Source of the DNA: a virus
IMG/VR virus record: IMGVR_UViG_3300033153_004074
Span: 1-42,148 of that record
Length of the DNA: 42,148 nt
Reading direction: 5' to 3' (one strand)
Positions within the stretch are counted from its first letter, which is position 1. Every line of letters starts with the position of its first letter. The notes beneath the pieces are model-generated. The model was not told the origin of the DNA and did not search any database. It was given only the letters and a program-made list of their open reading frames with translations. A program made the position numbers and the translations under genes. Below are positions 1-42,148 of the stretch, one piece after another.

Positions 1-114
1 GTTATATTTTGGACGAAATTGCCTTTAGAACAGGCATGAAGAATAGGATAATAGCTGATACTATACTAGACCAAGAAAGACCGGCTTTAGTTATAGCTGA
101 TAGTGCAGAACCTA
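1..114. repeat. Terminal direct repeat, copy 1 (circular-assembly overlap)
   Basis: These 114 bases are identical to 42035-42148. Both copies lie inside the large-terminase gene, and joining the ends keeps one open frame across the junction. This is what a circular or circularly permuted genome gives when assembled linearly, so the repeat is probably an assembly overlap and not a physical terminal repeat. Confidence 0.95.
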
Positions 115-464
115 AAAGCATAGACGAAATCAAGGAAAGAGGTGTTGATATAGTGGGAGTAGCTAAGACTAAAAGCGAAACAAAAAGCAAGAACTTTCAA
201 CAATGGAGTATAGAATTGGTACAAGAACAAAGGATAAGCGTAACAAAACATAGCTTAAATGTAATAAAAGAGTATAGAAACTGGATGTGGAAGCATGATG
301 ATAAGACAGATAAATACTTAAATGAGCCAGACCATGAGTTTAGTCATAGCATGAAAGCTATAGTATATGGGTTTTGTTCAATACTTAAACAACCTAAATT
401 CAAAACTCCTGAACCCACAGCCCCAGCCCCAGCATTTTATAACGATCATGATATAAGCTTTTAA
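1..464 (+). CDS. terL: Terminase large subunit, C-terminal part (continues from 42148)
   Basis: This is the nuclease end of TerL; the N-terminal part is at 41281-42148. Joined over the overlap the gene is 1218 nt (405 aa). The first full codon here begins at base 3. The segment carries the second metal-binding Asp in A-D-S-A-E-P-K. The box near the C-terminus that usually reads N-H-x-x-D-A-x-R-Y reads S-H-S-M-K-A-I-V-Y, so the usual third Asp is replaced by Lys; a nearby D/E in E-P-D-H-E could substitute. The protein is expected to cut and translocate DNA at the portal. The C-terminal tail is rich in Pro and Ala. Confidence 0.93.
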   Translation, partial: YILDEIAFRTGMKNRIIADTILDQERPALVIADSAEPKSIDEIKERGVDIVGVAKTKSETKSKNFQQWSIELVQEQRISVTKHSLNVIKEYRNWMWKHDDKTDKYLNEPDHEFSHSMKAIVYGFCSILKQPKFKTPEPTAPAPAFYNDHDISF

Positions 465-468
465 ATAT

Positions 469-564
469 ATGGTAACAAAGATTACTTTCAATAGTTCATC
501 TTTTATAGAGGAATGGACACCATACGGAGGTGGCTATATAATTTACATACAATGGCAATATTAA
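469..564 (+). CDS. Small hypothetical protein (31 aa)
   Basis: A 31-codon frame opens 4 nt after the terL stop, behind the A/T-rich leader typical of this genome. Its end overlaps the next gene by 13 nt. The product is polar, then aromatic (Y-I-I-Y-I-Q-W-Q-Y at the end). I recognise no family. The tight spacing and overlap support translation, but so short a frame could be chance. Confidence 0.45.
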   Translation: MVTKITFNSSSFIEEWTPYGGGYIIYIQWQY

Positions 565-752
565 ATATAAACATAGAAGAAACAGATGAGAAACTTATAG
601 AGAAATATAAGGAAATACTATTAGCCTTGCTTAAAGTTGGTGGTTTATCAGGTGTTAAAAATGGCAAAACTATTATACATTTTAATCATTTAGGGGACTT
701 CATGGGGGTACAACTCGATTACTGGCCTTGGAGACGTAGAAAAAAGATATGA
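552..752 (+). CDS. Small hypothetical protein (66 aa)
   Basis: I chose the ATG at 552 over an in-frame ATG at 513, because 513 lies deep inside the preceding small gene. The N-terminal half is a probable amphipathic helix rich in Glu, Lys and Leu. The C-terminus is aromatic and basic (D-Y-W-P-W-R-R-R-K-K-I). The stop overlaps the next start as ATGA. No family recognised; it lies between terminase and the RNA element before the portal gene. Confidence 0.65.
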   Translation: MAILNINIEETDEKLIEKYKEILLALLKVGGLSGVKNGKTIIHFNHLGDFMGVQLDYWPWRRRKKI

Positions 753-943
753 AAGATAAACAAAAATGTAAATACTGTAATAGAGTAATAAAGAAAGATG
801 ATATGATTTTAGTACGTAGTAAAGGAAAATCAGGATATTTCCATAGTAAATGTGTAAGTAAGCTTGAAAAATGGGTGAAAATAAAAAGAATGGTAGAAGA
901 AATAGATAAAATAAAGAAAACGGTAGCGGGTTGGGGAAATTAA
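749..943 (+). CDS. Small zinc-finger-like protein (64 aa)
   Basis: Residues 7-10 (C-K-Y-C) and a later F-H-S-K-C give a C-x2-C...H-x2-C set, as in treble-clef or LIM-like zinc knuckles. The rest is a basic helix. It starts by ATGA overlap with the gene before, so the two are probably translationally coupled. The stop is immediately followed by a promoter, so it closes the terminase operon. A role in nucleic-acid or protein binding is inference from the metal site only. Confidence 0.75.
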   Translation: MKDKQKCKYCNRVIKKDDMILVRSKGKSGYFHSKCVSKLEKWVKIKRMVEEIDKIKKTVAGWGN

Positions 944-945
944 CA

Positions 946-974
946 TTGACAAAACTATAATTACACTATATAAT
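946..974 (+). promoter_or_regulatory. Sigma70-type promoter before the TerL-portal RNA
   Basis: The -35 box is TTGACA (946-951) and the -10 box is TATAAT (969-974), both perfect, with a 17-bp spacer. Transcription should start near 981, just where the long helix of the downstream RNA begins. Confidence 0.9.
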
Positions 975-980
975 ATAAGT

Positions 981-1136
981 ATTATCTTTTGAGCCTCCCT
1001 TATTGATTGCTTCTCTTATAAGCTATTTACGATGACTTCATGTCATATATACGCTTGTCAGGGAGGCTTAGAAGATAAACATAGGATAATCCTTACTCTC
1101 ACAAAGAGCGGATGACTACATGTCATCCGTTTTTTT
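981..1136 (+). ncRNA. Folded RNA between terminase and portal genes
   Basis: Bases 982-1000 pair with 1060-1078 in 19 continuous pairs (two G-U). Inside are AAGC/GCTT (1020-1023/1053-1056) and the hairpin ATGAC-TTCAT-GTCAT (1032-1046). The RNA begins at the predicted start site of a perfect promoter and ends in an intrinsic terminator, so it forms a discrete unit of about 155 nt with no reading frame. It could be an independent small RNA, an attenuating leader of the structural operon, or, given its position, a packaging RNA; the last two are inference. Confidence 0.8.
1109..1136 (+). terminator. Intrinsic terminator before portal gene
   Basis: An 8-bp stem, CGGATGAC (1109-1116) with GTCATCCG (1122-1129), has a 5-nt loop and is followed by seven T (1130-1136). 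The portal start codon lies 10 nt further on, so virion-gene transcription must read through or begin elsewhere. The hairpin core repeats the inner hairpin at 1031-1046 with one mismatch. Confidence 0.88.
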
Positions 1137-1146
1137 ATTAAATATT

Positions 1147-2916
1147 ATGAGCTTTGACGTTACAACAAAATCATGGGTATTAAATGATAAAATGCTTAAG
1201 TTGCAGGCTGAAAAGAAAGCTTCGACAGAGCTTCAAGAGCGTAAGCATGAGGGCTGGGATGATAATTACTTACTTTACAGGAATAAAGTTAAGACTAACA
1301 GACTTACTCAAAGACAACCTGTCAATATCCCATTGATGAAAGAGACCATAAAGACTATGTTATCCAGGATAGATGATGAGCCAGATGTAGAATGGAAAGA
1401 AAATGGTGGAGACCAACAAAAAGAACTATATTACCAAGAGTTATGGGAAAAGCATAAAATAGATGCTAACCTAGAGATTATTGATATACTAGATAAGAAA
1501 AGTGTATTATTATACGGTTTAGGTATTAAAAAATTAAATATAGGTAAAGAGGGGATTGATTGTGATTCTTTAGATATTTATGATCTTCTTCTTGATCCGC
1601 TTATGAACCCCTGGGACACTGAAAGTGCCAGGTTTTTTATTCAAACAAACATATTTAGAAGTGTTAGAGATGTATTGGCTGATGATAGATACACTAAAGA
1701 AGGTAAAGACAAGATTAAATTATGGGCTGATTCTCCTGAAGGCATCACTCAAAGCACAGAAAACAAGGAAATATGGGAGGAAAAGATGGAAAGACTAAAG
1801 GAAATGGGAGTAGAACAGAGTGAATTTGCTTACTTTGCAGGTGGAGACAGACTACTTAATCTAACCGAGCATTTTACTAGGATATGGGATGAGAAGAAGA
1901 AAGAGTTTGTAAGGCATGTTGTTACTTATGCAGAGGATACTATTGAATTACTTGACCAAACACTAGAAGAAGCTCTAGGTGTTACTTTCTGGCCTTTAGT
2001 TATTTGGGCTGAAGACCCAGAAAACATGGATGTTTACCCTGATAGTGTGGCTGATTTAATCAGAGTACCTAACAAAGTAGTTAATATATGGTTTAGCCAG
2101 TTAATTGAGAATAGAACTCTTAAAAACTTCCAAATGCACTGGTACAAACCAGATTCTAATTACACACCTCAAACTTATACACCAGGGCCGGGTGTTATGT
2201 TACCAGCTCCTCCAGGTGATGATATTAACAAAGTTATCAAACCTGTTGAGATTTCAGGCTTAGATGATACTTTAGAAGCAATTAGCATAGTAACCAATAT
2301 AGTAGAACGTGGCACAGGTGCTACAGCTATTGACAAAGGGCAAGGAGAGAGTGGACAACAAACTCTTGGAGAAATAGAGATATTAGTAGGTAAGTCTGCA
2401 GAAAGAGCTACAAGCATGGCTAAATTCTATCGTAAGGCATGGGAAGAATATGCTAAAAAGTGGGATGCTTTAATGCACGCCAATTCTGATAAGTTCAAAT
2501 CAATGAAGGTAACTAAGACCAATAAGAACGGTAAAGCCTTTGAAAAGACATTGTGGGCTGGTGATTGGGTATCAGAGGCTGGTTATAAGCCTCTTGTTAG
2601 GTCAACATCTGAACAAGAAACCGCAGAAACTAAAGGAATACAGAGATTTTTGTTCGCTTTGCAACAATTCCCTAACAATATTGCTTTAAGAAAAATCGCT
2701 CAAAAGAGAATTATGGGTATTTTAGAGCTAACTCCTGAAGAAATGAGAGAAATAGAAGAAGGTGAAAAGGATACGGAGCGAGCAGTAGCAGAACAAACAG
2801 TCGAAAGTCAAGCCCTAGAAAAGCCCAACAAACCAGAGGCAGAAGAAGAAGAACCTCAAGGGAATATAATGGGTACTATTAATAAACAATTACAAGAATT
2901 AAAGACTTTAGCTTAA
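1147..2916 (+). CDS. Portal protein
   Basis: The 589-aa product is the expected size for a portal and is the first large virion gene after terminase. It has an acidic, Trp-rich N-terminal region (D-E-P-D-V-E-W), a central clip/stem-like part, and an E/K/Q-rich helical C-terminus ending in a charged tail. I start it at 1147: an in-frame ATG at 1120 lies inside the loop of the terminator hairpin, and 1147 has the usual A/T leader. Portals form the dodecameric DNA channel to which TerL docks. The call rests on size, position and composition more than on one motif. Confidence 0.85.
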   Translation: MSFDVTTKSWVLNDKMLKLQAEKKASTELQERKHEGWDDNYLLYRNKVKTNRLTQRQPVNIPLMKETIKTMLSRIDDEPDVEWKENGGDQQKELYYQELWEKHKIDANLEIIDILDKKSVLLYGLGIKKLNIGKEGIDCDSLDIYDLLLDPLMNPWDTESARFFIQTNIFRSVRDVLADDRYTKEGKDKIKLWADSPEGITQSTENKEIWEEKMERLKEMGVEQSEFAYFAGGDRLLNLTEHFTRIWDEKKKEFVRHVVTYAEDTIELLDQTLEEALGVTFWPLVIWAEDPENMDVYPDSVADLIRVPNKVVNIWFSQLIENRTLKNFQMHWYKPDSNYTPQTYTPGPGVMLPAPPGDDINKVIKPVEISGLDDTLEAISIVTNIVERGTGATAIDKGQGESGQQTLGEIEILVGKSAERATSMAKFYRKAWEEYAKKWDALMHANSDKFKSMKVTKTNKNGKAFEKTLWAGDWVSEAGYKPLVRSTSEQETAETKGIQRFLFALQQFPNNIALRKIAQKRIMGILELTPEEMREIEEGEKDTERAVAEQTVESQALEKPNKPEAEEEEPQGNIMGTINKQLQELKTLA

Positions 2917-2934
2917 TAATTAACAATAAAATTT

Positions 2935-3357
2935 ATGCCTAATTCAGTACTAATTAAAACAAAAAATAGTAATGGTGATGTTGTGGTTGCACCATCAGAC
3001 GCTAACGATAATGGTCTTGTTTCTTTGGCAACAGCTTTAGACGAAACAAACGATGCTATTAGAACCTTTAATGATGACTATAGTTATCACTATATCGCCG
3101 CACCAACAGCAAATAGTGTAGTAAAAGCATCAGCTGGTTTTCTACATGCAATAATTTTAGGAGCTTGGGTAACAGGTGGGACTGTTGAGGTTTCTGACCA
3201 TGCCACAGATGGAGATGGCAATGTTAAGATAATGTTAACAGCAGGAGCAACAGATGAGTCTGGTTTTCCTAAGACAATCATAGTAGATTCAGCTTTTTCA
3301 ACAGGAATAACAGTAGATACAATAGGTTTAACTCAAGTAACTTTAATTTACAGATAA
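2935..3357 (+). CDS. Small virion protein, beta-rich (140 aa)
   Basis: The product is rich in Thr, Ala, Gly and Asp with alternating hydrophobic residues, as in small phage decoration or tail proteins of beta-sandwich type. It lies directly between portal and a LamG-like protein and ends one base before the next start. The stretch H-Y-I-A-A-P-T-A-N-S-V-V-K resembles small phage proteins with a jelly-roll fold. A capsid or fibre accessory role is inference. Confidence 0.7.
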   Translation: MPNSVLIKTKNSNGDVVVAPSDANDNGLVSLATALDETNDAIRTFNDDYSYHYIAAPTANSVVKASAGFLHAIILGAWVTGGTVEVSDHATDGDGNVKIMLTAGATDESGFPKTIIVDSAFSTGITVDTIGLTQVTLIYR

Positions 3358-3358
3358 T

Positions 3359-4099
3359 ATGGCTAGAACAATAGCAACAAATAGAAAAGCATTAGCAGAC
3401 TTAGGGACTCATAGTCTTATCTTTGATGGTGTCAATGATGAAGTCAGTAGGACGACTTTATCAGAATTGGGGATTGCAGAAATGCAAACAGTATGTGTGG
3501 TATTTAAAACACCAGACCCGCTGTTGGTAACAACACAGGCTTTAGTTTCAAATTCTTCAGGTGCTTCTAATAGAAATGGAATAATGATTAAAAATGATGG
3601 ATTTTTATACGCTGGTCATTATAATGGTACATCGTATATAAGAAAAGCATCATCTGACATTCCTTTAGCCCCAAATAAATTATATACTGCTATTTATATA
3701 AGCGATGGAACAACTTTAAAACTTTATTTGAACGGAGTGGAACAATCTGGCACTGATTCTCCTTTTTTAAGTGCTAATGCAGGATTTGTATTAGGAGGTG
3801 CTACTGATTCAAGTAAATTATTTTTGGGGACAATGTCCTCTGTCAAGGTGTTTAATACTAACTTATCAGCCAAACAAGTATCAGACCTTTATTTTGACGG
3901 AATAGTCCCTAGAGATAACCTAGTAGCAGAATATTTTAGAGACCCTAACACAGACGGTGCTGGTGCAGTATTGAAAGATTCATCAGAAAGTCGTAATAAC
4001 GGAGCTATAACAGGTGCTACTTGGTCAACAGATGTTCCTAGAAAAGCTAGAAGCTCTGTCGCTAGTAGGTCTTCTGCTTCTGGCAGAACAACAGTATAA
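3359..4099 (+). CDS. LamG/concanavalin-like domain virion protein (246 aa)
   Basis: Residues about 15-190 have the pattern of a laminin-G/concanavalin A-like jelly roll: D-G-V-N-D-E, then L-Y-L-N-G-V-E, then a G-T-M-S-S-V-K-V-F-N-T near the end of the domain. The C-terminus is Ser/Arg-rich and probably disordered. Such domains bind carbohydrate in phage tail and receptor proteins. Encoded between portal and the fibre genes, it is probably a virion surface protein recognising a host glycan. Confidence 0.75.
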   Translation: MARTIATNRKALADLGTHSLIFDGVNDEVSRTTLSELGIAEMQTVCVVFKTPDPLLVTTQALVSNSSGASNRNGIMIKNDGFLYAGHYNGTSYIRKASSDIPLAPNKLYTAIYISDGTTLKLYLNGVEQSGTDSPFLSANAGFVLGGATDSSKLFLGTMSSVKVFNTNLSAKQVSDLYFDGIVPRDNLVAEYFRDPNTDGAGAVLKDSSESRNNGAITGATWSTDVPRKARSSVASRSSASGRTTV

Positions 4100-4116
4100 A
4101 TAACTAATATAATTTT

Positions 4117-4317
4117 ATGAATAAAGATGTAAAAAGATGGATAATTAGTTCTATTGTTACGTTTTTAGGTGGATTCTCTGCTGTTCTTATTCTTAACATA
4201 GACACAATTACTCTTTCAACTTTAACTGATGGTAGTTTAGCTGGGATTATCTTCGTTGCATTTAGAGGAGGATTTAAGGCATTATTAGAACTATTCATTT
4301 TAAATACAAGTAAATAA
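4117..4317 (+). CDS. Small membrane protein, holin-like (66 aa)
   Basis: There are two hydrophobic segments, about residues 9-27 and 40-62, separated by a short polar turn (T-L-T-D-G-S). Charges sit at the N-terminus (N-K-D-V-K-R). The size and two-span layout match small holins, but it lies among fibre genes, not beside the lysin at 20149. It may be a holin or a membrane anchor. Confidence 0.6.
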   Translation: MNKDVKRWIISSIVTFLGGFSAVLILNIDTITLSTLTDGSLAGIIFVAFRGGFKALLELFILNTSK

Positions 4318-4321
4318 GACT

Positions 4322-5272
4322 ATGTCTATTAATAGCGATAGAAAATTAAATAATTTCAGTAGTCTTTTAAGTAAAGTTATTGGTAAAAAAAAAGATGTAA
4401 ACAGGCAGGCACAGTCTCAAGAGGATATAGTTAATCTTTTAATGTTATTATTGAATGAAGTTTCTACAGTAGGCAAGATTAACAAAGCGGAGTTTACGGA
4501 GGCTATTAAATCAATCAAGGTTCAATCTAATGTTACTGTGCCCAAGATAGAAATACCATCAATAAATGTACCAGAAGCTAGTGTAAAAGTTGATATACCA
4601 GAGATAAAATTGCCTGATATTCATATACCAGAGATTAAATTACCTAATATTAGCATACCAGAGATAAGTGTGCCCAAGATTCCTAAGATTACCATACCAC
4701 CAATAAAGATACCTAAGATAGATGTGCCTGATGTAATAATGCCTAAAGAAATGGATATTAGAGGCTGGGTACAGCTTCAAGGAGTAGATTTAAATAATCC
4801 TTTACCTGTTCAGATTAGGGACGCTAATGGTAAGCCAATTAATTTTGGAGCTTTAGCTGGTTCTGGTGGTGGCGGAGGAGGCGGAGGTGGTATAAGTAGC
4901 TTGAAAAACAAATCCAGTGAAAAAATTAATCCAGCAACAGAAGAAAAGCAAGATGATATTATAACAGCTATAGAAGCCAATAAGATAACAGCAAAAACAC
5001 CAAATGAATATAATATTACATTAACAGTTGTAGACACAGAGTATTCTCAAGCATTGCCAGTTAACACTAAAAGTGTTCAATTTACAAATAGAAGCTATAA
5101 TGATTTAAGATATTCTTTCACAGCAGGGAGGGTAGCAACACCAACAGCACCGTACCTTACATTAAAAGCAGGAGAAACATATTTTGAAAATAATTTGGAT
5201 TTTGATGGGAAGACTATTTATTTCGCCAATGATGATGCTGGTGATGTAGTAGAGCTTTTAGTAATTACATGA
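4322..5272 (+). CDS. Virion protein with I-P-E-I repeats and Gly linker
   Basis: Of the 316 residues, about 70-145 are a run of short proline-spaced beta repeats (I-P-E-I-K-L-P-D-I-H-I-P-E-I and variants), alternating Val/Ile with Asp, Glu or Lys and resembling AHNAK-type repeats. A linker of nine Gly near residue 185 separates it from a C-terminal beta-sandwich-like domain of about 100 residues. It probably forms an elongated rod carrying a terminal domain. The stop overlaps the next gene's ATG, linking it with the main fibre. The Gly run and the repeats are directly visible; the structural role is inferred. Confidence 0.75.
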   Translation: MSINSDRKLNNFSSLLSKVIGKKKDVNRQAQSQEDIVNLLMLLLNEVSTVGKINKAEFTEAIKSIKVQSNVTVPKIEIPSINVPEASVKVDIPEIKLPDIHIPEIKLPNISIPEISVPKIPKITIPPIKIPKIDVPDVIMPKEMDIRGWVQLQGVDLNNPLPVQIRDANGKPINFGALAGSGGGGGGGGGISSLKNKSSEKINPATEEKQDDIITAIEANKITAKTPNEYNITLTVVDTEYSQALPVNTKSVQFTNRSYNDLRYSFTAGRVATPTAPYLTLKAGETYFENNLDFDGKTIYFANDDAGDVVELLVIT

Positions 5273-7578
5273 TAAAGCAAGGAATAGCAAGAATAGGAAG
5301 TGTAATCCCAGGTGGTACTCCTGGCAGTGTTCTTTTCGTAGATGCTAATAATAGATTAGCAGAAGATAATGCTAACTTGTTTTGGGATGACGCACAAAAT
5401 TTTCTAGGGATAGGGACAATAAATCCAGATAGTAATTTGAATATTGCTAAGGCTGGCGCAGATGCAGAAGCACAAGAAAATATTGATACTTACAGCACAA
5501 ATGGGGCTAGATATACAAGGATTCGTTTAAGAAAGTCAAACACCAATACACTTGAAACATTAATTGAAACAGATGCAGATGATGTTCTTGGTAAAATGTC
5601 ATTTCAAGGAATTGATGCTACCCCAGGTTTCGATCATGGCGCACAAATATATGCAGTTCAAAGTGCTGCTTCTGGAGCTTTTGTGCCGGCTAAGTTATAT
5701 CTTGAAGCATTTGATGCTGATGGTGCTTGGTCTAATCAATTAGTTTTAAGTGATGATGGCAATGTAGGGATAGGCACGGCTACACCAGGGTTTCCTTTAG
5801 AAGTCATTGGGTCAGCGAGTATAGTAGGTTCTTTTTATAGAAATGATACAAGTACACATCCGCAATTAAGGTGTGAACAAGACGGAACGGGGGACGCTTC
5901 ACTAGCCTTTACATTAACGGGTGGTCAAAGCTATTGTATGGGTATTGATAATAGTGCTAGTAATGTTTTCAGAATTTCACCAAGTGCAAATCTATATTTT
6001 GGTACTAATGATTTCGTAATGAACTCAAATTCAAATATTGGGATAAATGTTTTCCCGTCACCTTCATATAGACTTTATGTTCAACAGGCTAAGACTGATG
6101 ATACATCTACTGCAATTAGGAGTGAGGCGTGTCTAAAAATAGAATCATCAATAGCTACTAAATTCGCATACGGAATGTCTTTTGATGGCCGTTCTGATGT
6201 TGATACAGCTATTACAAATGCAGGCACTGTATTTGGTATATTCGGAGCTGCTATACATGACTCATTAGGGACATTATCAGGCGGGACAGATTCAGGTGTT
6301 GTTGGTGCTAGAATTACTTATGGCTCACAAGTTGATGCTGGGTCAATGGATAGTGCGATTGGAATAAGAATTAATGCTTTATTAAACGCTACTATCACAG
6401 ATTCTTATGATATTAAAATTGATGCCCCTACTGGCGAGGTGTCGCCTACGAATGAATGGGTACTATACTCTAACCATGTTGCTCCAAGTAGGCTAATCGA
6501 TGATCTACACATAGACGATGACAATAAATCAATATTATTTGGTGCGGCTCAGGATGCAGGGATTACTTATGATGGTACGGATTTGATATTTGATAGTCAG
6601 TTAGTAGGAAGCGGTGATTTTAGATTTCTTAATGGTAATGTAGGGATACATCACGCTGATCCATGTTACGCTTTAGATATATTTAGTAATACAGGTTCAG
6701 AGGTCAGATTAGCTTCTTTCGGGAATACTTCTACTGGATTTTTTGGGTTTATTAGTTTTGATTATTCAGGTGCTACAGTATTTAGAATCAATTCATTTAA
6801 TACACCGTTTTTACTTGGACAACAAGGAGAGGACTTAATGTCATTCGGAGACCACCACACACAAATCAGGAGAGCTACAGCTGTAATGGATTATGGAAGC
6901 CCTTGGTTACGAATTGGAGTCGGAGGTTTTACAAACAATTCTTACAGGAATATAGGTTTTGGTTATGTGCCAGCTTTTACTGCAGTACCACCTTGTGAGA
7001 TAGGATACCAACAAAAATCAGCAACAGGTTATGGAAAAGGGGATTTTGTTATTGCTGTAAGAGATACTACTGGTCAAACAGATAACGCAGTAGAGAGATA
7101 CAGAGTTAAAAGTAATGGAGATTTGTGGCAGACAGCGGACAATCAATATATTAAGTTCGGTGCATCACAAGACGCAGGAATTACTTATGACGGTGATGAT
7201 ATGGTTTTAAATCCAAGACTTGTAGGGACTGGTCAGGTAGCAGTACTCGGAGCAATACGTTCAGGGCAACTTACAATAACAACAGCAAATGACGGGGCAG
7301 GGATAGATGTATCAGGAGTTAATAGTATAATAATTGATAGTTCAGGCGGAGCAATAGGAATTGAAGATTTGACTGGCGGAGTAGCAGGACAAATAATCCA
7401 CTTCGTTGTCGTGGATAATACTTCGGCAATAACTTTCACAGACCAGTCAGGTAGTAATCAAGAATTGATTTTACATGCAGAAGCAAACTTGGTAATAGCG
7501 GCGAATGACAGAGGTGGAGTTACTTTAATTTGCGATGGAACAAAGTGGTATGGTGCGAGCCACGCTAAACATGTTTAA
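5269..7578 (+). CDS. Tail fibre protein with GIGT-type repeats (769 aa)
   Basis: Repeated motifs of the form G-N-V-G-I-G-T-A-T-P...L-E-V are present near residues 40, 165 and 460; these are widespread in long phage fibres and bacterial adhesins. A second repeat, A-Q-D-A-G-I-T-Y-D-G-T-D (near 425) and S-Q-D-A-G-I-T-Y-D-G-D-D (near 632), marks duplicated domains. The C-terminus ends in a compact beta domain (G-G-V-T-L-I-C-D-G-T-K-W-Y). It starts 4 nt inside the preceding gene. It should be the main receptor-binding fibre. No S74-type autocleavage motif was recognised. Confidence 0.85.
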   Translation: MIKQGIARIGSVIPGGTPGSVLFVDANNRLAEDNANLFWDDAQNFLGIGTINPDSNLNIAKAGADAEAQENIDTYSTNGARYTRIRLRKSNTNTLETLIETDADDVLGKMSFQGIDATPGFDHGAQIYAVQSAASGAFVPAKLYLEAFDADGAWSNQLVLSDDGNVGIGTATPGFPLEVIGSASIVGSFYRNDTSTHPQLRCEQDGTGDASLAFTLTGGQSYCMGIDNSASNVFRISPSANLYFGTNDFVMNSNSNIGINVFPSPSYRLYVQQAKTDDTSTAIRSEACLKIESSIATKFAYGMSFDGRSDVDTAITNAGTVFGIFGAAIHDSLGTLSGGTDSGVVGARITYGSQVDAGSMDSAIGIRINALLNATITDSYDIKIDAPTGEVSPTNEWVLYSNHVAPSRLIDDLHIDDDNKSILFGAAQDAGITYDGTDLIFDSQLVGSGDFRFLNGNVGIHHADPCYALDIFSNTGSEVRLASFGNTSTGFFGFISFDYSGATVFRINSFNTPFLLGQQGEDLMSFGDHHTQIRRATAVMDYGSPWLRIGVGGFTNNSYRNIGFGYVPAFTAVPPCEIGYQQKSATGYGKGDFVIAVRDTTGQTDNAVERYRVKSNGDLWQTADNQYIKFGASQDAGITYDGDDMVLNPRLVGTGQVAVLGAIRSGQLTITTANDGAGIDVSGVNSIIIDSSGGAIGIEDLTGGVAGQIIHFVVVDNTSAITFTDQSGSNQELILHAEANLVIAANDRGGVTLICDGTKWYGASHAKHV

Positions 7579-7595
7579 ATAATTAATATAAAAAT

Positions 7596-7904
7596 ATGGC
7601 AAAAAATTATACATTAGATTCAGTGGAGAATTTAATAGGAAGAATTAAATTTAATCATCAAGAAGGAGTAGATGAAGATAATAATTCTCTCTATTATATT
7701 ATAAGAATAGAGTTTGTAGGGAGAGGTGTGAATGGAGGAGCAGTCAAAACATCTACAGAGGGCTTGAATATTGGTAATCCTCAGACAGAAAAGTTTACTC
7801 CTAAAGAGATTTATACAAAAATACAACAGAGTATGGGTAATGCTATAGCTAATAAATTAAAAGACTTGTATCTTGATCTTATAGATGATGATATAAGTGC
7901 ATAA
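7596..7904 (+). CDS. Hypothetical virion-region protein (102 aa)
   Basis: An acidic product with a predicted beta N-terminal half and a C-terminal helix (K-E-I-Y-T-K-I-Q-Q-S-M-G-N-A). Family not recognised. It follows the fibre gene by 17 nt with the usual aaaatATG leader and is the first of a run of small proteins before scaffold and coat, suggesting a minor structural or assembly role. Confidence 0.65.
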   Translation: MAKNYTLDSVENLIGRIKFNHQEGVDEDNNSLYYIIRIEFVGRGVNGGAVKTSTEGLNIGNPQTEKFTPKEIYTKIQQSMGNAIANKLKDLYLDLIDDDISA

Positions 7905-7909
7905 AAAAA

Positions 7910-8071
7910 ATGGAAAAACAAAATTTATACGAAATATACGGAAAATTGGTGATAGAACAAGAGATTTTATCTAGTAAAATAAACGAGGTAAAAAAAGCTA
8001 TTGCTAATAGTTTGAATGAGAACAACAAAAAAGCACAAAAAGAAGCTAAAAAAGAAGAAGAAAAGAAATAA
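7910..8071 (+). CDS. Small coiled-coil protein (53 aa)
   Basis: A 53-codon frame fills the gap between two neighbours, 5 nt after one stop and 1 nt before the next ATG. The product is almost all helix: a Glu/Ile/Leu heptad-like middle and a very basic Lys/Glu tail. Family not recognised. Confidence 0.6.
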   Translation: MEKQNLYEIYGKLVIEQEILSSKINEVKKAIANSLNENNKKAQKEAKKEEEKK

Positions 8072-8072
8072 T

Positions 8073-8396
8073 ATGCACAAATTATTAGAACAATTATTTA
8101 ATAAAAAGGGAATAAAAGGATTCAATGATTTATCTTCCGAAGAAAAGCCAATATTTGAGCGTTCTAAATTGATTTTAAGTAAAGACGAACTAACAGTTAA
8201 GGATATTAAAACCTTTTGTAAAATGCAGATTAGTATAATTAAGGGCAAGTGGGGCGATTATGACACAGAACAAGCTAAAAAGGCAGAGTTAATCCCTTAT
8301 TTCACAGTTTATAGTTCTTTATTAATAGCTATTGATAGCCCTAAAGTGGCTAGAGAGGCCGAAGAAATACGATTACAAGCTTTAATTAATAATTAA
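8073..8396 (+). CDS. Hypothetical helical protein (107 aa)
   Basis: The start at 8073 (leader aaataatATG) is preferred to an in-frame ATG at 8016 that lies inside the preceding gene and would add a poly-Lys tail. The product is helical and charged (L-S-S-E-E-K-P-I-F-E-R-S-K-L-I-L). Its C-terminus (A-R-E-A-E-E-I-R-L-Q-A-L-I) is a probable coiled coil. The location suggests a small assembly or virion protein. Confidence 0.68.
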   Translation: MHKLLEQLFNKKGIKGFNDLSSEEKPIFERSKLILSKDELTVKDIKTFCKMQISIIKGKWGDYDTEQAKKAELIPYFTVYSSLLIAIDSPKVAREAEEIRLQALINN

Positions 8397-8407
8397 AATA
8401 CAAATTT

Positions 8408-8617
8408 ATGAGTAAAGAAAAAAAAGTAGCCGATAAGCCAAAAGTAAAAGAGCCAAGGGTGGAGGAGAAAGAAACACCAAGGGTGGATGAGAAAACACAA
8501 GAAGAAAAAGATTTAGAGCGTTACGAATCTTTGTATGTTACGTTAAAAGAACTTAACATTTCAAGGATTAGTGATTTGGAAAATCTTATCGCAACTACGA
8601 GGTTAAAAATTAAATAG
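8408..8617 (+). CDS. Small charged protein (69 aa)
   Basis: The N-terminal 35 residues are almost entirely Lys, Glu, Pro, Asp and Val, with an imperfect repeat (P-R-V-E-E-K-E-T / P-R-V-D-E-K-T-Q). A short helical part (Y-V-T-L-K-E-L-N-I-S-R) follows. Probably disordered and then helical. The stop codon runs directly into a hairpin at 8617. Confidence 0.6.
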   Translation: MSKEKKVADKPKVKEPRVEEKETPRVDEKTQEEKDLERYESLYVTLKELNISRISDLENLIATTRLKIK

Positions 8618-8632
8618 AGGGAACTAACCCTC
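8617..8632 (+). other. Intergenic hairpin, copy 1 (5-bp stem, loop ends TAA)
   Basis: GAGGG (8617-8621) pairs with CCCTC (8628-8632) around the loop AACTAA and is followed by CGTTTAAA. Similar hairpins occur at 8923 and 8954. There is no T-run, so it is not a classic terminator; pausing or mRNA processing is possible. Confidence 0.6.
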
Positions 8633-8651
8633 GTTTAAATAAATAAAATTT

Positions 8652-8915
8652 ATGTCTACACCATCAAATGACGCTTTAAAGAATCATTTAGAGGGCTATA
8701 AATTGGGTACAGTAGTGGCTGATGCAGATGCTATAACTTCATCAGATGCCCCTGCTGGCGGAACTGGTGCGACAGCTGGAGCTTACGATAGTGCTGCTAA
8801 TCGGAATCTCATGATTGCTTCTATTGCTGCTATTCGTGTTGATGTAGCTGAAGTTCGCACAACTTTAAATGATTTGTTAACTGTATTAAAAAATAATAAT
8901 TTAATACCAAAATAG
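8652..8915 (+). CDS. Small virion protein with C-terminal trimerisation-like helix (87 aa)
   Basis: The first half is Ala, Gly, Asp and Thr-rich with G-T-G-A-T-A-G-A-Y-D-S-A-A-N-R. The second half is a regular helix (V-D-V-A-E-V-R-T-T-L-N-D-L-L-T-V-L). This is the common design of short head-fibre or decoration proteins encoded just before scaffold and coat. It is bracketed by the hairpins at 8617 and 8923, which suggests its expression is set separately from its neighbours. The exact family is not established. Confidence 0.65.
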   Translation: MSTPSNDALKNHLEGYKLGTVVADADAITSSDAPAGGTGATAGAYDSAANRNLMIASIAAIRVDVAEVRTTLNDLLTVLKNNNLIPK

Positions 8916-8922
8916 TAATTTA

Positions 8923-8938
8923 GAGGGACTTAACCCTC
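8923..8938 (+). other. Intergenic hairpin, copy 2
   Basis: GAGGG (8923-8927) and CCCTC (8934-8938) with loop ACTTAA, followed by CGTTAA. Same stem sequence and trailing CGTT as the hairpin at 8617. Confidence 0.6.
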
Positions 8939-8953
8939 GTTAATCAAATAATT

Positions 8954-8969
8954 GACCCCCATAAGGGTC
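8954..8969 (+). other. Intergenic hairpin, copy 3
   Basis: GACCC (8954-8958) pairs with GGGTC (8965-8969), loop CCATAA, followed by CGTTAA. The stem differs from copies 1 and 2, but its length, 6-nt loop ending TAA and trailing CGTT are kept. It lies 11 nt before the scaffold gene. Confidence 0.55.
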
Positions 8970-8979
8970 GTTAAAATCT

Positions 8980-9600
8980 ATGGAAAATACAAAACCAGTC
9001 GTTAAAGAGGAACTGACTACTCCCACGCCTTCGGAGGGCAAGACCCCTGATGAGATAGCTAAAGAGGAGGCTATTAAACAGGCTCAAGCAGGAGATAAGA
9101 CTCCACCTAACGAATTACTTAGTAAACTACAAGTTGAAAGGGAAAAACGTAGGGTGGCAGAAGATAGGATTGCATTGCTTGAGAAAGATAATGAAGCATT
9201 AAAATCCCCTACTTTACCTGATGAATCGGATTTTTCAGATGAAGGTAAAATCTTTAAGCAAGATATTGATGATGTTAAGTCAAAAGTATCTAAAATTGAA
9301 GAAGATGCCGAAAAAGAGAAGGTTTTTGCAACTTACCCTGATTTAAAGGATAAGAAAGCAGAGTTTGATGAATATTGTCTTGAAAACAAAGGCATGGCAT
9401 TGATGACTGCTGGCAAAGCTTTCCTTACTGAAAATAATATGTTACCTGCTCCAAGACAAGGTCTCGAGAAGACCACTGGAGGAGATCACATACCACCGGC
9501 TCAAGGAATGACTGCTCAAGAAGTCAAGGATCTTAGAGAGAACGATTACAAAAAATATGTAAAACTTCTTTCAGAAGACAAGATCAAGATAATTGGATAG
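8980..9600 (+). CDS. Scaffolding-type protein (206 aa)
   Basis: A highly charged helical product directly before the coat gene, the usual place for a capsid scaffold. Residues 1-45 are Pro/Thr/Glu-rich and probably disordered. About 45-115 form a long coiled coil (L-Q-V-E-R-E-K-R-R-V-A-E-D-R). The end is a short basic-acidic helix (L-L-S-E-D-K-I-K-I-I-G). Scaffolds guide coat assembly inside the procapsid and then leave. The call rests on position, charge and coiled coil. Confidence 0.78.
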   Translation: MENTKPVVKEELTTPTPSEGKTPDEIAKEEAIKQAQAGDKTPPNELLSKLQVEREKRRVAEDRIALLEKDNEALKSPTLPDESDFSDEGKIFKQDIDDVKSKVSKIEEDAEKEKVFATYPDLKDKKAEFDEYCLENKGMALMTAGKAFLTENNMLPAPRQGLEKTTGGDHIPPAQGMTAQEVKDLRENDYKKYVKLLSEDKIKIIG

Positions 9601-9618
9601 TTGTTAGGTCGCAGATAA

Positions 9619-9638
9619 AGTTTGCACAATTACAAACT
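9619..9638 (+). other. Hairpin before coat gene
   Basis: AGTTTG (9619-9624) and CAAACT (9633-9638) form a 6-bp stem with an 8-nt loop, ending 6 nt before the coat start codon. No T-run. It may influence translation or mRNA stability of this highly expressed gene. Confidence 0.4.
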
Positions 9639-9644
9639 AAAAAT

Positions 9645-10985
9645 ATGAGTTTATTATCAAATTTTGGTGAACAATTTGCAAGTAAAGTTTTGAAAAAAAC
9701 TTATCAGAAAATAGTTACTAATGGAATTGTCAATAGGAATTATGAAGGTGAAATTAAAAAGCCTGGAGACAGGGTTAATATTTTATCCTTCCTTAACGAT
9801 ATTCTATTAAGTGATTATACTGTAGGTAATGACATGAATTCAGAAACTATCATTGATAATGAGGATACTCTTATAGTTGAAAAGAGGAAGTATTACAACT
9901 TCTCTCTTGACAGACTAGAAGATTTATTCACTTATGCTGGTGATATTCCTGAAAACTTGTTAGATAATTCTTCAAAAATTCTTGAAAAACAAATTGATAC
10001 ATACGTTCTTGACAAATTCGCTTCAGGTGTTAAAGCTGGTTCTTGGTTAGGTGTTAATTTCATTGTTGATGGCGCTGGCCAAACTATGGCATCTATCGTT
10101 ACAACTGCAACTGGTGGTACTGTTAATCTTAGTACTAATGTTGAAGTTGGTGGTACTAATACTGGCCCAGCTCCTGTAGAGAATCCTGGTGATGGTCTTA
10201 CCTATTCTACTACTCTTGAGAATTCAATGCTTTATAAAGGCTTTAGACTTAGGTCTACCGCCGCATTTGTTTCTCCTTGGTATAGAATATCAGGTGTTAC
10301 AGCAACCCATATAGCCACTTTGACTGAATGGGATGAGGCTGTATCTGGTTCTGATTTCGCAGAAGGTGATACATTAAGAGGTCTATTTGGTGGTGATGGT
10401 GTTGACTTCCCTAAGTATGGGGATGGTAACGCTAAGCTTACTACTATGGCTGAACTAGGATGGGAAGTACAAGCCGCTATTGCAACTACTGTAACTGCTG
10501 GCAATGTATTCGATCATACTACTTTATTGGCTGAATTCTTAGACGATAATGAAGTGATGGAAGAAGATAGACATATCCCATGTCCTCCTGCATTTGTTAC
10601 TGCTTTGAAACAAGCACAAGAATTACAACCAGAAGGTGTTGAAGCAATTTATACAGGTACTATCATAAATGGCAAGGTCATGCGTATTAGTGGCTTTGAC
10701 ATTCATAAAGCTGCTGGAGCAAGAATTTCAACTAGAGCCGGACTTTCAACTGCTGTTGGTTTCGGAGCTACTATAGCTCTTACTGCTGGTCCTGTAGGAA
10801 GTCAAATTCCTGCTACACATCCAGGTTGTTGTACTTTTGCTGACAAATGGAGTGAGTCAAGAGTTGTAGATGCTGAAAATCAATTTGCTAAGAAGTATCA
10901 AGGTCTATTCCTATACGGTGCATTAATTCCAAAGGAAAGACGTAAATGGTCTTCTATGTTATTTGCTACTGTAAGTTCACGATAA
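9645..10985 (+). CDS. Major capsid protein (446 aa)
   Basis: It follows the scaffold-type gene and has HK97-fold coat features: an N-terminal helical region, a segment I-V-N-R-N-Y-E-G-E-I and K-P-G-D-R-V-N-I, a P-domain-like helix (K-I-L-E-K-Q-I-D-T-Y-V-L), a long Gly/Thr-rich insertion at about 140-260, and a final hydrophobic strand region. The opening pattern is nearest to P22-like coats, which tolerate large inserted domains. The insertion may be a surface-exposed domain. Family assignment within the HK97 fold is tentative. Confidence 0.85.
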   Translation: MSLLSNFGEQFASKVLKKTYQKIVTNGIVNRNYEGEIKKPGDRVNILSFLNDILLSDYTVGNDMNSETIIDNEDTLIVEKRKYYNFSLDRLEDLFTYAGDIPENLLDNSSKILEKQIDTYVLDKFASGVKAGSWLGVNFIVDGAGQTMASIVTTATGGTVNLSTNVEVGGTNTGPAPVENPGDGLTYSTTLENSMLYKGFRLRSTAAFVSPWYRISGVTATHIATLTEWDEAVSGSDFAEGDTLRGLFGGDGVDFPKYGDGNAKLTTMAELGWEVQAAIATTVTAGNVFDHTTLLAEFLDDNEVMEEDRHIPCPPAFVTALKQAQELQPEGVEAIYTGTIINGKVMRISGFDIHKAAGARISTRAGLSTAVGFGATIALTAGPVGSQIPATHPGCCTFADKWSESRVVDAENQFAKKYQGLFLYGALIPKERRKWSSMLFATVSSR

Positions 10986-11002
10986 ATCTTAAAATAAAAT
11001 TA

Positions 11003-11060
11003 AGTCGTTTGATTGGGTTCAGAGTAAACGCCTTTACCCAATCAGCGTTTACAAGCGACT
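11003..11060 (+). promoter_or_regulatory. Folded 5' leader with three 8-bp helices
   Basis: Helix A (11003-11010/11053-11060) encloses helix B, GATTGGGT/ACCCAATC (11011-11018/11036-11043), and helix C, GTAAACGC/GCGTTTAC (11024-11031/11045-11052). B and C are interleaved, so they form a pseudoknot or alternate. The last base of A touches the ATG at 11061, so folding should affect initiation of the next gene relative to the coat gene. Confidence 0.75.
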
Positions 11061-11837
11061 ATGAAAAAAATATTAAAATGGTGGTATAAGCTAATTAAAA
11101 AAAGTCCTGCTTCAATGCCGATGGTTCGTTACTGGAAAACTAAAGAGAATTGTGCGGCTAAAGTAACAGAAGATGAAGGCGGAAGTATTATTATGAAAAT
11201 GGAGGGAGAGGATTATCCCTTCCCTACATTTCCTAGAGGACACCTATTATTCGGTTATCTTTCAAAACTAAAACATGAAATTAAAAATCAAATATTCAAC
11301 CAGTCATGGTACATGCTAGAAAAAGGGGTATTAAAAGGGTTTGTTATTAAACAGATTAAAACAAAATTATTCGGAAGTATTGCTAAAATAGCAGAACCAT
11401 TGAAATATGACGCTTTGCCTCCGAAGAAGATGTGTAAGTCAGTCAGAGAAATACATAGAGCATGGACTAAAGTATCACCCAGAACAGGAGTATTAAGAGA
11501 TTATCTATGCTTTATCTTACAGGAAGATGACGCTTATAGATTTCGTGTCCAATGGTTAGCTGAATATTTTGGATTATTCCCTAAATTTAACCCAGTCAAA
11601 GGTTTTAAAAAATCTTTAGAAGTATTAGAACATGCAGAAATAATCGGAGACATGAAAGAAAGAGTAAGATTACTAAGACGCATTTTGTTGCTAGTATTAG
11701 GGGATAAGCAGTGTAAAGCAGAGTTTACACTACTTTTTAGAGAAATTGACTGGAATAAAGTCAAATTAACGAAAGGAGATAAATATCATTTTAGAGGAAA
11801 ATATTTTAAGGTAGATTATAATTTATTTGAATATTAA
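11061..11837 (+). CDS. Hypothetical virion-region protein (258 aa)
   Basis: A basic, mostly helical product with aromatic clusters (K-W-W-Y-K-L-I at 6-12, and a Y-F-G-L-F-P-K-F near 170). No family recognised. It lies between coat and a large beta-rich virion protein, where head-completion or internal proteins are often found. Its start codon abuts the folded leader, which suggests its dose is controlled apart from the very abundant coat protein. Confidence 0.65.
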   Translation: MKKILKWWYKLIKKSPASMPMVRYWKTKENCAAKVTEDEGGSIIMKMEGEDYPFPTFPRGHLLFGYLSKLKHEIKNQIFNQSWYMLEKGVLKGFVIKQIKTKLFGSIAKIAEPLKYDALPPKKMCKSVREIHRAWTKVSPRTGVLRDYLCFILQEDDAYRFRVQWLAEYFGLFPKFNPVKGFKKSLEVLEHAEIIGDMKERVRLLRRILLLVLGDKQCKAEFTLLFREIDWNKVKLTKGDKYHFRGKYFKVDYNLFEY

Positions 11838-11838
11838 T

Positions 11839-13299
11839 ATGTCAATACCATACATCAAAAAAAGTAGCCGAGGAGGCATATCAGATGAACAAACCAGAGG
11901 AATACGTGGTAGTTTTAAGCACGCTTACGGAATAGATATACATGAAAGACGTGATAGTGTTTCTTGTAATTGGCAAATGAACACAATCCATAATACTACT
12001 GATTTAATTAGATTTGCTGTAAATGCTAGAGATGGCTCAACATATTGTTTTGGTTCGGCTGGTAGTGTAGTGGCTATTGCTGGTAATCCTTTAGATCCAG
12101 TTTTAACATTCTGTCATAGTGATGATAACGGAGAAATAAGAGGGGCGGCTGAATGGAATGAAAATGATACTAATAATTATCTTTATTGGGCTACAGCCAC
12201 ATCTTTAGCTAGAGCATCTTTTAATGGTTCACTCTTCGGAGCTGTTACACAAGACTATAAAACCAATTTAGATGATTACCCCTATCACCCAATGCAAAAT
12301 GCTTCTGGTTCTTTAATGATAGGAAATGGTAATTTTTTAGCTAAAGTAGATTATGACGGATCTTATACTAATGCGGCGGTCAATTTAAGACCAGGCAATA
12401 TTGTTAAATGTTTAGAAGAAAGAGATGACTATGCAATTATAGGTTCAGAGCGAGAAGATAATTCAGAAAAAGCACATATTTGGGCTTGGATAACCTCTGA
12501 AATTAACTGGATATATAAAAAGAAAATCCCTGTCAAGGGAATTAACGCTCTTATAGATACAGAGAGATTACTTATGCAAGGCGGAAATGATGGGGAGATA
12601 TTTACTTCAGATTTTGCTTCTACCTCTCCTTTAAATTCAATACCATCAAGTGGCAAATGCAACAGTCAAGTAGATGTTTATAATGACTTAGCTTTATTTG
12701 GGATATATGGGGGCAATGATAAAGAAAGGGTAGGCATCTATTCTTATGGTAGGCGTATGCAGAACAGACCATTCTCTTTGAATTTAGAATTCAGATTATC
12801 TCCTACAGTGACAGGCTCAACAGTAACCGAGATCGGTGGAGTATGGGTGAATAGTGGTGCTGTCTTTGCTTCATGGGAGACTACAGATGGTTCTACAGTA
12901 GAATATGGGGTAGACATGGTTAGCTCTACTACTAGAGCAACAGCTAGACTAGAGGGGTTAGAAACTGATTTCCAACAACCACAACTAGATAAAACCTATG
13001 ATACTGAAAAACTTACAATGGGAGCATTGCCAGCAGGATGTTCGGTTAATGTTATTTATAAGCCAAATAGACAAAAAACAGGAGGGTCAAGCAGTGCAGG
13101 CGCAGGATGGAAATTTGCTGATGTAGCGAGTGGAGGCGGTACAACTTATGCTGTAGAAGGCTCAAATGAAGCTGAATTTATAATAAATAATAATGCCAAA
13201 GTCTATGAGTTAGGAGTTGTTTTGAATCCTTCGGGAAGTGATACTCCAGAAATTATAAGCAGAGTGGGTCTTTTGAAAGACGAAACACATAACCATTAA
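11839..13299 (+). CDS. Beta-rich tail/hub protein, propeller-like (486 aa)
   Basis: I start it at ATG 11839, one base after the previous stop; a TTG upstream would overlap that gene. Regularly spaced G/N/D turns with short strands (D-G-S-T-Y-C-F-G, G-N-G-N-F-L-A-K-V-D-Y-D-G, Y-D-D-Y-A-I-I-G-like units) suggest a beta-propeller over about 50-290. A C-terminal beta-sandwich follows from about 310. In short-tailed phages such a protein often builds the tail hub or nozzle. It lies directly before the spike and adaptor genes, which supports a tail role; fold assignment is by eye. Confidence 0.65.
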   Translation: MSIPYIKKSSRGGISDEQTRGIRGSFKHAYGIDIHERRDSVSCNWQMNTIHNTTDLIRFAVNARDGSTYCFGSAGSVVAIAGNPLDPVLTFCHSDDNGEIRGAAEWNENDTNNYLYWATATSLARASFNGSLFGAVTQDYKTNLDDYPYHPMQNASGSLMIGNGNFLAKVDYDGSYTNAAVNLRPGNIVKCLEERDDYAIIGSEREDNSEKAHIWAWITSEINWIYKKKIPVKGINALIDTERLLMQGGNDGEIFTSDFASTSPLNSIPSSGKCNSQVDVYNDLALFGIYGGNDKERVGIYSYGRRMQNRPFSLNLEFRLSPTVTGSTVTEIGGVWVNSGAVFASWETTDGSTVEYGVDMVSSTTRATARLEGLETDFQQPQLDKTYDTEKLTMGALPAGCSVNVIYKPNRQKTGGSSSAGAGWKFADVASGGGTTYAVEGSNEAEFIINNNAKVYELGVVLNPSGSDTPEIISRVGLLKDETHNH

Positions 13300-13303
13300 A
13301 TTT

Positions 13304-14989
13304 ATGCCAAGAAGGAAATTCTATGCTGACGAGGAAAATCCTTTTGATTATTCTCCGAAAGCGTCAACGAAAACTGAATATAGAGACGAAGAAAAACCAG
13401 TACCAGAAGGTATAATCACGCCTATAAATGCTGACGAGGAAGTCCCCCCTAATTTAACTGGAAAACAAATGGGCTGGGGAACGATAAATCAAAATTTGGG
13501 AGCGGTAGCAAATAGATCAACTAGCAATCCGAAATTTTATGATGCGGTTGTTGATATTAATGGTAAAGGAGATTATACTGACATTCAAAAAGCCCTTGAT
13601 GATGGTAGGAAAGTTTTGTTTATTAGAAAGGGAATATATAAACTTAATGGCGATTTGATTTTAGATTCAGAAAGTGTGATTAAGGGAGAGGATAAATATA
13701 AAACCATAATTGATTTAAACGATGCTAATAAAATTGAAATTGCAGGGGACATTGCTTATAAAACTGGGACGATAGCAGTCAATAATGATTCAAAAATAGT
13801 AACAGGCACAGGTACAGCATGGCTTGCTAATCTTACAGCAGGAGATTACATTGTATTTAACAATAATTATTATGAGATTGATAGTGTTGACAATAATACG
13901 CAAGTAACATTAGTAAGAGATTATTTAGGTCAAAATATTGCAGGCGAATCATATTTTGCTGGAACATTTAAAACAAACATTGAAGTTTCAAATTTGACTA
14001 TAAAAAATGCAAATACTGAATGTATAAAAGGAACTGGGATTGTGAATTCTTTGTTTGCACATTTGATTTTAACTGATAATGACACAAGTTCTGCTAACGG
14101 GCTTGAATTTGAAAATTTATTTAATTCTAGTATTGAAAATTGCAGGATAACCAATTCTTATATTGGTGTAGAATTAAAAAATTCAAAGAATAACTATATT
14201 ATAAATGTTGATTCCTTGAATAATGAGCTTTACGGTTTTTACCTTTTCGGTTCAAGCTATAATACAATAAATAATTTCAATGCAAGCAATGATGAAATTG
14301 GAATTTATATATTTGATAATGTTGCTAGTAATCTTGTTTCTGATTATAATATAATAAATAATGGGACTATATCAAATTGCACTAATGATGGAATTAAATT
14401 GTTTAATTCAAGTGAAGGCAAAACTAATTATAATTTTATTTCAAATTGTAATATAAGGAATAATACAGGTGATGGGATAGAAATGTATAGGTGTCGTTAT
14501 AATCAAATTATAAATTGCAATATTAGTGGCAACCTTGGAGATGGGATTGAACTTTCGGAAGCGGCGAGTGATGGCTGTAGATTTATAAAAATAATTGGTA
14601 ATAATATTTCTTATAACACAGGCAGGGGCGTAAATGTTGATGAAGCACTGTATATAGTTATTACAGGTAATCATATTTTCCAAAATGAATTAGACGGTAT
14701 CTTTTTCAATACTACTAATTATTCCTTGATTAATAGCAATTCTAGTTTTGAGAATTCTCAAACTGCAAATGATACTTATTCTGGAATACATCTGAATGGT
14801 ACTTGTATCAGAAATGTTATAGACGGTAATACTATGCACGGTACTGGAAGCCCTGACGAAAAATATAGAATATTAGAAGATGATAGTAGCGATTATAATA
14901 TATTTTCTAATAATCAAGCTAACGGTGCGCAAACTTCTGACATTGTAATTATTGGAGGTAATTCTATAGATGATAATAATATAACTTAA
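13304..14989 (+). CDS. Tail spike with right-handed beta-helix (561 aa)
   Basis: The N-terminal about 75 residues are Pro/Glu-rich, a likely virion-attachment arm. Then comes G-D-Y-T-D-I-Q-K-A-L-D-D-G, the usual entry of pectate-lyase-like phage spikes, followed by about 20 rungs rich in N-N-x-I and I-x-N-C, typical of a NosD/pectate-lyase parallel beta-helix. An inserted beta domain (T-G-T-G-T-A-W-L near 165) occurs between entry and rungs. Spikes of this type bind or cleave host capsule or O-antigen. Catalytic residues cannot be assigned by eye, so lyase or hydrolase activity is unproven. Confidence 0.85.
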   Translation: MPRRKFYADEENPFDYSPKASTKTEYRDEEKPVPEGIITPINADEEVPPNLTGKQMGWGTINQNLGAVANRSTSNPKFYDAVVDINGKGDYTDIQKALDDGRKVLFIRKGIYKLNGDLILDSESVIKGEDKYKTIIDLNDANKIEIAGDIAYKTGTIAVNNDSKIVTGTGTAWLANLTAGDYIVFNNNYYEIDSVDNNTQVTLVRDYLGQNIAGESYFAGTFKTNIEVSNLTIKNANTECIKGTGIVNSLFAHLILTDNDTSSANGLEFENLFNSSIENCRITNSYIGVELKNSKNNYIINVDSLNNELYGFYLFGSSYNTINNFNASNDEIGIYIFDNVASNLVSDYNIINNGTISNCTNDGIKLFNSSEGKTNYNFISNCNIRNNTGDGIEMYRCRYNQIINCNISGNLGDGIELSEAASDGCRFIKIIGNNISYNTGRGVNVDEALYIVITGNHIFQNELDGIFFNTTNYSLINSNSSFENSQTANDTYSGIHLNGTCIRNVIDGNTMHGTGSPDEKYRILEDDSSDYNIFSNNQANGAQTSDIVIIGGNSIDDNNIT

Positions 14990-15007
14990 ATATTTAAAAA
15001 TAAATAT

Positions 15008-15706
15008 ATGGATAGAGGTGAAATCAAACAAGAAATATTAGTACGAAGTGGAAAAACTACCACAAGCGCATGGTTATCCGAGGCATATTTAAATGATTGG
15101 ATAAATCAAGCTCACAGATGGTCTGCTGGTTTTAAGCCTTGGCCTTATACAGAGGGGCGTGCGCAAACTACTTATACTGGATTAGAAACTTTAGACTTTG
15201 AAGGCTATAAGGCTGATAGTTTTAGATTTATGACTATTGATGGTAAGCGTATACAGAAGATTAACTTTGAAGACTATAGAATATTTAAAGAGGAGCAACC
15301 TGATTCTAGCGATAGGATTTATTCTGATTTTGGTGGTCTAGTATATATTAATGTCAATATGGCACTTTCAGGTACTTTAATTGCTTATGGACAATATTCA
15401 CCAGCTAACATACCAGATGGAGACGGTGCAACTGCTGATGATGTTGAAACAGTATTTACAGAACATGGCGATGAAGGCAATCAGGCCATAATAGCTAAAG
15501 TAAGAAGTTGGATTGCAGGCAGAGAAAATGAAAGTGTAGTTGAAGATAAGTTTGAACAAAAATCCAGAGTGTTGTTAGAGGAACTATGGAAAAGAATCAT
15601 GGACGAACAATTTGCTTACCAGACTAAAGACAGAGGAATGTTTAAAAGAATGGATATTATTGGAGGTCAGTATGATGATGAGAGATTTAAACGAGATCAA
15701 TTTTAA
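15008..15706 (+). CDS. Head-tail adaptor/tail accessory protein (232 aa)
   Basis: The N-terminus (I-K-Q-E-I-L-V-R-S-G, then L-N-D-W-I-N-Q-A-H-R) has the helical pattern of P22 gp4-like adaptors that stack under the portal. A beta-rich middle with A-Y-G-Q-Y-S-P follows, and the C-terminus is a long helix. It follows spike and hub genes and precedes the ejection proteins, as in podoviruses. The family call is based on N-terminal pattern, length and order. Confidence 0.7.
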   Translation: MDRGEIKQEILVRSGKTTTSAWLSEAYLNDWINQAHRWSAGFKPWPYTEGRAQTTYTGLETLDFEGYKADSFRFMTIDGKRIQKINFEDYRIFKEEQPDSSDRIYSDFGGLVYINVNMALSGTLIAYGQYSPANIPDGDGATADDVETVFTEHGDEGNQAIIAKVRSWIAGRENESVVEDKFEQKSRVLLEELWKRIMDEQFAYQTKDRGMFKRMDIIGGQYDDERFKRDQF

Positions 15707-15721
15707 ATTAAATATAAATAT

Positions 15722-17983
15722 ATGCCAACAAAAATACAACAAGATAGATGGGCTAAAGCAGTGGCCGCTTCAAAAAAAACAACACCAGAACCACCACCTC
15801 CAATACAATCAACAAGAACAGAAGAGCAAAAAGCTAGATGGGAGACGGCAGTAAAAGCTTCAGAGCCAGAATTTTTAAAGCCTGATTTTCCAAAACAGCC
15901 TGCCTCTGCAACACCTGCAACACCTGCAGAACCAGCTACACCCGAACAACCTGCCGAAGTTCCTACTACACCAGAAGGAGAAGCTTTGGAGCATGTTGTT
16001 AATGAAGAAGCACTACAAGAGAAGCGAGATGAATTAGCTAAATTGGGTATACCCAAAGATGAATGGGATCAATATATCTTACCTCCAGATGAAAACGGAA
16101 GAATATTTTTTAAACAACCTCTTGCTCCAACTTCTGCACCTGCTTTATCAGCCCAAGGGGGACAACATATTCCCAATGAAGAAGCATTGCAACAAAGAAG
16201 AACGGAATTAGGCAAGCTAGGCATCCAGCCTTCAGAATGGGGCAATTACATCACTAAAGGAGCAGATGGTAAGTTATTCTATAATCCACCTACAGAAGCT
16301 CCTGAAGGCGTTTCTGGGCTTCCTGAAGGCACTGGGGAGGCTACCGAAGAAGGAATTAGTGCGGAACAAGATTATATTAATAGAGTAAATAGTTTATTGG
16401 AGGCACATGGGGTGGGAATCCCTGACCTCAACCAAAGTCCTGTTTCAGCTTTTACAGAAACTTATAATCAACTTTATGAAGATATGGGGCTTGATACTAT
16501 TGCTGACGTAATCAAAGAGCTTACTTCCGAAGTAGAGGCACTAGATAATGAGTTAGCAGAAGAAATCCAGACCGTCAATGATAATCCTTGGACATCAGAA
16601 GCACTTAGAACTAAAAAGATCGCTAGTGCTACTCAAAAAATAAACAGTAAGAAAGATAGTGTAGTTAATAGATTGCAATTACAACAATCTCTTTTTAATG
16701 CTGGTCAAGAAGAAGCTCGGTTTGTTGCAGAAATGGGCGTAACCTTATCACATAGAAATGAAGACTTGCAAAGGGATATAATTTTTAAAGCTATGGAGAA
16801 TGTAGAGAAAGAGAAAGAAGCTCAAAGGGAACTGGCCAGAGTTGATCCAAGTAATTTTAAATCAGTACAGGGTGGATTGTATGATATTAAAAATGATGAA
16901 TGGGTAGTGCCTCCAAAGGGGGCTGGCGGTGGCGGTGCAGGCGGTGGTTTTACTTTCCCAACTGTAACACCGCAAACACCAGCACAAAAAGAAGCATCTT
17001 TCCAAGAGTTCCTAGAACAAAAGAGGCAAGAAGTTAGTCAGCAATTTACACCGCAAGAAATAGAATCAAGACGTTTATTTTCACCAGAAAGGATTGAAGG
17101 ATTAAGACAAGAATTTGAATTTCAACAAACAACAGCAGACGATACTCCAATAACAGCAACTGACATTGATGTTTTAACAGCTCAATTGGGGAAACAGGTT
17201 TATGGCACAAGAATAGCCAATGAAGAAAGTGCAAGAATCGAAAGAATAATACAAGGGACTTTAAAAAGTAATCCTGGTATTACGGTTGGAGATTTAAGAG
17301 AAAGTATAATGCGTGATTTATTTGGTTATGATCCACAACAAAATCAAGGACTTGGTGATAGCTTAATACAATCAGTAATGCAGTCTATACCTTTGGCTGA
17401 CTTTGATATGTTCGGTCTTTCCAGATTATTGAATGCTGATAATACAAAAGGAGCTATAACCAAGGTAGAAAATGCTATTATGGGTATAGCTAAAAATGAA
17501 AACCCCGATGATTTTATAGGAGAATCAACTGTAAGAACAGCTAATACAAGGTCTAATGAAATTATTAATTTGTTGGGTGAAGATAGCCCTGTGGGCGTTG
17601 TTTCTGGTACTATGGAAGAATGGTTAGGAAGATTAAAAGGTAAAGAAGCAACTGAATTAAGAAGTAAAATAATTTCACAAGTAGCAGAAATGAGAAACAG
17701 GTTGTCTGGCACAGCAGTTACTGAAAGCGAGGAAAGATTCTTAGAGCCTTTAATTCCTAAAATATCAGATAGACCAGATAATTTTGTGGCTAAATTAAAT
17801 CAATTAAAAGATATGCCTCTTGTTCAATTAAACGGAATTAGAGAAACTTACGGACTTCCTCAAATAAGCGAAAGTCAATTATTGAATAAAAGTTTAAGAA
17901 CAGGTCTATATGGTGGTCAAGTCCAACAGGGGACACAACTAACAGACGAACAAGCTTATCAAGAATATTTAAAAACACAATAA
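15722..17983 (+). CDS. Large ejection/internal virion-type protein (753 aa)
   Basis: The first about 80 residues are Pro/Ala/Glu/Thr-rich with several A-T-P-A-x runs, probably disordered. Two copies of a 40-residue repeat follow (E-A-L-Q-E-K-R-D-E-L-A-K-L-G-I-P near 100 and E-A-L-Q-Q-R-R-T-E-L-G-K-L-G-I-Q near 155). Then come long helical, Gln/Glu-rich stretches, with a Gly-rich hinge near 402. Length, composition and the place before the lysis genes match proteins packaged in the head and ejected with DNA in short-tailed phages. No enzyme motif was recognised. Confidence 0.68.
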   Translation: MPTKIQQDRWAKAVAASKKTTPEPPPPIQSTRTEEQKARWETAVKASEPEFLKPDFPKQPASATPATPAEPATPEQPAEVPTTPEGEALEHVVNEEALQEKRDELAKLGIPKDEWDQYILPPDENGRIFFKQPLAPTSAPALSAQGGQHIPNEEALQQRRTELGKLGIQPSEWGNYITKGADGKLFYNPPTEAPEGVSGLPEGTGEATEEGISAEQDYINRVNSLLEAHGVGIPDLNQSPVSAFTETYNQLYEDMGLDTIADVIKELTSEVEALDNELAEEIQTVNDNPWTSEALRTKKIASATQKINSKKDSVVNRLQLQQSLFNAGQEEARFVAEMGVTLSHRNEDLQRDIIFKAMENVEKEKEAQRELARVDPSNFKSVQGGLYDIKNDEWVVPPKGAGGGGAGGGFTFPTVTPQTPAQKEASFQEFLEQKRQEVSQQFTPQEIESRRLFSPERIEGLRQEFEFQQTTADDTPITATDIDVLTAQLGKQVYGTRIANEESARIERIIQGTLKSNPGITVGDLRESIMRDLFGYDPQQNQGLGDSLIQSVMQSIPLADFDMFGLSRLLNADNTKGAITKVENAIMGIAKNENPDDFIGESTVRTANTRSNEIINLLGEDSPVGVVSGTMEEWLGRLKGKEATELRSKIISQVAEMRNRLSGTAVTESEERFLEPLIPKISDRPDNFVAKLNQLKDMPLVQLNGIRETYGLPQISESQLLNKSLRTGLYGGQVQQGTQLTDEQAYQEYLKTQ

Positions 17984-17984
17984 T

Positions 17985-19733
17985 ATGCCATTATCATTTG
18001 AACAATTTAAAGAGTTAAGATCAAAAGGTTTAACCGTTGACCAAATAAGTAAATTTGAAACTGGTGAGAAACCCACACAACAGCCCAAGAAGAGCTTTCA
18101 AGTTCCTGGTGTTAGTCAGGCAACACGTGGTTTTGCTAATCTTAATATAGGACTTTTAAAAGGTGTGGGTTCTACTTTAAGAGGTGCTTCTAGTTTAGGG
18201 GAAAGAGGGATTAAAAGTGTCGGCAGGCTAGTTACCCCCAAAAGATTTGAAGAAAAATTAGGATTTGTTAAAGAAAAAACTACTTCTGCCGAAAGATTAA
18301 TACCAGAAGAAGTTATAAAACCAAGAGGAGCTTCTCAGAAAATAGGATTTGGGATTGAACAAGTAGGAGAATTTTTTATTCCAGGCTCTATGTCATTAAA
18401 GGCAGGAAAGGTTGCAGGAGCAATCACAAAGGGTGGTAAACTCGCAAAAGGTGCTACTAAACTAGGTGCTATAGGAGCAACAGAGGCAGTATTAGGCACA
18501 GGACAATCAGCTTTGCAAAGAGGTAAATTAGGAAAAGAAGAATTGGGTGTAGGAGCTATTTCTTTAGTTGCCCCAACTGCCTTAGCAGGTGCGGGGAAAA
18601 TAGCGAAAGCTATTATGCCGAAACCTGTTAAAGATGTTATAAGACAAGCCGTGGATAAAGCTATAAGACCTTCTGTCAAATCATTTAGAAAAATGGGTTT
18701 TTATGATAAGGCAGAGGAGGCTTTTGATGTAATGAGGCAGAACAAGGTAGTCTTTGAGGGTGAAGAAGTTGTCAGAAACCCAGGGAATATAACAGAAATG
18801 ATTGAAACAATGAAAGAATCTAAGATAAATGTTTATAATGCTTATGATACTATTTCAAGACGTGCAGGAGAGGCTGGCGCAAAGTTCAGTCCAAAATCAA
18901 TAATGGCTGATTTATCTAACTGGATAAAGAAAAAAGGTTTTTCTAGTGAAATAAAGATTTATGCTAAAAATAGATTGAGAGGTCTAGCAAATTTAGATGG
19001 TGCAACACCAGGACAAGTTCAAGACAGGATAGAAGAATTAAATGCAACTTTTAATCCTTTGAGTATTACTATGGAATCAAAAATAGATGGCTCTATATCT
19101 AGAAAGTTAAGAGAAAGCTTAGATAATTTGATACTTAAAACTGGAGGTCAAGAATATCAAGGTTTTAGGAATCAGTATTCAGCTTTAAAAACAATAGAAG
19201 ATGACCTGATGAAACGTGGAGCATCGGAAGCAAGAAAATCACAAATAGGATTATCGGGATATACTGATATATTTACTGGAGCAGATTTATTGGGTGGTTT
19301 AATGACAAGTAATCCTGCTTTATTAGCTAGGGGTGTCGCAGGTAGAGGAATAAAAGAATTTCAAAAATGGTTGACTAATCCTAACAGATTAATACAAAAA
19401 GCTTTTGATGCTTTAGAAAAATCACCTTTACCTATATCACCATTTAGAACTTCAAGACAACCATTATTGCCTAAGGGAAAAAGTCTTACTAAGGAAATTA
19501 AAACACCTATTCATTTACCGAAAGAAACTTTAAGCACAATAGAAGCCAGAGAAATACAGGAATTAATGAGGCAGGGTAAAAAGAAAGAATTATTAGAAAG
19601 ATTAAAAGGCTTGACTAAAGAAGAAATACAAAAACTCTTACCAGAAGGGACTGGCATAACTGGAGCGCCCATACCAACAAGAGCACCTGCGAGTAGTTTT
19701 CCTATAAAAGAGATAGATAAAACTAGAAGATAA
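17985..19733 (+). CDS. Second ejection-type protein with amphipathic core (582 aa)
   Basis: It starts 1 nt after the preceding stop. The N-terminus (S-F-E-Q-F-K-E-L-R-S-K-G-L-T) resembles short helical motifs common in phage internal proteins. Residues about 40-210 are unusually rich in Gly, Ala and Lys with amphipathic, potentially membrane-inserting helices (G-A-I-T-K-G-G-K-L-A-K-G-A-T-K-L-G-A). The rest is helical and ends in a Pro/Thr-rich basic tail. A role in making a channel for DNA during entry is inferred from composition and order. Confidence 0.65.
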   Translation: MPLSFEQFKELRSKGLTVDQISKFETGEKPTQQPKKSFQVPGVSQATRGFANLNIGLLKGVGSTLRGASSLGERGIKSVGRLVTPKRFEEKLGFVKEKTTSAERLIPEEVIKPRGASQKIGFGIEQVGEFFIPGSMSLKAGKVAGAITKGGKLAKGATKLGAIGATEAVLGTGQSALQRGKLGKEELGVGAISLVAPTALAGAGKIAKAIMPKPVKDVIRQAVDKAIRPSVKSFRKMGFYDKAEEAFDVMRQNKVVFEGEEVVRNPGNITEMIETMKESKINVYNAYDTISRRAGEAGAKFSPKSIMADLSNWIKKKGFSSEIKIYAKNRLRGLANLDGATPGQVQDRIEELNATFNPLSITMESKIDGSISRKLRESLDNLILKTGGQEYQGFRNQYSALKTIEDDLMKRGASEARKSQIGLSGYTDIFTGADLLGGLMTSNPALLARGVAGRGIKEFQKWLTNPNRLIQKAFDALEKSPLPISPFRTSRQPLLPKGKSLTKEIKTPIHLPKETLSTIEAREIQELMRQGKKKELLERLKGLTKEEIQKLLPEGTGITGAPIPTRAPASSFPIKEIDKTRR

Positions 19734-19744
19734 AAATTTTAATT

Positions 19745-19852
19745 ATGCACAAATTATTAGGAATATTAATTTTAATAGTATTGGTGATAATATTTCCTCC
19801 AATACTTATACTGTATGCGTTTATAATAGCGTGGTTATTATTGGATAGTTAA
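19745..19852 (+). CDS. Single-span membrane peptide (35 aa)
   Basis: After M-H-K the peptide is one hydrophobic helix (L-L-G-I-L-I-L-I-V-L-V-I-I-F then L-I-L-Y-A-F-I-I) ending in D-S. It has the usual leader and lies 11 nt after the ejection gene and just before the holin-like gene and lysin. It may be a small holin, antiholin or spanin-like component. Confidence 0.6.
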   Translation: MHKLLGILILIVLVIIFPPILILYAFIIAWLLLDS

Positions 19853-19877
19853 AATTTATATTTAATGGAATAATAAT

Positions 19878-20147
19878 ATGGATAAAAAAGAAACAGACCC
19901 ATACCTAAGCAAAAAAACTTTCTGGACAGTAATGCCTCTCCTTATAACCTGTTTATGTACATTAATAGGAGCTACATTTTTTATTAATTATAATAGGGAT
20001 GTAATCTTGTCTGCTCAATATGATTCTTATAGGACTGAAATGATGGATAGAATCATAGCTATTCATAACAGGATAAATGATGTCAATGTTAAATTTGAAA
20101 GAATTTTAGGTATAACAAGTAGTATAAATGAAAAATTAGATAAGTAA
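19878..20147 (+). CDS. Holin-like protein with one span and coiled coil (89 aa)
   Basis: A charged N-terminus (D-K-K-E-T-D) is followed by one membrane segment (about 14-35), then a helical, coiled-coil-like tail with I-H-N-R-I-N-D-V-N-V-K-F. It ends 1 nt before the lysin start. A lysis-timing or lysin-export role fits the layout, but single-span proteins beside lysins can also be regulators. Confidence 0.65.
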   Translation: MDKKETDPYLSKKTFWTVMPLLITCLCTLIGATFFINYNRDVILSAQYDSYRTEMMDRIIAIHNRINDVNVKFERILGITSSINEKLDK

Positions 20148-20148
20148 T

Positions 20149-20751
20149 ATGCTTAAAGCAAGTAATCCAATTTATGAAGTTCAACACATAACAGTTCCTT
20201 TTGGTGTCTGGTATAAATGGGGCAAACACAAAGGGCTTGATTTGAGAACTAAGTGTGATGAATACCCACAGGGCATAGGTACACCATACCACGCCATAGC
20301 AGACGGAGAATGGCTTGAGGTGGGTAAAAGCAAGGCTTTAGGTGTATATGTCAGATTAAAGCATAGATACGCAGGGAGGGAGTATATAAGCGTCTATGGC
20401 CATTGTGAGGCAAGCACCTACAAGAAAGGATGGAGAGAAGTAAGGAGAGGTGATGTGATCGGATATTCTGGAAGAACAGGAATAATGACAGCTCCACACT
20501 TACATTTAGAGTTATACGAGAATGGTAAATTGATTGATCCCATGAAAGCTATTAAGGCTTATCAGGATTTTATAGAAAGAGTAGAAGATTGTAGATTTAT
20601 AGATGTTGATAATAACGGTGAATTTTGGTTAATAGATGGAGGCAAGAGGTATCATGCTAAAGACGGTGATGATTGTTTGAGATTAATGAGGCAATTAAGT
20701 CAAGGTATTAATTCAGAAGATTTAAGTATAATTCCTATAGGGGAACTTTAA
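20149..20751 (+). CDS. M23 (LytM-like) peptidoglycan endopeptidase, endolysin
   Basis: The 200-aa product has the complete zinc-site pattern of M23 metallopeptidases: H-x3-D in H-K-G-L-D (about 27-31), Y-G-H near 83 and H-L-H-L-E-L near 116-121, with a G-D-V-I-G-Y-S-G-R-T-G before the H-x-H. These enzymes cut peptide cross-bridges of peptidoglycan. A C-terminal extension of about 65 residues (F-W-L-I-D-G-G-K-R-Y-H) may bind the cell wall. It has no signal peptide, so release would need the holin-like partner. It is the last gene of the virion/lysis block. Confidence 0.92.
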   Translation: MLKASNPIYEVQHITVPFGVWYKWGKHKGLDLRTKCDEYPQGIGTPYHAIADGEWLEVGKSKALGVYVRLKHRYAGREYISVYGHCEASTYKKGWREVRRGDVIGYSGRTGIMTAPHLHLELYENGKLIDPMKAIKAYQDFIERVEDCRFIDVDNNGEFWLIDGGKRYHAKDGDDCLRLMRQLSQGINSEDLSIIPIGEL

Positions 20752-20754
20752 CAC

Positions 20755-20783
20755 TTGACAAAATAAGATATATAATATATACT
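20755..20783 (+). promoter_or_regulatory. Sigma70-type promoter of the RNA array
   Basis: The -35 box is TTGACA (20755-20760), the -10 box TATACT (20778-20783), with a 17-bp spacer. It lies just after the lysin stop codon and before more than 650 nt without a credible gene, so it should drive the structured RNAs. Confidence 0.88.
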
Positions 20784-20812
20784 AAAAGAGAATAGTTTAT
20801 AATAATTAAAAA

Positions 20813-20915
20813 CCCAACGGTACACTAAAGATTTTTTGAACTATACTGTTTCTGCGGGAACAGTGTTCCCCCAATTACCGTTGGGTGAGACAGTATAGTT
20901 TAGAGAATCTTTTTT
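20813..20915 (+). ncRNA. Promoter-driven RNA: long hairpin plus loop-to-5'-end pairing
   Basis: A 26-pair helix (20827-20852 with 20887-20912, a few G-U) is followed by a T-run. Its loop holds a GGGAAC/GTTCCC hairpin (20856-20870) and TACCGTTGGG (20876-20885), which is perfectly complementary to CCCAACGGTA (20813-20822) just 5' of the long helix. The two helices interleave, so they form a knot after partial opening or are alternative states. The RNA at 23121 has the same plan. Confidence 0.72.
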
Positions 20916-21034
20916 GTTTATTAATGGCGAGGGAAGTGCAACGGCGAAGTTAGCACTGAAAAATTAACTATGAATAAGCATTAAAGGCATGCTGTTAATT
21001 TAGGAGGCCTGTACCCTCTTCGCCATTAGTAAAT
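20916..21034 (+). ncRNA. Structured RNA module 1 (shared closing helix)
   Basis: The closing helix pairs 20916-20929 (begins GTTTATTAATGG) with 21021-21034 (ends CCATTAGTAAAT) in 14 continuous pairs. It continues past a 3-nt bulge with AGGG/CCCT. Inside are AGTGC/GCACT (loop contains GGCGAAG), a longer hairpin AATTAAC...GTTAATT and an alternative GAGG-CCTGTAC-CCTC hairpin. No reading frame. The GUUUAUU/AGYAAAU part recurs in modules 2-4. Confidence 0.72.
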
Positions 21035-21068
21035 AATAAATTTATAAATATCTTTGAGAATCTTTTTT

Positions 21069-21219
21069 GTTTATTATATGCTGGAGAAAACAAGAATAAG
21101 TTGATTACTTTTTCAAGTGCGAATGTCCTCTAATTGGTAAGAGAAATGTGAAAGCTTAATCAGTGAGTAGTAAAAAATATTGGTTCAAGTCCAATCTTTG
21201 CCTCCAGCATAAAGTAAAT
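21069..21219 (+). ncRNA. Structured RNA module 2 with tRNA-like D and T arms
   Basis: The closing helix is 21069-21086/21202-21219 (TATGCTGGAG/CTCCAGCATA plus the shared GTTTATT/AGTAAAT, one A-A mismatch). The interior holds a D-arm-like hairpin CTCT-AATTGGTA-AGAG and a perfect T-arm-like hairpin ATTGG-TTCAAGT-CCAAT, followed by CTTTGCC-T-CCA. The region between the arms is about 35 nt and does not fold as an anticodon arm. It could be a decayed tRNA or a tRNA mimic. Confidence 0.7.
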
Positions 21220-21223
21220 AATT

Positions 21224-21449
21224 GTTTATTAAAAGCTAGAGTGGCGGAATAGGTAGGCGCCAGAGGCATAACTAATCACAAGTGCATTTGATGTTGTGCC
21301 GTTATCTAAAGAATGCACATGCAAGGTGACTATACGAGTACGACTAAGACCTGCCTCAATGTCCCAAGACAGAGAGTAGGGCAATCTATTAAGTTAGACC
21401 GATCTTGGGCTACGTCTCGGCAAATCCTTGCCTCTAGCTTTTAGCAAAT
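21224..21449 (+). ncRNA. Structured RNA module 3 with tRNA-Leu-like 5' part
   Basis: The closing helix is 21224-21241/21432-21449 (AAAAGCTAGAG/CTCTAGCTTTT plus the shared GTTTATT/AGCAAAT with one A-C mismatch). Right after it comes GTGGCGGAATAGGTAGGCGC, very close to the D-arm region of tRNA-Leu. The large remainder contains CCCAAGA/TCTTGGG and a final hairpin GGCAA-ATCC-TTGCC where a T-arm would be expected. It ends 18 nt before the next small gene. Confidence 0.7.
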
Positions 21450-21467
21450 AATAAATTTATAAATAAT

Positions 21468-21563
21468 ATGTTTTATCCTTGGATTACAACAATAGAAACA
21501 ACAGATAACACTGATGATATACCAGTATTAGCTTGGGATGAAACAGAAACCCAGCCAAAATAA
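21468..21563 (+). CDS. Small acidic protein (31 aa)
   Basis: Opens after the leader AAATTTATAAATAATATG that follows module 3. The product is acidic and Thr-rich (T-T-I-E-T-T-D-N-T-D-D-I-P-V-L). Its stop lies inside a 31-nt leader that recurs at 22692. Function unknown; short but well placed. Confidence 0.5.
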   Translation: MFYPWITTIETTDNTDDIPVLAWDETETQPK

Positions 21564-21588
21564 GGTCTTTACTAATTAAGTAAATATG
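21558..21588 (+). repeat. Repeated 31-nt translation leader, copy 1
   Basis: The segment containing AAGGTCTTTACTAATTAAG and ending in the start codon of the gene at 21586 is identical to 22692-22722. In both copies it contains the TAA stop of the frame before. No Shine-Dalgarno is present. Confidence 0.8.
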
Positions 21589-21888
21589 AAAATAATAAAA
21601 TGGAGCAAACATCCTGAAAAACAATTAAAATTCGGGACTAAACTAATAAATAAAAATGTTGATATTGATGACGAAGAAGATATTTACTTAACTATAGTTT
21701 TAGCTGTCTTGGAAGCAAAAGATCACAACTCTTGGGACAAAAGACTGCATGGAGACAAAGAAACGCCCACACTAGACGATTATAGAGTTATAGTGTCTTA
21801 TTGTAACCATGCACATCAAGATTCAAAAAGCTTAAAAGAAATAGTTAATAATTATAATATATTAGAATATGAAAAAACAAATACATAA
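21586..21888 (+). CDS. Hypothetical protein (100 aa), phage replication-region type
   Basis: An acidic central part (V-D-I-D-D-E-E-D-I-Y) is followed by a helical region and K-R-L-H-G-D-K-E-T-P-T-L-D-D-Y. Family not recognised. It is preceded by the repeated 31-nt leader, and its stop lies near the next start. Codon use is very AT-rich, like the rest of this region. Confidence 0.65.
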   Translation: MKIIKWSKHPEKQLKFGTKLINKNVDIDDEEDIYLTIVLAVLEAKDHNSWDKRLHGDKETPTLDDYRVIVSYCNHAHQDSKSLKEIVNNYNILEYEKTNT

Positions 21889-21892
21889 TATT

Positions 21893-22318
21893 ATGTTCAA
21901 AAAAGAAGATAATAAAAAAGTCAAAGAGCTTTTTAAAAAACTTAAATCAATTTCTTGCAACTACAAAGATAATGACTGCCCAAAAGCTGACTTCTATTTA
22001 CATGATATTATAAAATTGATACTTGAAGAAATAAAGATGAATATTCCAAAATTAATCAACAATGAAGAATTATATAAAATAGTGATAACTGAAAATTTAC
22101 CTGAGAACAAATGGACTATAGAATATAATTCTTTTAATAGTAAAGAAGCAGTTGAAATACCAGAAAAACTAGCTAAAGCAATTCTTAATATAAAAAAAGA
22201 AAACAAAGAAAGTTTAATAAAAGAATTTTATAAATTAGCTAGTAGAAGTTGGAATCCTGACAATATTAATGAATTAGATAAATTGTTTAAATTACAATAT
22301 AAAAATATCAAGTTCTAA
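21893..22318 (+). CDS. Hypothetical helical protein (141 aa)
   Basis: Two starts are possible: ATG 21869, overlapping the previous gene by 20 nt, or ATG 21893, four bases after its stop with the leader taatattATG used elsewhere here; I chose the latter. The product is Lys/Glu/Asn-rich and helical, with two Cys near residues 18 and 24 (S-C-N-Y-K-D-N-D-C-P). The end resembles a small helical bundle. No family recognised. Confidence 0.62.
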   Translation: MFKKEDNKKVKELFKKLKSISCNYKDNDCPKADFYLHDIIKLILEEIKMNIPKLINNEELYKIVITENLPENKWTIEYNSFNSKEAVEIPEKLAKAILNIKKENKESLIKEFYKLASRSWNPDNINELDKLFKLQYKNIKF

Positions 22319-22339
22319 ATAAAGAAAACTAATTAATTT

Positions 22340-22612
22340 ATGATAAATTTAAACAAAAAATTTGATAACGAATTTCCAGATAGTAGAAATTTATTTAGGA
22401 ATGACCCCCATGACAGCAGAAGAAAAGCTGTTAAAAATTTTTATAATAGAGAAATAAAAATATTTTTTAAAAAAATAAATAATATAATAGATAAAAATAT
22501 AGGCAACGAAATAGCCATTAACTACAAAGATAAAAGTAGATTTGGAATATATGTAACTAGAACAGACATCAGTATACTTAAAAAAGAAATAAAAAAATTC
22601 GTCATAGCATAA
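22340..22612 (+). CDS. Hypothetical basic protein (90 aa)
   Basis: A basic, Asn/Lys-rich product with N-D-P-H-D-S-R-R-K-A-V near residue 22, then a probable coiled helix and a beta strand (F-G-I-Y-V-T-R-T-D). The leader is aattaattt-ATG. No known domain is apparent; nucleic-acid binding would fit the charge but is unsupported. Confidence 0.58.
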   Translation: MINLNKKFDNEFPDSRNLFRNDPHDSRRKAVKNFYNREIKIFFKKINNIIDKNIGNEIAINYKDKSRFGIYVTRTDISILKKEIKKFVIA

Positions 22613-22643
22613 TAATTACTTATATTCTTTTGTTTTGTATTAT

Positions 22644-22697
22644 ATGGACAATGTCATTAATTGTTTTTATTATAATAAAACTATGATTATTAAATAA
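22644..22697 (+). CDS. Possible 17-aa peptide
   Basis: A 17-codon frame (N-C-F-Y-Y-N-K-T-M) whose stop falls at the same place in the repeated 31-nt leader as the stop of the gene at 21468. It may be a leader peptide or only part of the duplicated segment. Bases 22613-22643 hold nothing else recognisable. Confidence 0.25.
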   Translation: MDNVINCFYYNKTMIIK

Positions 22698-22722
22698 GGT
22701 CTTTACTAATTAAGTAAATATG
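22692..22722 (+). repeat. Repeated 31-nt translation leader, copy 2
   Basis: Identical to 21558-21588, including the in-frame TAA of the preceding frame and the ATG of the following gene. Confidence 0.8.
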
Positions 22723-22797
22723 TTCAAAGAATTTAATTTTTTTCATCTTGTGGCTGTTTTTATTATCTGTATGACTTTAATGGCTATATTTGCATAA
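22720..22797 (+). CDS. Membrane micropeptide (25 aa)
   Basis: After M-F-K-E-F-N-F-F-H the peptide is a continuous hydrophobic helix (L-V-A-V-F-I-I-C-M-T-L-M-A-I-F-A). Its start codon is the end of the exactly repeated 31-nt leader, which also serves the gene at 21586; this is good evidence that it is translated. Confidence 0.55.
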   Translation: MFKEFNFFHLVAVFIICMTLMAIFA

Positions 22798-22840
22798 TCT
22801 TTTTTATATATAGTGTTTAATTTAAACATTGTATATAAAG

Positions 22841-22927
22841 TTATTTATTAACAGGGTGGGGTCGTGGAAATAATTAGTACTTGAATACCACGTTGGGTCT
22901 TGACGGTCTCCCACTGTTAGCAAATAA
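22841..22927 (+). ncRNA. Structured RNA module 4 (shared closing helix)
   Basis: The closing helix is 22841-22854/22914-22927 (TTATTTATTAACAG with CTGTTAGCAAATAA, one A-C mismatch), then TGGG/CCCA past a 2-nt bulge. Inside is CGTGG/CCACG (22863-22867 with its partner near 22888). Compared with the other modules, the closing G-U pair is replaced by A-U, a compensatory-type change. It lies 16 nt before the start at 22944. A TTG-started frame through the module is rejected. Confidence 0.68.
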
Positions 22928-22943
22928 CAGTAAAATTAAAAAT

Positions 22944-23078
22944 ATGGATACAATAAGAATAATGAATGTAGCAATAGGATCAGAAGTGCATGGATATTGG
23001 GAAACAAAAAAAGACGCAAGAGAATGGATCAATAGCCAAGATAGTCCTAGCAGTTATATGATAATAGAAGAATATTAA
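22944..23078 (+). CDS. Small hypothetical protein (44 aa)
   Basis: It begins at ATG 22944 after module 4. The product reads M-D-T-I-R-I-M-N-V-A-I-G-S-E-V-H-G-Y-W and then K-D-A-R-E-W-I-N-S-Q, a short alpha/beta pattern as in small phage DUF-type proteins. It ends just before a promoter. No function assigned. Confidence 0.58.
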   Translation: MDTIRIMNVAIGSEVHGYWETKKDAREWINSQDSPSSYMIIEEY

Positions 23079-23085
23079 TTAACTC

Positions 23086-23114
23086 TTGACATTAAATTTT
23101 AGATATGCTATTAT
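23086..23114 (+). promoter_or_regulatory. Sigma70-type promoter of second looped RNA
   Basis: -35 TTGACA (23086-23091), 17-bp spacer, -10 TATTAT (23109-23114). The predicted start is near 23121, at the beginning of the folded RNA. Confidence 0.85.
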
Positions 23115-23120
23115 TTAAGT

Positions 23121-23230
23121 ACAACCTAATAACTTGACCGACTACAGAAACCCTATTATTGGGCTTTTGCACAGGCAATGACTTTAGTCGGTCATCTTTG
23201 CAAGAGCAAACGTCCAGTAATAGGTTTTTT
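23121..23230 (+). ncRNA. Promoter-driven RNA: hairpin plus loop-to-5'-end pairing (second copy of plan)
   Basis: A long bipartite helix (23147-23162 with 23214-23228, one bulge, then GCTTTTGC/GCAAGAGC at 23163-23170/23200-23207) is followed by six T and G. Its loop holds TAGTCGGTCA (23185-23194), complementary over 10 nt to TGACCGACTA (23135-23144) just upstream of the helix. The interleaved order, 10-nt arm length and TTTTTTGTTTAT end match the RNA at 20813, while the sequences differ. Confidence 0.74.
23225..23230 (+). terminator. T-run of probable intrinsic terminator
   Basis: TTTTTT follows directly on the 3' arm of the long helix of the RNA at 23121. Termination here would release an RNA of about 110 nt; read-through would extend into the folded leader of the gene at 23450. 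Confidence 0.6.
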
Positions 23231-23249
23231 GTTTATAAGACAAATTTAA

Positions 23250-23287
23250 AATGACATCTAATAGGCTACGTCATTAAACGCCTATTA
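23250..23287 (+). promoter_or_regulatory. Compact H-type pseudoknot
   Basis: Stem 1 is AATGAC/GTCATT (23250-23255/23270-23275) and stem 2 is TAATAGGC/GCCTATTA (23259-23266/23280-23287). Loops are 3, 3 and 4 nt, the last A-rich (AAAC), as in classical H-type pseudoknots. It sits in the long untranslated stretch before the gene at 23450. Confidence 0.7.
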
Positions 23288-23412
23288 AGTGAATAAATTA
23301 ATAACTTATTCAAGCAGGGATCAAGCTCTCCCTTCCCCTTTAAGGGGCTAACAAACTTGCATGCCCATAGCTTTAAAAAGCTTTTAACAATATATGGGTG
23401 CTGGGGAGTACT
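23288..23412 (+). other. Further folded leader sequence, no gene
   Basis: This stretch holds hairpins GAATAA/TTATTC, AGGGA/TCCCT, CCCC-TTTAA-GGGG and a bulged stem GCA..CCCATA with TATGGG-TGC (23359-23369/23393-23401). A frame starting at 23357 covers part of it, but its first 31 codons encode only the hairpin and the tandem repeats, so I treat it as leader RNA. Confidence 0.5.
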
Positions 23413-23448
23413 TCAAATAGTTAAAGTAGTTCAAGTAGTTAAAGTAGT
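23413..23448. repeat. Four tandem 9-bp iterons before a ribbon-helix-helix-like gene
   Basis: Units TCAAATAGT, TAAAGTAGT, TCAAGTAGT and TAAAGTAGT lie head to tail and end one base before the ATG at 23450. Short direct repeats touching a small regulator gene are a typical operator arrangement for ribbon-helix-helix repressors; replication iterons are an alternative. Confidence 0.72.
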
Positions 23449-23449
23449 T

Positions 23450-23599
23450 ATGAAACATACAACAAGACAAGGTATAGAAAGTGAGTTCACTAAAACAGTT
23501 GGTATAAAGCCTGAGCAGTTGGAGTGGTTAAAACTCAATAAAAAAAGAAAGAGTATTTCTGGTTTCTTAGATATAATTATTAATAAATATAAAAAATGA
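23450..23599 (+). CDS. Small ribbon-helix-helix-like regulator (49 aa)
   Basis: I start at ATG 23450, after the iterons. The C-terminal half, I-K-P-E-Q-L-E-W-L-K-L-N, then S-I-S-G-F-L-D-I-I-I-N-K-Y, follows the helix-turn-helix part of RHH (Arc/MetJ-type) proteins, in which an N-terminal strand contacts DNA. The direct repeats upstream suggest autoregulation. The next gene overlaps its stop as ATGA. The family call is by pattern; the strand segment is not clear. Confidence 0.58.
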   Translation: MKHTTRQGIESEFTKTVGIKPEQLEWLKLNKKRKSISGFLDIIINKYKK

Positions 23600-23793
23600 A
23601 AAAAGAAAAAGCATACTTAATCTTTGACGCTAGATACCATACAAATCCAGAAAGAGCCACTATTTTAGAAGCCTGTGAAACTAAAAAAGAAGGATTAGAG
23701 AGTTTAAAAGATTGGCAAGAAGGCTCTGTTTTAGTAGAAGCTATCGATGGCGAAGAAGATAAAATAATAAATCAGGTCTTAATTCATAACTAA
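23596..23793 (+). CDS. Hypothetical protein (65 aa)
   Basis: Translationally coupled by ATGA to the RHH-like gene. The sequence pattern is beta-alpha-beta (A-Y-L-I-F-D-A-R-Y, then K-K-E-G-L-E-S-L-K-D-W, then S-V-L-V-E-A-I-D-G), similar in style to other small proteins here such as the one at 22944. No family known to me. Confidence 0.62.
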   Translation: MKKEKAYLIFDARYHTNPERATILEACETKKEGLESLKDWQEGSVLVEAIDGEEDKIINQVLIHN

Positions 23794-23799
23794 TATAAA

Positions 23800-23882
23800 G
23801 GGAGAGTCGTCTAACGGTAGGATAGGCAACTATAGTATAAAACAAGCAAGCCAGATGAGGTTCGAATCCTCCTCTTCCACCA
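23800..23882 (+). tRNA. tRNA-Gln/Glu-like element with abnormal anticodon region
   Basis: The 7-bp acceptor GGGAGAG/CTCTTCC (one G-U) is followed by A and an encoded CCA. The D-arm TCGTCTAACGGTAGGATA is close to that of tRNA-Gln or Glu. The T-arm is GAGG-TTCGAAT-CCTC, with a 4-bp stem. Between D and T arms are 33 nt, about 10 more than normal, with only GGC/GCC pairing, so no standard anticodon loop can be drawn. It may be a degenerate tRNA, a tRNA with an insertion, or a tRNA mimic. Confidence 0.6.
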
Positions 23883-23913
23883 CTATTTTATTCATAACTA
23901 ATATAAATATATG
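23883..23913 (+). repeat. Repeated leader TTCATAACTAATATAAA
   Basis: The string TTCATAACTAATATAAATATATG lies before the start at 23911 and again before 24289; its first 17 bases also precede the tRNA-like element. In the first and third sites it includes the stop of the gene upstream. It is a recurring SD-less leader. Confidence 0.65.
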
Positions 23914-24084
23914 AAAGCAATAATCAAAAAATATCCTCTTGACTGGACTGGACGAAGAGTTGGCATAGAAGGATTCAACATTGGAGATGAAATTGAAATT
24001 GATTTTATAAGGCATGACGGGCTAATTTTTGTTGAAGGAACTATACATGGCTTTGACAAAGAATCTTTAAAAATCATTGACTAA
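23911..24084 (+). CDS. Small beta-rich protein (57 aa)
   Basis: The product alternates short strands: K-K-Y-P-L-D-W-T-G-R-R-V-G-I, then D-E-I-E-I-D-F-I-R-H-D-G-L-I-F-V-E-G-T-I. The pattern suits a small barrel. It starts after the repeated TTCATAACTAATATAAA leader. Unknown function. Confidence 0.58.
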   Translation: MKAIIKKYPLDWTGRRVGIEGFNIGDEIEIDFIRHDGLIFVEGTIHGFDKESLKIID

Positions 24085-24101
24085 CTCATCAATTAAAAAA
24101 T

Positions 24102-24275
24102 ATGAAAAGAATAAACAGAGAACTAACAATAAACCTAGGTACACTAAAAGACTATGGTAGTTACAGAGATAAAATTGTATTGCCCGAACTAGACTGCTAT
24201 ATATCTTTAATAGTAAAAAAGGATGAAGCTACCTATCCAACAACTAACCAACATAAGTTAGGGTCTAATTCATAA
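24102..24275 (+). CDS. Small hypothetical protein (57 aa)
   Basis: N-terminus R-I-N-R-E-L-T-I-N-L-G-T-L, then L-P-E-L-D-C-Y-I-S-L-I-V-K-K. Its stop codon lies within the repeated leader of the next gene. No family recognised. Confidence 0.52.
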   Translation: MKRINRELTINLGTLKDYGSYRDKIVLPELDCYISLIVKKDEATYPTTNQHKLGSNS

Positions 24276-24288
24276 CTAATATAAATAT

Positions 24289-24570
24289 ATGAAAATAAGA
24301 TTAGCACAAAATTTAAAGTGTCTAAGGAAACAATTTAATTTATCATTAGATAAACTAGCATTATTCAGTGGGCTATCAAAAGCTTTTTTATCCCAACTGG
24401 AAAATAAGAAGTCAAGACATCCTTCTTATGAAACAGTGTCTAAATTAGCTAAAGTTTTTAATGCTAATCCAGAAGTTCTTTATCATGGGAACATTCAATT
24501 AGCTCAAAATCTTAAATTAGACATGAAATTTATTAATAATAGTTTAAGAAAATTGATTACAATTAAATAA
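24289..24570 (+). CDS. XRE-family helix-turn-helix regulator (93 aa)
   Basis: Residues 4-60 form a typical Cro/CI-type HTH: L-R-K-Q-F-N-L-S-L-D-K-L-A-L-F-S-G-L-S, then F-L-S-Q-L-E-N-K-K-S-R-H-P-S and L-A-K-V-F-N. A 30-residue tail follows. Such proteins bind operators as dimers; this may control the early or accessory region. No integrase or opposing repressor is seen, so lysogeny is not implied. Confidence 0.85.
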   Translation: MKIRLAQNLKCLRKQFNLSLDKLALFSGLSKAFLSQLENKKSRHPSYETVSKLAKVFNANPEVLYHGNIQLAQNLKLDMKFINNSLRKLITIK

Positions 24571-24575
24571 ACAAT

Positions 24576-24716
24576 ATGAAAGAAAAAGCAAAATGGTTAG
24601 AACAATATTTTAAAAAATTAAGGTTTAATAAAAAATATCATTTAGGTCTTGGTGATATAAGGCTTACCATGGGTCAACAAGAAGAAATAATTAAAAGAAT
24701 ACTTAAACCATCTTAA
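24576..24716 (+). CDS. Small basic protein (46 aa)
   Basis: Starts 5 nt after the HTH gene. Lys/Gln-rich helices (K-W-L-E-Q-Y-F-K-K-L-R-F, then M-G-Q-Q-E-E-I-I-K-R-I-L). Probably co-expressed with the regulator. No family known. Confidence 0.5.
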   Translation: MKEKAKWLEQYFKKLRFNKKYHLGLGDIRLTMGQQEEIIKRILKPS

Positions 24717-24752
24717 TCACTTATCTAATTAAGGGGAGTAATTATAAATAAT

Positions 24753-25097
24753 ATGATAAAAAAAATTAAACAAATAGAAAATGAGTATTTAAAATACTTA
24801 GAAAAACTTATTAAATTAGCGATGGAACAATCAGGAGCTAAACTTTCAGAAAAGAAGGTTGATTTATTTAGAAAAGCAATTTTAGAGTTCGGCTATAATT
24901 CTAAAGAATTTTACAGAAAAGCTATTATTGATCTACTAGAAGAATTAGCAGGAGAGGAGAGAAAACATAGTCCTTGCGATTGTTGTACTAATCCAAACTG
25001 TATGCGAGATAAAAGATGTATCGGTTGTGCTGTTAGCAAGGCTTTAAATGAAAAACGTCAATCTATTTTAGACTTACTTAAACAATTAAAACCTTAA
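24753..25097 (+). CDS. Helical protein with Cys-rich metal site (114 aa)
   Basis: About 70 residues of charged helix are followed by C-D-C-C-T-N-P-N-C-M-R-D-K-R-C-I-G-C, seven Cys in under 25 residues, then a C-terminal helix. The cluster should bind zinc or possibly iron-sulfur. A leader containing AAGGGGAG precedes it. It sits in an array of small early-type genes; the role is unknown. Confidence 0.65.
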   Translation: MIKKIKQIENEYLKYLEKLIKLAMEQSGAKLSEKKVDLFRKAILEFGYNSKEFYRKAIIDLLEELAGEERKHSPCDCCTNPNCMRDKRCIGCAVSKALNEKRQSILDLLKQLKP

Positions 25098-25098
25098 T

Positions 25099-25311
25099 AT
25101 GAAAAAAGAAGATTCTAAAAAAATACAAGTAATAATATTATCCTGTTGTACATATTGTATTTATATGGGTTCTATTCTCATAGTACCATTAATATTGTTT
25201 ATGTTTTCAGATAAACCAATATTCTTTTGGATTTTAATTTTCTTTTCTCCGTTTATTTGCAAATTAAGTTGCGATAAAATATTTGAATATTATAATAAAA
25301 TAATTACTTAA
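25099..25311 (+). CDS. Two-span membrane protein (70 aa)
   Basis: Starts 1 nt after the preceding stop. Hydrophobic segments lie at about 10-35 and 41-55 with a charged start (K-K-E-D-S-K-K) and a polar end. Several Cys occur in the first span. Function unknown. Confidence 0.58.
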   Translation: MKKEDSKKIQVIILSCCTYCIYMGSILIVPLILFMFSDKPIFFWILIFFSPFICKLSCDKIFEYYNKIIT

Positions 25312-25323
25312 CCAATAAATTAT

Positions 25324-25527
25324 ATGAAACTAGACTATAAGAAAATGATAAAAGAAATAGATGCCTTGGTACAAACAGACTTTTCTTTTGATATGGAATG
25401 CAAATTATTGGATGGTAAATTTACACAAAAAGAAGCTAAACAAATGGCAGACCTTATAAGCAGAGTATACTCTATAAGTCATTGTTTACATTGCGAGGCT
25501 TGCCAAACTAAATATAAAATTATATGA
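25324..25527 (+). CDS. Small protein with C-terminal Cys pairs (67 aa)
   Basis: The N-terminal part is helical and acidic (D-A-L-V-Q-T-D-F-S-F-D-M-E-C). The C-terminus carries H-C-L-H-C-E-A-C-Q-T-K, a possible metal site. It ends shortly before a promoter. No family recognised. Confidence 0.55.
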   Translation: MKLDYKKMIKEIDALVQTDFSFDMECKLLDGKFTQKEAKQMADLISRVYSISHCLHCEACQTKYKII

Positions 25528-25554
25528 AATTTAAAGAGAGAGTGAGTTATCCAC

Positions 25555-25583
25555 TTGACTTATTTATTACAAGGGTGTATACT
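25555..25583 (+). promoter_or_regulatory. Sigma70-type promoter of the HTH-like gene at 25610
   Basis: -35 TTGACT (25555-25560), 17-bp spacer, -10 TATACT (25578-25583). The predicted start near 25590 gives a short leader of about 20 nt. Confidence 0.83.
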
Positions 25584-25609
25584 TAAAGATAGAGAGTAAG
25601 AAAATAAAT

Positions 25610-25822
25610 ATGATAGTAACAAATACAATAATTTACGAAAAAGATTTAAAGAAGTTATGCAAGAAATCAGGAGTAACTTTTACAGAATTAGCTAAGGCAA
25701 TAGGACTAGCCCATATAACTGTTAAATTCTACAGTAACGAGTATAGGAACTGCCCTTGGAGCAGATGGTTGCAGATTAAAAATTATCTTGATAAGAAGCT
25801 AAAAGAGAAACACAACACATAA
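25610..25822 (+). CDS. Small HTH-like protein (70 aa)
   Basis: The segment L-C-K-K-S-G-V-T-F-T-E-L-A-K-A-I-G-L-A-H-I-T-V-K has the spacing of a helix-turn-helix, followed by W-L-Q-I-K-N-Y-L-D-K-K-L. It has its own promoter. It is probably a DNA-binding regulator, perhaps acting at nearby early promoters. Confidence 0.62.
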   Translation: MIVTNTIIYEKDLKKLCKKSGVTFTELAKAIGLAHITVKFYSNEYRNCPWSRWLQIKNYLDKKLKEKHNT

Positions 25823-25847
25823 GTTCTCTAAGCTTCTATCATATAGG

Positions 25848-25912
25848 TTATCTAGTTGTGAGGGGGCGGGAATCTTCTTTAATGGAGGAGGAACAATCCC
25901 CTGACTGGATAA
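25848..25912 (+). promoter_or_regulatory. Folded leader before the lytic transglycosylase gene
   Basis: TTATCTAGTT (25848-25857) pairs with GACTGGATAA (25903-25912), then AGGGG (25861-25865) with CCCCT (25898-25902) past a 3-nt bulge. An inner hairpin is TCTTC/GAGGA (25873-25877/25885-25889). It lies between the HTH-like gene and the gene at 25931 and could be a riboregulator; no known class was recognised. Confidence 0.6.
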
Positions 25913-25930
25913 ATAAAAAAATAAAAACGT

Positions 25931-26383
25931 ATGAAAAAAGCAATTATTATTACAATCTCATTATCATGTATTATTCTATTCCCTGTATTCTTGTCTGCTA
26001 GTTGGGCTGATTATAGTCATGTTTATGAAGAACCAATGACCTATGAACTACCTATTGAATGTAGAGCATTGGGTAATTGTTCAGAAGAAAATAGAGAAAT
26101 ATTAGACAATGAATATAAACAACAAGACATAATAGAAGAAATATACAAACAAGCAAGAGAATATTTTGTTGACCCAGAAGATGCAATAAGAATTGCAAAA
26201 TGTGAAAGCACCTTTAATCCTCATGCTAAAAATCCTAACAGTACAGCTAAAGGAGTATATCAATTTTTAGATGGTACTTGGGAATGGATTAATGCAAGTG
26301 GTCATCAATTTGATTATAAAGAAAATATTAAACAATTCATGATTTGGTATCCTGTATACCCTTCATGGTGGGAATGTCGCTAA
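25931..26383 (+). CDS. Secreted SLT-type lytic transglycosylase (150 aa)
   Basis: A signal peptide occupies about residues 1-24 (K-K-A-I-I-I-T-I-S-L, hydrophobic core, then S-A-S-W). The C-terminal domain has the goose-lysozyme-like SLT pattern: I-A-K-C-E-S-T-F-N-P-H-A with the catalytic Glu, then G-V-Y-Q-F-L-D-G-T-W. It would cleave peptidoglycan from outside the membrane. It is far from the M23 lysin and lies in the early-type region, so cell-wall remodelling, not only lysis, is possible. Confidence 0.82.
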   Translation: MKKAIIITISLSCIILFPVFLSASWADYSHVYEEPMTYELPIECRALGNCSEENREILDNEYKQQDIIEEIYKQAREYFVDPEDAIRIAKCESTFNPHAKNPNSTAKGVYQFLDGTWEWINASGHQFDYKENIKQFMIWYPVYPSWWECR

Positions 26384-26384
26384 T

Positions 26385-26609
26385 ATGAACAAAATAACAA
26401 ATCAAATAAGACGTAAACAAAAAGGGCTTAGTACCTTAAAGACATCTAATACTTTATTTATTTTCCATCTTCCTATGTTTTTAAGAAGAAAAGAGTTAGA
26501 CAAACAAAAACCTTTTATAAGTAAATACGAAGTAGATACATCAAATATTAATAAACCTAACCCCTATAAGACTGAAGAAGATTATCTACAGGCTGTAGGG
26601 AGATTATAA
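26385..26609 (+). CDS. Small basic protein (74 aa)
   Basis: The N-terminus is strongly basic (Q-I-R-R-K-Q-K-G-L) with a hydrophobic F-I-F-H-L-P-M-F-L. The C-terminus is acidic and aromatic (Y-K-T-E-E-D-Y-L-Q-A-V). It starts 1 nt after the transglycosylase stop. No family recognised. Confidence 0.52.
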   Translation: MNKITNQIRRKQKGLSTLKTSNTLFIFHLPMFLRRKELDKQKPFISKYEVDTSNINKPNPYKTEEDYLQAVGRL

Positions 26610-26612
26610 ATT

Positions 26613-27002
26613 ATGAACTTAGAAAAAACAATAGAAAAACTTACTCCCATGTTTCAGTCTATAGCTGAAAAAATAGGAGAAGGTGCAAACTTCGGGTGGG
26701 AAGTTGTGCTTAAACAACAAATGGCGATAGGATTTCAACTTATACTTATAAATATTGTTGGAATAATAATGTCAATAATATTTTTCAAGTTAATACTCAA
26801 ATATGGGATAAAGGCTTATAAGCATTATAAAGAAGATGGAGATGAGGGATTGCAGTTCAGTTGTTTAGTTGGTTCAGCAATCTTAGGTATTCCATTATTC
26901 ATTTTTACTTGTAACTGTATTATACATTTATCAAATGGAATTATGCACTTAATAAATCCAGCTTATTACGCTTTAGAATTTTTTATTAACTTAGCCAAAT
27001 AA
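26613..27002 (+). CDS. Two-span membrane protein (129 aa)
   Basis: An N-terminal amphipathic region is followed by a span at about 43-65 and another at about 88-108, with K-Y-G-I-K-A-Y-K-H-Y-K-E-D-G-D between them. It lies downstream of a secreted transglycosylase, so it may act with it in the envelope, for example as a holin or conjugation-like channel part. No family is certain. Confidence 0.6.
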   Translation: MNLEKTIEKLTPMFQSIAEKIGEGANFGWEVVLKQQMAIGFQLILINIVGIIMSIIFFKLILKYGIKAYKHYKEDGDEGLQFSCLVGSAILGIPLFIFTCNCIIHLSNGIMHLINPAYYALEFFINLAK

Positions 27003-27003
27003 T

Positions 27004-27153
27004 ATGAATATTTTATCACCAGATCAAACATTAGAATTACTAGGTAAAGAACAATTTGGTATTAGACCAGCAGGCACACTCCAAAAAGAAAAAGATCAAG
27101 CCAAGGAAGAAGGCTTTAAAACATTTAAAGATAAAAGATTAAATAATAAATAA
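27004..27153 (+). CDS. Small hypothetical protein (49 aa)
   Basis: Starts 1 nt after the previous stop. N-terminus L-S-P-D-Q-T-L-E-L-L-G-K-E-Q-F-G-I-R-P-A, then a basic helical tail. Unknown; position and spacing support it as real. Confidence 0.5.
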   Translation: MNILSPDQTLELLGKEQFGIRPAGTLQKEKDQAKEEGFKTFKDKRLNNK

Positions 27154-27167
27154 TATATAACACATTT

Positions 27168-27932
27168 ATGAACAATGCATTAACAACCACAAATGACAAA
27201 GATGAGTTCATCAAGAACTTAAATCAAGCAACAAACTTTAATTCAAAGATTCCTCAACTTCCAGTAATTAAATTTGATGGAACTACAGGAAAATTTCTAA
27301 TGTCTGATGGCAAAGATGATGATGGTAAAACTAAATTTAAGGAATTAGGAACAGAGATTAGTTTTCACATTATTAAAACAGATAGAAAATTCGCTACGAT
27401 AGGCGAAAAACAAGGTAAAGAATTTAAAACTATAGCTTTTTCTAATGAGTATGTAGATAGCTATTTAGAATTACAAACACCAAGTGGAGAAATATTTGAC
27501 AAAGGATTTTACAAAGCTTTAAAAGAAAAGTATGGAGATAAACTAAAATATACCCAAGTCTTATATGGATATTACAATGAAGAACCAGTACGACTTAAAT
27601 TAAACGGAGGCAAACTATCTGCTTGGTTTGATTATTCAAAAGAATTCAAGCAAGACAATCCTGCTAGATTTATTACTAAATTTAGTCAAGGTAAATTTGT
27701 AGATGAAGCTATAAAGTATTATGAAATTAAGATTGAAAGAGATAAGGAAATAAATGACCAACAATTAATTATAGATCGTGTTAAAGGAATTAATGATTTT
27801 ATTGATTTAGTAACACAAAATACTAAACAACCAATAGCACCAGTAGCCCAAATAGAAGCACCTAGTGAGGCTGAACAGGCTTTCCCTGATGATTATGTCC
27901 CTACTCCACCATCTAACGAACCACCTTACTAA
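27168..27932 (+). CDS. SSB-like replication/recombination protein (254 aa)
   Basis: A beta-rich N-terminal domain (I-K-F-D-G-T-T-G-K-F, R-K-F-A-T-I-G-E-K-Q-G-K-E-F, Y-T-Q-V-L-Y-G-Y-Y-N-E-E-P-V) is followed by a helix and a Pro-rich acidic tail ending D-D-Y-V-P-T-P-P-S-N-E-P-P-Y. An OB-like beta domain plus a flexible acidic tail with terminal aromatic residue is the design of phage single-strand binding proteins. It is the largest gene of the 20.8-31 kb region. No polymerase or helicase is encoded, so it would serve host replication proteins. The call is by architecture. Confidence 0.55.
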   Translation: MNNALTTTNDKDEFIKNLNQATNFNSKIPQLPVIKFDGTTGKFLMSDGKDDDGKTKFKELGTEISFHIIKTDRKFATIGEKQGKEFKTIAFSNEYVDSYLELQTPSGEIFDKGFYKALKEKYGDKLKYTQVLYGYYNEEPVRLKLNGGKLSAWFDYSKEFKQDNPARFITKFSQGKFVDEAIKYYEIKIERDKEINDQQLIIDRVKGINDFIDLVTQNTKQPIAPVAQIEAPSEAEQAFPDDYVPTPPSNEPPY

Positions 27933-27933
27933 A

Positions 27934-28263
27934 ATGTCATTAAAAGACACCCTTACAAACGCAATAAAAGAAGGATATAAAACTTTAGATGAGCTGTATG
28001 CTTTAAGAGGTATTCATAAGATTGGTACAGTAGATAGAATTTTAAGAGGTATAGTAGAACATGATAATGATGTAGAGGTTGTTAAAAATCTTAAAGGATT
28101 TATTGTGGCGTATAGTTATAAATGGAAACCTAAAGACTTGGATGTAAGATTTAATGCCCTATTGAAAAAACATGCTACCTTTGGTGATCCTATTTATTTA
28201 GAATTAAAAAGAGCTAAGCCTGATTGGGTTAAAGAAAATTTATTAAAAAAATATAATCATTAA
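27934..28263 (+). CDS. Winged-helix-like small protein (109 aa)
   Basis: I start at ATG 27934, 1 nt after the SSB-like stop; upstream ATGs in frame lie inside that gene. The region K-T-L-D-E-L-Y-A-L-R-G-I-H-K-I-G-T-V-D-R-I-L-R-G resembles a winged helix, followed by N-L-K-G-F-I-V-A-Y as a wing. It may bind DNA together with the SSB-like protein. Confidence 0.58.
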   Translation: MSLKDTLTNAIKEGYKTLDELYALRGIHKIGTVDRILRGIVEHDNDVEVVKNLKGFIVAYSYKWKPKDLDVRFNALLKKHATFGDPIYLELKRAKPDWVKENLLKKYNH

Positions 28264-28267
28264 AATT

Positions 28268-28528
28268 ATGAAAATCTTTTTAGGAGATAAAGGACTAAAA
28301 GCTAGTTGGCAAGAACCTTTTAAAAAAAATATCAAGTGTCCATGTGGTGGAAATTCAAGAATAATGTTTGTTGCTTTTGAGGATAAAGAAAAAGAATATG
28401 TATGTAGTCTGCATAAAAATACAGGGACAGGAAAAAAGGGTAAGTATTGGCCACATGACACAATAGCAGTAGCTTCATATTTGTGTGAGAAATGTTTTAG
28501 AGTAAATAGTGAAATTAACCAAGCATAA
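28268..28528 (+). CDS. Zinc-ribbon-like protein (86 aa)
   Basis: It contains C-P-C-G-G-N near residue 24 and C-E-K-C near 74, with H-K-N and H-D-T between, a plausible split zinc ribbon. The strand F-V-A-F-E-D-K-E-K-E-Y-V-C-S lies between them. Close before the HNH gene, so a nucleic-acid processing role is possible. Confidence 0.6.
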   Translation: MKIFLGDKGLKASWQEPFKKNIKCPCGGNSRIMFVAFEDKEKEYVCSLHKNTGTGKKGKYWPHDTIAVASYLCEKCFRVNSEINQA

Positions 28529-28529
28529 T

Positions 28530-28970
28530 ATGACACGCAAAGAATGGAGAAAATTAGATAAAATAATAAAAGAATTTAGTAAAGAAGACAAAGATTACAC
28601 TTGCGAAGATTGCAGTCGTTCTGCAAAGCAAGGTTGGCAAATACACCACCATCATTTTATAGGACGTACAAAAACAGCTCTTAGATGGATAAATGAAAAT
28701 ATCTTTGTATTATGTGCTAAATGCCACATGGAGTGGGAAGATGACCCCCAGATAGCCACTCAAAAAGCTAGATCAATGAGAGGCGATCAATGGTACAAAC
28801 TTTTAGAATTAATTAAGATTAAAATTAATAAAAAGTCTTTTAAAGAAAATGAGGAGTTGATGGATAAATCTTTAGAAGATATTTTAAAGAGTTATGAAAG
28901 ATTACACGCCCCAAGAATTAGCAACGAAAAGAAGGAAATTAGCATTGGAGTACCGAGAGAAGATGATTGA
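28530..28970 (+). CDS. HNH-type nuclease/NinG-like protein (146 aa)
   Basis: I start at ATG 28530 (M-T-R-K-E-W-R-K-L). The core is C-E-D-C...W-Q-I-H-H-H-H-F-I-G-R, then L-R-W-I-N-E-N-I-F-V-L-C-A-K-C-H, with zinc Cys pairs and the HNH histidines, as in HNH endonucleases and NinG-like recombination proteins of phages. It may resolve junctions or cut DNA during recombination or packaging. It lies in the group of early genes with the SSB-like protein. Confidence 0.78.
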   Translation: MTRKEWRKLDKIIKEFSKEDKDYTCEDCSRSAKQGWQIHHHHFIGRTKTALRWINENIFVLCAKCHMEWEDDPQIATQKARSMRGDQWYKLLELIKIKINKKSFKENEELMDKSLEDILKSYERLHAPRISNEKKEISIGVPREDD

Positions 28971-29184
28971 ATTAGCAGAAATTCAAAAGAAAAAAGCCCT
29001 TAAATTAATAGAACTTATGGCTGAACATGGAAGCAAAGCCAAGGCAGAGGTCTATTATAACGCTACGCCAGAAGGGCAGAAAGAAATAGAAATAACGTAC
29101 TATTGCAAGGGCTTATTAGAGCTTATGAGATCAGTAAAAACAGAGTGTGATATTAAAAATAACGAAGCTTTTAATCAATACTAA
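28894..29184 (+). CDS. Helical protein overlapping the HNH gene (96 aa)
   Basis: ATG 28894 gives a long charged helix from the start (L-A-T-K-R-R-K-L-A-L-E-Y-R-E-K) and overlaps the HNH gene by 77 nt; ATG 28963, an 8-nt overlap, is the alternative. The C-terminal part has E-V-Y-Y-N-A-T-P-E-G-Q-K-E and a Y-Y-C-K-G-L-L-E-L. The continuous helix favours the longer form. Family unknown. Confidence 0.58.
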   Translation: MKDYTPQELATKRRKLALEYREKMIELAEIQKKKALKLIELMAEHGSKAKAEVYYNATPEGQKEIEITYYCKGLLELMRSVKTECDIKNNEAFNQY

Positions 29185-29185
29185 T

Positions 29186-29344
29186 ATGTTTGAAAAAATC
29201 TTTGAAATAGTAATAATTATAATGGCATTATTAGTATTTATGTTATCATTACCTATCCTTTGGAGAAGAAAGCTATACCCTGAATTTTGGTTATACATTC
29301 TACTTGATTTAGTGATAACATATTTATTAATCTTTCATTATTAG
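29186..29344 (+). CDS. Two-span membrane peptide (52 aa)
   Basis: Start at ATG 29186, 1 nt after the preceding stop. Hydrophobic segments at about 3-23 and 33-50 are separated by W-R-R-K-L-Y-P-E-F. Function unknown. Its stop overlaps the folded RNA element at 29342. Confidence 0.55.
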   Translation: MFEKIFEIVIIIMALLVFMLSLPILWRRKLYPEFWLYILLDLVITYLLIFHY

Positions 29345-29403
29345 AAAAGCGATTCACATATACGTCCAGAGTCCTAATAAATATAGAGGCCTTAGCTTTT
29401 CTA
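29342..29403 (+). promoter_or_regulatory. Folded intergenic RNA, three-way-junction-like
   Basis: The closing stem TAGAAAAGC/GCTTTTCTA (29342-29350/29395-29403, 9 bp) contains GATTC/GAGTC (29351-29355/29369-29373, one G-U) and a weak CTA/TAG. It starts at the stop of one gene and ends 8 nt before the next ATG. Confidence 0.5.
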
Positions 29404-29411
29404 CAAAATAT

Positions 29412-29558
29412 ATGAACGAAATAAAACAATTAGAACAAAGAGTAGAAATATTGGAAGATAAAATGGATAAAGTATTATATGCTTTTAATAGAGTAGAAGA
29501 AGGATGTAAAACTTATTTAGAAAGTAATGGTAAAAAAACTAAAAAAGAAATTGGGTAG
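29412..29558 (+). CDS. Small coiled-coil protein (48 aa)
   Basis: Heptad-like N-terminus (I-K-Q-L-E-Q-R-V-E-I-L-E-D-K-M-D-K-V), then a basic tail K-K-T-K-K-E-I-G. It lies between the folded element at 29342 and a TAGTT-repeat region. No family. Confidence 0.52.
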   Translation: MNEIKQLEQRVEILEDKMDKVLYAFNRVEEGCKTYLESNGKKTKKEIG

Positions 29559-29590
29559 TTTTGAAATATTTTGTGTAGTTTTGCATAGTT
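29556..29590. promoter_or_regulatory. Possible promoter with TAGTT repeats
   Basis: TTGAAA (29561-29566) and CATAGT (29584-29589) are 17 bp apart, a moderate sigma70 match. Three TAGTT units (29556, 29576, 29586) sit at 20- and 10-bp spacing around it, recalling the TAGT-containing iterons at 23413. A regulator-controlled early promoter is possible. Confidence 0.4.
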
Positions 29591-29626
29591 TAATGTATAG
29601 GTTTAATAACAAAAAGTATAAGGTTT

Positions 29627-29821
29627 ATGAGAGTAGAACAATTTTTTCACAAATACGCAAATACACCACTCATAGATAGAGAAGAATCTATTGATGGTTT
29701 TCAAAATCTCAATGACTTTTATTTTAAACTTAGTAAACTACAAGACAAAATGAGACCGTTAAGGATTGAAAGAGATAGATTATTAAGACTTTTAGATAAA
29801 CATTATGAAGAAAATAAATAA
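29627..29821 (+). CDS. Small helical protein (64 aa)
   Basis: The sequence is V-E-Q-F-F-H-K-Y-A-N-T-P-L then a long charged helix (L-Q-D-K-M-R-P-L-R-I-E-R-D-R-L-L-R-L-L-D). It overlaps the next gene by 17 nt. Unknown function. Confidence 0.58.
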   Translation: MRVEQFFHKYANTPLIDREESIDGFQNLNDFYFKLSKLQDKMRPLRIERDRLLRLLDKHYEENK

Positions 29822-29990
29822 CTACAATGATAATTGGAAAGGGCAAATAAAGACACTGTTCTTTGTTGGAGTGTGGACTTATCTTTATCATGTAGCACCA
29901 TTAATAGCTATATTCTTTATAACTTGGGGAATATGGGAGATAGCTACAAGATTTAATAATCACAACAATGAAGAACATAGAAAAAGATAA
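29805..29990 (+). CDS. Membrane peptide (61 aa)
   Basis: A polar N-terminus (N-N-Y-N-D-N-W-K-G-Q) precedes a hydrophobic region at about 17-47 (F-F-V-G-V-W-T-Y-L then A-P-L-I-A-I-F-F-I-T-W) and a basic tail. It overlaps both neighbours, indicating translational coupling. Function unknown. Confidence 0.55.
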   Translation: MKKINNYNDNWKGQIKTLFFVGVWTYLYHVAPLIAIFFITWGIWEIATRFNNHNNEEHRKR

Positions 29991-30066
29991 TACATTTAAA
30001 ATAGCCCTCATAACAGCAATACTTATAGCTTTATTTATATTTGGTGTTAGTTGGGCGGTGAAATGA
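29968..30066 (+). CDS. Single-span membrane peptide (32 aa)
   Basis: K-N-I-E-K-D-N-T-F-K is followed by one hydrophobic span (I-A-L-I-T-A-I-L-I-A-L-F-I-F-G-V-S-W). It overlaps the previous gene by 23 nt and ends 1 nt before the next. Unknown. Confidence 0.5.
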   Translation: MKNIEKDNTFKIALITAILIALFIFGVSWAVK

Positions 30067-30067
30067 T

Positions 30068-30295
30068 ATGGCAGACACAACAACAAGACAATGCAAAGAA
30101 TGCGGTCAAGATTTTGATAGCATTTACCAACATGACAAAGGAATTTGTGATGATTGTAACGAAAAAAGAAAAAAATTAAAAGAGTTAGAAGACAATTTAA
30201 GAAGAGTAATTTTACCAGTAGAAGTTCCGAAAGATGAATATAAAAAAGTTATAGATTATTTAATTACTATTGGATTTTTTAAAAACTATATCTAA
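30068..30295 (+). CDS. Zinc-finger protein (75 aa)
   Basis: C-K-E-C-G at about 9-13 and C-D-D-C-N near 27-31 form a C-x2-C...C-x2-C ribbon with an intervening Q-D-F-D-S-I-Y-Q-H. A charged helix follows. Typical of small phage DNA- or RNA-binding or RNAP-binding proteins; target unknown. Confidence 0.65.
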   Translation: MADTTTRQCKECGQDFDSIYQHDKGICDDCNEKRKKLKELEDNLRRVILPVEVPKDEYKKVIDYLITIGFFKNYI

Positions 30296-30308
30296 TTATA
30301 ATAATTAT

Positions 30309-30749
30309 ATGAAAAATTTAAAAACAATGCTAAGTAGCGAGGATATGGATTGGGAAACACCACAGGATTTTTTTGATAAACTCAATGAAGAATTTAGATT
30401 TACTCTTGACCCTTGTGCTACTAAAAAAACAGCTAAATGTAAGAAATTTTATACAAAAAAAGATGATGGTTTATCAAAGGACTGGAAGAGAGAAATTGTT
30501 TTTTGTAATCCCCCCTATGGCAGAGCGATCAAGGATTGGGTTTTTAAATGTTCAGTAGAAGGAAAAAAAGAAAAAACAATAGTCGTTATGTTAATACCAG
30601 CTAGAACAGATACTAAATATTTTCATGATTATATATATAAATGGCATAATGTTGAAATTAGATTTATAAAAGGAAGATTGAAATTTGGAGGAAAACAAAA
30701 AGGTAGTGGTTCTGCTCCATTTCCAAGCATGCTAGTAATTTTTAAATAA
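30309..30749 (+). CDS. Phage DNA N6-adenine methyltransferase (Dam-type, 146 aa)
   Basis: I start at ATG 30309, not at the in-frame ATG at 30270 inside the preceding gene. The product has the compact phage N6A-MTase layout: W-E-T-P-Q-D-F-F-D-K-L-N, then F-T-L-D-P-C-A-T, the catalytic N-P-P-Y near residue 67, then V-V-M-L-I-P-A-R-T-D-T and G-R-L-K-F-G. These enzymes methylate adenine with SAM and can protect phage DNA from restriction. It lies among early genes with a second MTase at 31814. Confidence 0.88.
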   Translation: MKNLKTMLSSEDMDWETPQDFFDKLNEEFRFTLDPCATKKTAKCKKFYTKKDDGLSKDWKREIVFCNPPYGRAIKDWVFKCSVEGKKEKTIVVMLIPARTDTKYFHDYIYKWHNVEIRFIKGRLKFGGKQKGSGSAPFPSMLVIFK

Positions 30750-30761
30750 AGGAGGATTAAA

Positions 30762-30971
30762 ATGATCCAAACATTAAAGCCCCTAAGATTGGGTATAGCA
30801 ATTGTTCTTTTTCCTTTAGGACTAATAATAGTCTTAGGAATACTTACCTATTGGTACATCAAAGACAAACTTCAAAGAATAGATGAATCAAAAGACGTTC
30901 TTGATGAAGCCAGATACAGAGGGTGTTTTAAAAACAGGTTTGGCTTCTATCCAGAAGAACTGGAACAATAA
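30762..30971 (+). CDS. Membrane protein with strong RBS (69 aa)
   Basis: It is preceded by AAAGGAGG, one of the few strong Shine-Dalgarno sites here. One span lies at about 10-33 (G-I-A-I-V-L-F-P-L-G-L-I-I-V-L), then a charged cytoplasmic-type tail (D-K-L-Q-R-I-D-E-S-K-D). Function unknown. Confidence 0.6.
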   Translation: MIQTLKPLRLGIAIVLFPLGLIIVLGILTYWYIKDKLQRIDESKDVLDEARYRGCFKNRFGFYPEELEQ

Positions 30972-31012
30972 GGGTAATATATGTGTAAAATATAGGTAGT
31001 TACCCATATAAC

Positions 31013-31034
31013 GGGGGCGATAAAAAGCCCCTTT
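31013..31034 (+). terminator. Weak intrinsic terminator
   Basis: GGGGC (31014-31018) pairs with GCCCC (31027-31031), followed by TTT. A second dyad GGGTAA/TTACCC (30972-30977/31000-31005) lies just before it. It follows the gene at 30762. The short T-run makes efficiency uncertain. Confidence 0.5.
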
Positions 31035-31061
31035 CAATTAATTAATTATTAATATAAAAGT

Positions 31062-31331
31062 ATGGAACAAGACAATGTAACACCTGACTGGGAAATGGAA
31101 ATGAAAAAGCTATGGATAAATAAAGCTCCACCCTTTAAATTTCAATGTGATTTTATTAGAGAAATTTTAAATTGGGACAAAATTGTTACAGTAGCGAAAG
31201 ACGGATGGCCTTTAGAAATTATAAAAGGAAAACCAGTTACCAATTTTATTAGAAGATTATTATTAACTAAATACAAAACAACTTATAAAGAATGGAGAAA
31301 AAAAGGAGGCTGTAAGATTGCTTTTAGCTAA
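31062..31331 (+). CDS. Hypothetical protein (89 aa)
   Basis: The N-terminus is acidic (P-D-W-E-M-E-M-K-K-L-W), the middle is F-I-R-E-I-L-N-W-D-K-I-V, and the C-terminus is basic (T-Y-K-E-W-R-K-K-G-G-C-K). Unknown. It follows a terminator-like hairpin, so it may begin a new transcription unit. Confidence 0.58.
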   Translation: MEQDNVTPDWEMEMKKLWINKAPPFKFQCDFIREILNWDKIVTVAKDGWPLEIIKGKPVTNFIRRLLLTKYKTTYKEWRKKGGCKIAFS

Positions 31332-31352
31332 AAAAATTAGGTTAACATCATA

Positions 31353-31368
31353 TTCCTGACATCAGGAA
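31353..31368. promoter_or_regulatory. 16-bp palindrome, operator-like
   Basis: TTCCTGA-CA-TCAGGAA is a 7-bp inverted repeat with a 2-bp centre, lying between two small genes. Such symmetry suits a dimeric regulator such as the XRE protein at 24289; a small RNA hairpin is the alternative. Confidence 0.5.
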
Positions 31369-31369
31369 A

Positions 31370-31390
31370 AAGATAAATAATTCCTTTAAT
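31370..31390 (+). repeat. Repeated 21-nt leader, copy 1
   Basis: AAGATAAATAATTCCTTTAA(T) occurs here before the gene at 31398 and exactly again at 31547-31567 before 31577. It is another duplicated SD-less leader. Confidence 0.75.
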
Positions 31391-31397
31391 TATATAT

Positions 31398-31553
31398 ATG
31401 ATTACAGATAGAATAAAAAAACTAGAAGAAGATAATAAAAAACTAAAGAAAGCTTTGAGAAGATTAGTAGATACCGTACAAGCAAATAATTATATTTGTT
31501 TCCCAACAAATCCAGAAATTACAATAAATAAAATTAACGATATTTTAAGATAA
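31398..31553 (+). CDS. Small coiled-coil protein (51 aa)
   Basis: N-terminal helix R-I-K-K-L-E-E-D-N-K-K-L-K-K-A-L, then N-Y-I-C-F-P-T-N-P-E-I-T. Its stop lies inside the second copy of the 21-nt leader. Unknown function. Confidence 0.52.
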   Translation: MITDRIKKLEEDNKKLKKALRRLVDTVQANNYICFPTNPEITINKINDILR

Positions 31554-31567
31554 ATAATTCCTTTAAT
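31547..31567 (+). repeat. Repeated 21-nt leader, copy 2
   Basis: Exact copy of 31370-31390, before the gene at 31577; includes the stop codon of the gene at 31398. Confidence 0.75.
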
Positions 31568-31576
31568 AGTAATTAT

Positions 31577-31789
31577 ATGGACGAAAATGCAAAAACAATT
31601 AAAGAAGCAATAGAACTAATAACAACATTAGAAAAATCATCACCAGCTTTTCTTCAAAGAAAACTTATGATTGGATATGCTAGGGCTTTTTATATATTAC
31701 ATTTTTTAGAAGAAATCGGTATTGTAGGCAAAGAAAATGGTGCTAAACCAAGAGAAATTTTATTTAAAAAAATTAAGGAGGTAAAATAA
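31577..31789 (+). CDS. Stand-alone FtsK-gamma-like winged helix (70 aa)
   Basis: Almost the whole protein matches the gamma domain of FtsK/SpoIIIE translocases: E-A-I-E-L-I-T...S-S-P-A-F-L-Q-R-K-L-M-I-G-Y-A-R-A, then L-E-E-I-G-I-V-G-K-E-N-G-A-K-P-R-E-I-L. In FtsK this winged helix reads the polar KOPS DNA signals and activates XerD. Here there is no ATPase part. It could bind host KOPS/SRS-type sites, interfere with chromosome segregation, or act as a simple repressor; this is inference. Confidence 0.82.
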   Translation: MDENAKTIKEAIELITTLEKSSPAFLQRKLMIGYARAFYILHFLEEIGIVGKENGAKPREILFKKIKEVK

Positions 31790-31813
31790 TACCTCAATAA
31801 TTTATACTATTAT

Positions 31814-32542
31814 ATGAAATATGTAGGAAGTAAAAATAGAATAGCAAAAGAAATTTTGCCAATAATATTAAAAAATAGAAAATTTGATCAGTGGTATGTA
31901 GAACCTTTTGTTGGTGGTTGTAATATAATTGATAAAGTAAGCGGTAAAAGGATCGGTAATGATAGCAATGAATATCTTATTGCGTTTTTTTATGCTCTTG
32001 TAGGAGGGTGGAAATTGCCGTATATAACAAAAGAAGAATACATTAATATCAGGGATAATAAAAAAATGCACGAAAAGAAATTGGTTGGATGGGCAGGGGT
32101 AGGATGTAGCTATTCAGGAAAATGGTTTGGAGGATACGCAGGGAAAGTTAATACAAAAGACGGTATTAGAGATTATTTAAAAGAATCTATTTTAAATGTT
32201 GATAAACAAAAAAAGTCTATTTGGACAATATTTTTCTATTCTGTCAGTTATGACAAATTAGAAATACCAGAAAACTCTATTATTTATTGTGATCCACCAT
32301 ACAGGGGAACAACAAAATATAAAAACGATTTTGATCATGATAAATTTTGGAAATGGTGTGAAAAAAAGGTTAAGGATGGTCATACTGTTTTTGTTTCAGA
32401 ATATGAAGCACCAGAAAATTGGGAATGTATCTGGAAAAAAGAATTGAATAGCAGTTTATCTGCTAACGGAAAAATAGGAGGGAATAAAAAGTCAATAGAA
32501 AAATTGTTTGTATTAAAACAAAAGGAGGCAATAAATGATTAA
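31814..32542 (+). CDS. D12-class DNA adenine methylase (242 aa)
   Basis: The N-terminus K-Y-V-G-S-K-N-R-I, then E-P-F-V-G-G near residue 31 (SAM site), N-D-S-N-E-Y-L-I, and D-P-P-Y near 160 are diagnostic of Dam/D12 class N6-adenine MTases. The length is slightly below typical (about 260-280). A Gly-rich, aromatic insert (C-S-Y-S-G-K-W-F-G-G-Y) may be the recognition loop. No restriction partner is nearby, so it is probably a solitary MTase for anti-restriction or regulation. Confidence 0.9.
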   Translation: MKYVGSKNRIAKEILPIILKNRKFDQWYVEPFVGGCNIIDKVSGKRIGNDSNEYLIAFFYALVGGWKLPYITKEEYINIRDNKKMHEKKLVGWAGVGCSYSGKWFGGYAGKVNTKDGIRDYLKESILNVDKQKKSIWTIFFYSVSYDKLEIPENSIIYCDPPYRGTTKYKNDFDHDKFWKWCEKKVKDGHTVFVSEYEAPENWECIWKKELNSSLSANGKIGGNKKSIEKLFVLKQKEAIND

Positions 32543-32633
32543 ACTTATAGCCTTTACAGTAATTTTGTTCTTTATAGTAATAATAATATCAATAATAACC
32601 GATAGGAGGAAACATGGTAAAAAAATGTATTGA
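32535..32633 (+). CDS. Single-span membrane peptide (32 aa)
   Basis: Preceded by AAAGGAGG and overlapping the methylase end by 8 nt. One long hydrophobic span (L-I-A-F-T-V-I-L-F-F-I-V-I-I-I-S-I-I) and a basic tail (R-R-K-H-G-K-K). Its last codons overlap the next gene. Unknown role. Confidence 0.55.
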   Translation: MIKLIAFTVILFFIVIIISIITDRRKHGKKMY

Positions 32634-32913
32634 ATGTGATATGGAATCATGCCCTAAGCATGAGAAGATATTACAGTGTAAGAAATGTGATACAATAATC
32701 GGATGTTATGAGGAAAAAACAGGCGCATTTGGTGTTCTTTATTACACTAAACCAAAAAGCTTTTTCAAAGATTATACAGAATTTAATGTTCAAGATGCAG
32801 ATAAGGCTTTTGAATTATGTACTAAATGCCTCGCTATTTTTAGAAAAAAAATAGAATTAAGACTCCCGATAGATTATGGAGAGGTTTCTGAAAATCTACA
32901 TCCTATAGATTAA
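32614..32913 (+). CDS. Cys-rich zinc-binding protein (99 aa)
   Basis: A GGAGG lies 7 nt upstream of the ATG. C-I-E-C-D (5-9), C-P-K-H (14-17), C-K-K-C-D (24-28) and C-T-K-C-L (near 74-78) suggest two zinc sites. Family not recognised. It is the last gene before the sugar cassette. Confidence 0.62.
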   Translation: MVKKCIECDMESCPKHEKILQCKKCDTIIGCYEEKTGAFGVLYYTKPKSFFKDYTEFNVQDADKAFELCTKCLAIFRKKIELRLPIDYGEVSENLHPID

Positions 32914-32915
32914 AA

Positions 32916-32958
32916 AAGGAGGTGAAAAAAGGAGGGGCAAAAAACTCCTCCTTACAAA
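32916..32958 (+). promoter_or_regulatory. SD/anti-SD hairpin before the transketolase gene
   Basis: Two AAGGAGG copies (32916-32922, 32929-32935) precede CCTCCTT (32947-32953), which can pair with either. The block ends with CTCCTTACAAA (32948-32958), shared exactly with 36895-36905. The anti-SD-like string equals the 3' end of 16S rRNA. The transketolase start lies 15 nt after 32958. Confidence 0.6.
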
Positions 32959-32972
32959 CTTATAAATAAATT

Positions 32973-33695
32973 ATGATAAATCCAAAAACAATTAGAAAAA
33001 GTATCTTAATCAATTCAATGAAGGCTGGGGCGTGTCATATCGGATCCGCATTATCATGTGTTGAAATCTTATTAGCTATTGATGAAGTGATGAAGAAAGA
33101 TGATGTGTTTCTATTCTCAAAGGCTTCTGGAGTTTCGGCTTATTATTCTTTATTAGCTGAAAAGGGAGTATTCCCAAGGTCAAAGGTGGCTGAATATTTA
33201 AAGAAATATCCACTTGCTAGTAAAGAAGTCCCAGGAGTGATACATAGTGTTGGCAGTATCGGACATGGACTTAACGTCTCTGTTGGCATGGCTTTTGCAG
33301 ATAGAAGTAGGAAAGTTTATTGTCTTATGTCAGATGGAGAGTTAAATGAGGGGAGTACATGGGAGGCTTTATTGTTTGCAGGTCATCATAAATTAAACAA
33401 TCTTATAGTGGTCGTAGATTATAATTCTTTACAGGCTTGCGGAGCGACTAAGGATATTTTAATCCTTGAGCCAATAGTAAATAAATTCAAAGCTTTTGGA
33501 TTATGGTCAAGAAAAGTGAACGGACATAGCATGGAAAGCCTTAAAAGTGCGTTGACAAAGGAAAGTAAAAGTGCTAAGATTATAGTAGCGATTACAACTA
33601 AAGGCAAAGGTTGTGATTTCATGGAGAATGATTACAAAAGCCACTATCTTAATTTAGACAATAAACTCTTACAACGAGCATTGAAACAAATATGA
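32973..33695 (+). CDS. Transketolase, N-terminal (PP-domain) subunit (240 aa)
   Basis: It covers the TPP pyrophosphate-binding domain only: G-A-C-H-I-G-S-A-L-S, then S-V-G-S-I-G-H-G-L-N-V-S-V-G-M-A, the metal/TPP motif M-S-D-G-E-L-N-E-G (near 120; usual G-D-G) and V-V-D-Y-N near 150. Split transketolases of this type are known in many bacteria and in sugar-biosynthesis clusters. Together with the next gene it should transfer two-carbon ketol units. It begins the glycan cassette. Confidence 0.87.
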   Translation: MINPKTIRKSILINSMKAGACHIGSALSCVEILLAIDEVMKKDDVFLFSKASGVSAYYSLLAEKGVFPRSKVAEYLKKYPLASKEVPGVIHSVGSIGHGLNVSVGMAFADRSRKVYCLMSDGELNEGSTWEALLFAGHHKLNNLIVVVDYNSLQACGATKDILILEPIVNKFKAFGLWSRKVNGHSMESLKSALTKESKSAKIIVAITTKGKGCDFMENDYKSHYLNLDNKLLQRALKQI

Positions 33696-34159
33696 GCGAT
33701 CTAAGACAATCATTTTTTAATATATTACTAGAAAAAGCAAAGAAAGATAAATCCATTCATCTTTTAGTAGGTGATTTGGGTTTCAGTTTCATGGAGAAAT
33801 TTCAGCAAGAACTCCCAGAACAATTTACAAACTGTGGTATCGCAGAACAAAACATGATAGGGCTTGCTTCTGGTATGGCCATAGCAGGCAAAAGACCTTA
33901 CTGTTACAGTGGTCTTATTTTTTTACTAATGCGTGCGTATGAGCAAATCCGTGTAGACGTAGCTTATAACAATACTAATGTTAAATTAATAGGAACAGGA
34001 GCATCTCCCTTCCTCGGATTTACTCATAATTTGCAGGGGACGGAAAATGAAGAAGACTTACTTAAAAACTTACCTAATATTCAAAGATTTTATCCAAAAG
34101 ATGACTTTGAATTAGAATCGGCCATGATGATAGAAGGGCCGAGTTATGTGCGTCTCTAA
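33692..34159 (+). CDS. Transketolase, pyrimidine-binding subunit, shortened (155 aa)
   Basis: ATGA overlap with the N-terminal subunit. F-T-N-C-G-I-A-E-Q-N-M-I-G-L-A-S-G-M carries the conserved Glu that activates TPP, followed by G-K-R-P-Y. The usual C-terminal transketolase_C domain (about 120-150 aa) is missing; the frame ends at S-Y-V-R-L, just where that domain would begin. Either the minimal PP plus Pyr pair is enough, or the pair has lost normal activity. Confidence 0.82.
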   Translation: MSDLRQSFFNILLEKAKKDKSIHLLVGDLGFSFMEKFQQELPEQFTNCGIAEQNMIGLASGMAIAGKRPYCYSGLIFLLMRAYEQIRVDVAYNNTNVKLIGTGASPFLGFTHNLQGTENEEDLLKNLPNIQRFYPKDDFELESAMMIEGPSYVRL

Positions 34160-34164
34160 AAAAT

Positions 34165-34605
34165 ATGGAAATAAAAAATCAAGTATGCTCATTAGAGCTT
34201 GCTAAAAAATTAAAAGAATTAGGGTTTGAACAAAATGCTTTTTGGTCATGGGACAATCATAGTGATTTTGGTGAAGGATATATACTTTCTGAATTACCTG
34301 AAATGGAAGGATATTATTCGGCCTACACAGTAGCAGAATTGGGGGAGATGTTAAAAAAACTTCAATTTGTTCATTATAAAAATGATGAAAATTTGACGAA
34401 CAGAGCTTGGTATAAAACAGATATTTTTTATGAGGCAAATTATTGGCAAGCACTTATAAAATTTTCTCATAAATCTTCCGAACATTATATATCTGATAAT
34501 GAAAAAACCGAAGCAAACGCAAAAGCCAAAATGCTTATTTATTTAAAAGAAAATAAACTAATACAAAAATATTCTGTGTTAGATTATGATGAAAGTTCTA
34601 TATGA
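34165..34605 (+). CDS. Conserved phage-type hypothetical protein (146 aa)
   Basis: The start I-K-N-Q-V-C-S-L-E-L-A-K-K-L-K-E-L-G and the later Y-S-A-Y-T-V-A-E-L-G-E-M-L, then A-K-A-K-M-L-I-Y-L-K-E-N-K-L-I, are the pattern of a small hypothetical protein found in many phages and prophages. Its function is not known. It interrupts the sugar cassette. Confidence 0.7.
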   Translation: MEIKNQVCSLELAKKLKELGFEQNAFWSWDNHSDFGEGYILSELPEMEGYYSAYTVAELGEMLKKLQFVHYKNDENLTNRAWYKTDIFYEANYWQALIKFSHKSSEHYISDNEKTEANAKAKMLIYLKENKLIQKYSVLDYDESSI

Positions 34606-34766
34606 AATATTTAATAGGAGCAATAATAAATAAAGTACCCAAAGACGGAGAGTTTGAAAAGTTTATAGAAAAGAAATTTGGGAAAACAAAGTATCTAGTT
34701 TTTGAGTTGAGCGAAAAAGAATTAGCGAAAAAGATTTTAAATATTAAAAATCTGCTTAAATTATGA
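34602..34766 (+). CDS. Small hypothetical protein (54 aa)
   Basis: ATGA overlaps with both neighbours. Basic and helical (F-E-K-F-I-E-K-K-F-G, then L-S-E-K-E-L-A-K-K-I-L). Too short for assignment; position between coupled genes supports it. Confidence 0.58.
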   Translation: MKYLIGAIINKVPKDGEFEKFIEKKFGKTKYLVFELSEKELAKKILNIKNLLKL

Positions 34767-35605
34767 AGAACAAACGTATAGTCTGTGTTGGCGGGGCGGG
34801 AAGTATCGGATCAGAACTTTGTCGCCAACTAGCAAAAGACAATAAAATATTTGTACTAGACCAAGATGAATCAGCAACATTTGATATTTGCGAAGAACTA
34901 AAGGATTATTGGGTCAAGCCAAGAGTAGGAGATATAAGAAACAAAGAAACTATAAAGGATTTGTTTGAAGACTTTAAGCCACAAATAGTTATCAATGCAG
35001 GAGCTTATAAACACGTTCCTCTTTCTCACATATACCCAAGAGATTATGTAGATATTAATATTATAGGAAATCTTAATCTAGTAGAAGAAGCTAAGAATTG
35101 GGAATGTTTGGATAAATTCATATATATCTCTACTGATAAGGCCGTAAACTCTAACAACATAATGGGCTGCACAAAACGTGCGTCTGAAATTATAGTAAAA
35201 TCTCAAGGCAAAGGGTTCTGTGCAGTTAGGTTTGGAAATGTAATTGGTAGTAGGGGCAGTTTATATACAATATGGAAAAGGCAAATTAAGGAAGGAAAGC
35301 CATTGACTTTGACAGATAAACGCATGGAAAGATACATGATGACTATAAAAGAAGCTTGCGAGCTTGTAATCAAGGCAGGAGATGACAGCGAAGGAGGAGA
35401 GATATATATACTTGACATGGGGGAAAAAAGGAAAATTGTTGAATTGATGGACGAATTTGTTATACAAAATTATGGTTTTAAGAATTATCCTCATGGGTAT
35501 AAAATAATAGGTATAAGAGAAGGAGAAACTTTATCAGAAGAATTAATGTTCTCCGAGGAGAAAGAAAAAGCAATTAAAAAAGGAAAGTTTTGGATAATAA
35601 AATAA
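34763..35605 (+). CDS. UDP-N-acetylhexosamine 4,6-dehydratase-type SDR (280 aa)
   Basis: N-terminal Rossmann G-G-A-G-S-I-G-S-E-L (8-17), then D-I-R-N-K-E near 57, A-G-A-Y-K-H-V-P, and the active-site S-T-D-K-A-V...M-G-C-T-K-R, typical of the PseB/FlaA1/CapD group of inverting or retaining dehydratases. The length fits the short soluble form. The product, a 4-keto-6-deoxy sugar nucleotide, is the natural substrate of the aminotransferase that follows. Confidence 0.86.
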   Translation: MKNKRIVCVGGAGSIGSELCRQLAKDNKIFVLDQDESATFDICEELKDYWVKPRVGDIRNKETIKDLFEDFKPQIVINAGAYKHVPLSHIYPRDYVDINIIGNLNLVEEAKNWECLDKFIYISTDKAVNSNNIMGCTKRASEIIVKSQGKGFCAVRFGNVIGSRGSLYTIWKRQIKEGKPLTLTDKRMERYMMTIKEACELVIKAGDDSEGGEIYILDMGEKRKIVELMDEFVIQNYGFKNYPHGYKIIGIREGETLSEELMFSEEKEKAIKKGKFWIIK

Positions 35606-35616
35606 ATATAAATATT

Positions 35617-36666
35617 ATGCGAGTAAAATTTTTTAACCCAGGAAAAGAGTATAAGCAACTTAAAAAAGAGCTATTACCTAAAATTGATGATGTTCTTAGC
35701 AGGGGCGATTTAATCCTCCGAAAAGACGTTGAGATTTTTGAAAATAAATTAGCCAAATATATCGGTGTCAAATATGCTTGTGGAGTTAACTCATGCACAG
35801 ATGCTCTTTATTTGTCATTAAAGTATTTAGGAATAGGTAAAGGCGATCAAGTATTAGTACCTTCAAGGACTTTTGTTGCTTCGGTGCAAGTTATTGTTCA
35901 GTTAGGAGCAGAGCCAGTTTATTATGATTTGAATGGAAATTCAGAAGGATGGAAAAATATTAAGGCTATTATACCAGTGCATATTGAAGGGGAAATAGAC
36001 AGTAACATGGATACAATTTTAAATACTCTTAAAAGGTTTAAAGTACCTGTTATTGAAGATTCAGCACAAGCTCTTGGTGCTACATACAAAGGCAAAATGG
36101 CAGGTAGTATCGGTTTGTCTGGTTGTTTTTCTTTCTATCCAGCTAAGATATTAGGGGCTTGTGGTGATGCAGGGGCTTTAGTTACAAATGACAAGAAGCT
36201 TTATGAGTGGGCTAAAGAGGCAAGGAATCATTTTAAAAATACAAACAAAGATTGGGGTATTAATTCAAGATTGGATAATCTTCAAGCTTGCATATTGAAT
36301 GTAAAGTTTAAATATCATAAAAGAAATCTAGCAAGAAGAAAGAAGATTGCCATGATGTATGATAAGGGATTAAGAGATTTAAAGATAACCTTACCAGAAC
36401 CATCAAAAGACAGAGTGTGGCAAGATTATATAATAAGGCTTGATAGTAAAAGACAAAGAGATAGGCTTTTTGATTATTTAAAGGAAAAAGGAATTGAAAC
36501 AATGAAAAACAATTACCCTTTTCCAGTTAAAAAGTTACCTTTGGCACAAGCCTATGAAGATGAGACTTTAAGATTGCCATGTAATCCAATGTTAAATGAT
36601 TCTGAAATTAATTATATTATTAAAAAAGTAAAGGAGGCAAAAAATGCCTTGGAAATTAGAGTATGA
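35617..36666 (+). CDS. DegT/DnrJ/EryC1 sugar aminotransferase (349 aa)
   Basis: ATG 35617 chosen over an upstream TTG. The fold-type I pattern includes G-V-N-S-C-T-D-A-L-Y-L-S-L, V-P-S-R-T-F-V-A-S, I-E-D-S-A-Q-A-L-G-A and F-S-F-Y-P-A-K-I-L-G with the PLP lysine near 177, then G-D-A-G-A-L. It would aminate the 4-keto sugar made by the preceding dehydratase. The next gene overlaps its end by 23 nt. Confidence 0.9.
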   Translation: MRVKFFNPGKEYKQLKKELLPKIDDVLSRGDLILRKDVEIFENKLAKYIGVKYACGVNSCTDALYLSLKYLGIGKGDQVLVPSRTFVASVQVIVQLGAEPVYYDLNGNSEGWKNIKAIIPVHIEGEIDSNMDTILNTLKRFKVPVIEDSAQALGATYKGKMAGSIGLSGCFSFYPAKILGACGDAGALVTNDKKLYEWAKEARNHFKNTNKDWGINSRLDNLQACILNVKFKYHKRNLARRKKIAMMYDKGLRDLKITLPEPSKDRVWQDYIIRLDSKRQRDRLFDYLKEKGIETMKNNYPFPVKKLPLAQAYEDETLRLPCNPMLNDSEINYIIKKVKEAKNALEIRV

Positions 36667-36856
36667 TGTTACACTGCATGAGAAAACCACGCCTTGTAAT
36701 ATTCCAGCGAGGATCGATCTCAAAATTAATGATTATTCAAAGAAAAAAGAAGCTATGAAGGAGGCAAAAGACCATTGGGAGGGGAGTGCTAATATTCCCT
36801 GGACAATAGGGAGAAGTAATCCAAGAATTGTTTGGGTAGAACCTCTACAATTTTAA
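36644..36856 (+). CDS. Small hypothetical protein (70 aa)
   Basis: Strong AAGGAGG about 7 nt upstream, inside the aminotransferase gene. The sequence is beta-rich (W-K-L-E-Y-D-V-T-L-H, then I-P-A-R-I-D-L-K-I) followed by a lysine-rich helix and W-T-I-G-R-S-N-P-R-I-V-W-V. No family recognised. Confidence 0.6.
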   Translation: MPWKLEYDVTLHEKTTPCNIPARIDLKINDYSKKKEAMKEAKDHWEGSANIPWTIGRSNPRIVWVEPLQF

Positions 36857-36872
36857 TTTTCAATAAAACAGG

Positions 36873-36905
36873 GGGTCTATAAAAAAAATAGACCCTCCTT
36901 ACAAA
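36873..36905 (+). promoter_or_regulatory. Hairpin plus shared anti-SD-like string before amidotransferase gene
   Basis: GGGTCTAT (36873-36880) pairs with ATAGACCC (36888-36895) around an A7 loop, followed by CTCCTTACAAA (36895-36905), identical to 32948-32958. It ends 3 nt before the ATG at 36909, which has no GGAGG of its own. Confidence 0.55.
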
Positions 36906-36908
36906 ATT

Positions 36909-37973
36909 ATGCAAATAGTATGTAAAAAATGTTGCATGGATAAAAGTGCAAGTGAGATAACTTTTGATAGCAAGGGGGTATGTAATTTTTGTCGTCAAAT
37001 GGAAGAAGCTTTGTGTGAAGTGAAGTTAGAAAAACATAATCTTAAAAAAAGAATTGAACAAGTAAAAAAAGACGGTCAGGGAAGAAAATATGATTGTCTT
37101 GCTGGTTTATCTGGCGGTGTAGATAGTGCAATGACTTTACATTATCTAGTAAAGGCAGATTTACGTCCCCTCTGTTTTTCTTTAGACAATGGCTATGGAG
37201 ATAATAGGGCAAGCGAAAATGTTATCAAAATGGTGAAGAAGTTAGGAGTTGATTTCTTGGGTGAAAGACTGAATTTGAGGGCATTTCGTGAGTTGCAGGC
37301 TTCCTTTATTAAGGCAGGTGTAAAGAACATTGAGATACCGTCAGACCATGTTCTAATGGCTTTCAGTTATCAGTTAGCTAGTAAGCATAAGATTAAATGG
37401 ATATTTTCTGGCGGTAATGTAAATTCGGAGGGTGTCATGCCTCCTTCTTGGGGTTATCAGCCAAGAGATTTAAGGCATATTAAAGACATACATAGAAAAA
37501 GCTTAAAAGATTTACCTACTTGTGGTCTTTTAAAGTTCAATTATTATAAATGGATTAAGGGAATCAAGGTGTTCTATCCTCTTGATTATATAGATTATAA
37601 CAGGATAGAGGCAGAAAAGTTTTTGGAGAAAGAATATGATTTTGTTAGTACAGGAGGCAAGCATGAGGAGAATTATTTTACAAAATGGTTTCAGAATTAT
37701 TATTTATATGAAAGATATGGCATAGATAAGCGAAAGGCTTTTTATTCTTCCTTGATAAACGCAGGACAAATGACACGCAAAGAGGCTATGCAAGCTTTGC
37801 AGAAGTGTCCTGAATATCCTACTTTGGGTAAATTAGATATTGAAATTTATAAGAACCCAAGACGAAGTCATTATCAGTTCAAGACTAACGAGAAATTATT
37901 TAATTTTATAAGTAAAGTTATAAAACTATGCAGAAAAATAAAAAATGGTATTTTAAATGGTCGGATACTTTAG
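36909..37973 (+). CDS. N-acetyl sugar amidotransferase, PP-loop (354 aa)
   Basis: N-terminal C-K-K-C-C-M-D and C-N-F-C-R form the zinc-type cysteines seen in WbpG/PseA-like proteins. The ATP PP-loop S-G-G-V-D-S-A lies near residue 68, then F-S-L-D-N-G-Y-G-D and W-I-F-S-G-G-N-V-N-S-E-G. These enzymes convert an acetamido group of a sugar to an acetamidino group using ammonia. No HisH/HisF-like glutaminase partners are seen here, so ammonia may come from the host. It overlaps the next gene by 46 nt. Confidence 0.86.
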   Translation: MQIVCKKCCMDKSASEITFDSKGVCNFCRQMEEALCEVKLEKHNLKKRIEQVKKDGQGRKYDCLAGLSGGVDSAMTLHYLVKADLRPLCFSLDNGYGDNRASENVIKMVKKLGVDFLGERLNLRAFRELQASFIKAGVKNIEIPSDHVLMAFSYQLASKHKIKWIFSGGNVNSEGVMPPSWGYQPRDLRHIKDIHRKSLKDLPTCGLLKFNYYKWIKGIKVFYPLDYIDYNRIEAEKFLEKEYDFVSTGGKHEENYFTKWFQNYYLYERYGIDKRKAFYSSLINAGQMTRKEAMQALQKCPEYPTLGKLDIEIYKNPRRSHYQFKTNEKLFNFISKVIKLCRKIKNGILNGRIL

Positions 37974-38788
37974 GGGGCGGTTTCGCTGGTACTCCAGAAG
38001 AAACGTGGAACGTAGAAAAATATAATCCTAAAAAACATAAAGATGAAAACTGTGTATTTTGTGGGTTGTATGGCCTTAGAGACTTCTTTGAACTATGGAA
38101 GCACAAAGGAAAAAAGGCTGTTTGGTGGGCTGGTAGTGATATTAGGTATCTAAAGAATGGTTATTGGCTAGATAAAAAAGGTGAGATCAGAGTACCACCA
38201 GAAGAAACAGCAAAATGGATAAGTGAAAACTGTATCAGCTATGTAGAAAACAAGATAGAGTATGAAATTTTAGAAGAATTGGGTATAAAAGCAAAGATAG
38301 TACCATCTTTTTTAGGGAATGTTAATGATTATAAAGTAGAATTTAAGCCAGGAAACAAAGTATATGCTTCTGTTTCTGGTGATGACTTTAAACTATATAA
38401 ATGGTATTTGATTGATGAAGTAGCTAAACATGTACCAGAGATAGAGTTTCATTTATACGGTAACACAGTGCCTTTTAAGACTAAAAACAAAAATGTGATA
38501 GTTCATGGACGTGTAGAACAAGAGGTAATGAACAAAGATATTAAGCAAATGCAAGCAGGATTAAGGTTGATAGAGGTAGAAGGATGTAGCGAAGTTATTG
38601 TTAAGTCTGCTTTATGGGGACAATGGCCAATAAGTCGCATATCATATCCTTGTGTTTCTAAAGCTAAAACAAAAAGAGAGCTGATAGATTCATTGAGAGA
38701 TTTACAAAACAAGAAAGAACCTAATTTGAAAGCAAGAGAATGGTTTTTAAAAAATTTAAATCGTTACCCATTTAATAGAAATATATGA
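37928..38788 (+). CDS. Glycosyltransferase, GT-B-like (286 aa)
   Basis: Starts within the amidotransferase end (W-Y-F-K-W-S-D-T-L-G-G-G-F-A-G-T). Later elements G-N-K-V-Y-A-S-V-S-G-D-D, E-F-H-L-Y-G-N, V-I-V-H-G-R-V-E-Q-E and an acidic R-L-I-E-V-E-G-C-S-E-V look like the donor-binding half of a GT4-type enzyme. No standard E-x7-E is certain. It probably adds the modified sugar to a glycan. Confidence 0.7.
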   Translation: MQKNKKWYFKWSDTLGGGFAGTPEETWNVEKYNPKKHKDENCVFCGLYGLRDFFELWKHKGKKAVWWAGSDIRYLKNGYWLDKKGEIRVPPEETAKWISENCISYVENKIEYEILEELGIKAKIVPSFLGNVNDYKVEFKPGNKVYASVSGDDFKLYKWYLIDEVAKHVPEIEFHLYGNTVPFKTKNKNVIVHGRVEQEVMNKDIKQMQAGLRLIEVEGCSEVIVKSALWGQWPISRISYPCVSKAKTKRELIDSLRDLQNKKEPNLKAREWFLKNLNRYPFNRNI

Positions 38789-39705
38789 AAAACGCAAAAC
38801 ATCTCATGCTTTGCCCTTTCACTGGTTTAGGCCTATATTCGGGCTTTAGAGGGAATCGTTGGTTAAAAAATAGAATAAAAGTCTTTGAACAGTTTGTAGT
38901 ACCTTCTTTACTAGCTCAAACATCACAGAACTTTATATTGTGGGTAGCATGGAGGCAAGAAGAAAAAACCAATAAGCAAGTAATAGAACTTAAAGAAAGA
39001 CTAGAAAAGAATTTTAATGTAGTATTTACTTATTCAGGCGTTCCATTCTGGGATGATAAATATTCTGATGATGTAGCTAAAAAAAGGCTTATAGACGCTT
39101 TACATGGTTCTATGGGAAGTCTTATCAATGCAATAGGGGAATGTGATGAGGTGTTAATGACAATCCAGCCAAGTGATGACTGTTATCATAGAGAGTTTGT
39201 TAAGGACGTACAGGAAGAAGGATTCACCACTAATTGGGCGGTAGGCTTTGAAAGAGGTTATATAATGGACTATAAGACGGGAGCAATTAAAGAATATAAC
39301 CCAGAAACAAATCCACCTTTCTTCACTATCAGATTTAAGAGAGATGTATTTATTGATCCGTTACAGCACATGAAGCACACAGGGCCTTATAAGAGCCACG
39401 AACACATCGGGAAATACTTAGAATATCATACTACAGAGGCTAGAGGATTCTTAGTAGGTATTCATGGATTTAATATTAGCACAGTTTATGACCATCCTTA
39501 TGCAGGATTAGATGTTGATTCAGGTGTATTATATGACTTTGGGTTAAACAATGCAGAGAATTTAGAGGTCAAGTTTAGTATTAGATCATGGATATTTAGT
39601 AAAATGCCTTATAGAGTTAAGAGGAAGTTAAGATTTTGGGCTGGAGAGAAGAAATGGATACTAAAACCACTCTTTGCATTAATTTATAATATATTAAGAG
39701 ATTGA
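38785..39705 (+). CDS. Rhamnosyltransferase-like glycosyltransferase (306 aa)
   Basis: Coupled by ATGA overlap. The pattern R-I-K-V-F-E-Q-F-V-V-P-S-L-L-A-Q-T, then F-I-L-W-V-A-W-R and I-Q-P-S-D-D-C-Y, is characteristic of the putative rhamnosyltransferase family (PF11316-type). The S-D-D may bind metal and nucleotide sugar. It ends with a basic membrane-proximal segment (R-V-K-R-K-L-R-F-W). The real donor sugar is unknown. Confidence 0.8.
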   Translation: MKNAKHLMLCPFTGLGLYSGFRGNRWLKNRIKVFEQFVVPSLLAQTSQNFILWVAWRQEEKTNKQVIELKERLEKNFNVVFTYSGVPFWDDKYSDDVAKKRLIDALHGSMGSLINAIGECDEVLMTIQPSDDCYHREFVKDVQEEGFTTNWAVGFERGYIMDYKTGAIKEYNPETNPPFFTIRFKRDVFIDPLQHMKHTGPYKSHEHIGKYLEYHTTEARGFLVGIHGFNISTVYDHPYAGLDVDSGVLYDFGLNNAENLEVKFSIRSWIFSKMPYRVKRKLRFWAGEKKWILKPLFALIYNILRD

Positions 39706-39706
39706 T

Positions 39707-40342
39707 ATGAAATTATTTAGAAAAACAAAAGAACATCAAAAATATTGGTCTGAACGCAAAATAAACTGGCGTAAAGATTATCTTGACACATGGAATCATC
39801 CACATAGAAAGATAATTGTGAACATATTAAAGCAAATACCTTGGATGTCATTGTTAGAGATTGGTTGTGCTTCTGGGCCTAACTTAGCGGCGATCCTAAA
39901 AGCTATGCCAGGCAGGCAGATAGGCGGTGTAGACATAAGCCAAGATGCTATTGAGCTTGCACAAAAGACCTTTAAGGGTGGGTTCTTTAAGGTAAATAGT
40001 GCTGATGACATTATGATGAGCGATAAAAGTACAGATGTGGTGCTATCAGATATGACATTAATCTATGTTAACAGGAAAGATATTGATAGATACGTCAAAG
40101 AGATGAAAAGAATAGCTAGAAACTATGTAATTTTGAGCGAGTTTCATAGTAAAAGCTTATGGAATAGATTAGCTTTGAAATATAATAGTGGATATAATGC
40201 TTATAATTGGGAGAGATTGTTAAATAAACATGGCTTTAGAGATATAGTATTGCATAAAATAAAGGAAAATGAGTGGCCGGGCGGTAATCCCCAAAAGACT
40301 TTTGGCTATATAATAATGGCTAAAGTACCTAGAAAACATTGA
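39707..40342 (+). CDS. SAM-dependent methyltransferase (211 aa)
   Basis: Motif I L-L-E-I-G-C-A-S-G-P-N-L near 48-59, then G-G-V-D-I-S-Q-D-A-I as the acidic loop after strand 2, and V-V-L-S-D-M-T-L as motif post-II give a class I SAM methyltransferase. Last gene of the sugar cassette, so a sugar or lipid hydroxyl is the likely target. It overlaps the -35 of the next promoter by 4 nt. Confidence 0.85.
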   Translation: MKLFRKTKEHQKYWSERKINWRKDYLDTWNHPHRKIIVNILKQIPWMSLLEIGCASGPNLAAILKAMPGRQIGGVDISQDAIELAQKTFKGGFFKVNSADDIMMSDKSTDVVLSDMTLIYVNRKDIDRYVKEMKRIARNYVILSEFHSKSLWNRLALKYNSGYNAYNWERLLNKHGFRDIVLHKIKENEWPGGNPQKTFGYIIMAKVPRKH

Positions 40343-40367
40343 CAATTCATTTAATATTTGATATAAT
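40339..40367 (+). promoter_or_regulatory. Sigma70-type promoter of the packaging operon
   Basis: TTGACA (40339-40344) and TATAAT (40362-40367), both perfect, spaced by 17 bp. The start site near 40374 is only about 12 nt before the ATG at 40386, giving a very short leader. Confidence 0.9.
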
Positions 40368-40385
40368 TAAAGTAACAACAAACTT

Positions 40386-40799
40386 ATGAAACTATTTAAT
40401 TGGCGCAAGAACTATTGGCGCAAAAAAATCAAGGGCATGAAGTGTATGATTGAAGATGAGAAATTCAGTCGTTACAAAACTCTGGAACTTCGTGAAGAAG
40501 TCCGTCAAGAATACGATCAAGAACAAGCCAAGCTTGAGCATTTTAATAAACGTATTGAAGACAAAGACAAAACCATTAAAGAAATAGGCAAAGAAGAGTA
40601 CGAGAAACTCAAAGATGAGAAAATACGTGGAGAGAAAAGACTTCAAGCACTTAAAGAAGAAATGGATACTTTGGCCCAGAGTGTAAATGGTGGCAAACCA
40701 ACCAACGAACACCCAGCAGGTATAATAGGAAACAGCCAAACCATAGAAAAACTCTATGATCTTATTGATACAGTTAAGAGTTACTTAAAGAATTTATGA
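40386..40799 (+). CDS. Coiled-coil protein (137 aa)
   Basis: A basic, Trp-containing N-terminus (F-N-W-R-K-N-Y-W-R-K-K) precedes about 70 residues of coiled coil (E-V-R-Q-E-Y-D-Q-E-Q-A-K-L-E) and a Gly/Pro-containing loop (G-G-K-P-T-N-E-H-P-A-G). First gene of the packaging operon; could be a scaffold-, packaging- or membrane-associated factor. Not recognised. Confidence 0.62.
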   Translation: MKLFNWRKNYWRKKIKGMKCMIEDEKFSRYKTLELREEVRQEYDQEQAKLEHFNKRIEDKDKTIKEIGKEEYEKLKDEKIRGEKRLQALKEEMDTLAQSVNGGKPTNEHPAGIIGNSQTIEKLYDLIDTVKSYLKNL

Positions 40800-40885
40800 C
40801 AACAGAGGATGTAGCTAATAGATTATTCTGGTTTGCTTTAATTGGAATTATCTTTTGGATAATAATATTTAAGATATTTAATTAA
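40796..40885 (+). CDS. Single-span membrane peptide (29 aa)
   Basis: Begins by ATGA overlap with the coiled-coil gene. T-T-E-D-V-A-N-R-L precedes one hydrophobic helix (F-W-F-A-L-I-G-I-I-F-W-I-I-I-F). It ends 4 nt before the small-terminase gene. Translational coupling supports it; role unknown. Confidence 0.5.
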   Translation: MTTEDVANRLFWFALIGIIFWIIIFKIFN

Positions 40886-40889
40886 TAAT

Positions 40890-41339
40890 ATGGCAGAGGA
40901 GAAAGAAAAACTTAATCCTAAACAGGAATTGTTTTGTAAAATGTATACAAGCTTAGAAAGAGAGATGTTTGGCAACGGAGTAGAGAGTTATCTTGAGGTT
41001 TATGATGTTGACAGAAGCAAAGGAAACTGGTATAAAACAGCTTGCTCAAATGCTTCACGATTGTTAAGTAATGACAAGGTTTGCGAAAGAATCAATGATC
41101 TATTAGAGGAGCAAGGATTCAATGATGAGAATGTATTAAAACAACATTTATTTTTACTGAATCAACATACAGATTTAAAAACTAAAATGAAAGCAATAGA
41201 AAGCTTTTATAAATTGACAGGTAAGAATAAAGAACCTGAAAATAAGATTGTTGTTCAACCAATAATTAACTTAGACCCAAATGCTTTACAGCGAAACAAC
41301 AGCGACAAGGAAGATAATAGCACTAAAGAAGAAAATTAG
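40890..41339 (+). CDS. terS: Terminase small subunit (149 aa)
   Basis: L-N-P-K-Q-E-L-F-C-K-M-Y at about 8-19 and later Y-L-E-V-Y-D, S-N-A-S-R-L-L-S-N-D-K-V-C are the terminase_2-type HTH pattern. It recognises the packaging site and feeds DNA to TerL. The tail is polar and acidic (N-N-S-D-K-E-D-N-S-T). It overlaps the TerL start by 59 nt. Confidence 0.88.
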   Translation: MAEEKEKLNPKQELFCKMYTSLEREMFGNGVESYLEVYDVDRSKGNWYKTACSNASRLLSNDKVCERINDLLEEQGFNDENVLKQHLFLLNQHTDLKTKMKAIESFYKLTGKNKEPENKIVVQPIINLDPNALQRNNSDKEDNSTKEEN

Positions 41340-42148
41340 AGCAATATCAGGAGGAACGAGTGCAAGCAAAACAATAAGTATATTATTATATTTAATTGCT
41401 AGATGTCAGTACGATAAAGAAAAGACTTTAACCAGTGTAATAAGTGAAAGTACACCACATCTTAAACGTGGAGCAATAAGAGACTTTAAGAACATAATGC
41501 AAGGTCATAAGTATTGGAAAGAAAAGAGATGGAACGCAACAGATATGATATATACTTTTGAAACAGGATCACAAATGGAGTTCTTTTCAGCAGATCAATC
41601 AGACAAGCTAAGAGGTGGTAGACGTGATAGATGTTTCATTAATGAAGCAAACAATGTAACAATGGATGCTTTTGACCAATTAGAGGTAAGAACTAAGGAG
41701 TTTATATTCCTAGATTGGAATCCAACACATGAATTCTGGTTTTATAGTGAAGTATTAAATAAAAGGGATGATGTAGAGTTTATAACACTTAATTACTTAG
41801 ACAATGAAGCATTAAGCAAAGAGATTATCCAATCAATAGAAGCTAGAAAGAATCGTAAGAACTGGTGGAGAGTCTATGGTTTAGGTGAACTAGGCGAGTT
41901 AGAGGGTAAGATATTTAGTGATTGGGAGATAATAGATGAAGTTCCTCATAGAGCTAGACTAGAGAGATATGGCATGGATTTTGGTTATTCTAATGATCCA
42001 ACTGCTATAGTAGCTATTTATTACTATGATGGAGGTTATATTTTGGACGAAATTGCCTTTAGAACAGGCATGAAGAATAGGATAATAGCTGATACTATAC
42101 TAGACCAAGAAAGACCGGCTTTAGTTATAGCTGATAGTGCAGAACCTA
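41281..42148 (+). CDS. terL: Terminase large subunit, N-terminal part (continues at 1)
   Basis: ATG 41281 is the first start after an in-frame stop at 41272. Walker A G-G-T-S-A-S-K-T is at about 24-31, the Walker B/catalytic strand C-F-I-N-E-A-N near 119, and the first nuclease Asp in M-D-F-G-Y-S-N-D-P-T near 233. This gives the usual ATPase-nuclease order. The frame runs into the 114-bp overlap and is completed by 1-464 (total 405 aa, short for TerL). It drives ATP-dependent packaging into the head. Confidence 0.94.
   Translation, partial: MLYSETTATRKIIALKKKIRAISGGTSASKTISILLYLIARCQYDKEKTLTSVISESTPHLKRGAIRDFKNIMQGHKYWKEKRWNATDMIYTFETGSQMEFFSADQSDKLRGGRRDRCFINEANNVTMDAFDQLEVRTKEFIFLDWNPTHEFWFYSEVLNKRDDVEFITLNYLDNEALSKEIIQSIEARKNRKNWWRVYGLGELGELEGKIFSDWEIIDEVPHRARLERYGMDFGYSNDPTAIVAIYYYDGGYILDEIAFRTGMKNRIIADTILDQERPALVIADSAEP
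42035..42148. repeat. Terminal direct repeat, copy 2
   Basis: Exact copy of 1-114. See copy 1: the genome is circular or circularly permuted with this overlap. Confidence 0.95.

Follow-up and report, generated by a model that had tools for sequence, protein, structure and literature searches.

A tRNA-like frame around variable RNA domains in a tailed-phage genome and its relatives

Four closed RNA modules behind an endolysin gene

The stretch of DNA analysed here (the window, 42,148 nucleotides) is a 42-kb tailed-phage contig that encodes a capsid protein at 9645–10985, an M23 endolysin at 20149–20751 and a terminase at its right end, and directly behind the endolysin gene it holds 834 bp without a long open reading frame (ORF). 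An earlier note described three structured RNA modules in this gap and a fourth downstream, and took them for one family sharing a closing helix; the question is what these RNAs are, and which of their parts is the conserved one. The features of the module region lie on the plus strand, in the order promoter, H-type pseudoknot, modules 1, 2 and 3 (M1–M3), with module 4 (M4) 1.4 kb further on. The promoter (20755–20783), found in a pattern list and read in the sequence, is of sigma-70 type with TTGACA at 20755, a 17-bp spacer and TATACT at 20778, and the leader (20812–20917) is a pseudoknot of the helices 20812–20822/20876–20886 and 20827–20852/20887–20912 that ends in T6 (helix listing; fold z-score −8.4). 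M1–M3 had been read as standing behind a perfect-type promoter, which is indeed of consensus sequence, but the pseudoknot with its T6 end comes in between. The same design, a consensus promoter and then an H-type pseudoknot ending in T6, recurs at 23086–23232 of the window, and comparable promoter-plus-pseudoknot elements occur in G004 (16784–16909) and G041 (35617–35740). Two further noncoding stretches with long closing helices lie at 944–1119, right behind a consensus promoter, and at 25823–25930.

All four modules prove to be closed RNA structures where they had been placed. Fold z-scores against dinucleotide shuffles are −4.9 for M1 (20910–21040), −5.9 for M2 (21067–21221), −3.9 for M3 (21221–21452) and −2.5 for M4 (22840–22928), with closing helices of 24, 20, 21 and 26 columns, respectively. 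A search for TTTAT...GYAAAT ends in which no more than one of 12 positions is unpaired gave four matches, exactly the four modules, while 1000 shuffles of two noncoding regions gave a mean of 0.036 handle-plus-helix matches and never reached four. Across the 12-column shared helix 94% of cells are paired, compared with 33–53% when the partners are slid, and three pairs have changed on both sides; these shuffles and paired changes support the selection on RNA structure that had been proposed. The pairs had been described mostly correctly, except that the fifth pair of the shared helix is an A–C mismatch in M3 and M4 (where Y = C), that M2 has an A–A mismatch, and that the inner helix of M4 is bulged. 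The three tandem modules had also been described as containing no gene; small ORFs absent from that description lie just 3′ of M3 (31 codons, 21468–21563) and of M4 (44 codons, 22944–23078). In addition, two identical 31-nt repeats (AAATAAGGTCTTTACTAATTAAGTAAATATG, at 21558–21588 and 22692–22722) form a hairpin, TTTACT-AATT-AAGTAAA, directly before a start codon and resemble an empty version of the shared handle.

A syntenic phage family was recovered from IMG/VR via terminase and capsid searches. Single proteins from the ORFs adjoining the modules retrieved almost no relatives, the 25-nt 3′ handle repeat gave no match as a query, and BLASTN of the module region against phages gave none either, because the conserved blocks are too short. 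Several relatives (G004, G045, G049) carry structured RNAs behind or slightly beyond the endolysin gene. One module of G004 has a near-identical handle (GTTTAT...AAGTAAAT), and the outer AU-rich helix is local to the window phage apart from a similar one in this relative. T-arm enrichment in the relatives' noncoding DNA is modest (seven matches, two of which are true tRNAs). Terminases related to that of the window phage were found in MAG bins of many phyla, bins in which they are probably misplaced. Also conserved across the phage family are split transketolase genes together with nucleotide-sugar enzymes (window 32973–34159 and 34763–36666), which probably serve surface sugar synthesis.

M3 and a wider tRNA-frame family

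The homologue that places M3 is a 240-nt module in G050. Its closing helix, of 23 columns, shows no sequence relation to the closing helix of M3, yet just inside the two helices the RNAs are identical (left, GUGGCGGAAUA...CGC; right, AAAUCCUURCC). These two blocks, searched in IMG/VR as one spaced pattern, returned 30 stretches, and in nearly every one a paired helix flanks the blocks immediately on the outside; a second pattern added 42 more. About 70 matches in IMG/VR, cultured phages and Enterococcus faecalis plasmids share the family's constant plan. It runs from an acceptor helix through UG and a tRNA-Leu-like D-arm (GGCGGAAUAGGUAGACGC) to a central domain, which is variable, partly pseudoknotted and stands at the place of the anticodon arm, and on to a T-arm, GYAAGG-UGCAAAU-CCUURC, with its 3′ strand directly adjoining the acceptor helix. 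M3 follows this plan throughout: its acceptor or closing helix pairs 21221–21241 with 21432–21452 over 21 columns (helix listing), and inside it lies the D-arm UGGCGGAAUAGGUAGGCGC (21242–21260; pattern and model alignment), which matches the tRNA-Leu-type family D-arm UGGCGGAAUAGGUAGACGC at 18 of 19 positions. In the model alignment, the T-stem 5′ strand GCAAGG and the first T-loop bases UG (21321–21328) are followed by an insert (ACUAUACGAG...CUCG), after which the remaining T-loop CAAAU and the T-stem 3′ strand CCUUGC (21421–21431) stand beside the acceptor 3′ strand. A T-loop opened after UG by an insert with this beginning and end also marks four other members (L288, L293, L302, L304), which form a subfamily with M3; other members have an insert in the D-loop instead.

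With the window left out, a sequence model of seven other members found M3 at 57.6 bits (E = 1.1e-16), as well as a Kocuria contig (E = 2.7e-9) and Listeria phage B025 (E = 2.3e-5), and exact blocks of 22–24 nt are common to M3 and four unrelated contigs. When 33 members are aligned over their core, 95% of cells are paired, against 27–44% with the partners slid, and all nine acceptor pairs have changed on both sides. Judged from its sequence, M3 is thus a member of a large, widespread and apparently unnamed phage RNA family that is absent from Rfam. The earlier view that no described RNA family fits the modules agrees with this: Rfam gave no match for the window or the modules, and the tRNA model RF00005 gave no score for M1, M3 and M4 and only 22.4 bits (E = 0.33; gathering threshold, 29) for M2. 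Neither ARAGORN at default settings nor Rfam at gathering thresholds calls the tRNA frames of the family, and openly accessible papers yielded no description of such an RNA, which seems undescribed.

The proposal of a common handle carrying different payloads is supported, but the handle that is conserved and widespread is the tRNA-like frame seen in M3; the outer UUUAUU/AGYAAAU helix is not what chiefly unites these RNAs. Nor does the evidence make one family of four. M3 alone is a proven member of the wider family. M2, with a D-arm-like element (21128–21143) and a canonical T-arm (21179–21195), is borderline at 9.8 bits (E = 0.063) against the family model and may be a divergent member, whereas M1, which has a D-arm-like hairpin (GUGCAACGGCGAAGUUAGCAC), and M4 give no signal from the model and are unplaced. 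The family D-arm inside the acceptor helix was absent from M1, M2 and M4. A shared outer helix can arise by tandem duplication, as in another metagenomic phage (L351) two tandem copies with different interiors have a common outer helix, formed by GAGTTCTCAATGGAGGGG and the strand paired with it, which is the arrangement noted earlier in the window.

The family departs from canonical tRNA in several respects: the T-stem has six base pairs instead of five, U55 is replaced by G, and CCA is not encoded. The 7-bp acceptor is followed by A in only 36 of 69 members (52%), which lends no support to leucine charging of these RNAs, itself a possibility. A separate tRNA-like RNA of the window (23800–23882), recognized in the sequence and by a T-arm match, has a D-arm, a T-arm, an encoded CCA and a G3–U70 pair around an enlarged, unpaired anticodon region in place of a normal anticodon arm; ARAGORN at default does not call it, and G045 (the contig of L184) has a comparable RNA at 19144–19283, which also ends with CCA encoded and contains a folded insert. 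Alanine charging, to which the G3–U70 of these two RNAs points, was rejected as a family rule, with G–U or U–G at 3–70 in only three of 69 members.

Variable interiors and recurrent neighbours

The interior, from D-arm to T-arm inclusive, measures about 75 to 270 nt, with a shortened form of 46 nt in phiFL2A. It changes quickly: the copies of PSA, B025 and LP-101 are nearly identical at both ends, and their middles do not align. Most members lack an anticodon arm, although UAUGG-AUGAGUC-CUAUA in the PSA copy could plausibly form one. Four related interiors have a 7-bp helix whose strands vary in step (UCUAUGA/UCAUAGA, UUCACAA/UUGUGAA, UUCACAC/GUGUGAA and UCUGUGA/UCAUAGA) and which crosses a second helix that does likewise, the third sequence requiring a realignment of about three columns. 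As paired changes are kept in both crossing helices, the interior itself is under structural selection, at least in those four. One member (L286, minus strand; RNA at 3838–4026 of the reverse complement) has a complete tRNA-Lys(UUU) nested in its central domain.

Among cultured phages, the RNA is carried by Listeria phages PSA, B025, B054, LP-101, LP-114 and vB_LmoS_188, and by Bacillus phi3T, Brochothrix BtpYZU01, Geobacillus PK3.5, Paenibacillus Pd_22F and Enterococcus 21C1, 113 and EFP01. No inspected copy in these phages is annotated as RNA, and in B025 and B054 a small predicted ORF overlaps it; the unannotated gaps concerned lie at 36.6–36.8 kb in PSA and 50.2–50.35 kb in phi3T. In the Listeria phages it lies between Rfam rli62 or rliG and mcrA, and on the E. 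faecalis pheromone plasmid pKUB3006-2 (L371, 2248–2529) a member lies between prgA (surface exclusion) and prgB (aggregation substance), just after a terminator. Other copies keep company with tRNAs: a 126-kb phage (L340) has two inside its tRNA array, one copy (L309) adjoins a true tRNA-Leu, and in Enterococcus phage 21C1 (L369, 153–631) a family member lies a few bases at most behind a true phage tmRNA gene, with a tRNA-Ser nearby. Terminases are a further recurrent neighbour. Ten large proteins encoded 0.7–3 kb downstream, picked for looking like terminases, all proved to be terminase large subunits, of several Pfam types, and a conservative search of all loci found about 20 with a same-strand terminase within 3 kb downstream and none at short range upstream.

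A proposed scaffold for other RNAs, and the alternatives

The anatomy of these RNAs suggests that the tRNA shape serves phages as a vehicle for RNAs with other functions. On balance, we favour the view that M3 and the related RNAs act as natural tRNA scaffolds, processed in the manner of pre-tRNAs, that carry functional, non-decoding RNA. The ends of such an RNA would adopt the structure of the tRNA-Leu acceptor stem, D-arm and T-arm; host RNase P would cut the 5′ end, and RNase Z or exonucleases the 3′ end, from a longer transcript; the tRNA-like elbow would protect the product; and the variable, folded and sometimes pseudoknotted domain that replaces the anticodon arm would be the working part, swapped between phages and acting in trans. 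This proposal of excision and protection rests on the anatomy of the frame together with established knowledge of tRNA processing. In the window phage, such RNAs would be made in tandem behind a promoter, M1, M2 and M4 perhaps working as M3 does, and each would be clamped by an AU-rich extension of its acceptor helix; duplication probably produced this extension incidentally, and it would also tighten the ends. tRNA enzymes may not accept the frame, since the T-stem has six pairs and U55 is G, and the 21-column acceptor helix of M3 could hinder RNase P. The missing CCA and the presence of A after the acceptor in only about half of the members also count against a scaffold, as does the spacing of 15 nt between the end of M3 and the ORF behind it, which would suit a cis element.

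The main rival, which we regard as rather unlikely, starts from such positions: RNase P/Z cleavage would split a long transcript, or the RNA would be a 5′ leader controlling the next gene, and the interior would be largely filler. Copies do stand at the borders of gene blocks, upstream of terminases, between prgA and prgB and before the small ORFs of the window, and the prgA–prgB untranslated region of plasmid pCF10 is reported to take part in prgB control (PMC8265641), the family copy here being that on pKUB3006-2. However, the distance to the next ORF varies widely, the mcrA RNA intervenes in Listeria phages, some copies sit inside tRNA arrays, and compensatory pairs are kept in the interior, as the four related ones show. 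We give a slim chance to a decoy, in which host enzymes that attack tRNAs, whether nucleases or modifying enzymes, would be titrated by the tRNA-like frame; the tRNA frame itself, its occurrence on mobile elements (with no family match in 5,426 Escherichia coli genomes) and the fast-changing interior would suit this, but anticodon nucleases have no target in the majority of members, which lack an anticodon loop.

A slimmer chance still attaches to tRNA-Leu genes with unusual introns or to decayed tRNA pseudogenes, an idea encouraged by the tRNA-Leu-like frame and by the tRNA-sized PSA copy with its plausible GAG anticodon arm. Against it, shared splice borders are absent, an anticodon arm cannot be rebuilt in most members, no intron family matches, and acceptor and T-stem stay paired through many changes, unlike those of pseudogenes. 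The intron-containing tRNA reading was rejected. Within the window, ARAGORN called no tRNA at default settings with or without introns, and its tmRNA search was also negative. That AT-rich DNA produced the pattern by chance or composition deserves almost no credence even though AU-rich handles are common in the window genome; shuffles, covariation and independent relatives speak against it, and for M3 it is already refuted.

Beyond the scaffold reading of M3 and its relatives, we tentatively raise the possibility of a carrier platform shared by phages and pheromone plasmids of many bacteria, in which an anticodon-less tRNA-Leu frame would express swappable regulatory or packaging RNAs, the copies upstream of terminases acting in DNA packaging or a late-gene switch. 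Their place ahead of terminase genes that belong to several protein families allows a part in late expression or packaging to be tested. The RNAs appear to be unannotated in well-studied sequenced phages (PSA, phi3T, B025, EFP01), where they constitute a fast-evolving RNA component of the genome and would be a naturally occurring counterpart of the tRNA scaffold that biotechnology employs.

The family has known precedents, as phage T4 species 1 RNA and tmRNA share elements of its design. The nearest is species 1 (rnaC), which, with species 2 (rnaD), is a stable non-decoding RNA of 119–139 nt in a phage tRNA cluster; rnaC has a T-arm at its 3′ end (CCGGG-UUCGAAU-CCCGG), but both T4 RNAs lack the UGGCGGAAUAGGUAGACGC D-arm and the UGCAAAU T-loop, species 1 having been compared by eye and fold only, which showed no sequence homology. 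The family offers a direct approach to what these long-unexplained stable RNAs of T4 do. Structured, phage-borne RNAs of unknown function also include the ornate GOLLD and ROOL RNAs (PMC12286853). These are far larger; the family has a tRNA frame and no Rfam match to them. As in tmRNA, tRNA-like ends enclose a long pseudoknotted domain in place of the anticodon arm, but the family RNAs are much shorter, have no match to the Rfam tmRNA model (RF00023) and contain no identified tag frame. Bacterial Y RNAs (YrlA) likewise combine a long closing helix with a tRNA-like part; the family has no Rfam match to YrlA, and a Ro60/TROVE gene was absent from the 13 phage records searched. With tRNA-Leu itself the family has in common the D-arm sequence and the acceptor–D–T layout, the differences being those of anticodon arm, T-stem, position 55 and CCA given above. 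A G at T-loop position 55 occurs also in normal tRNAs of a related phage (L028), several of which, in an array of 21 tRNA genes at 2906–5470, have it as the tRNA-frame family does.
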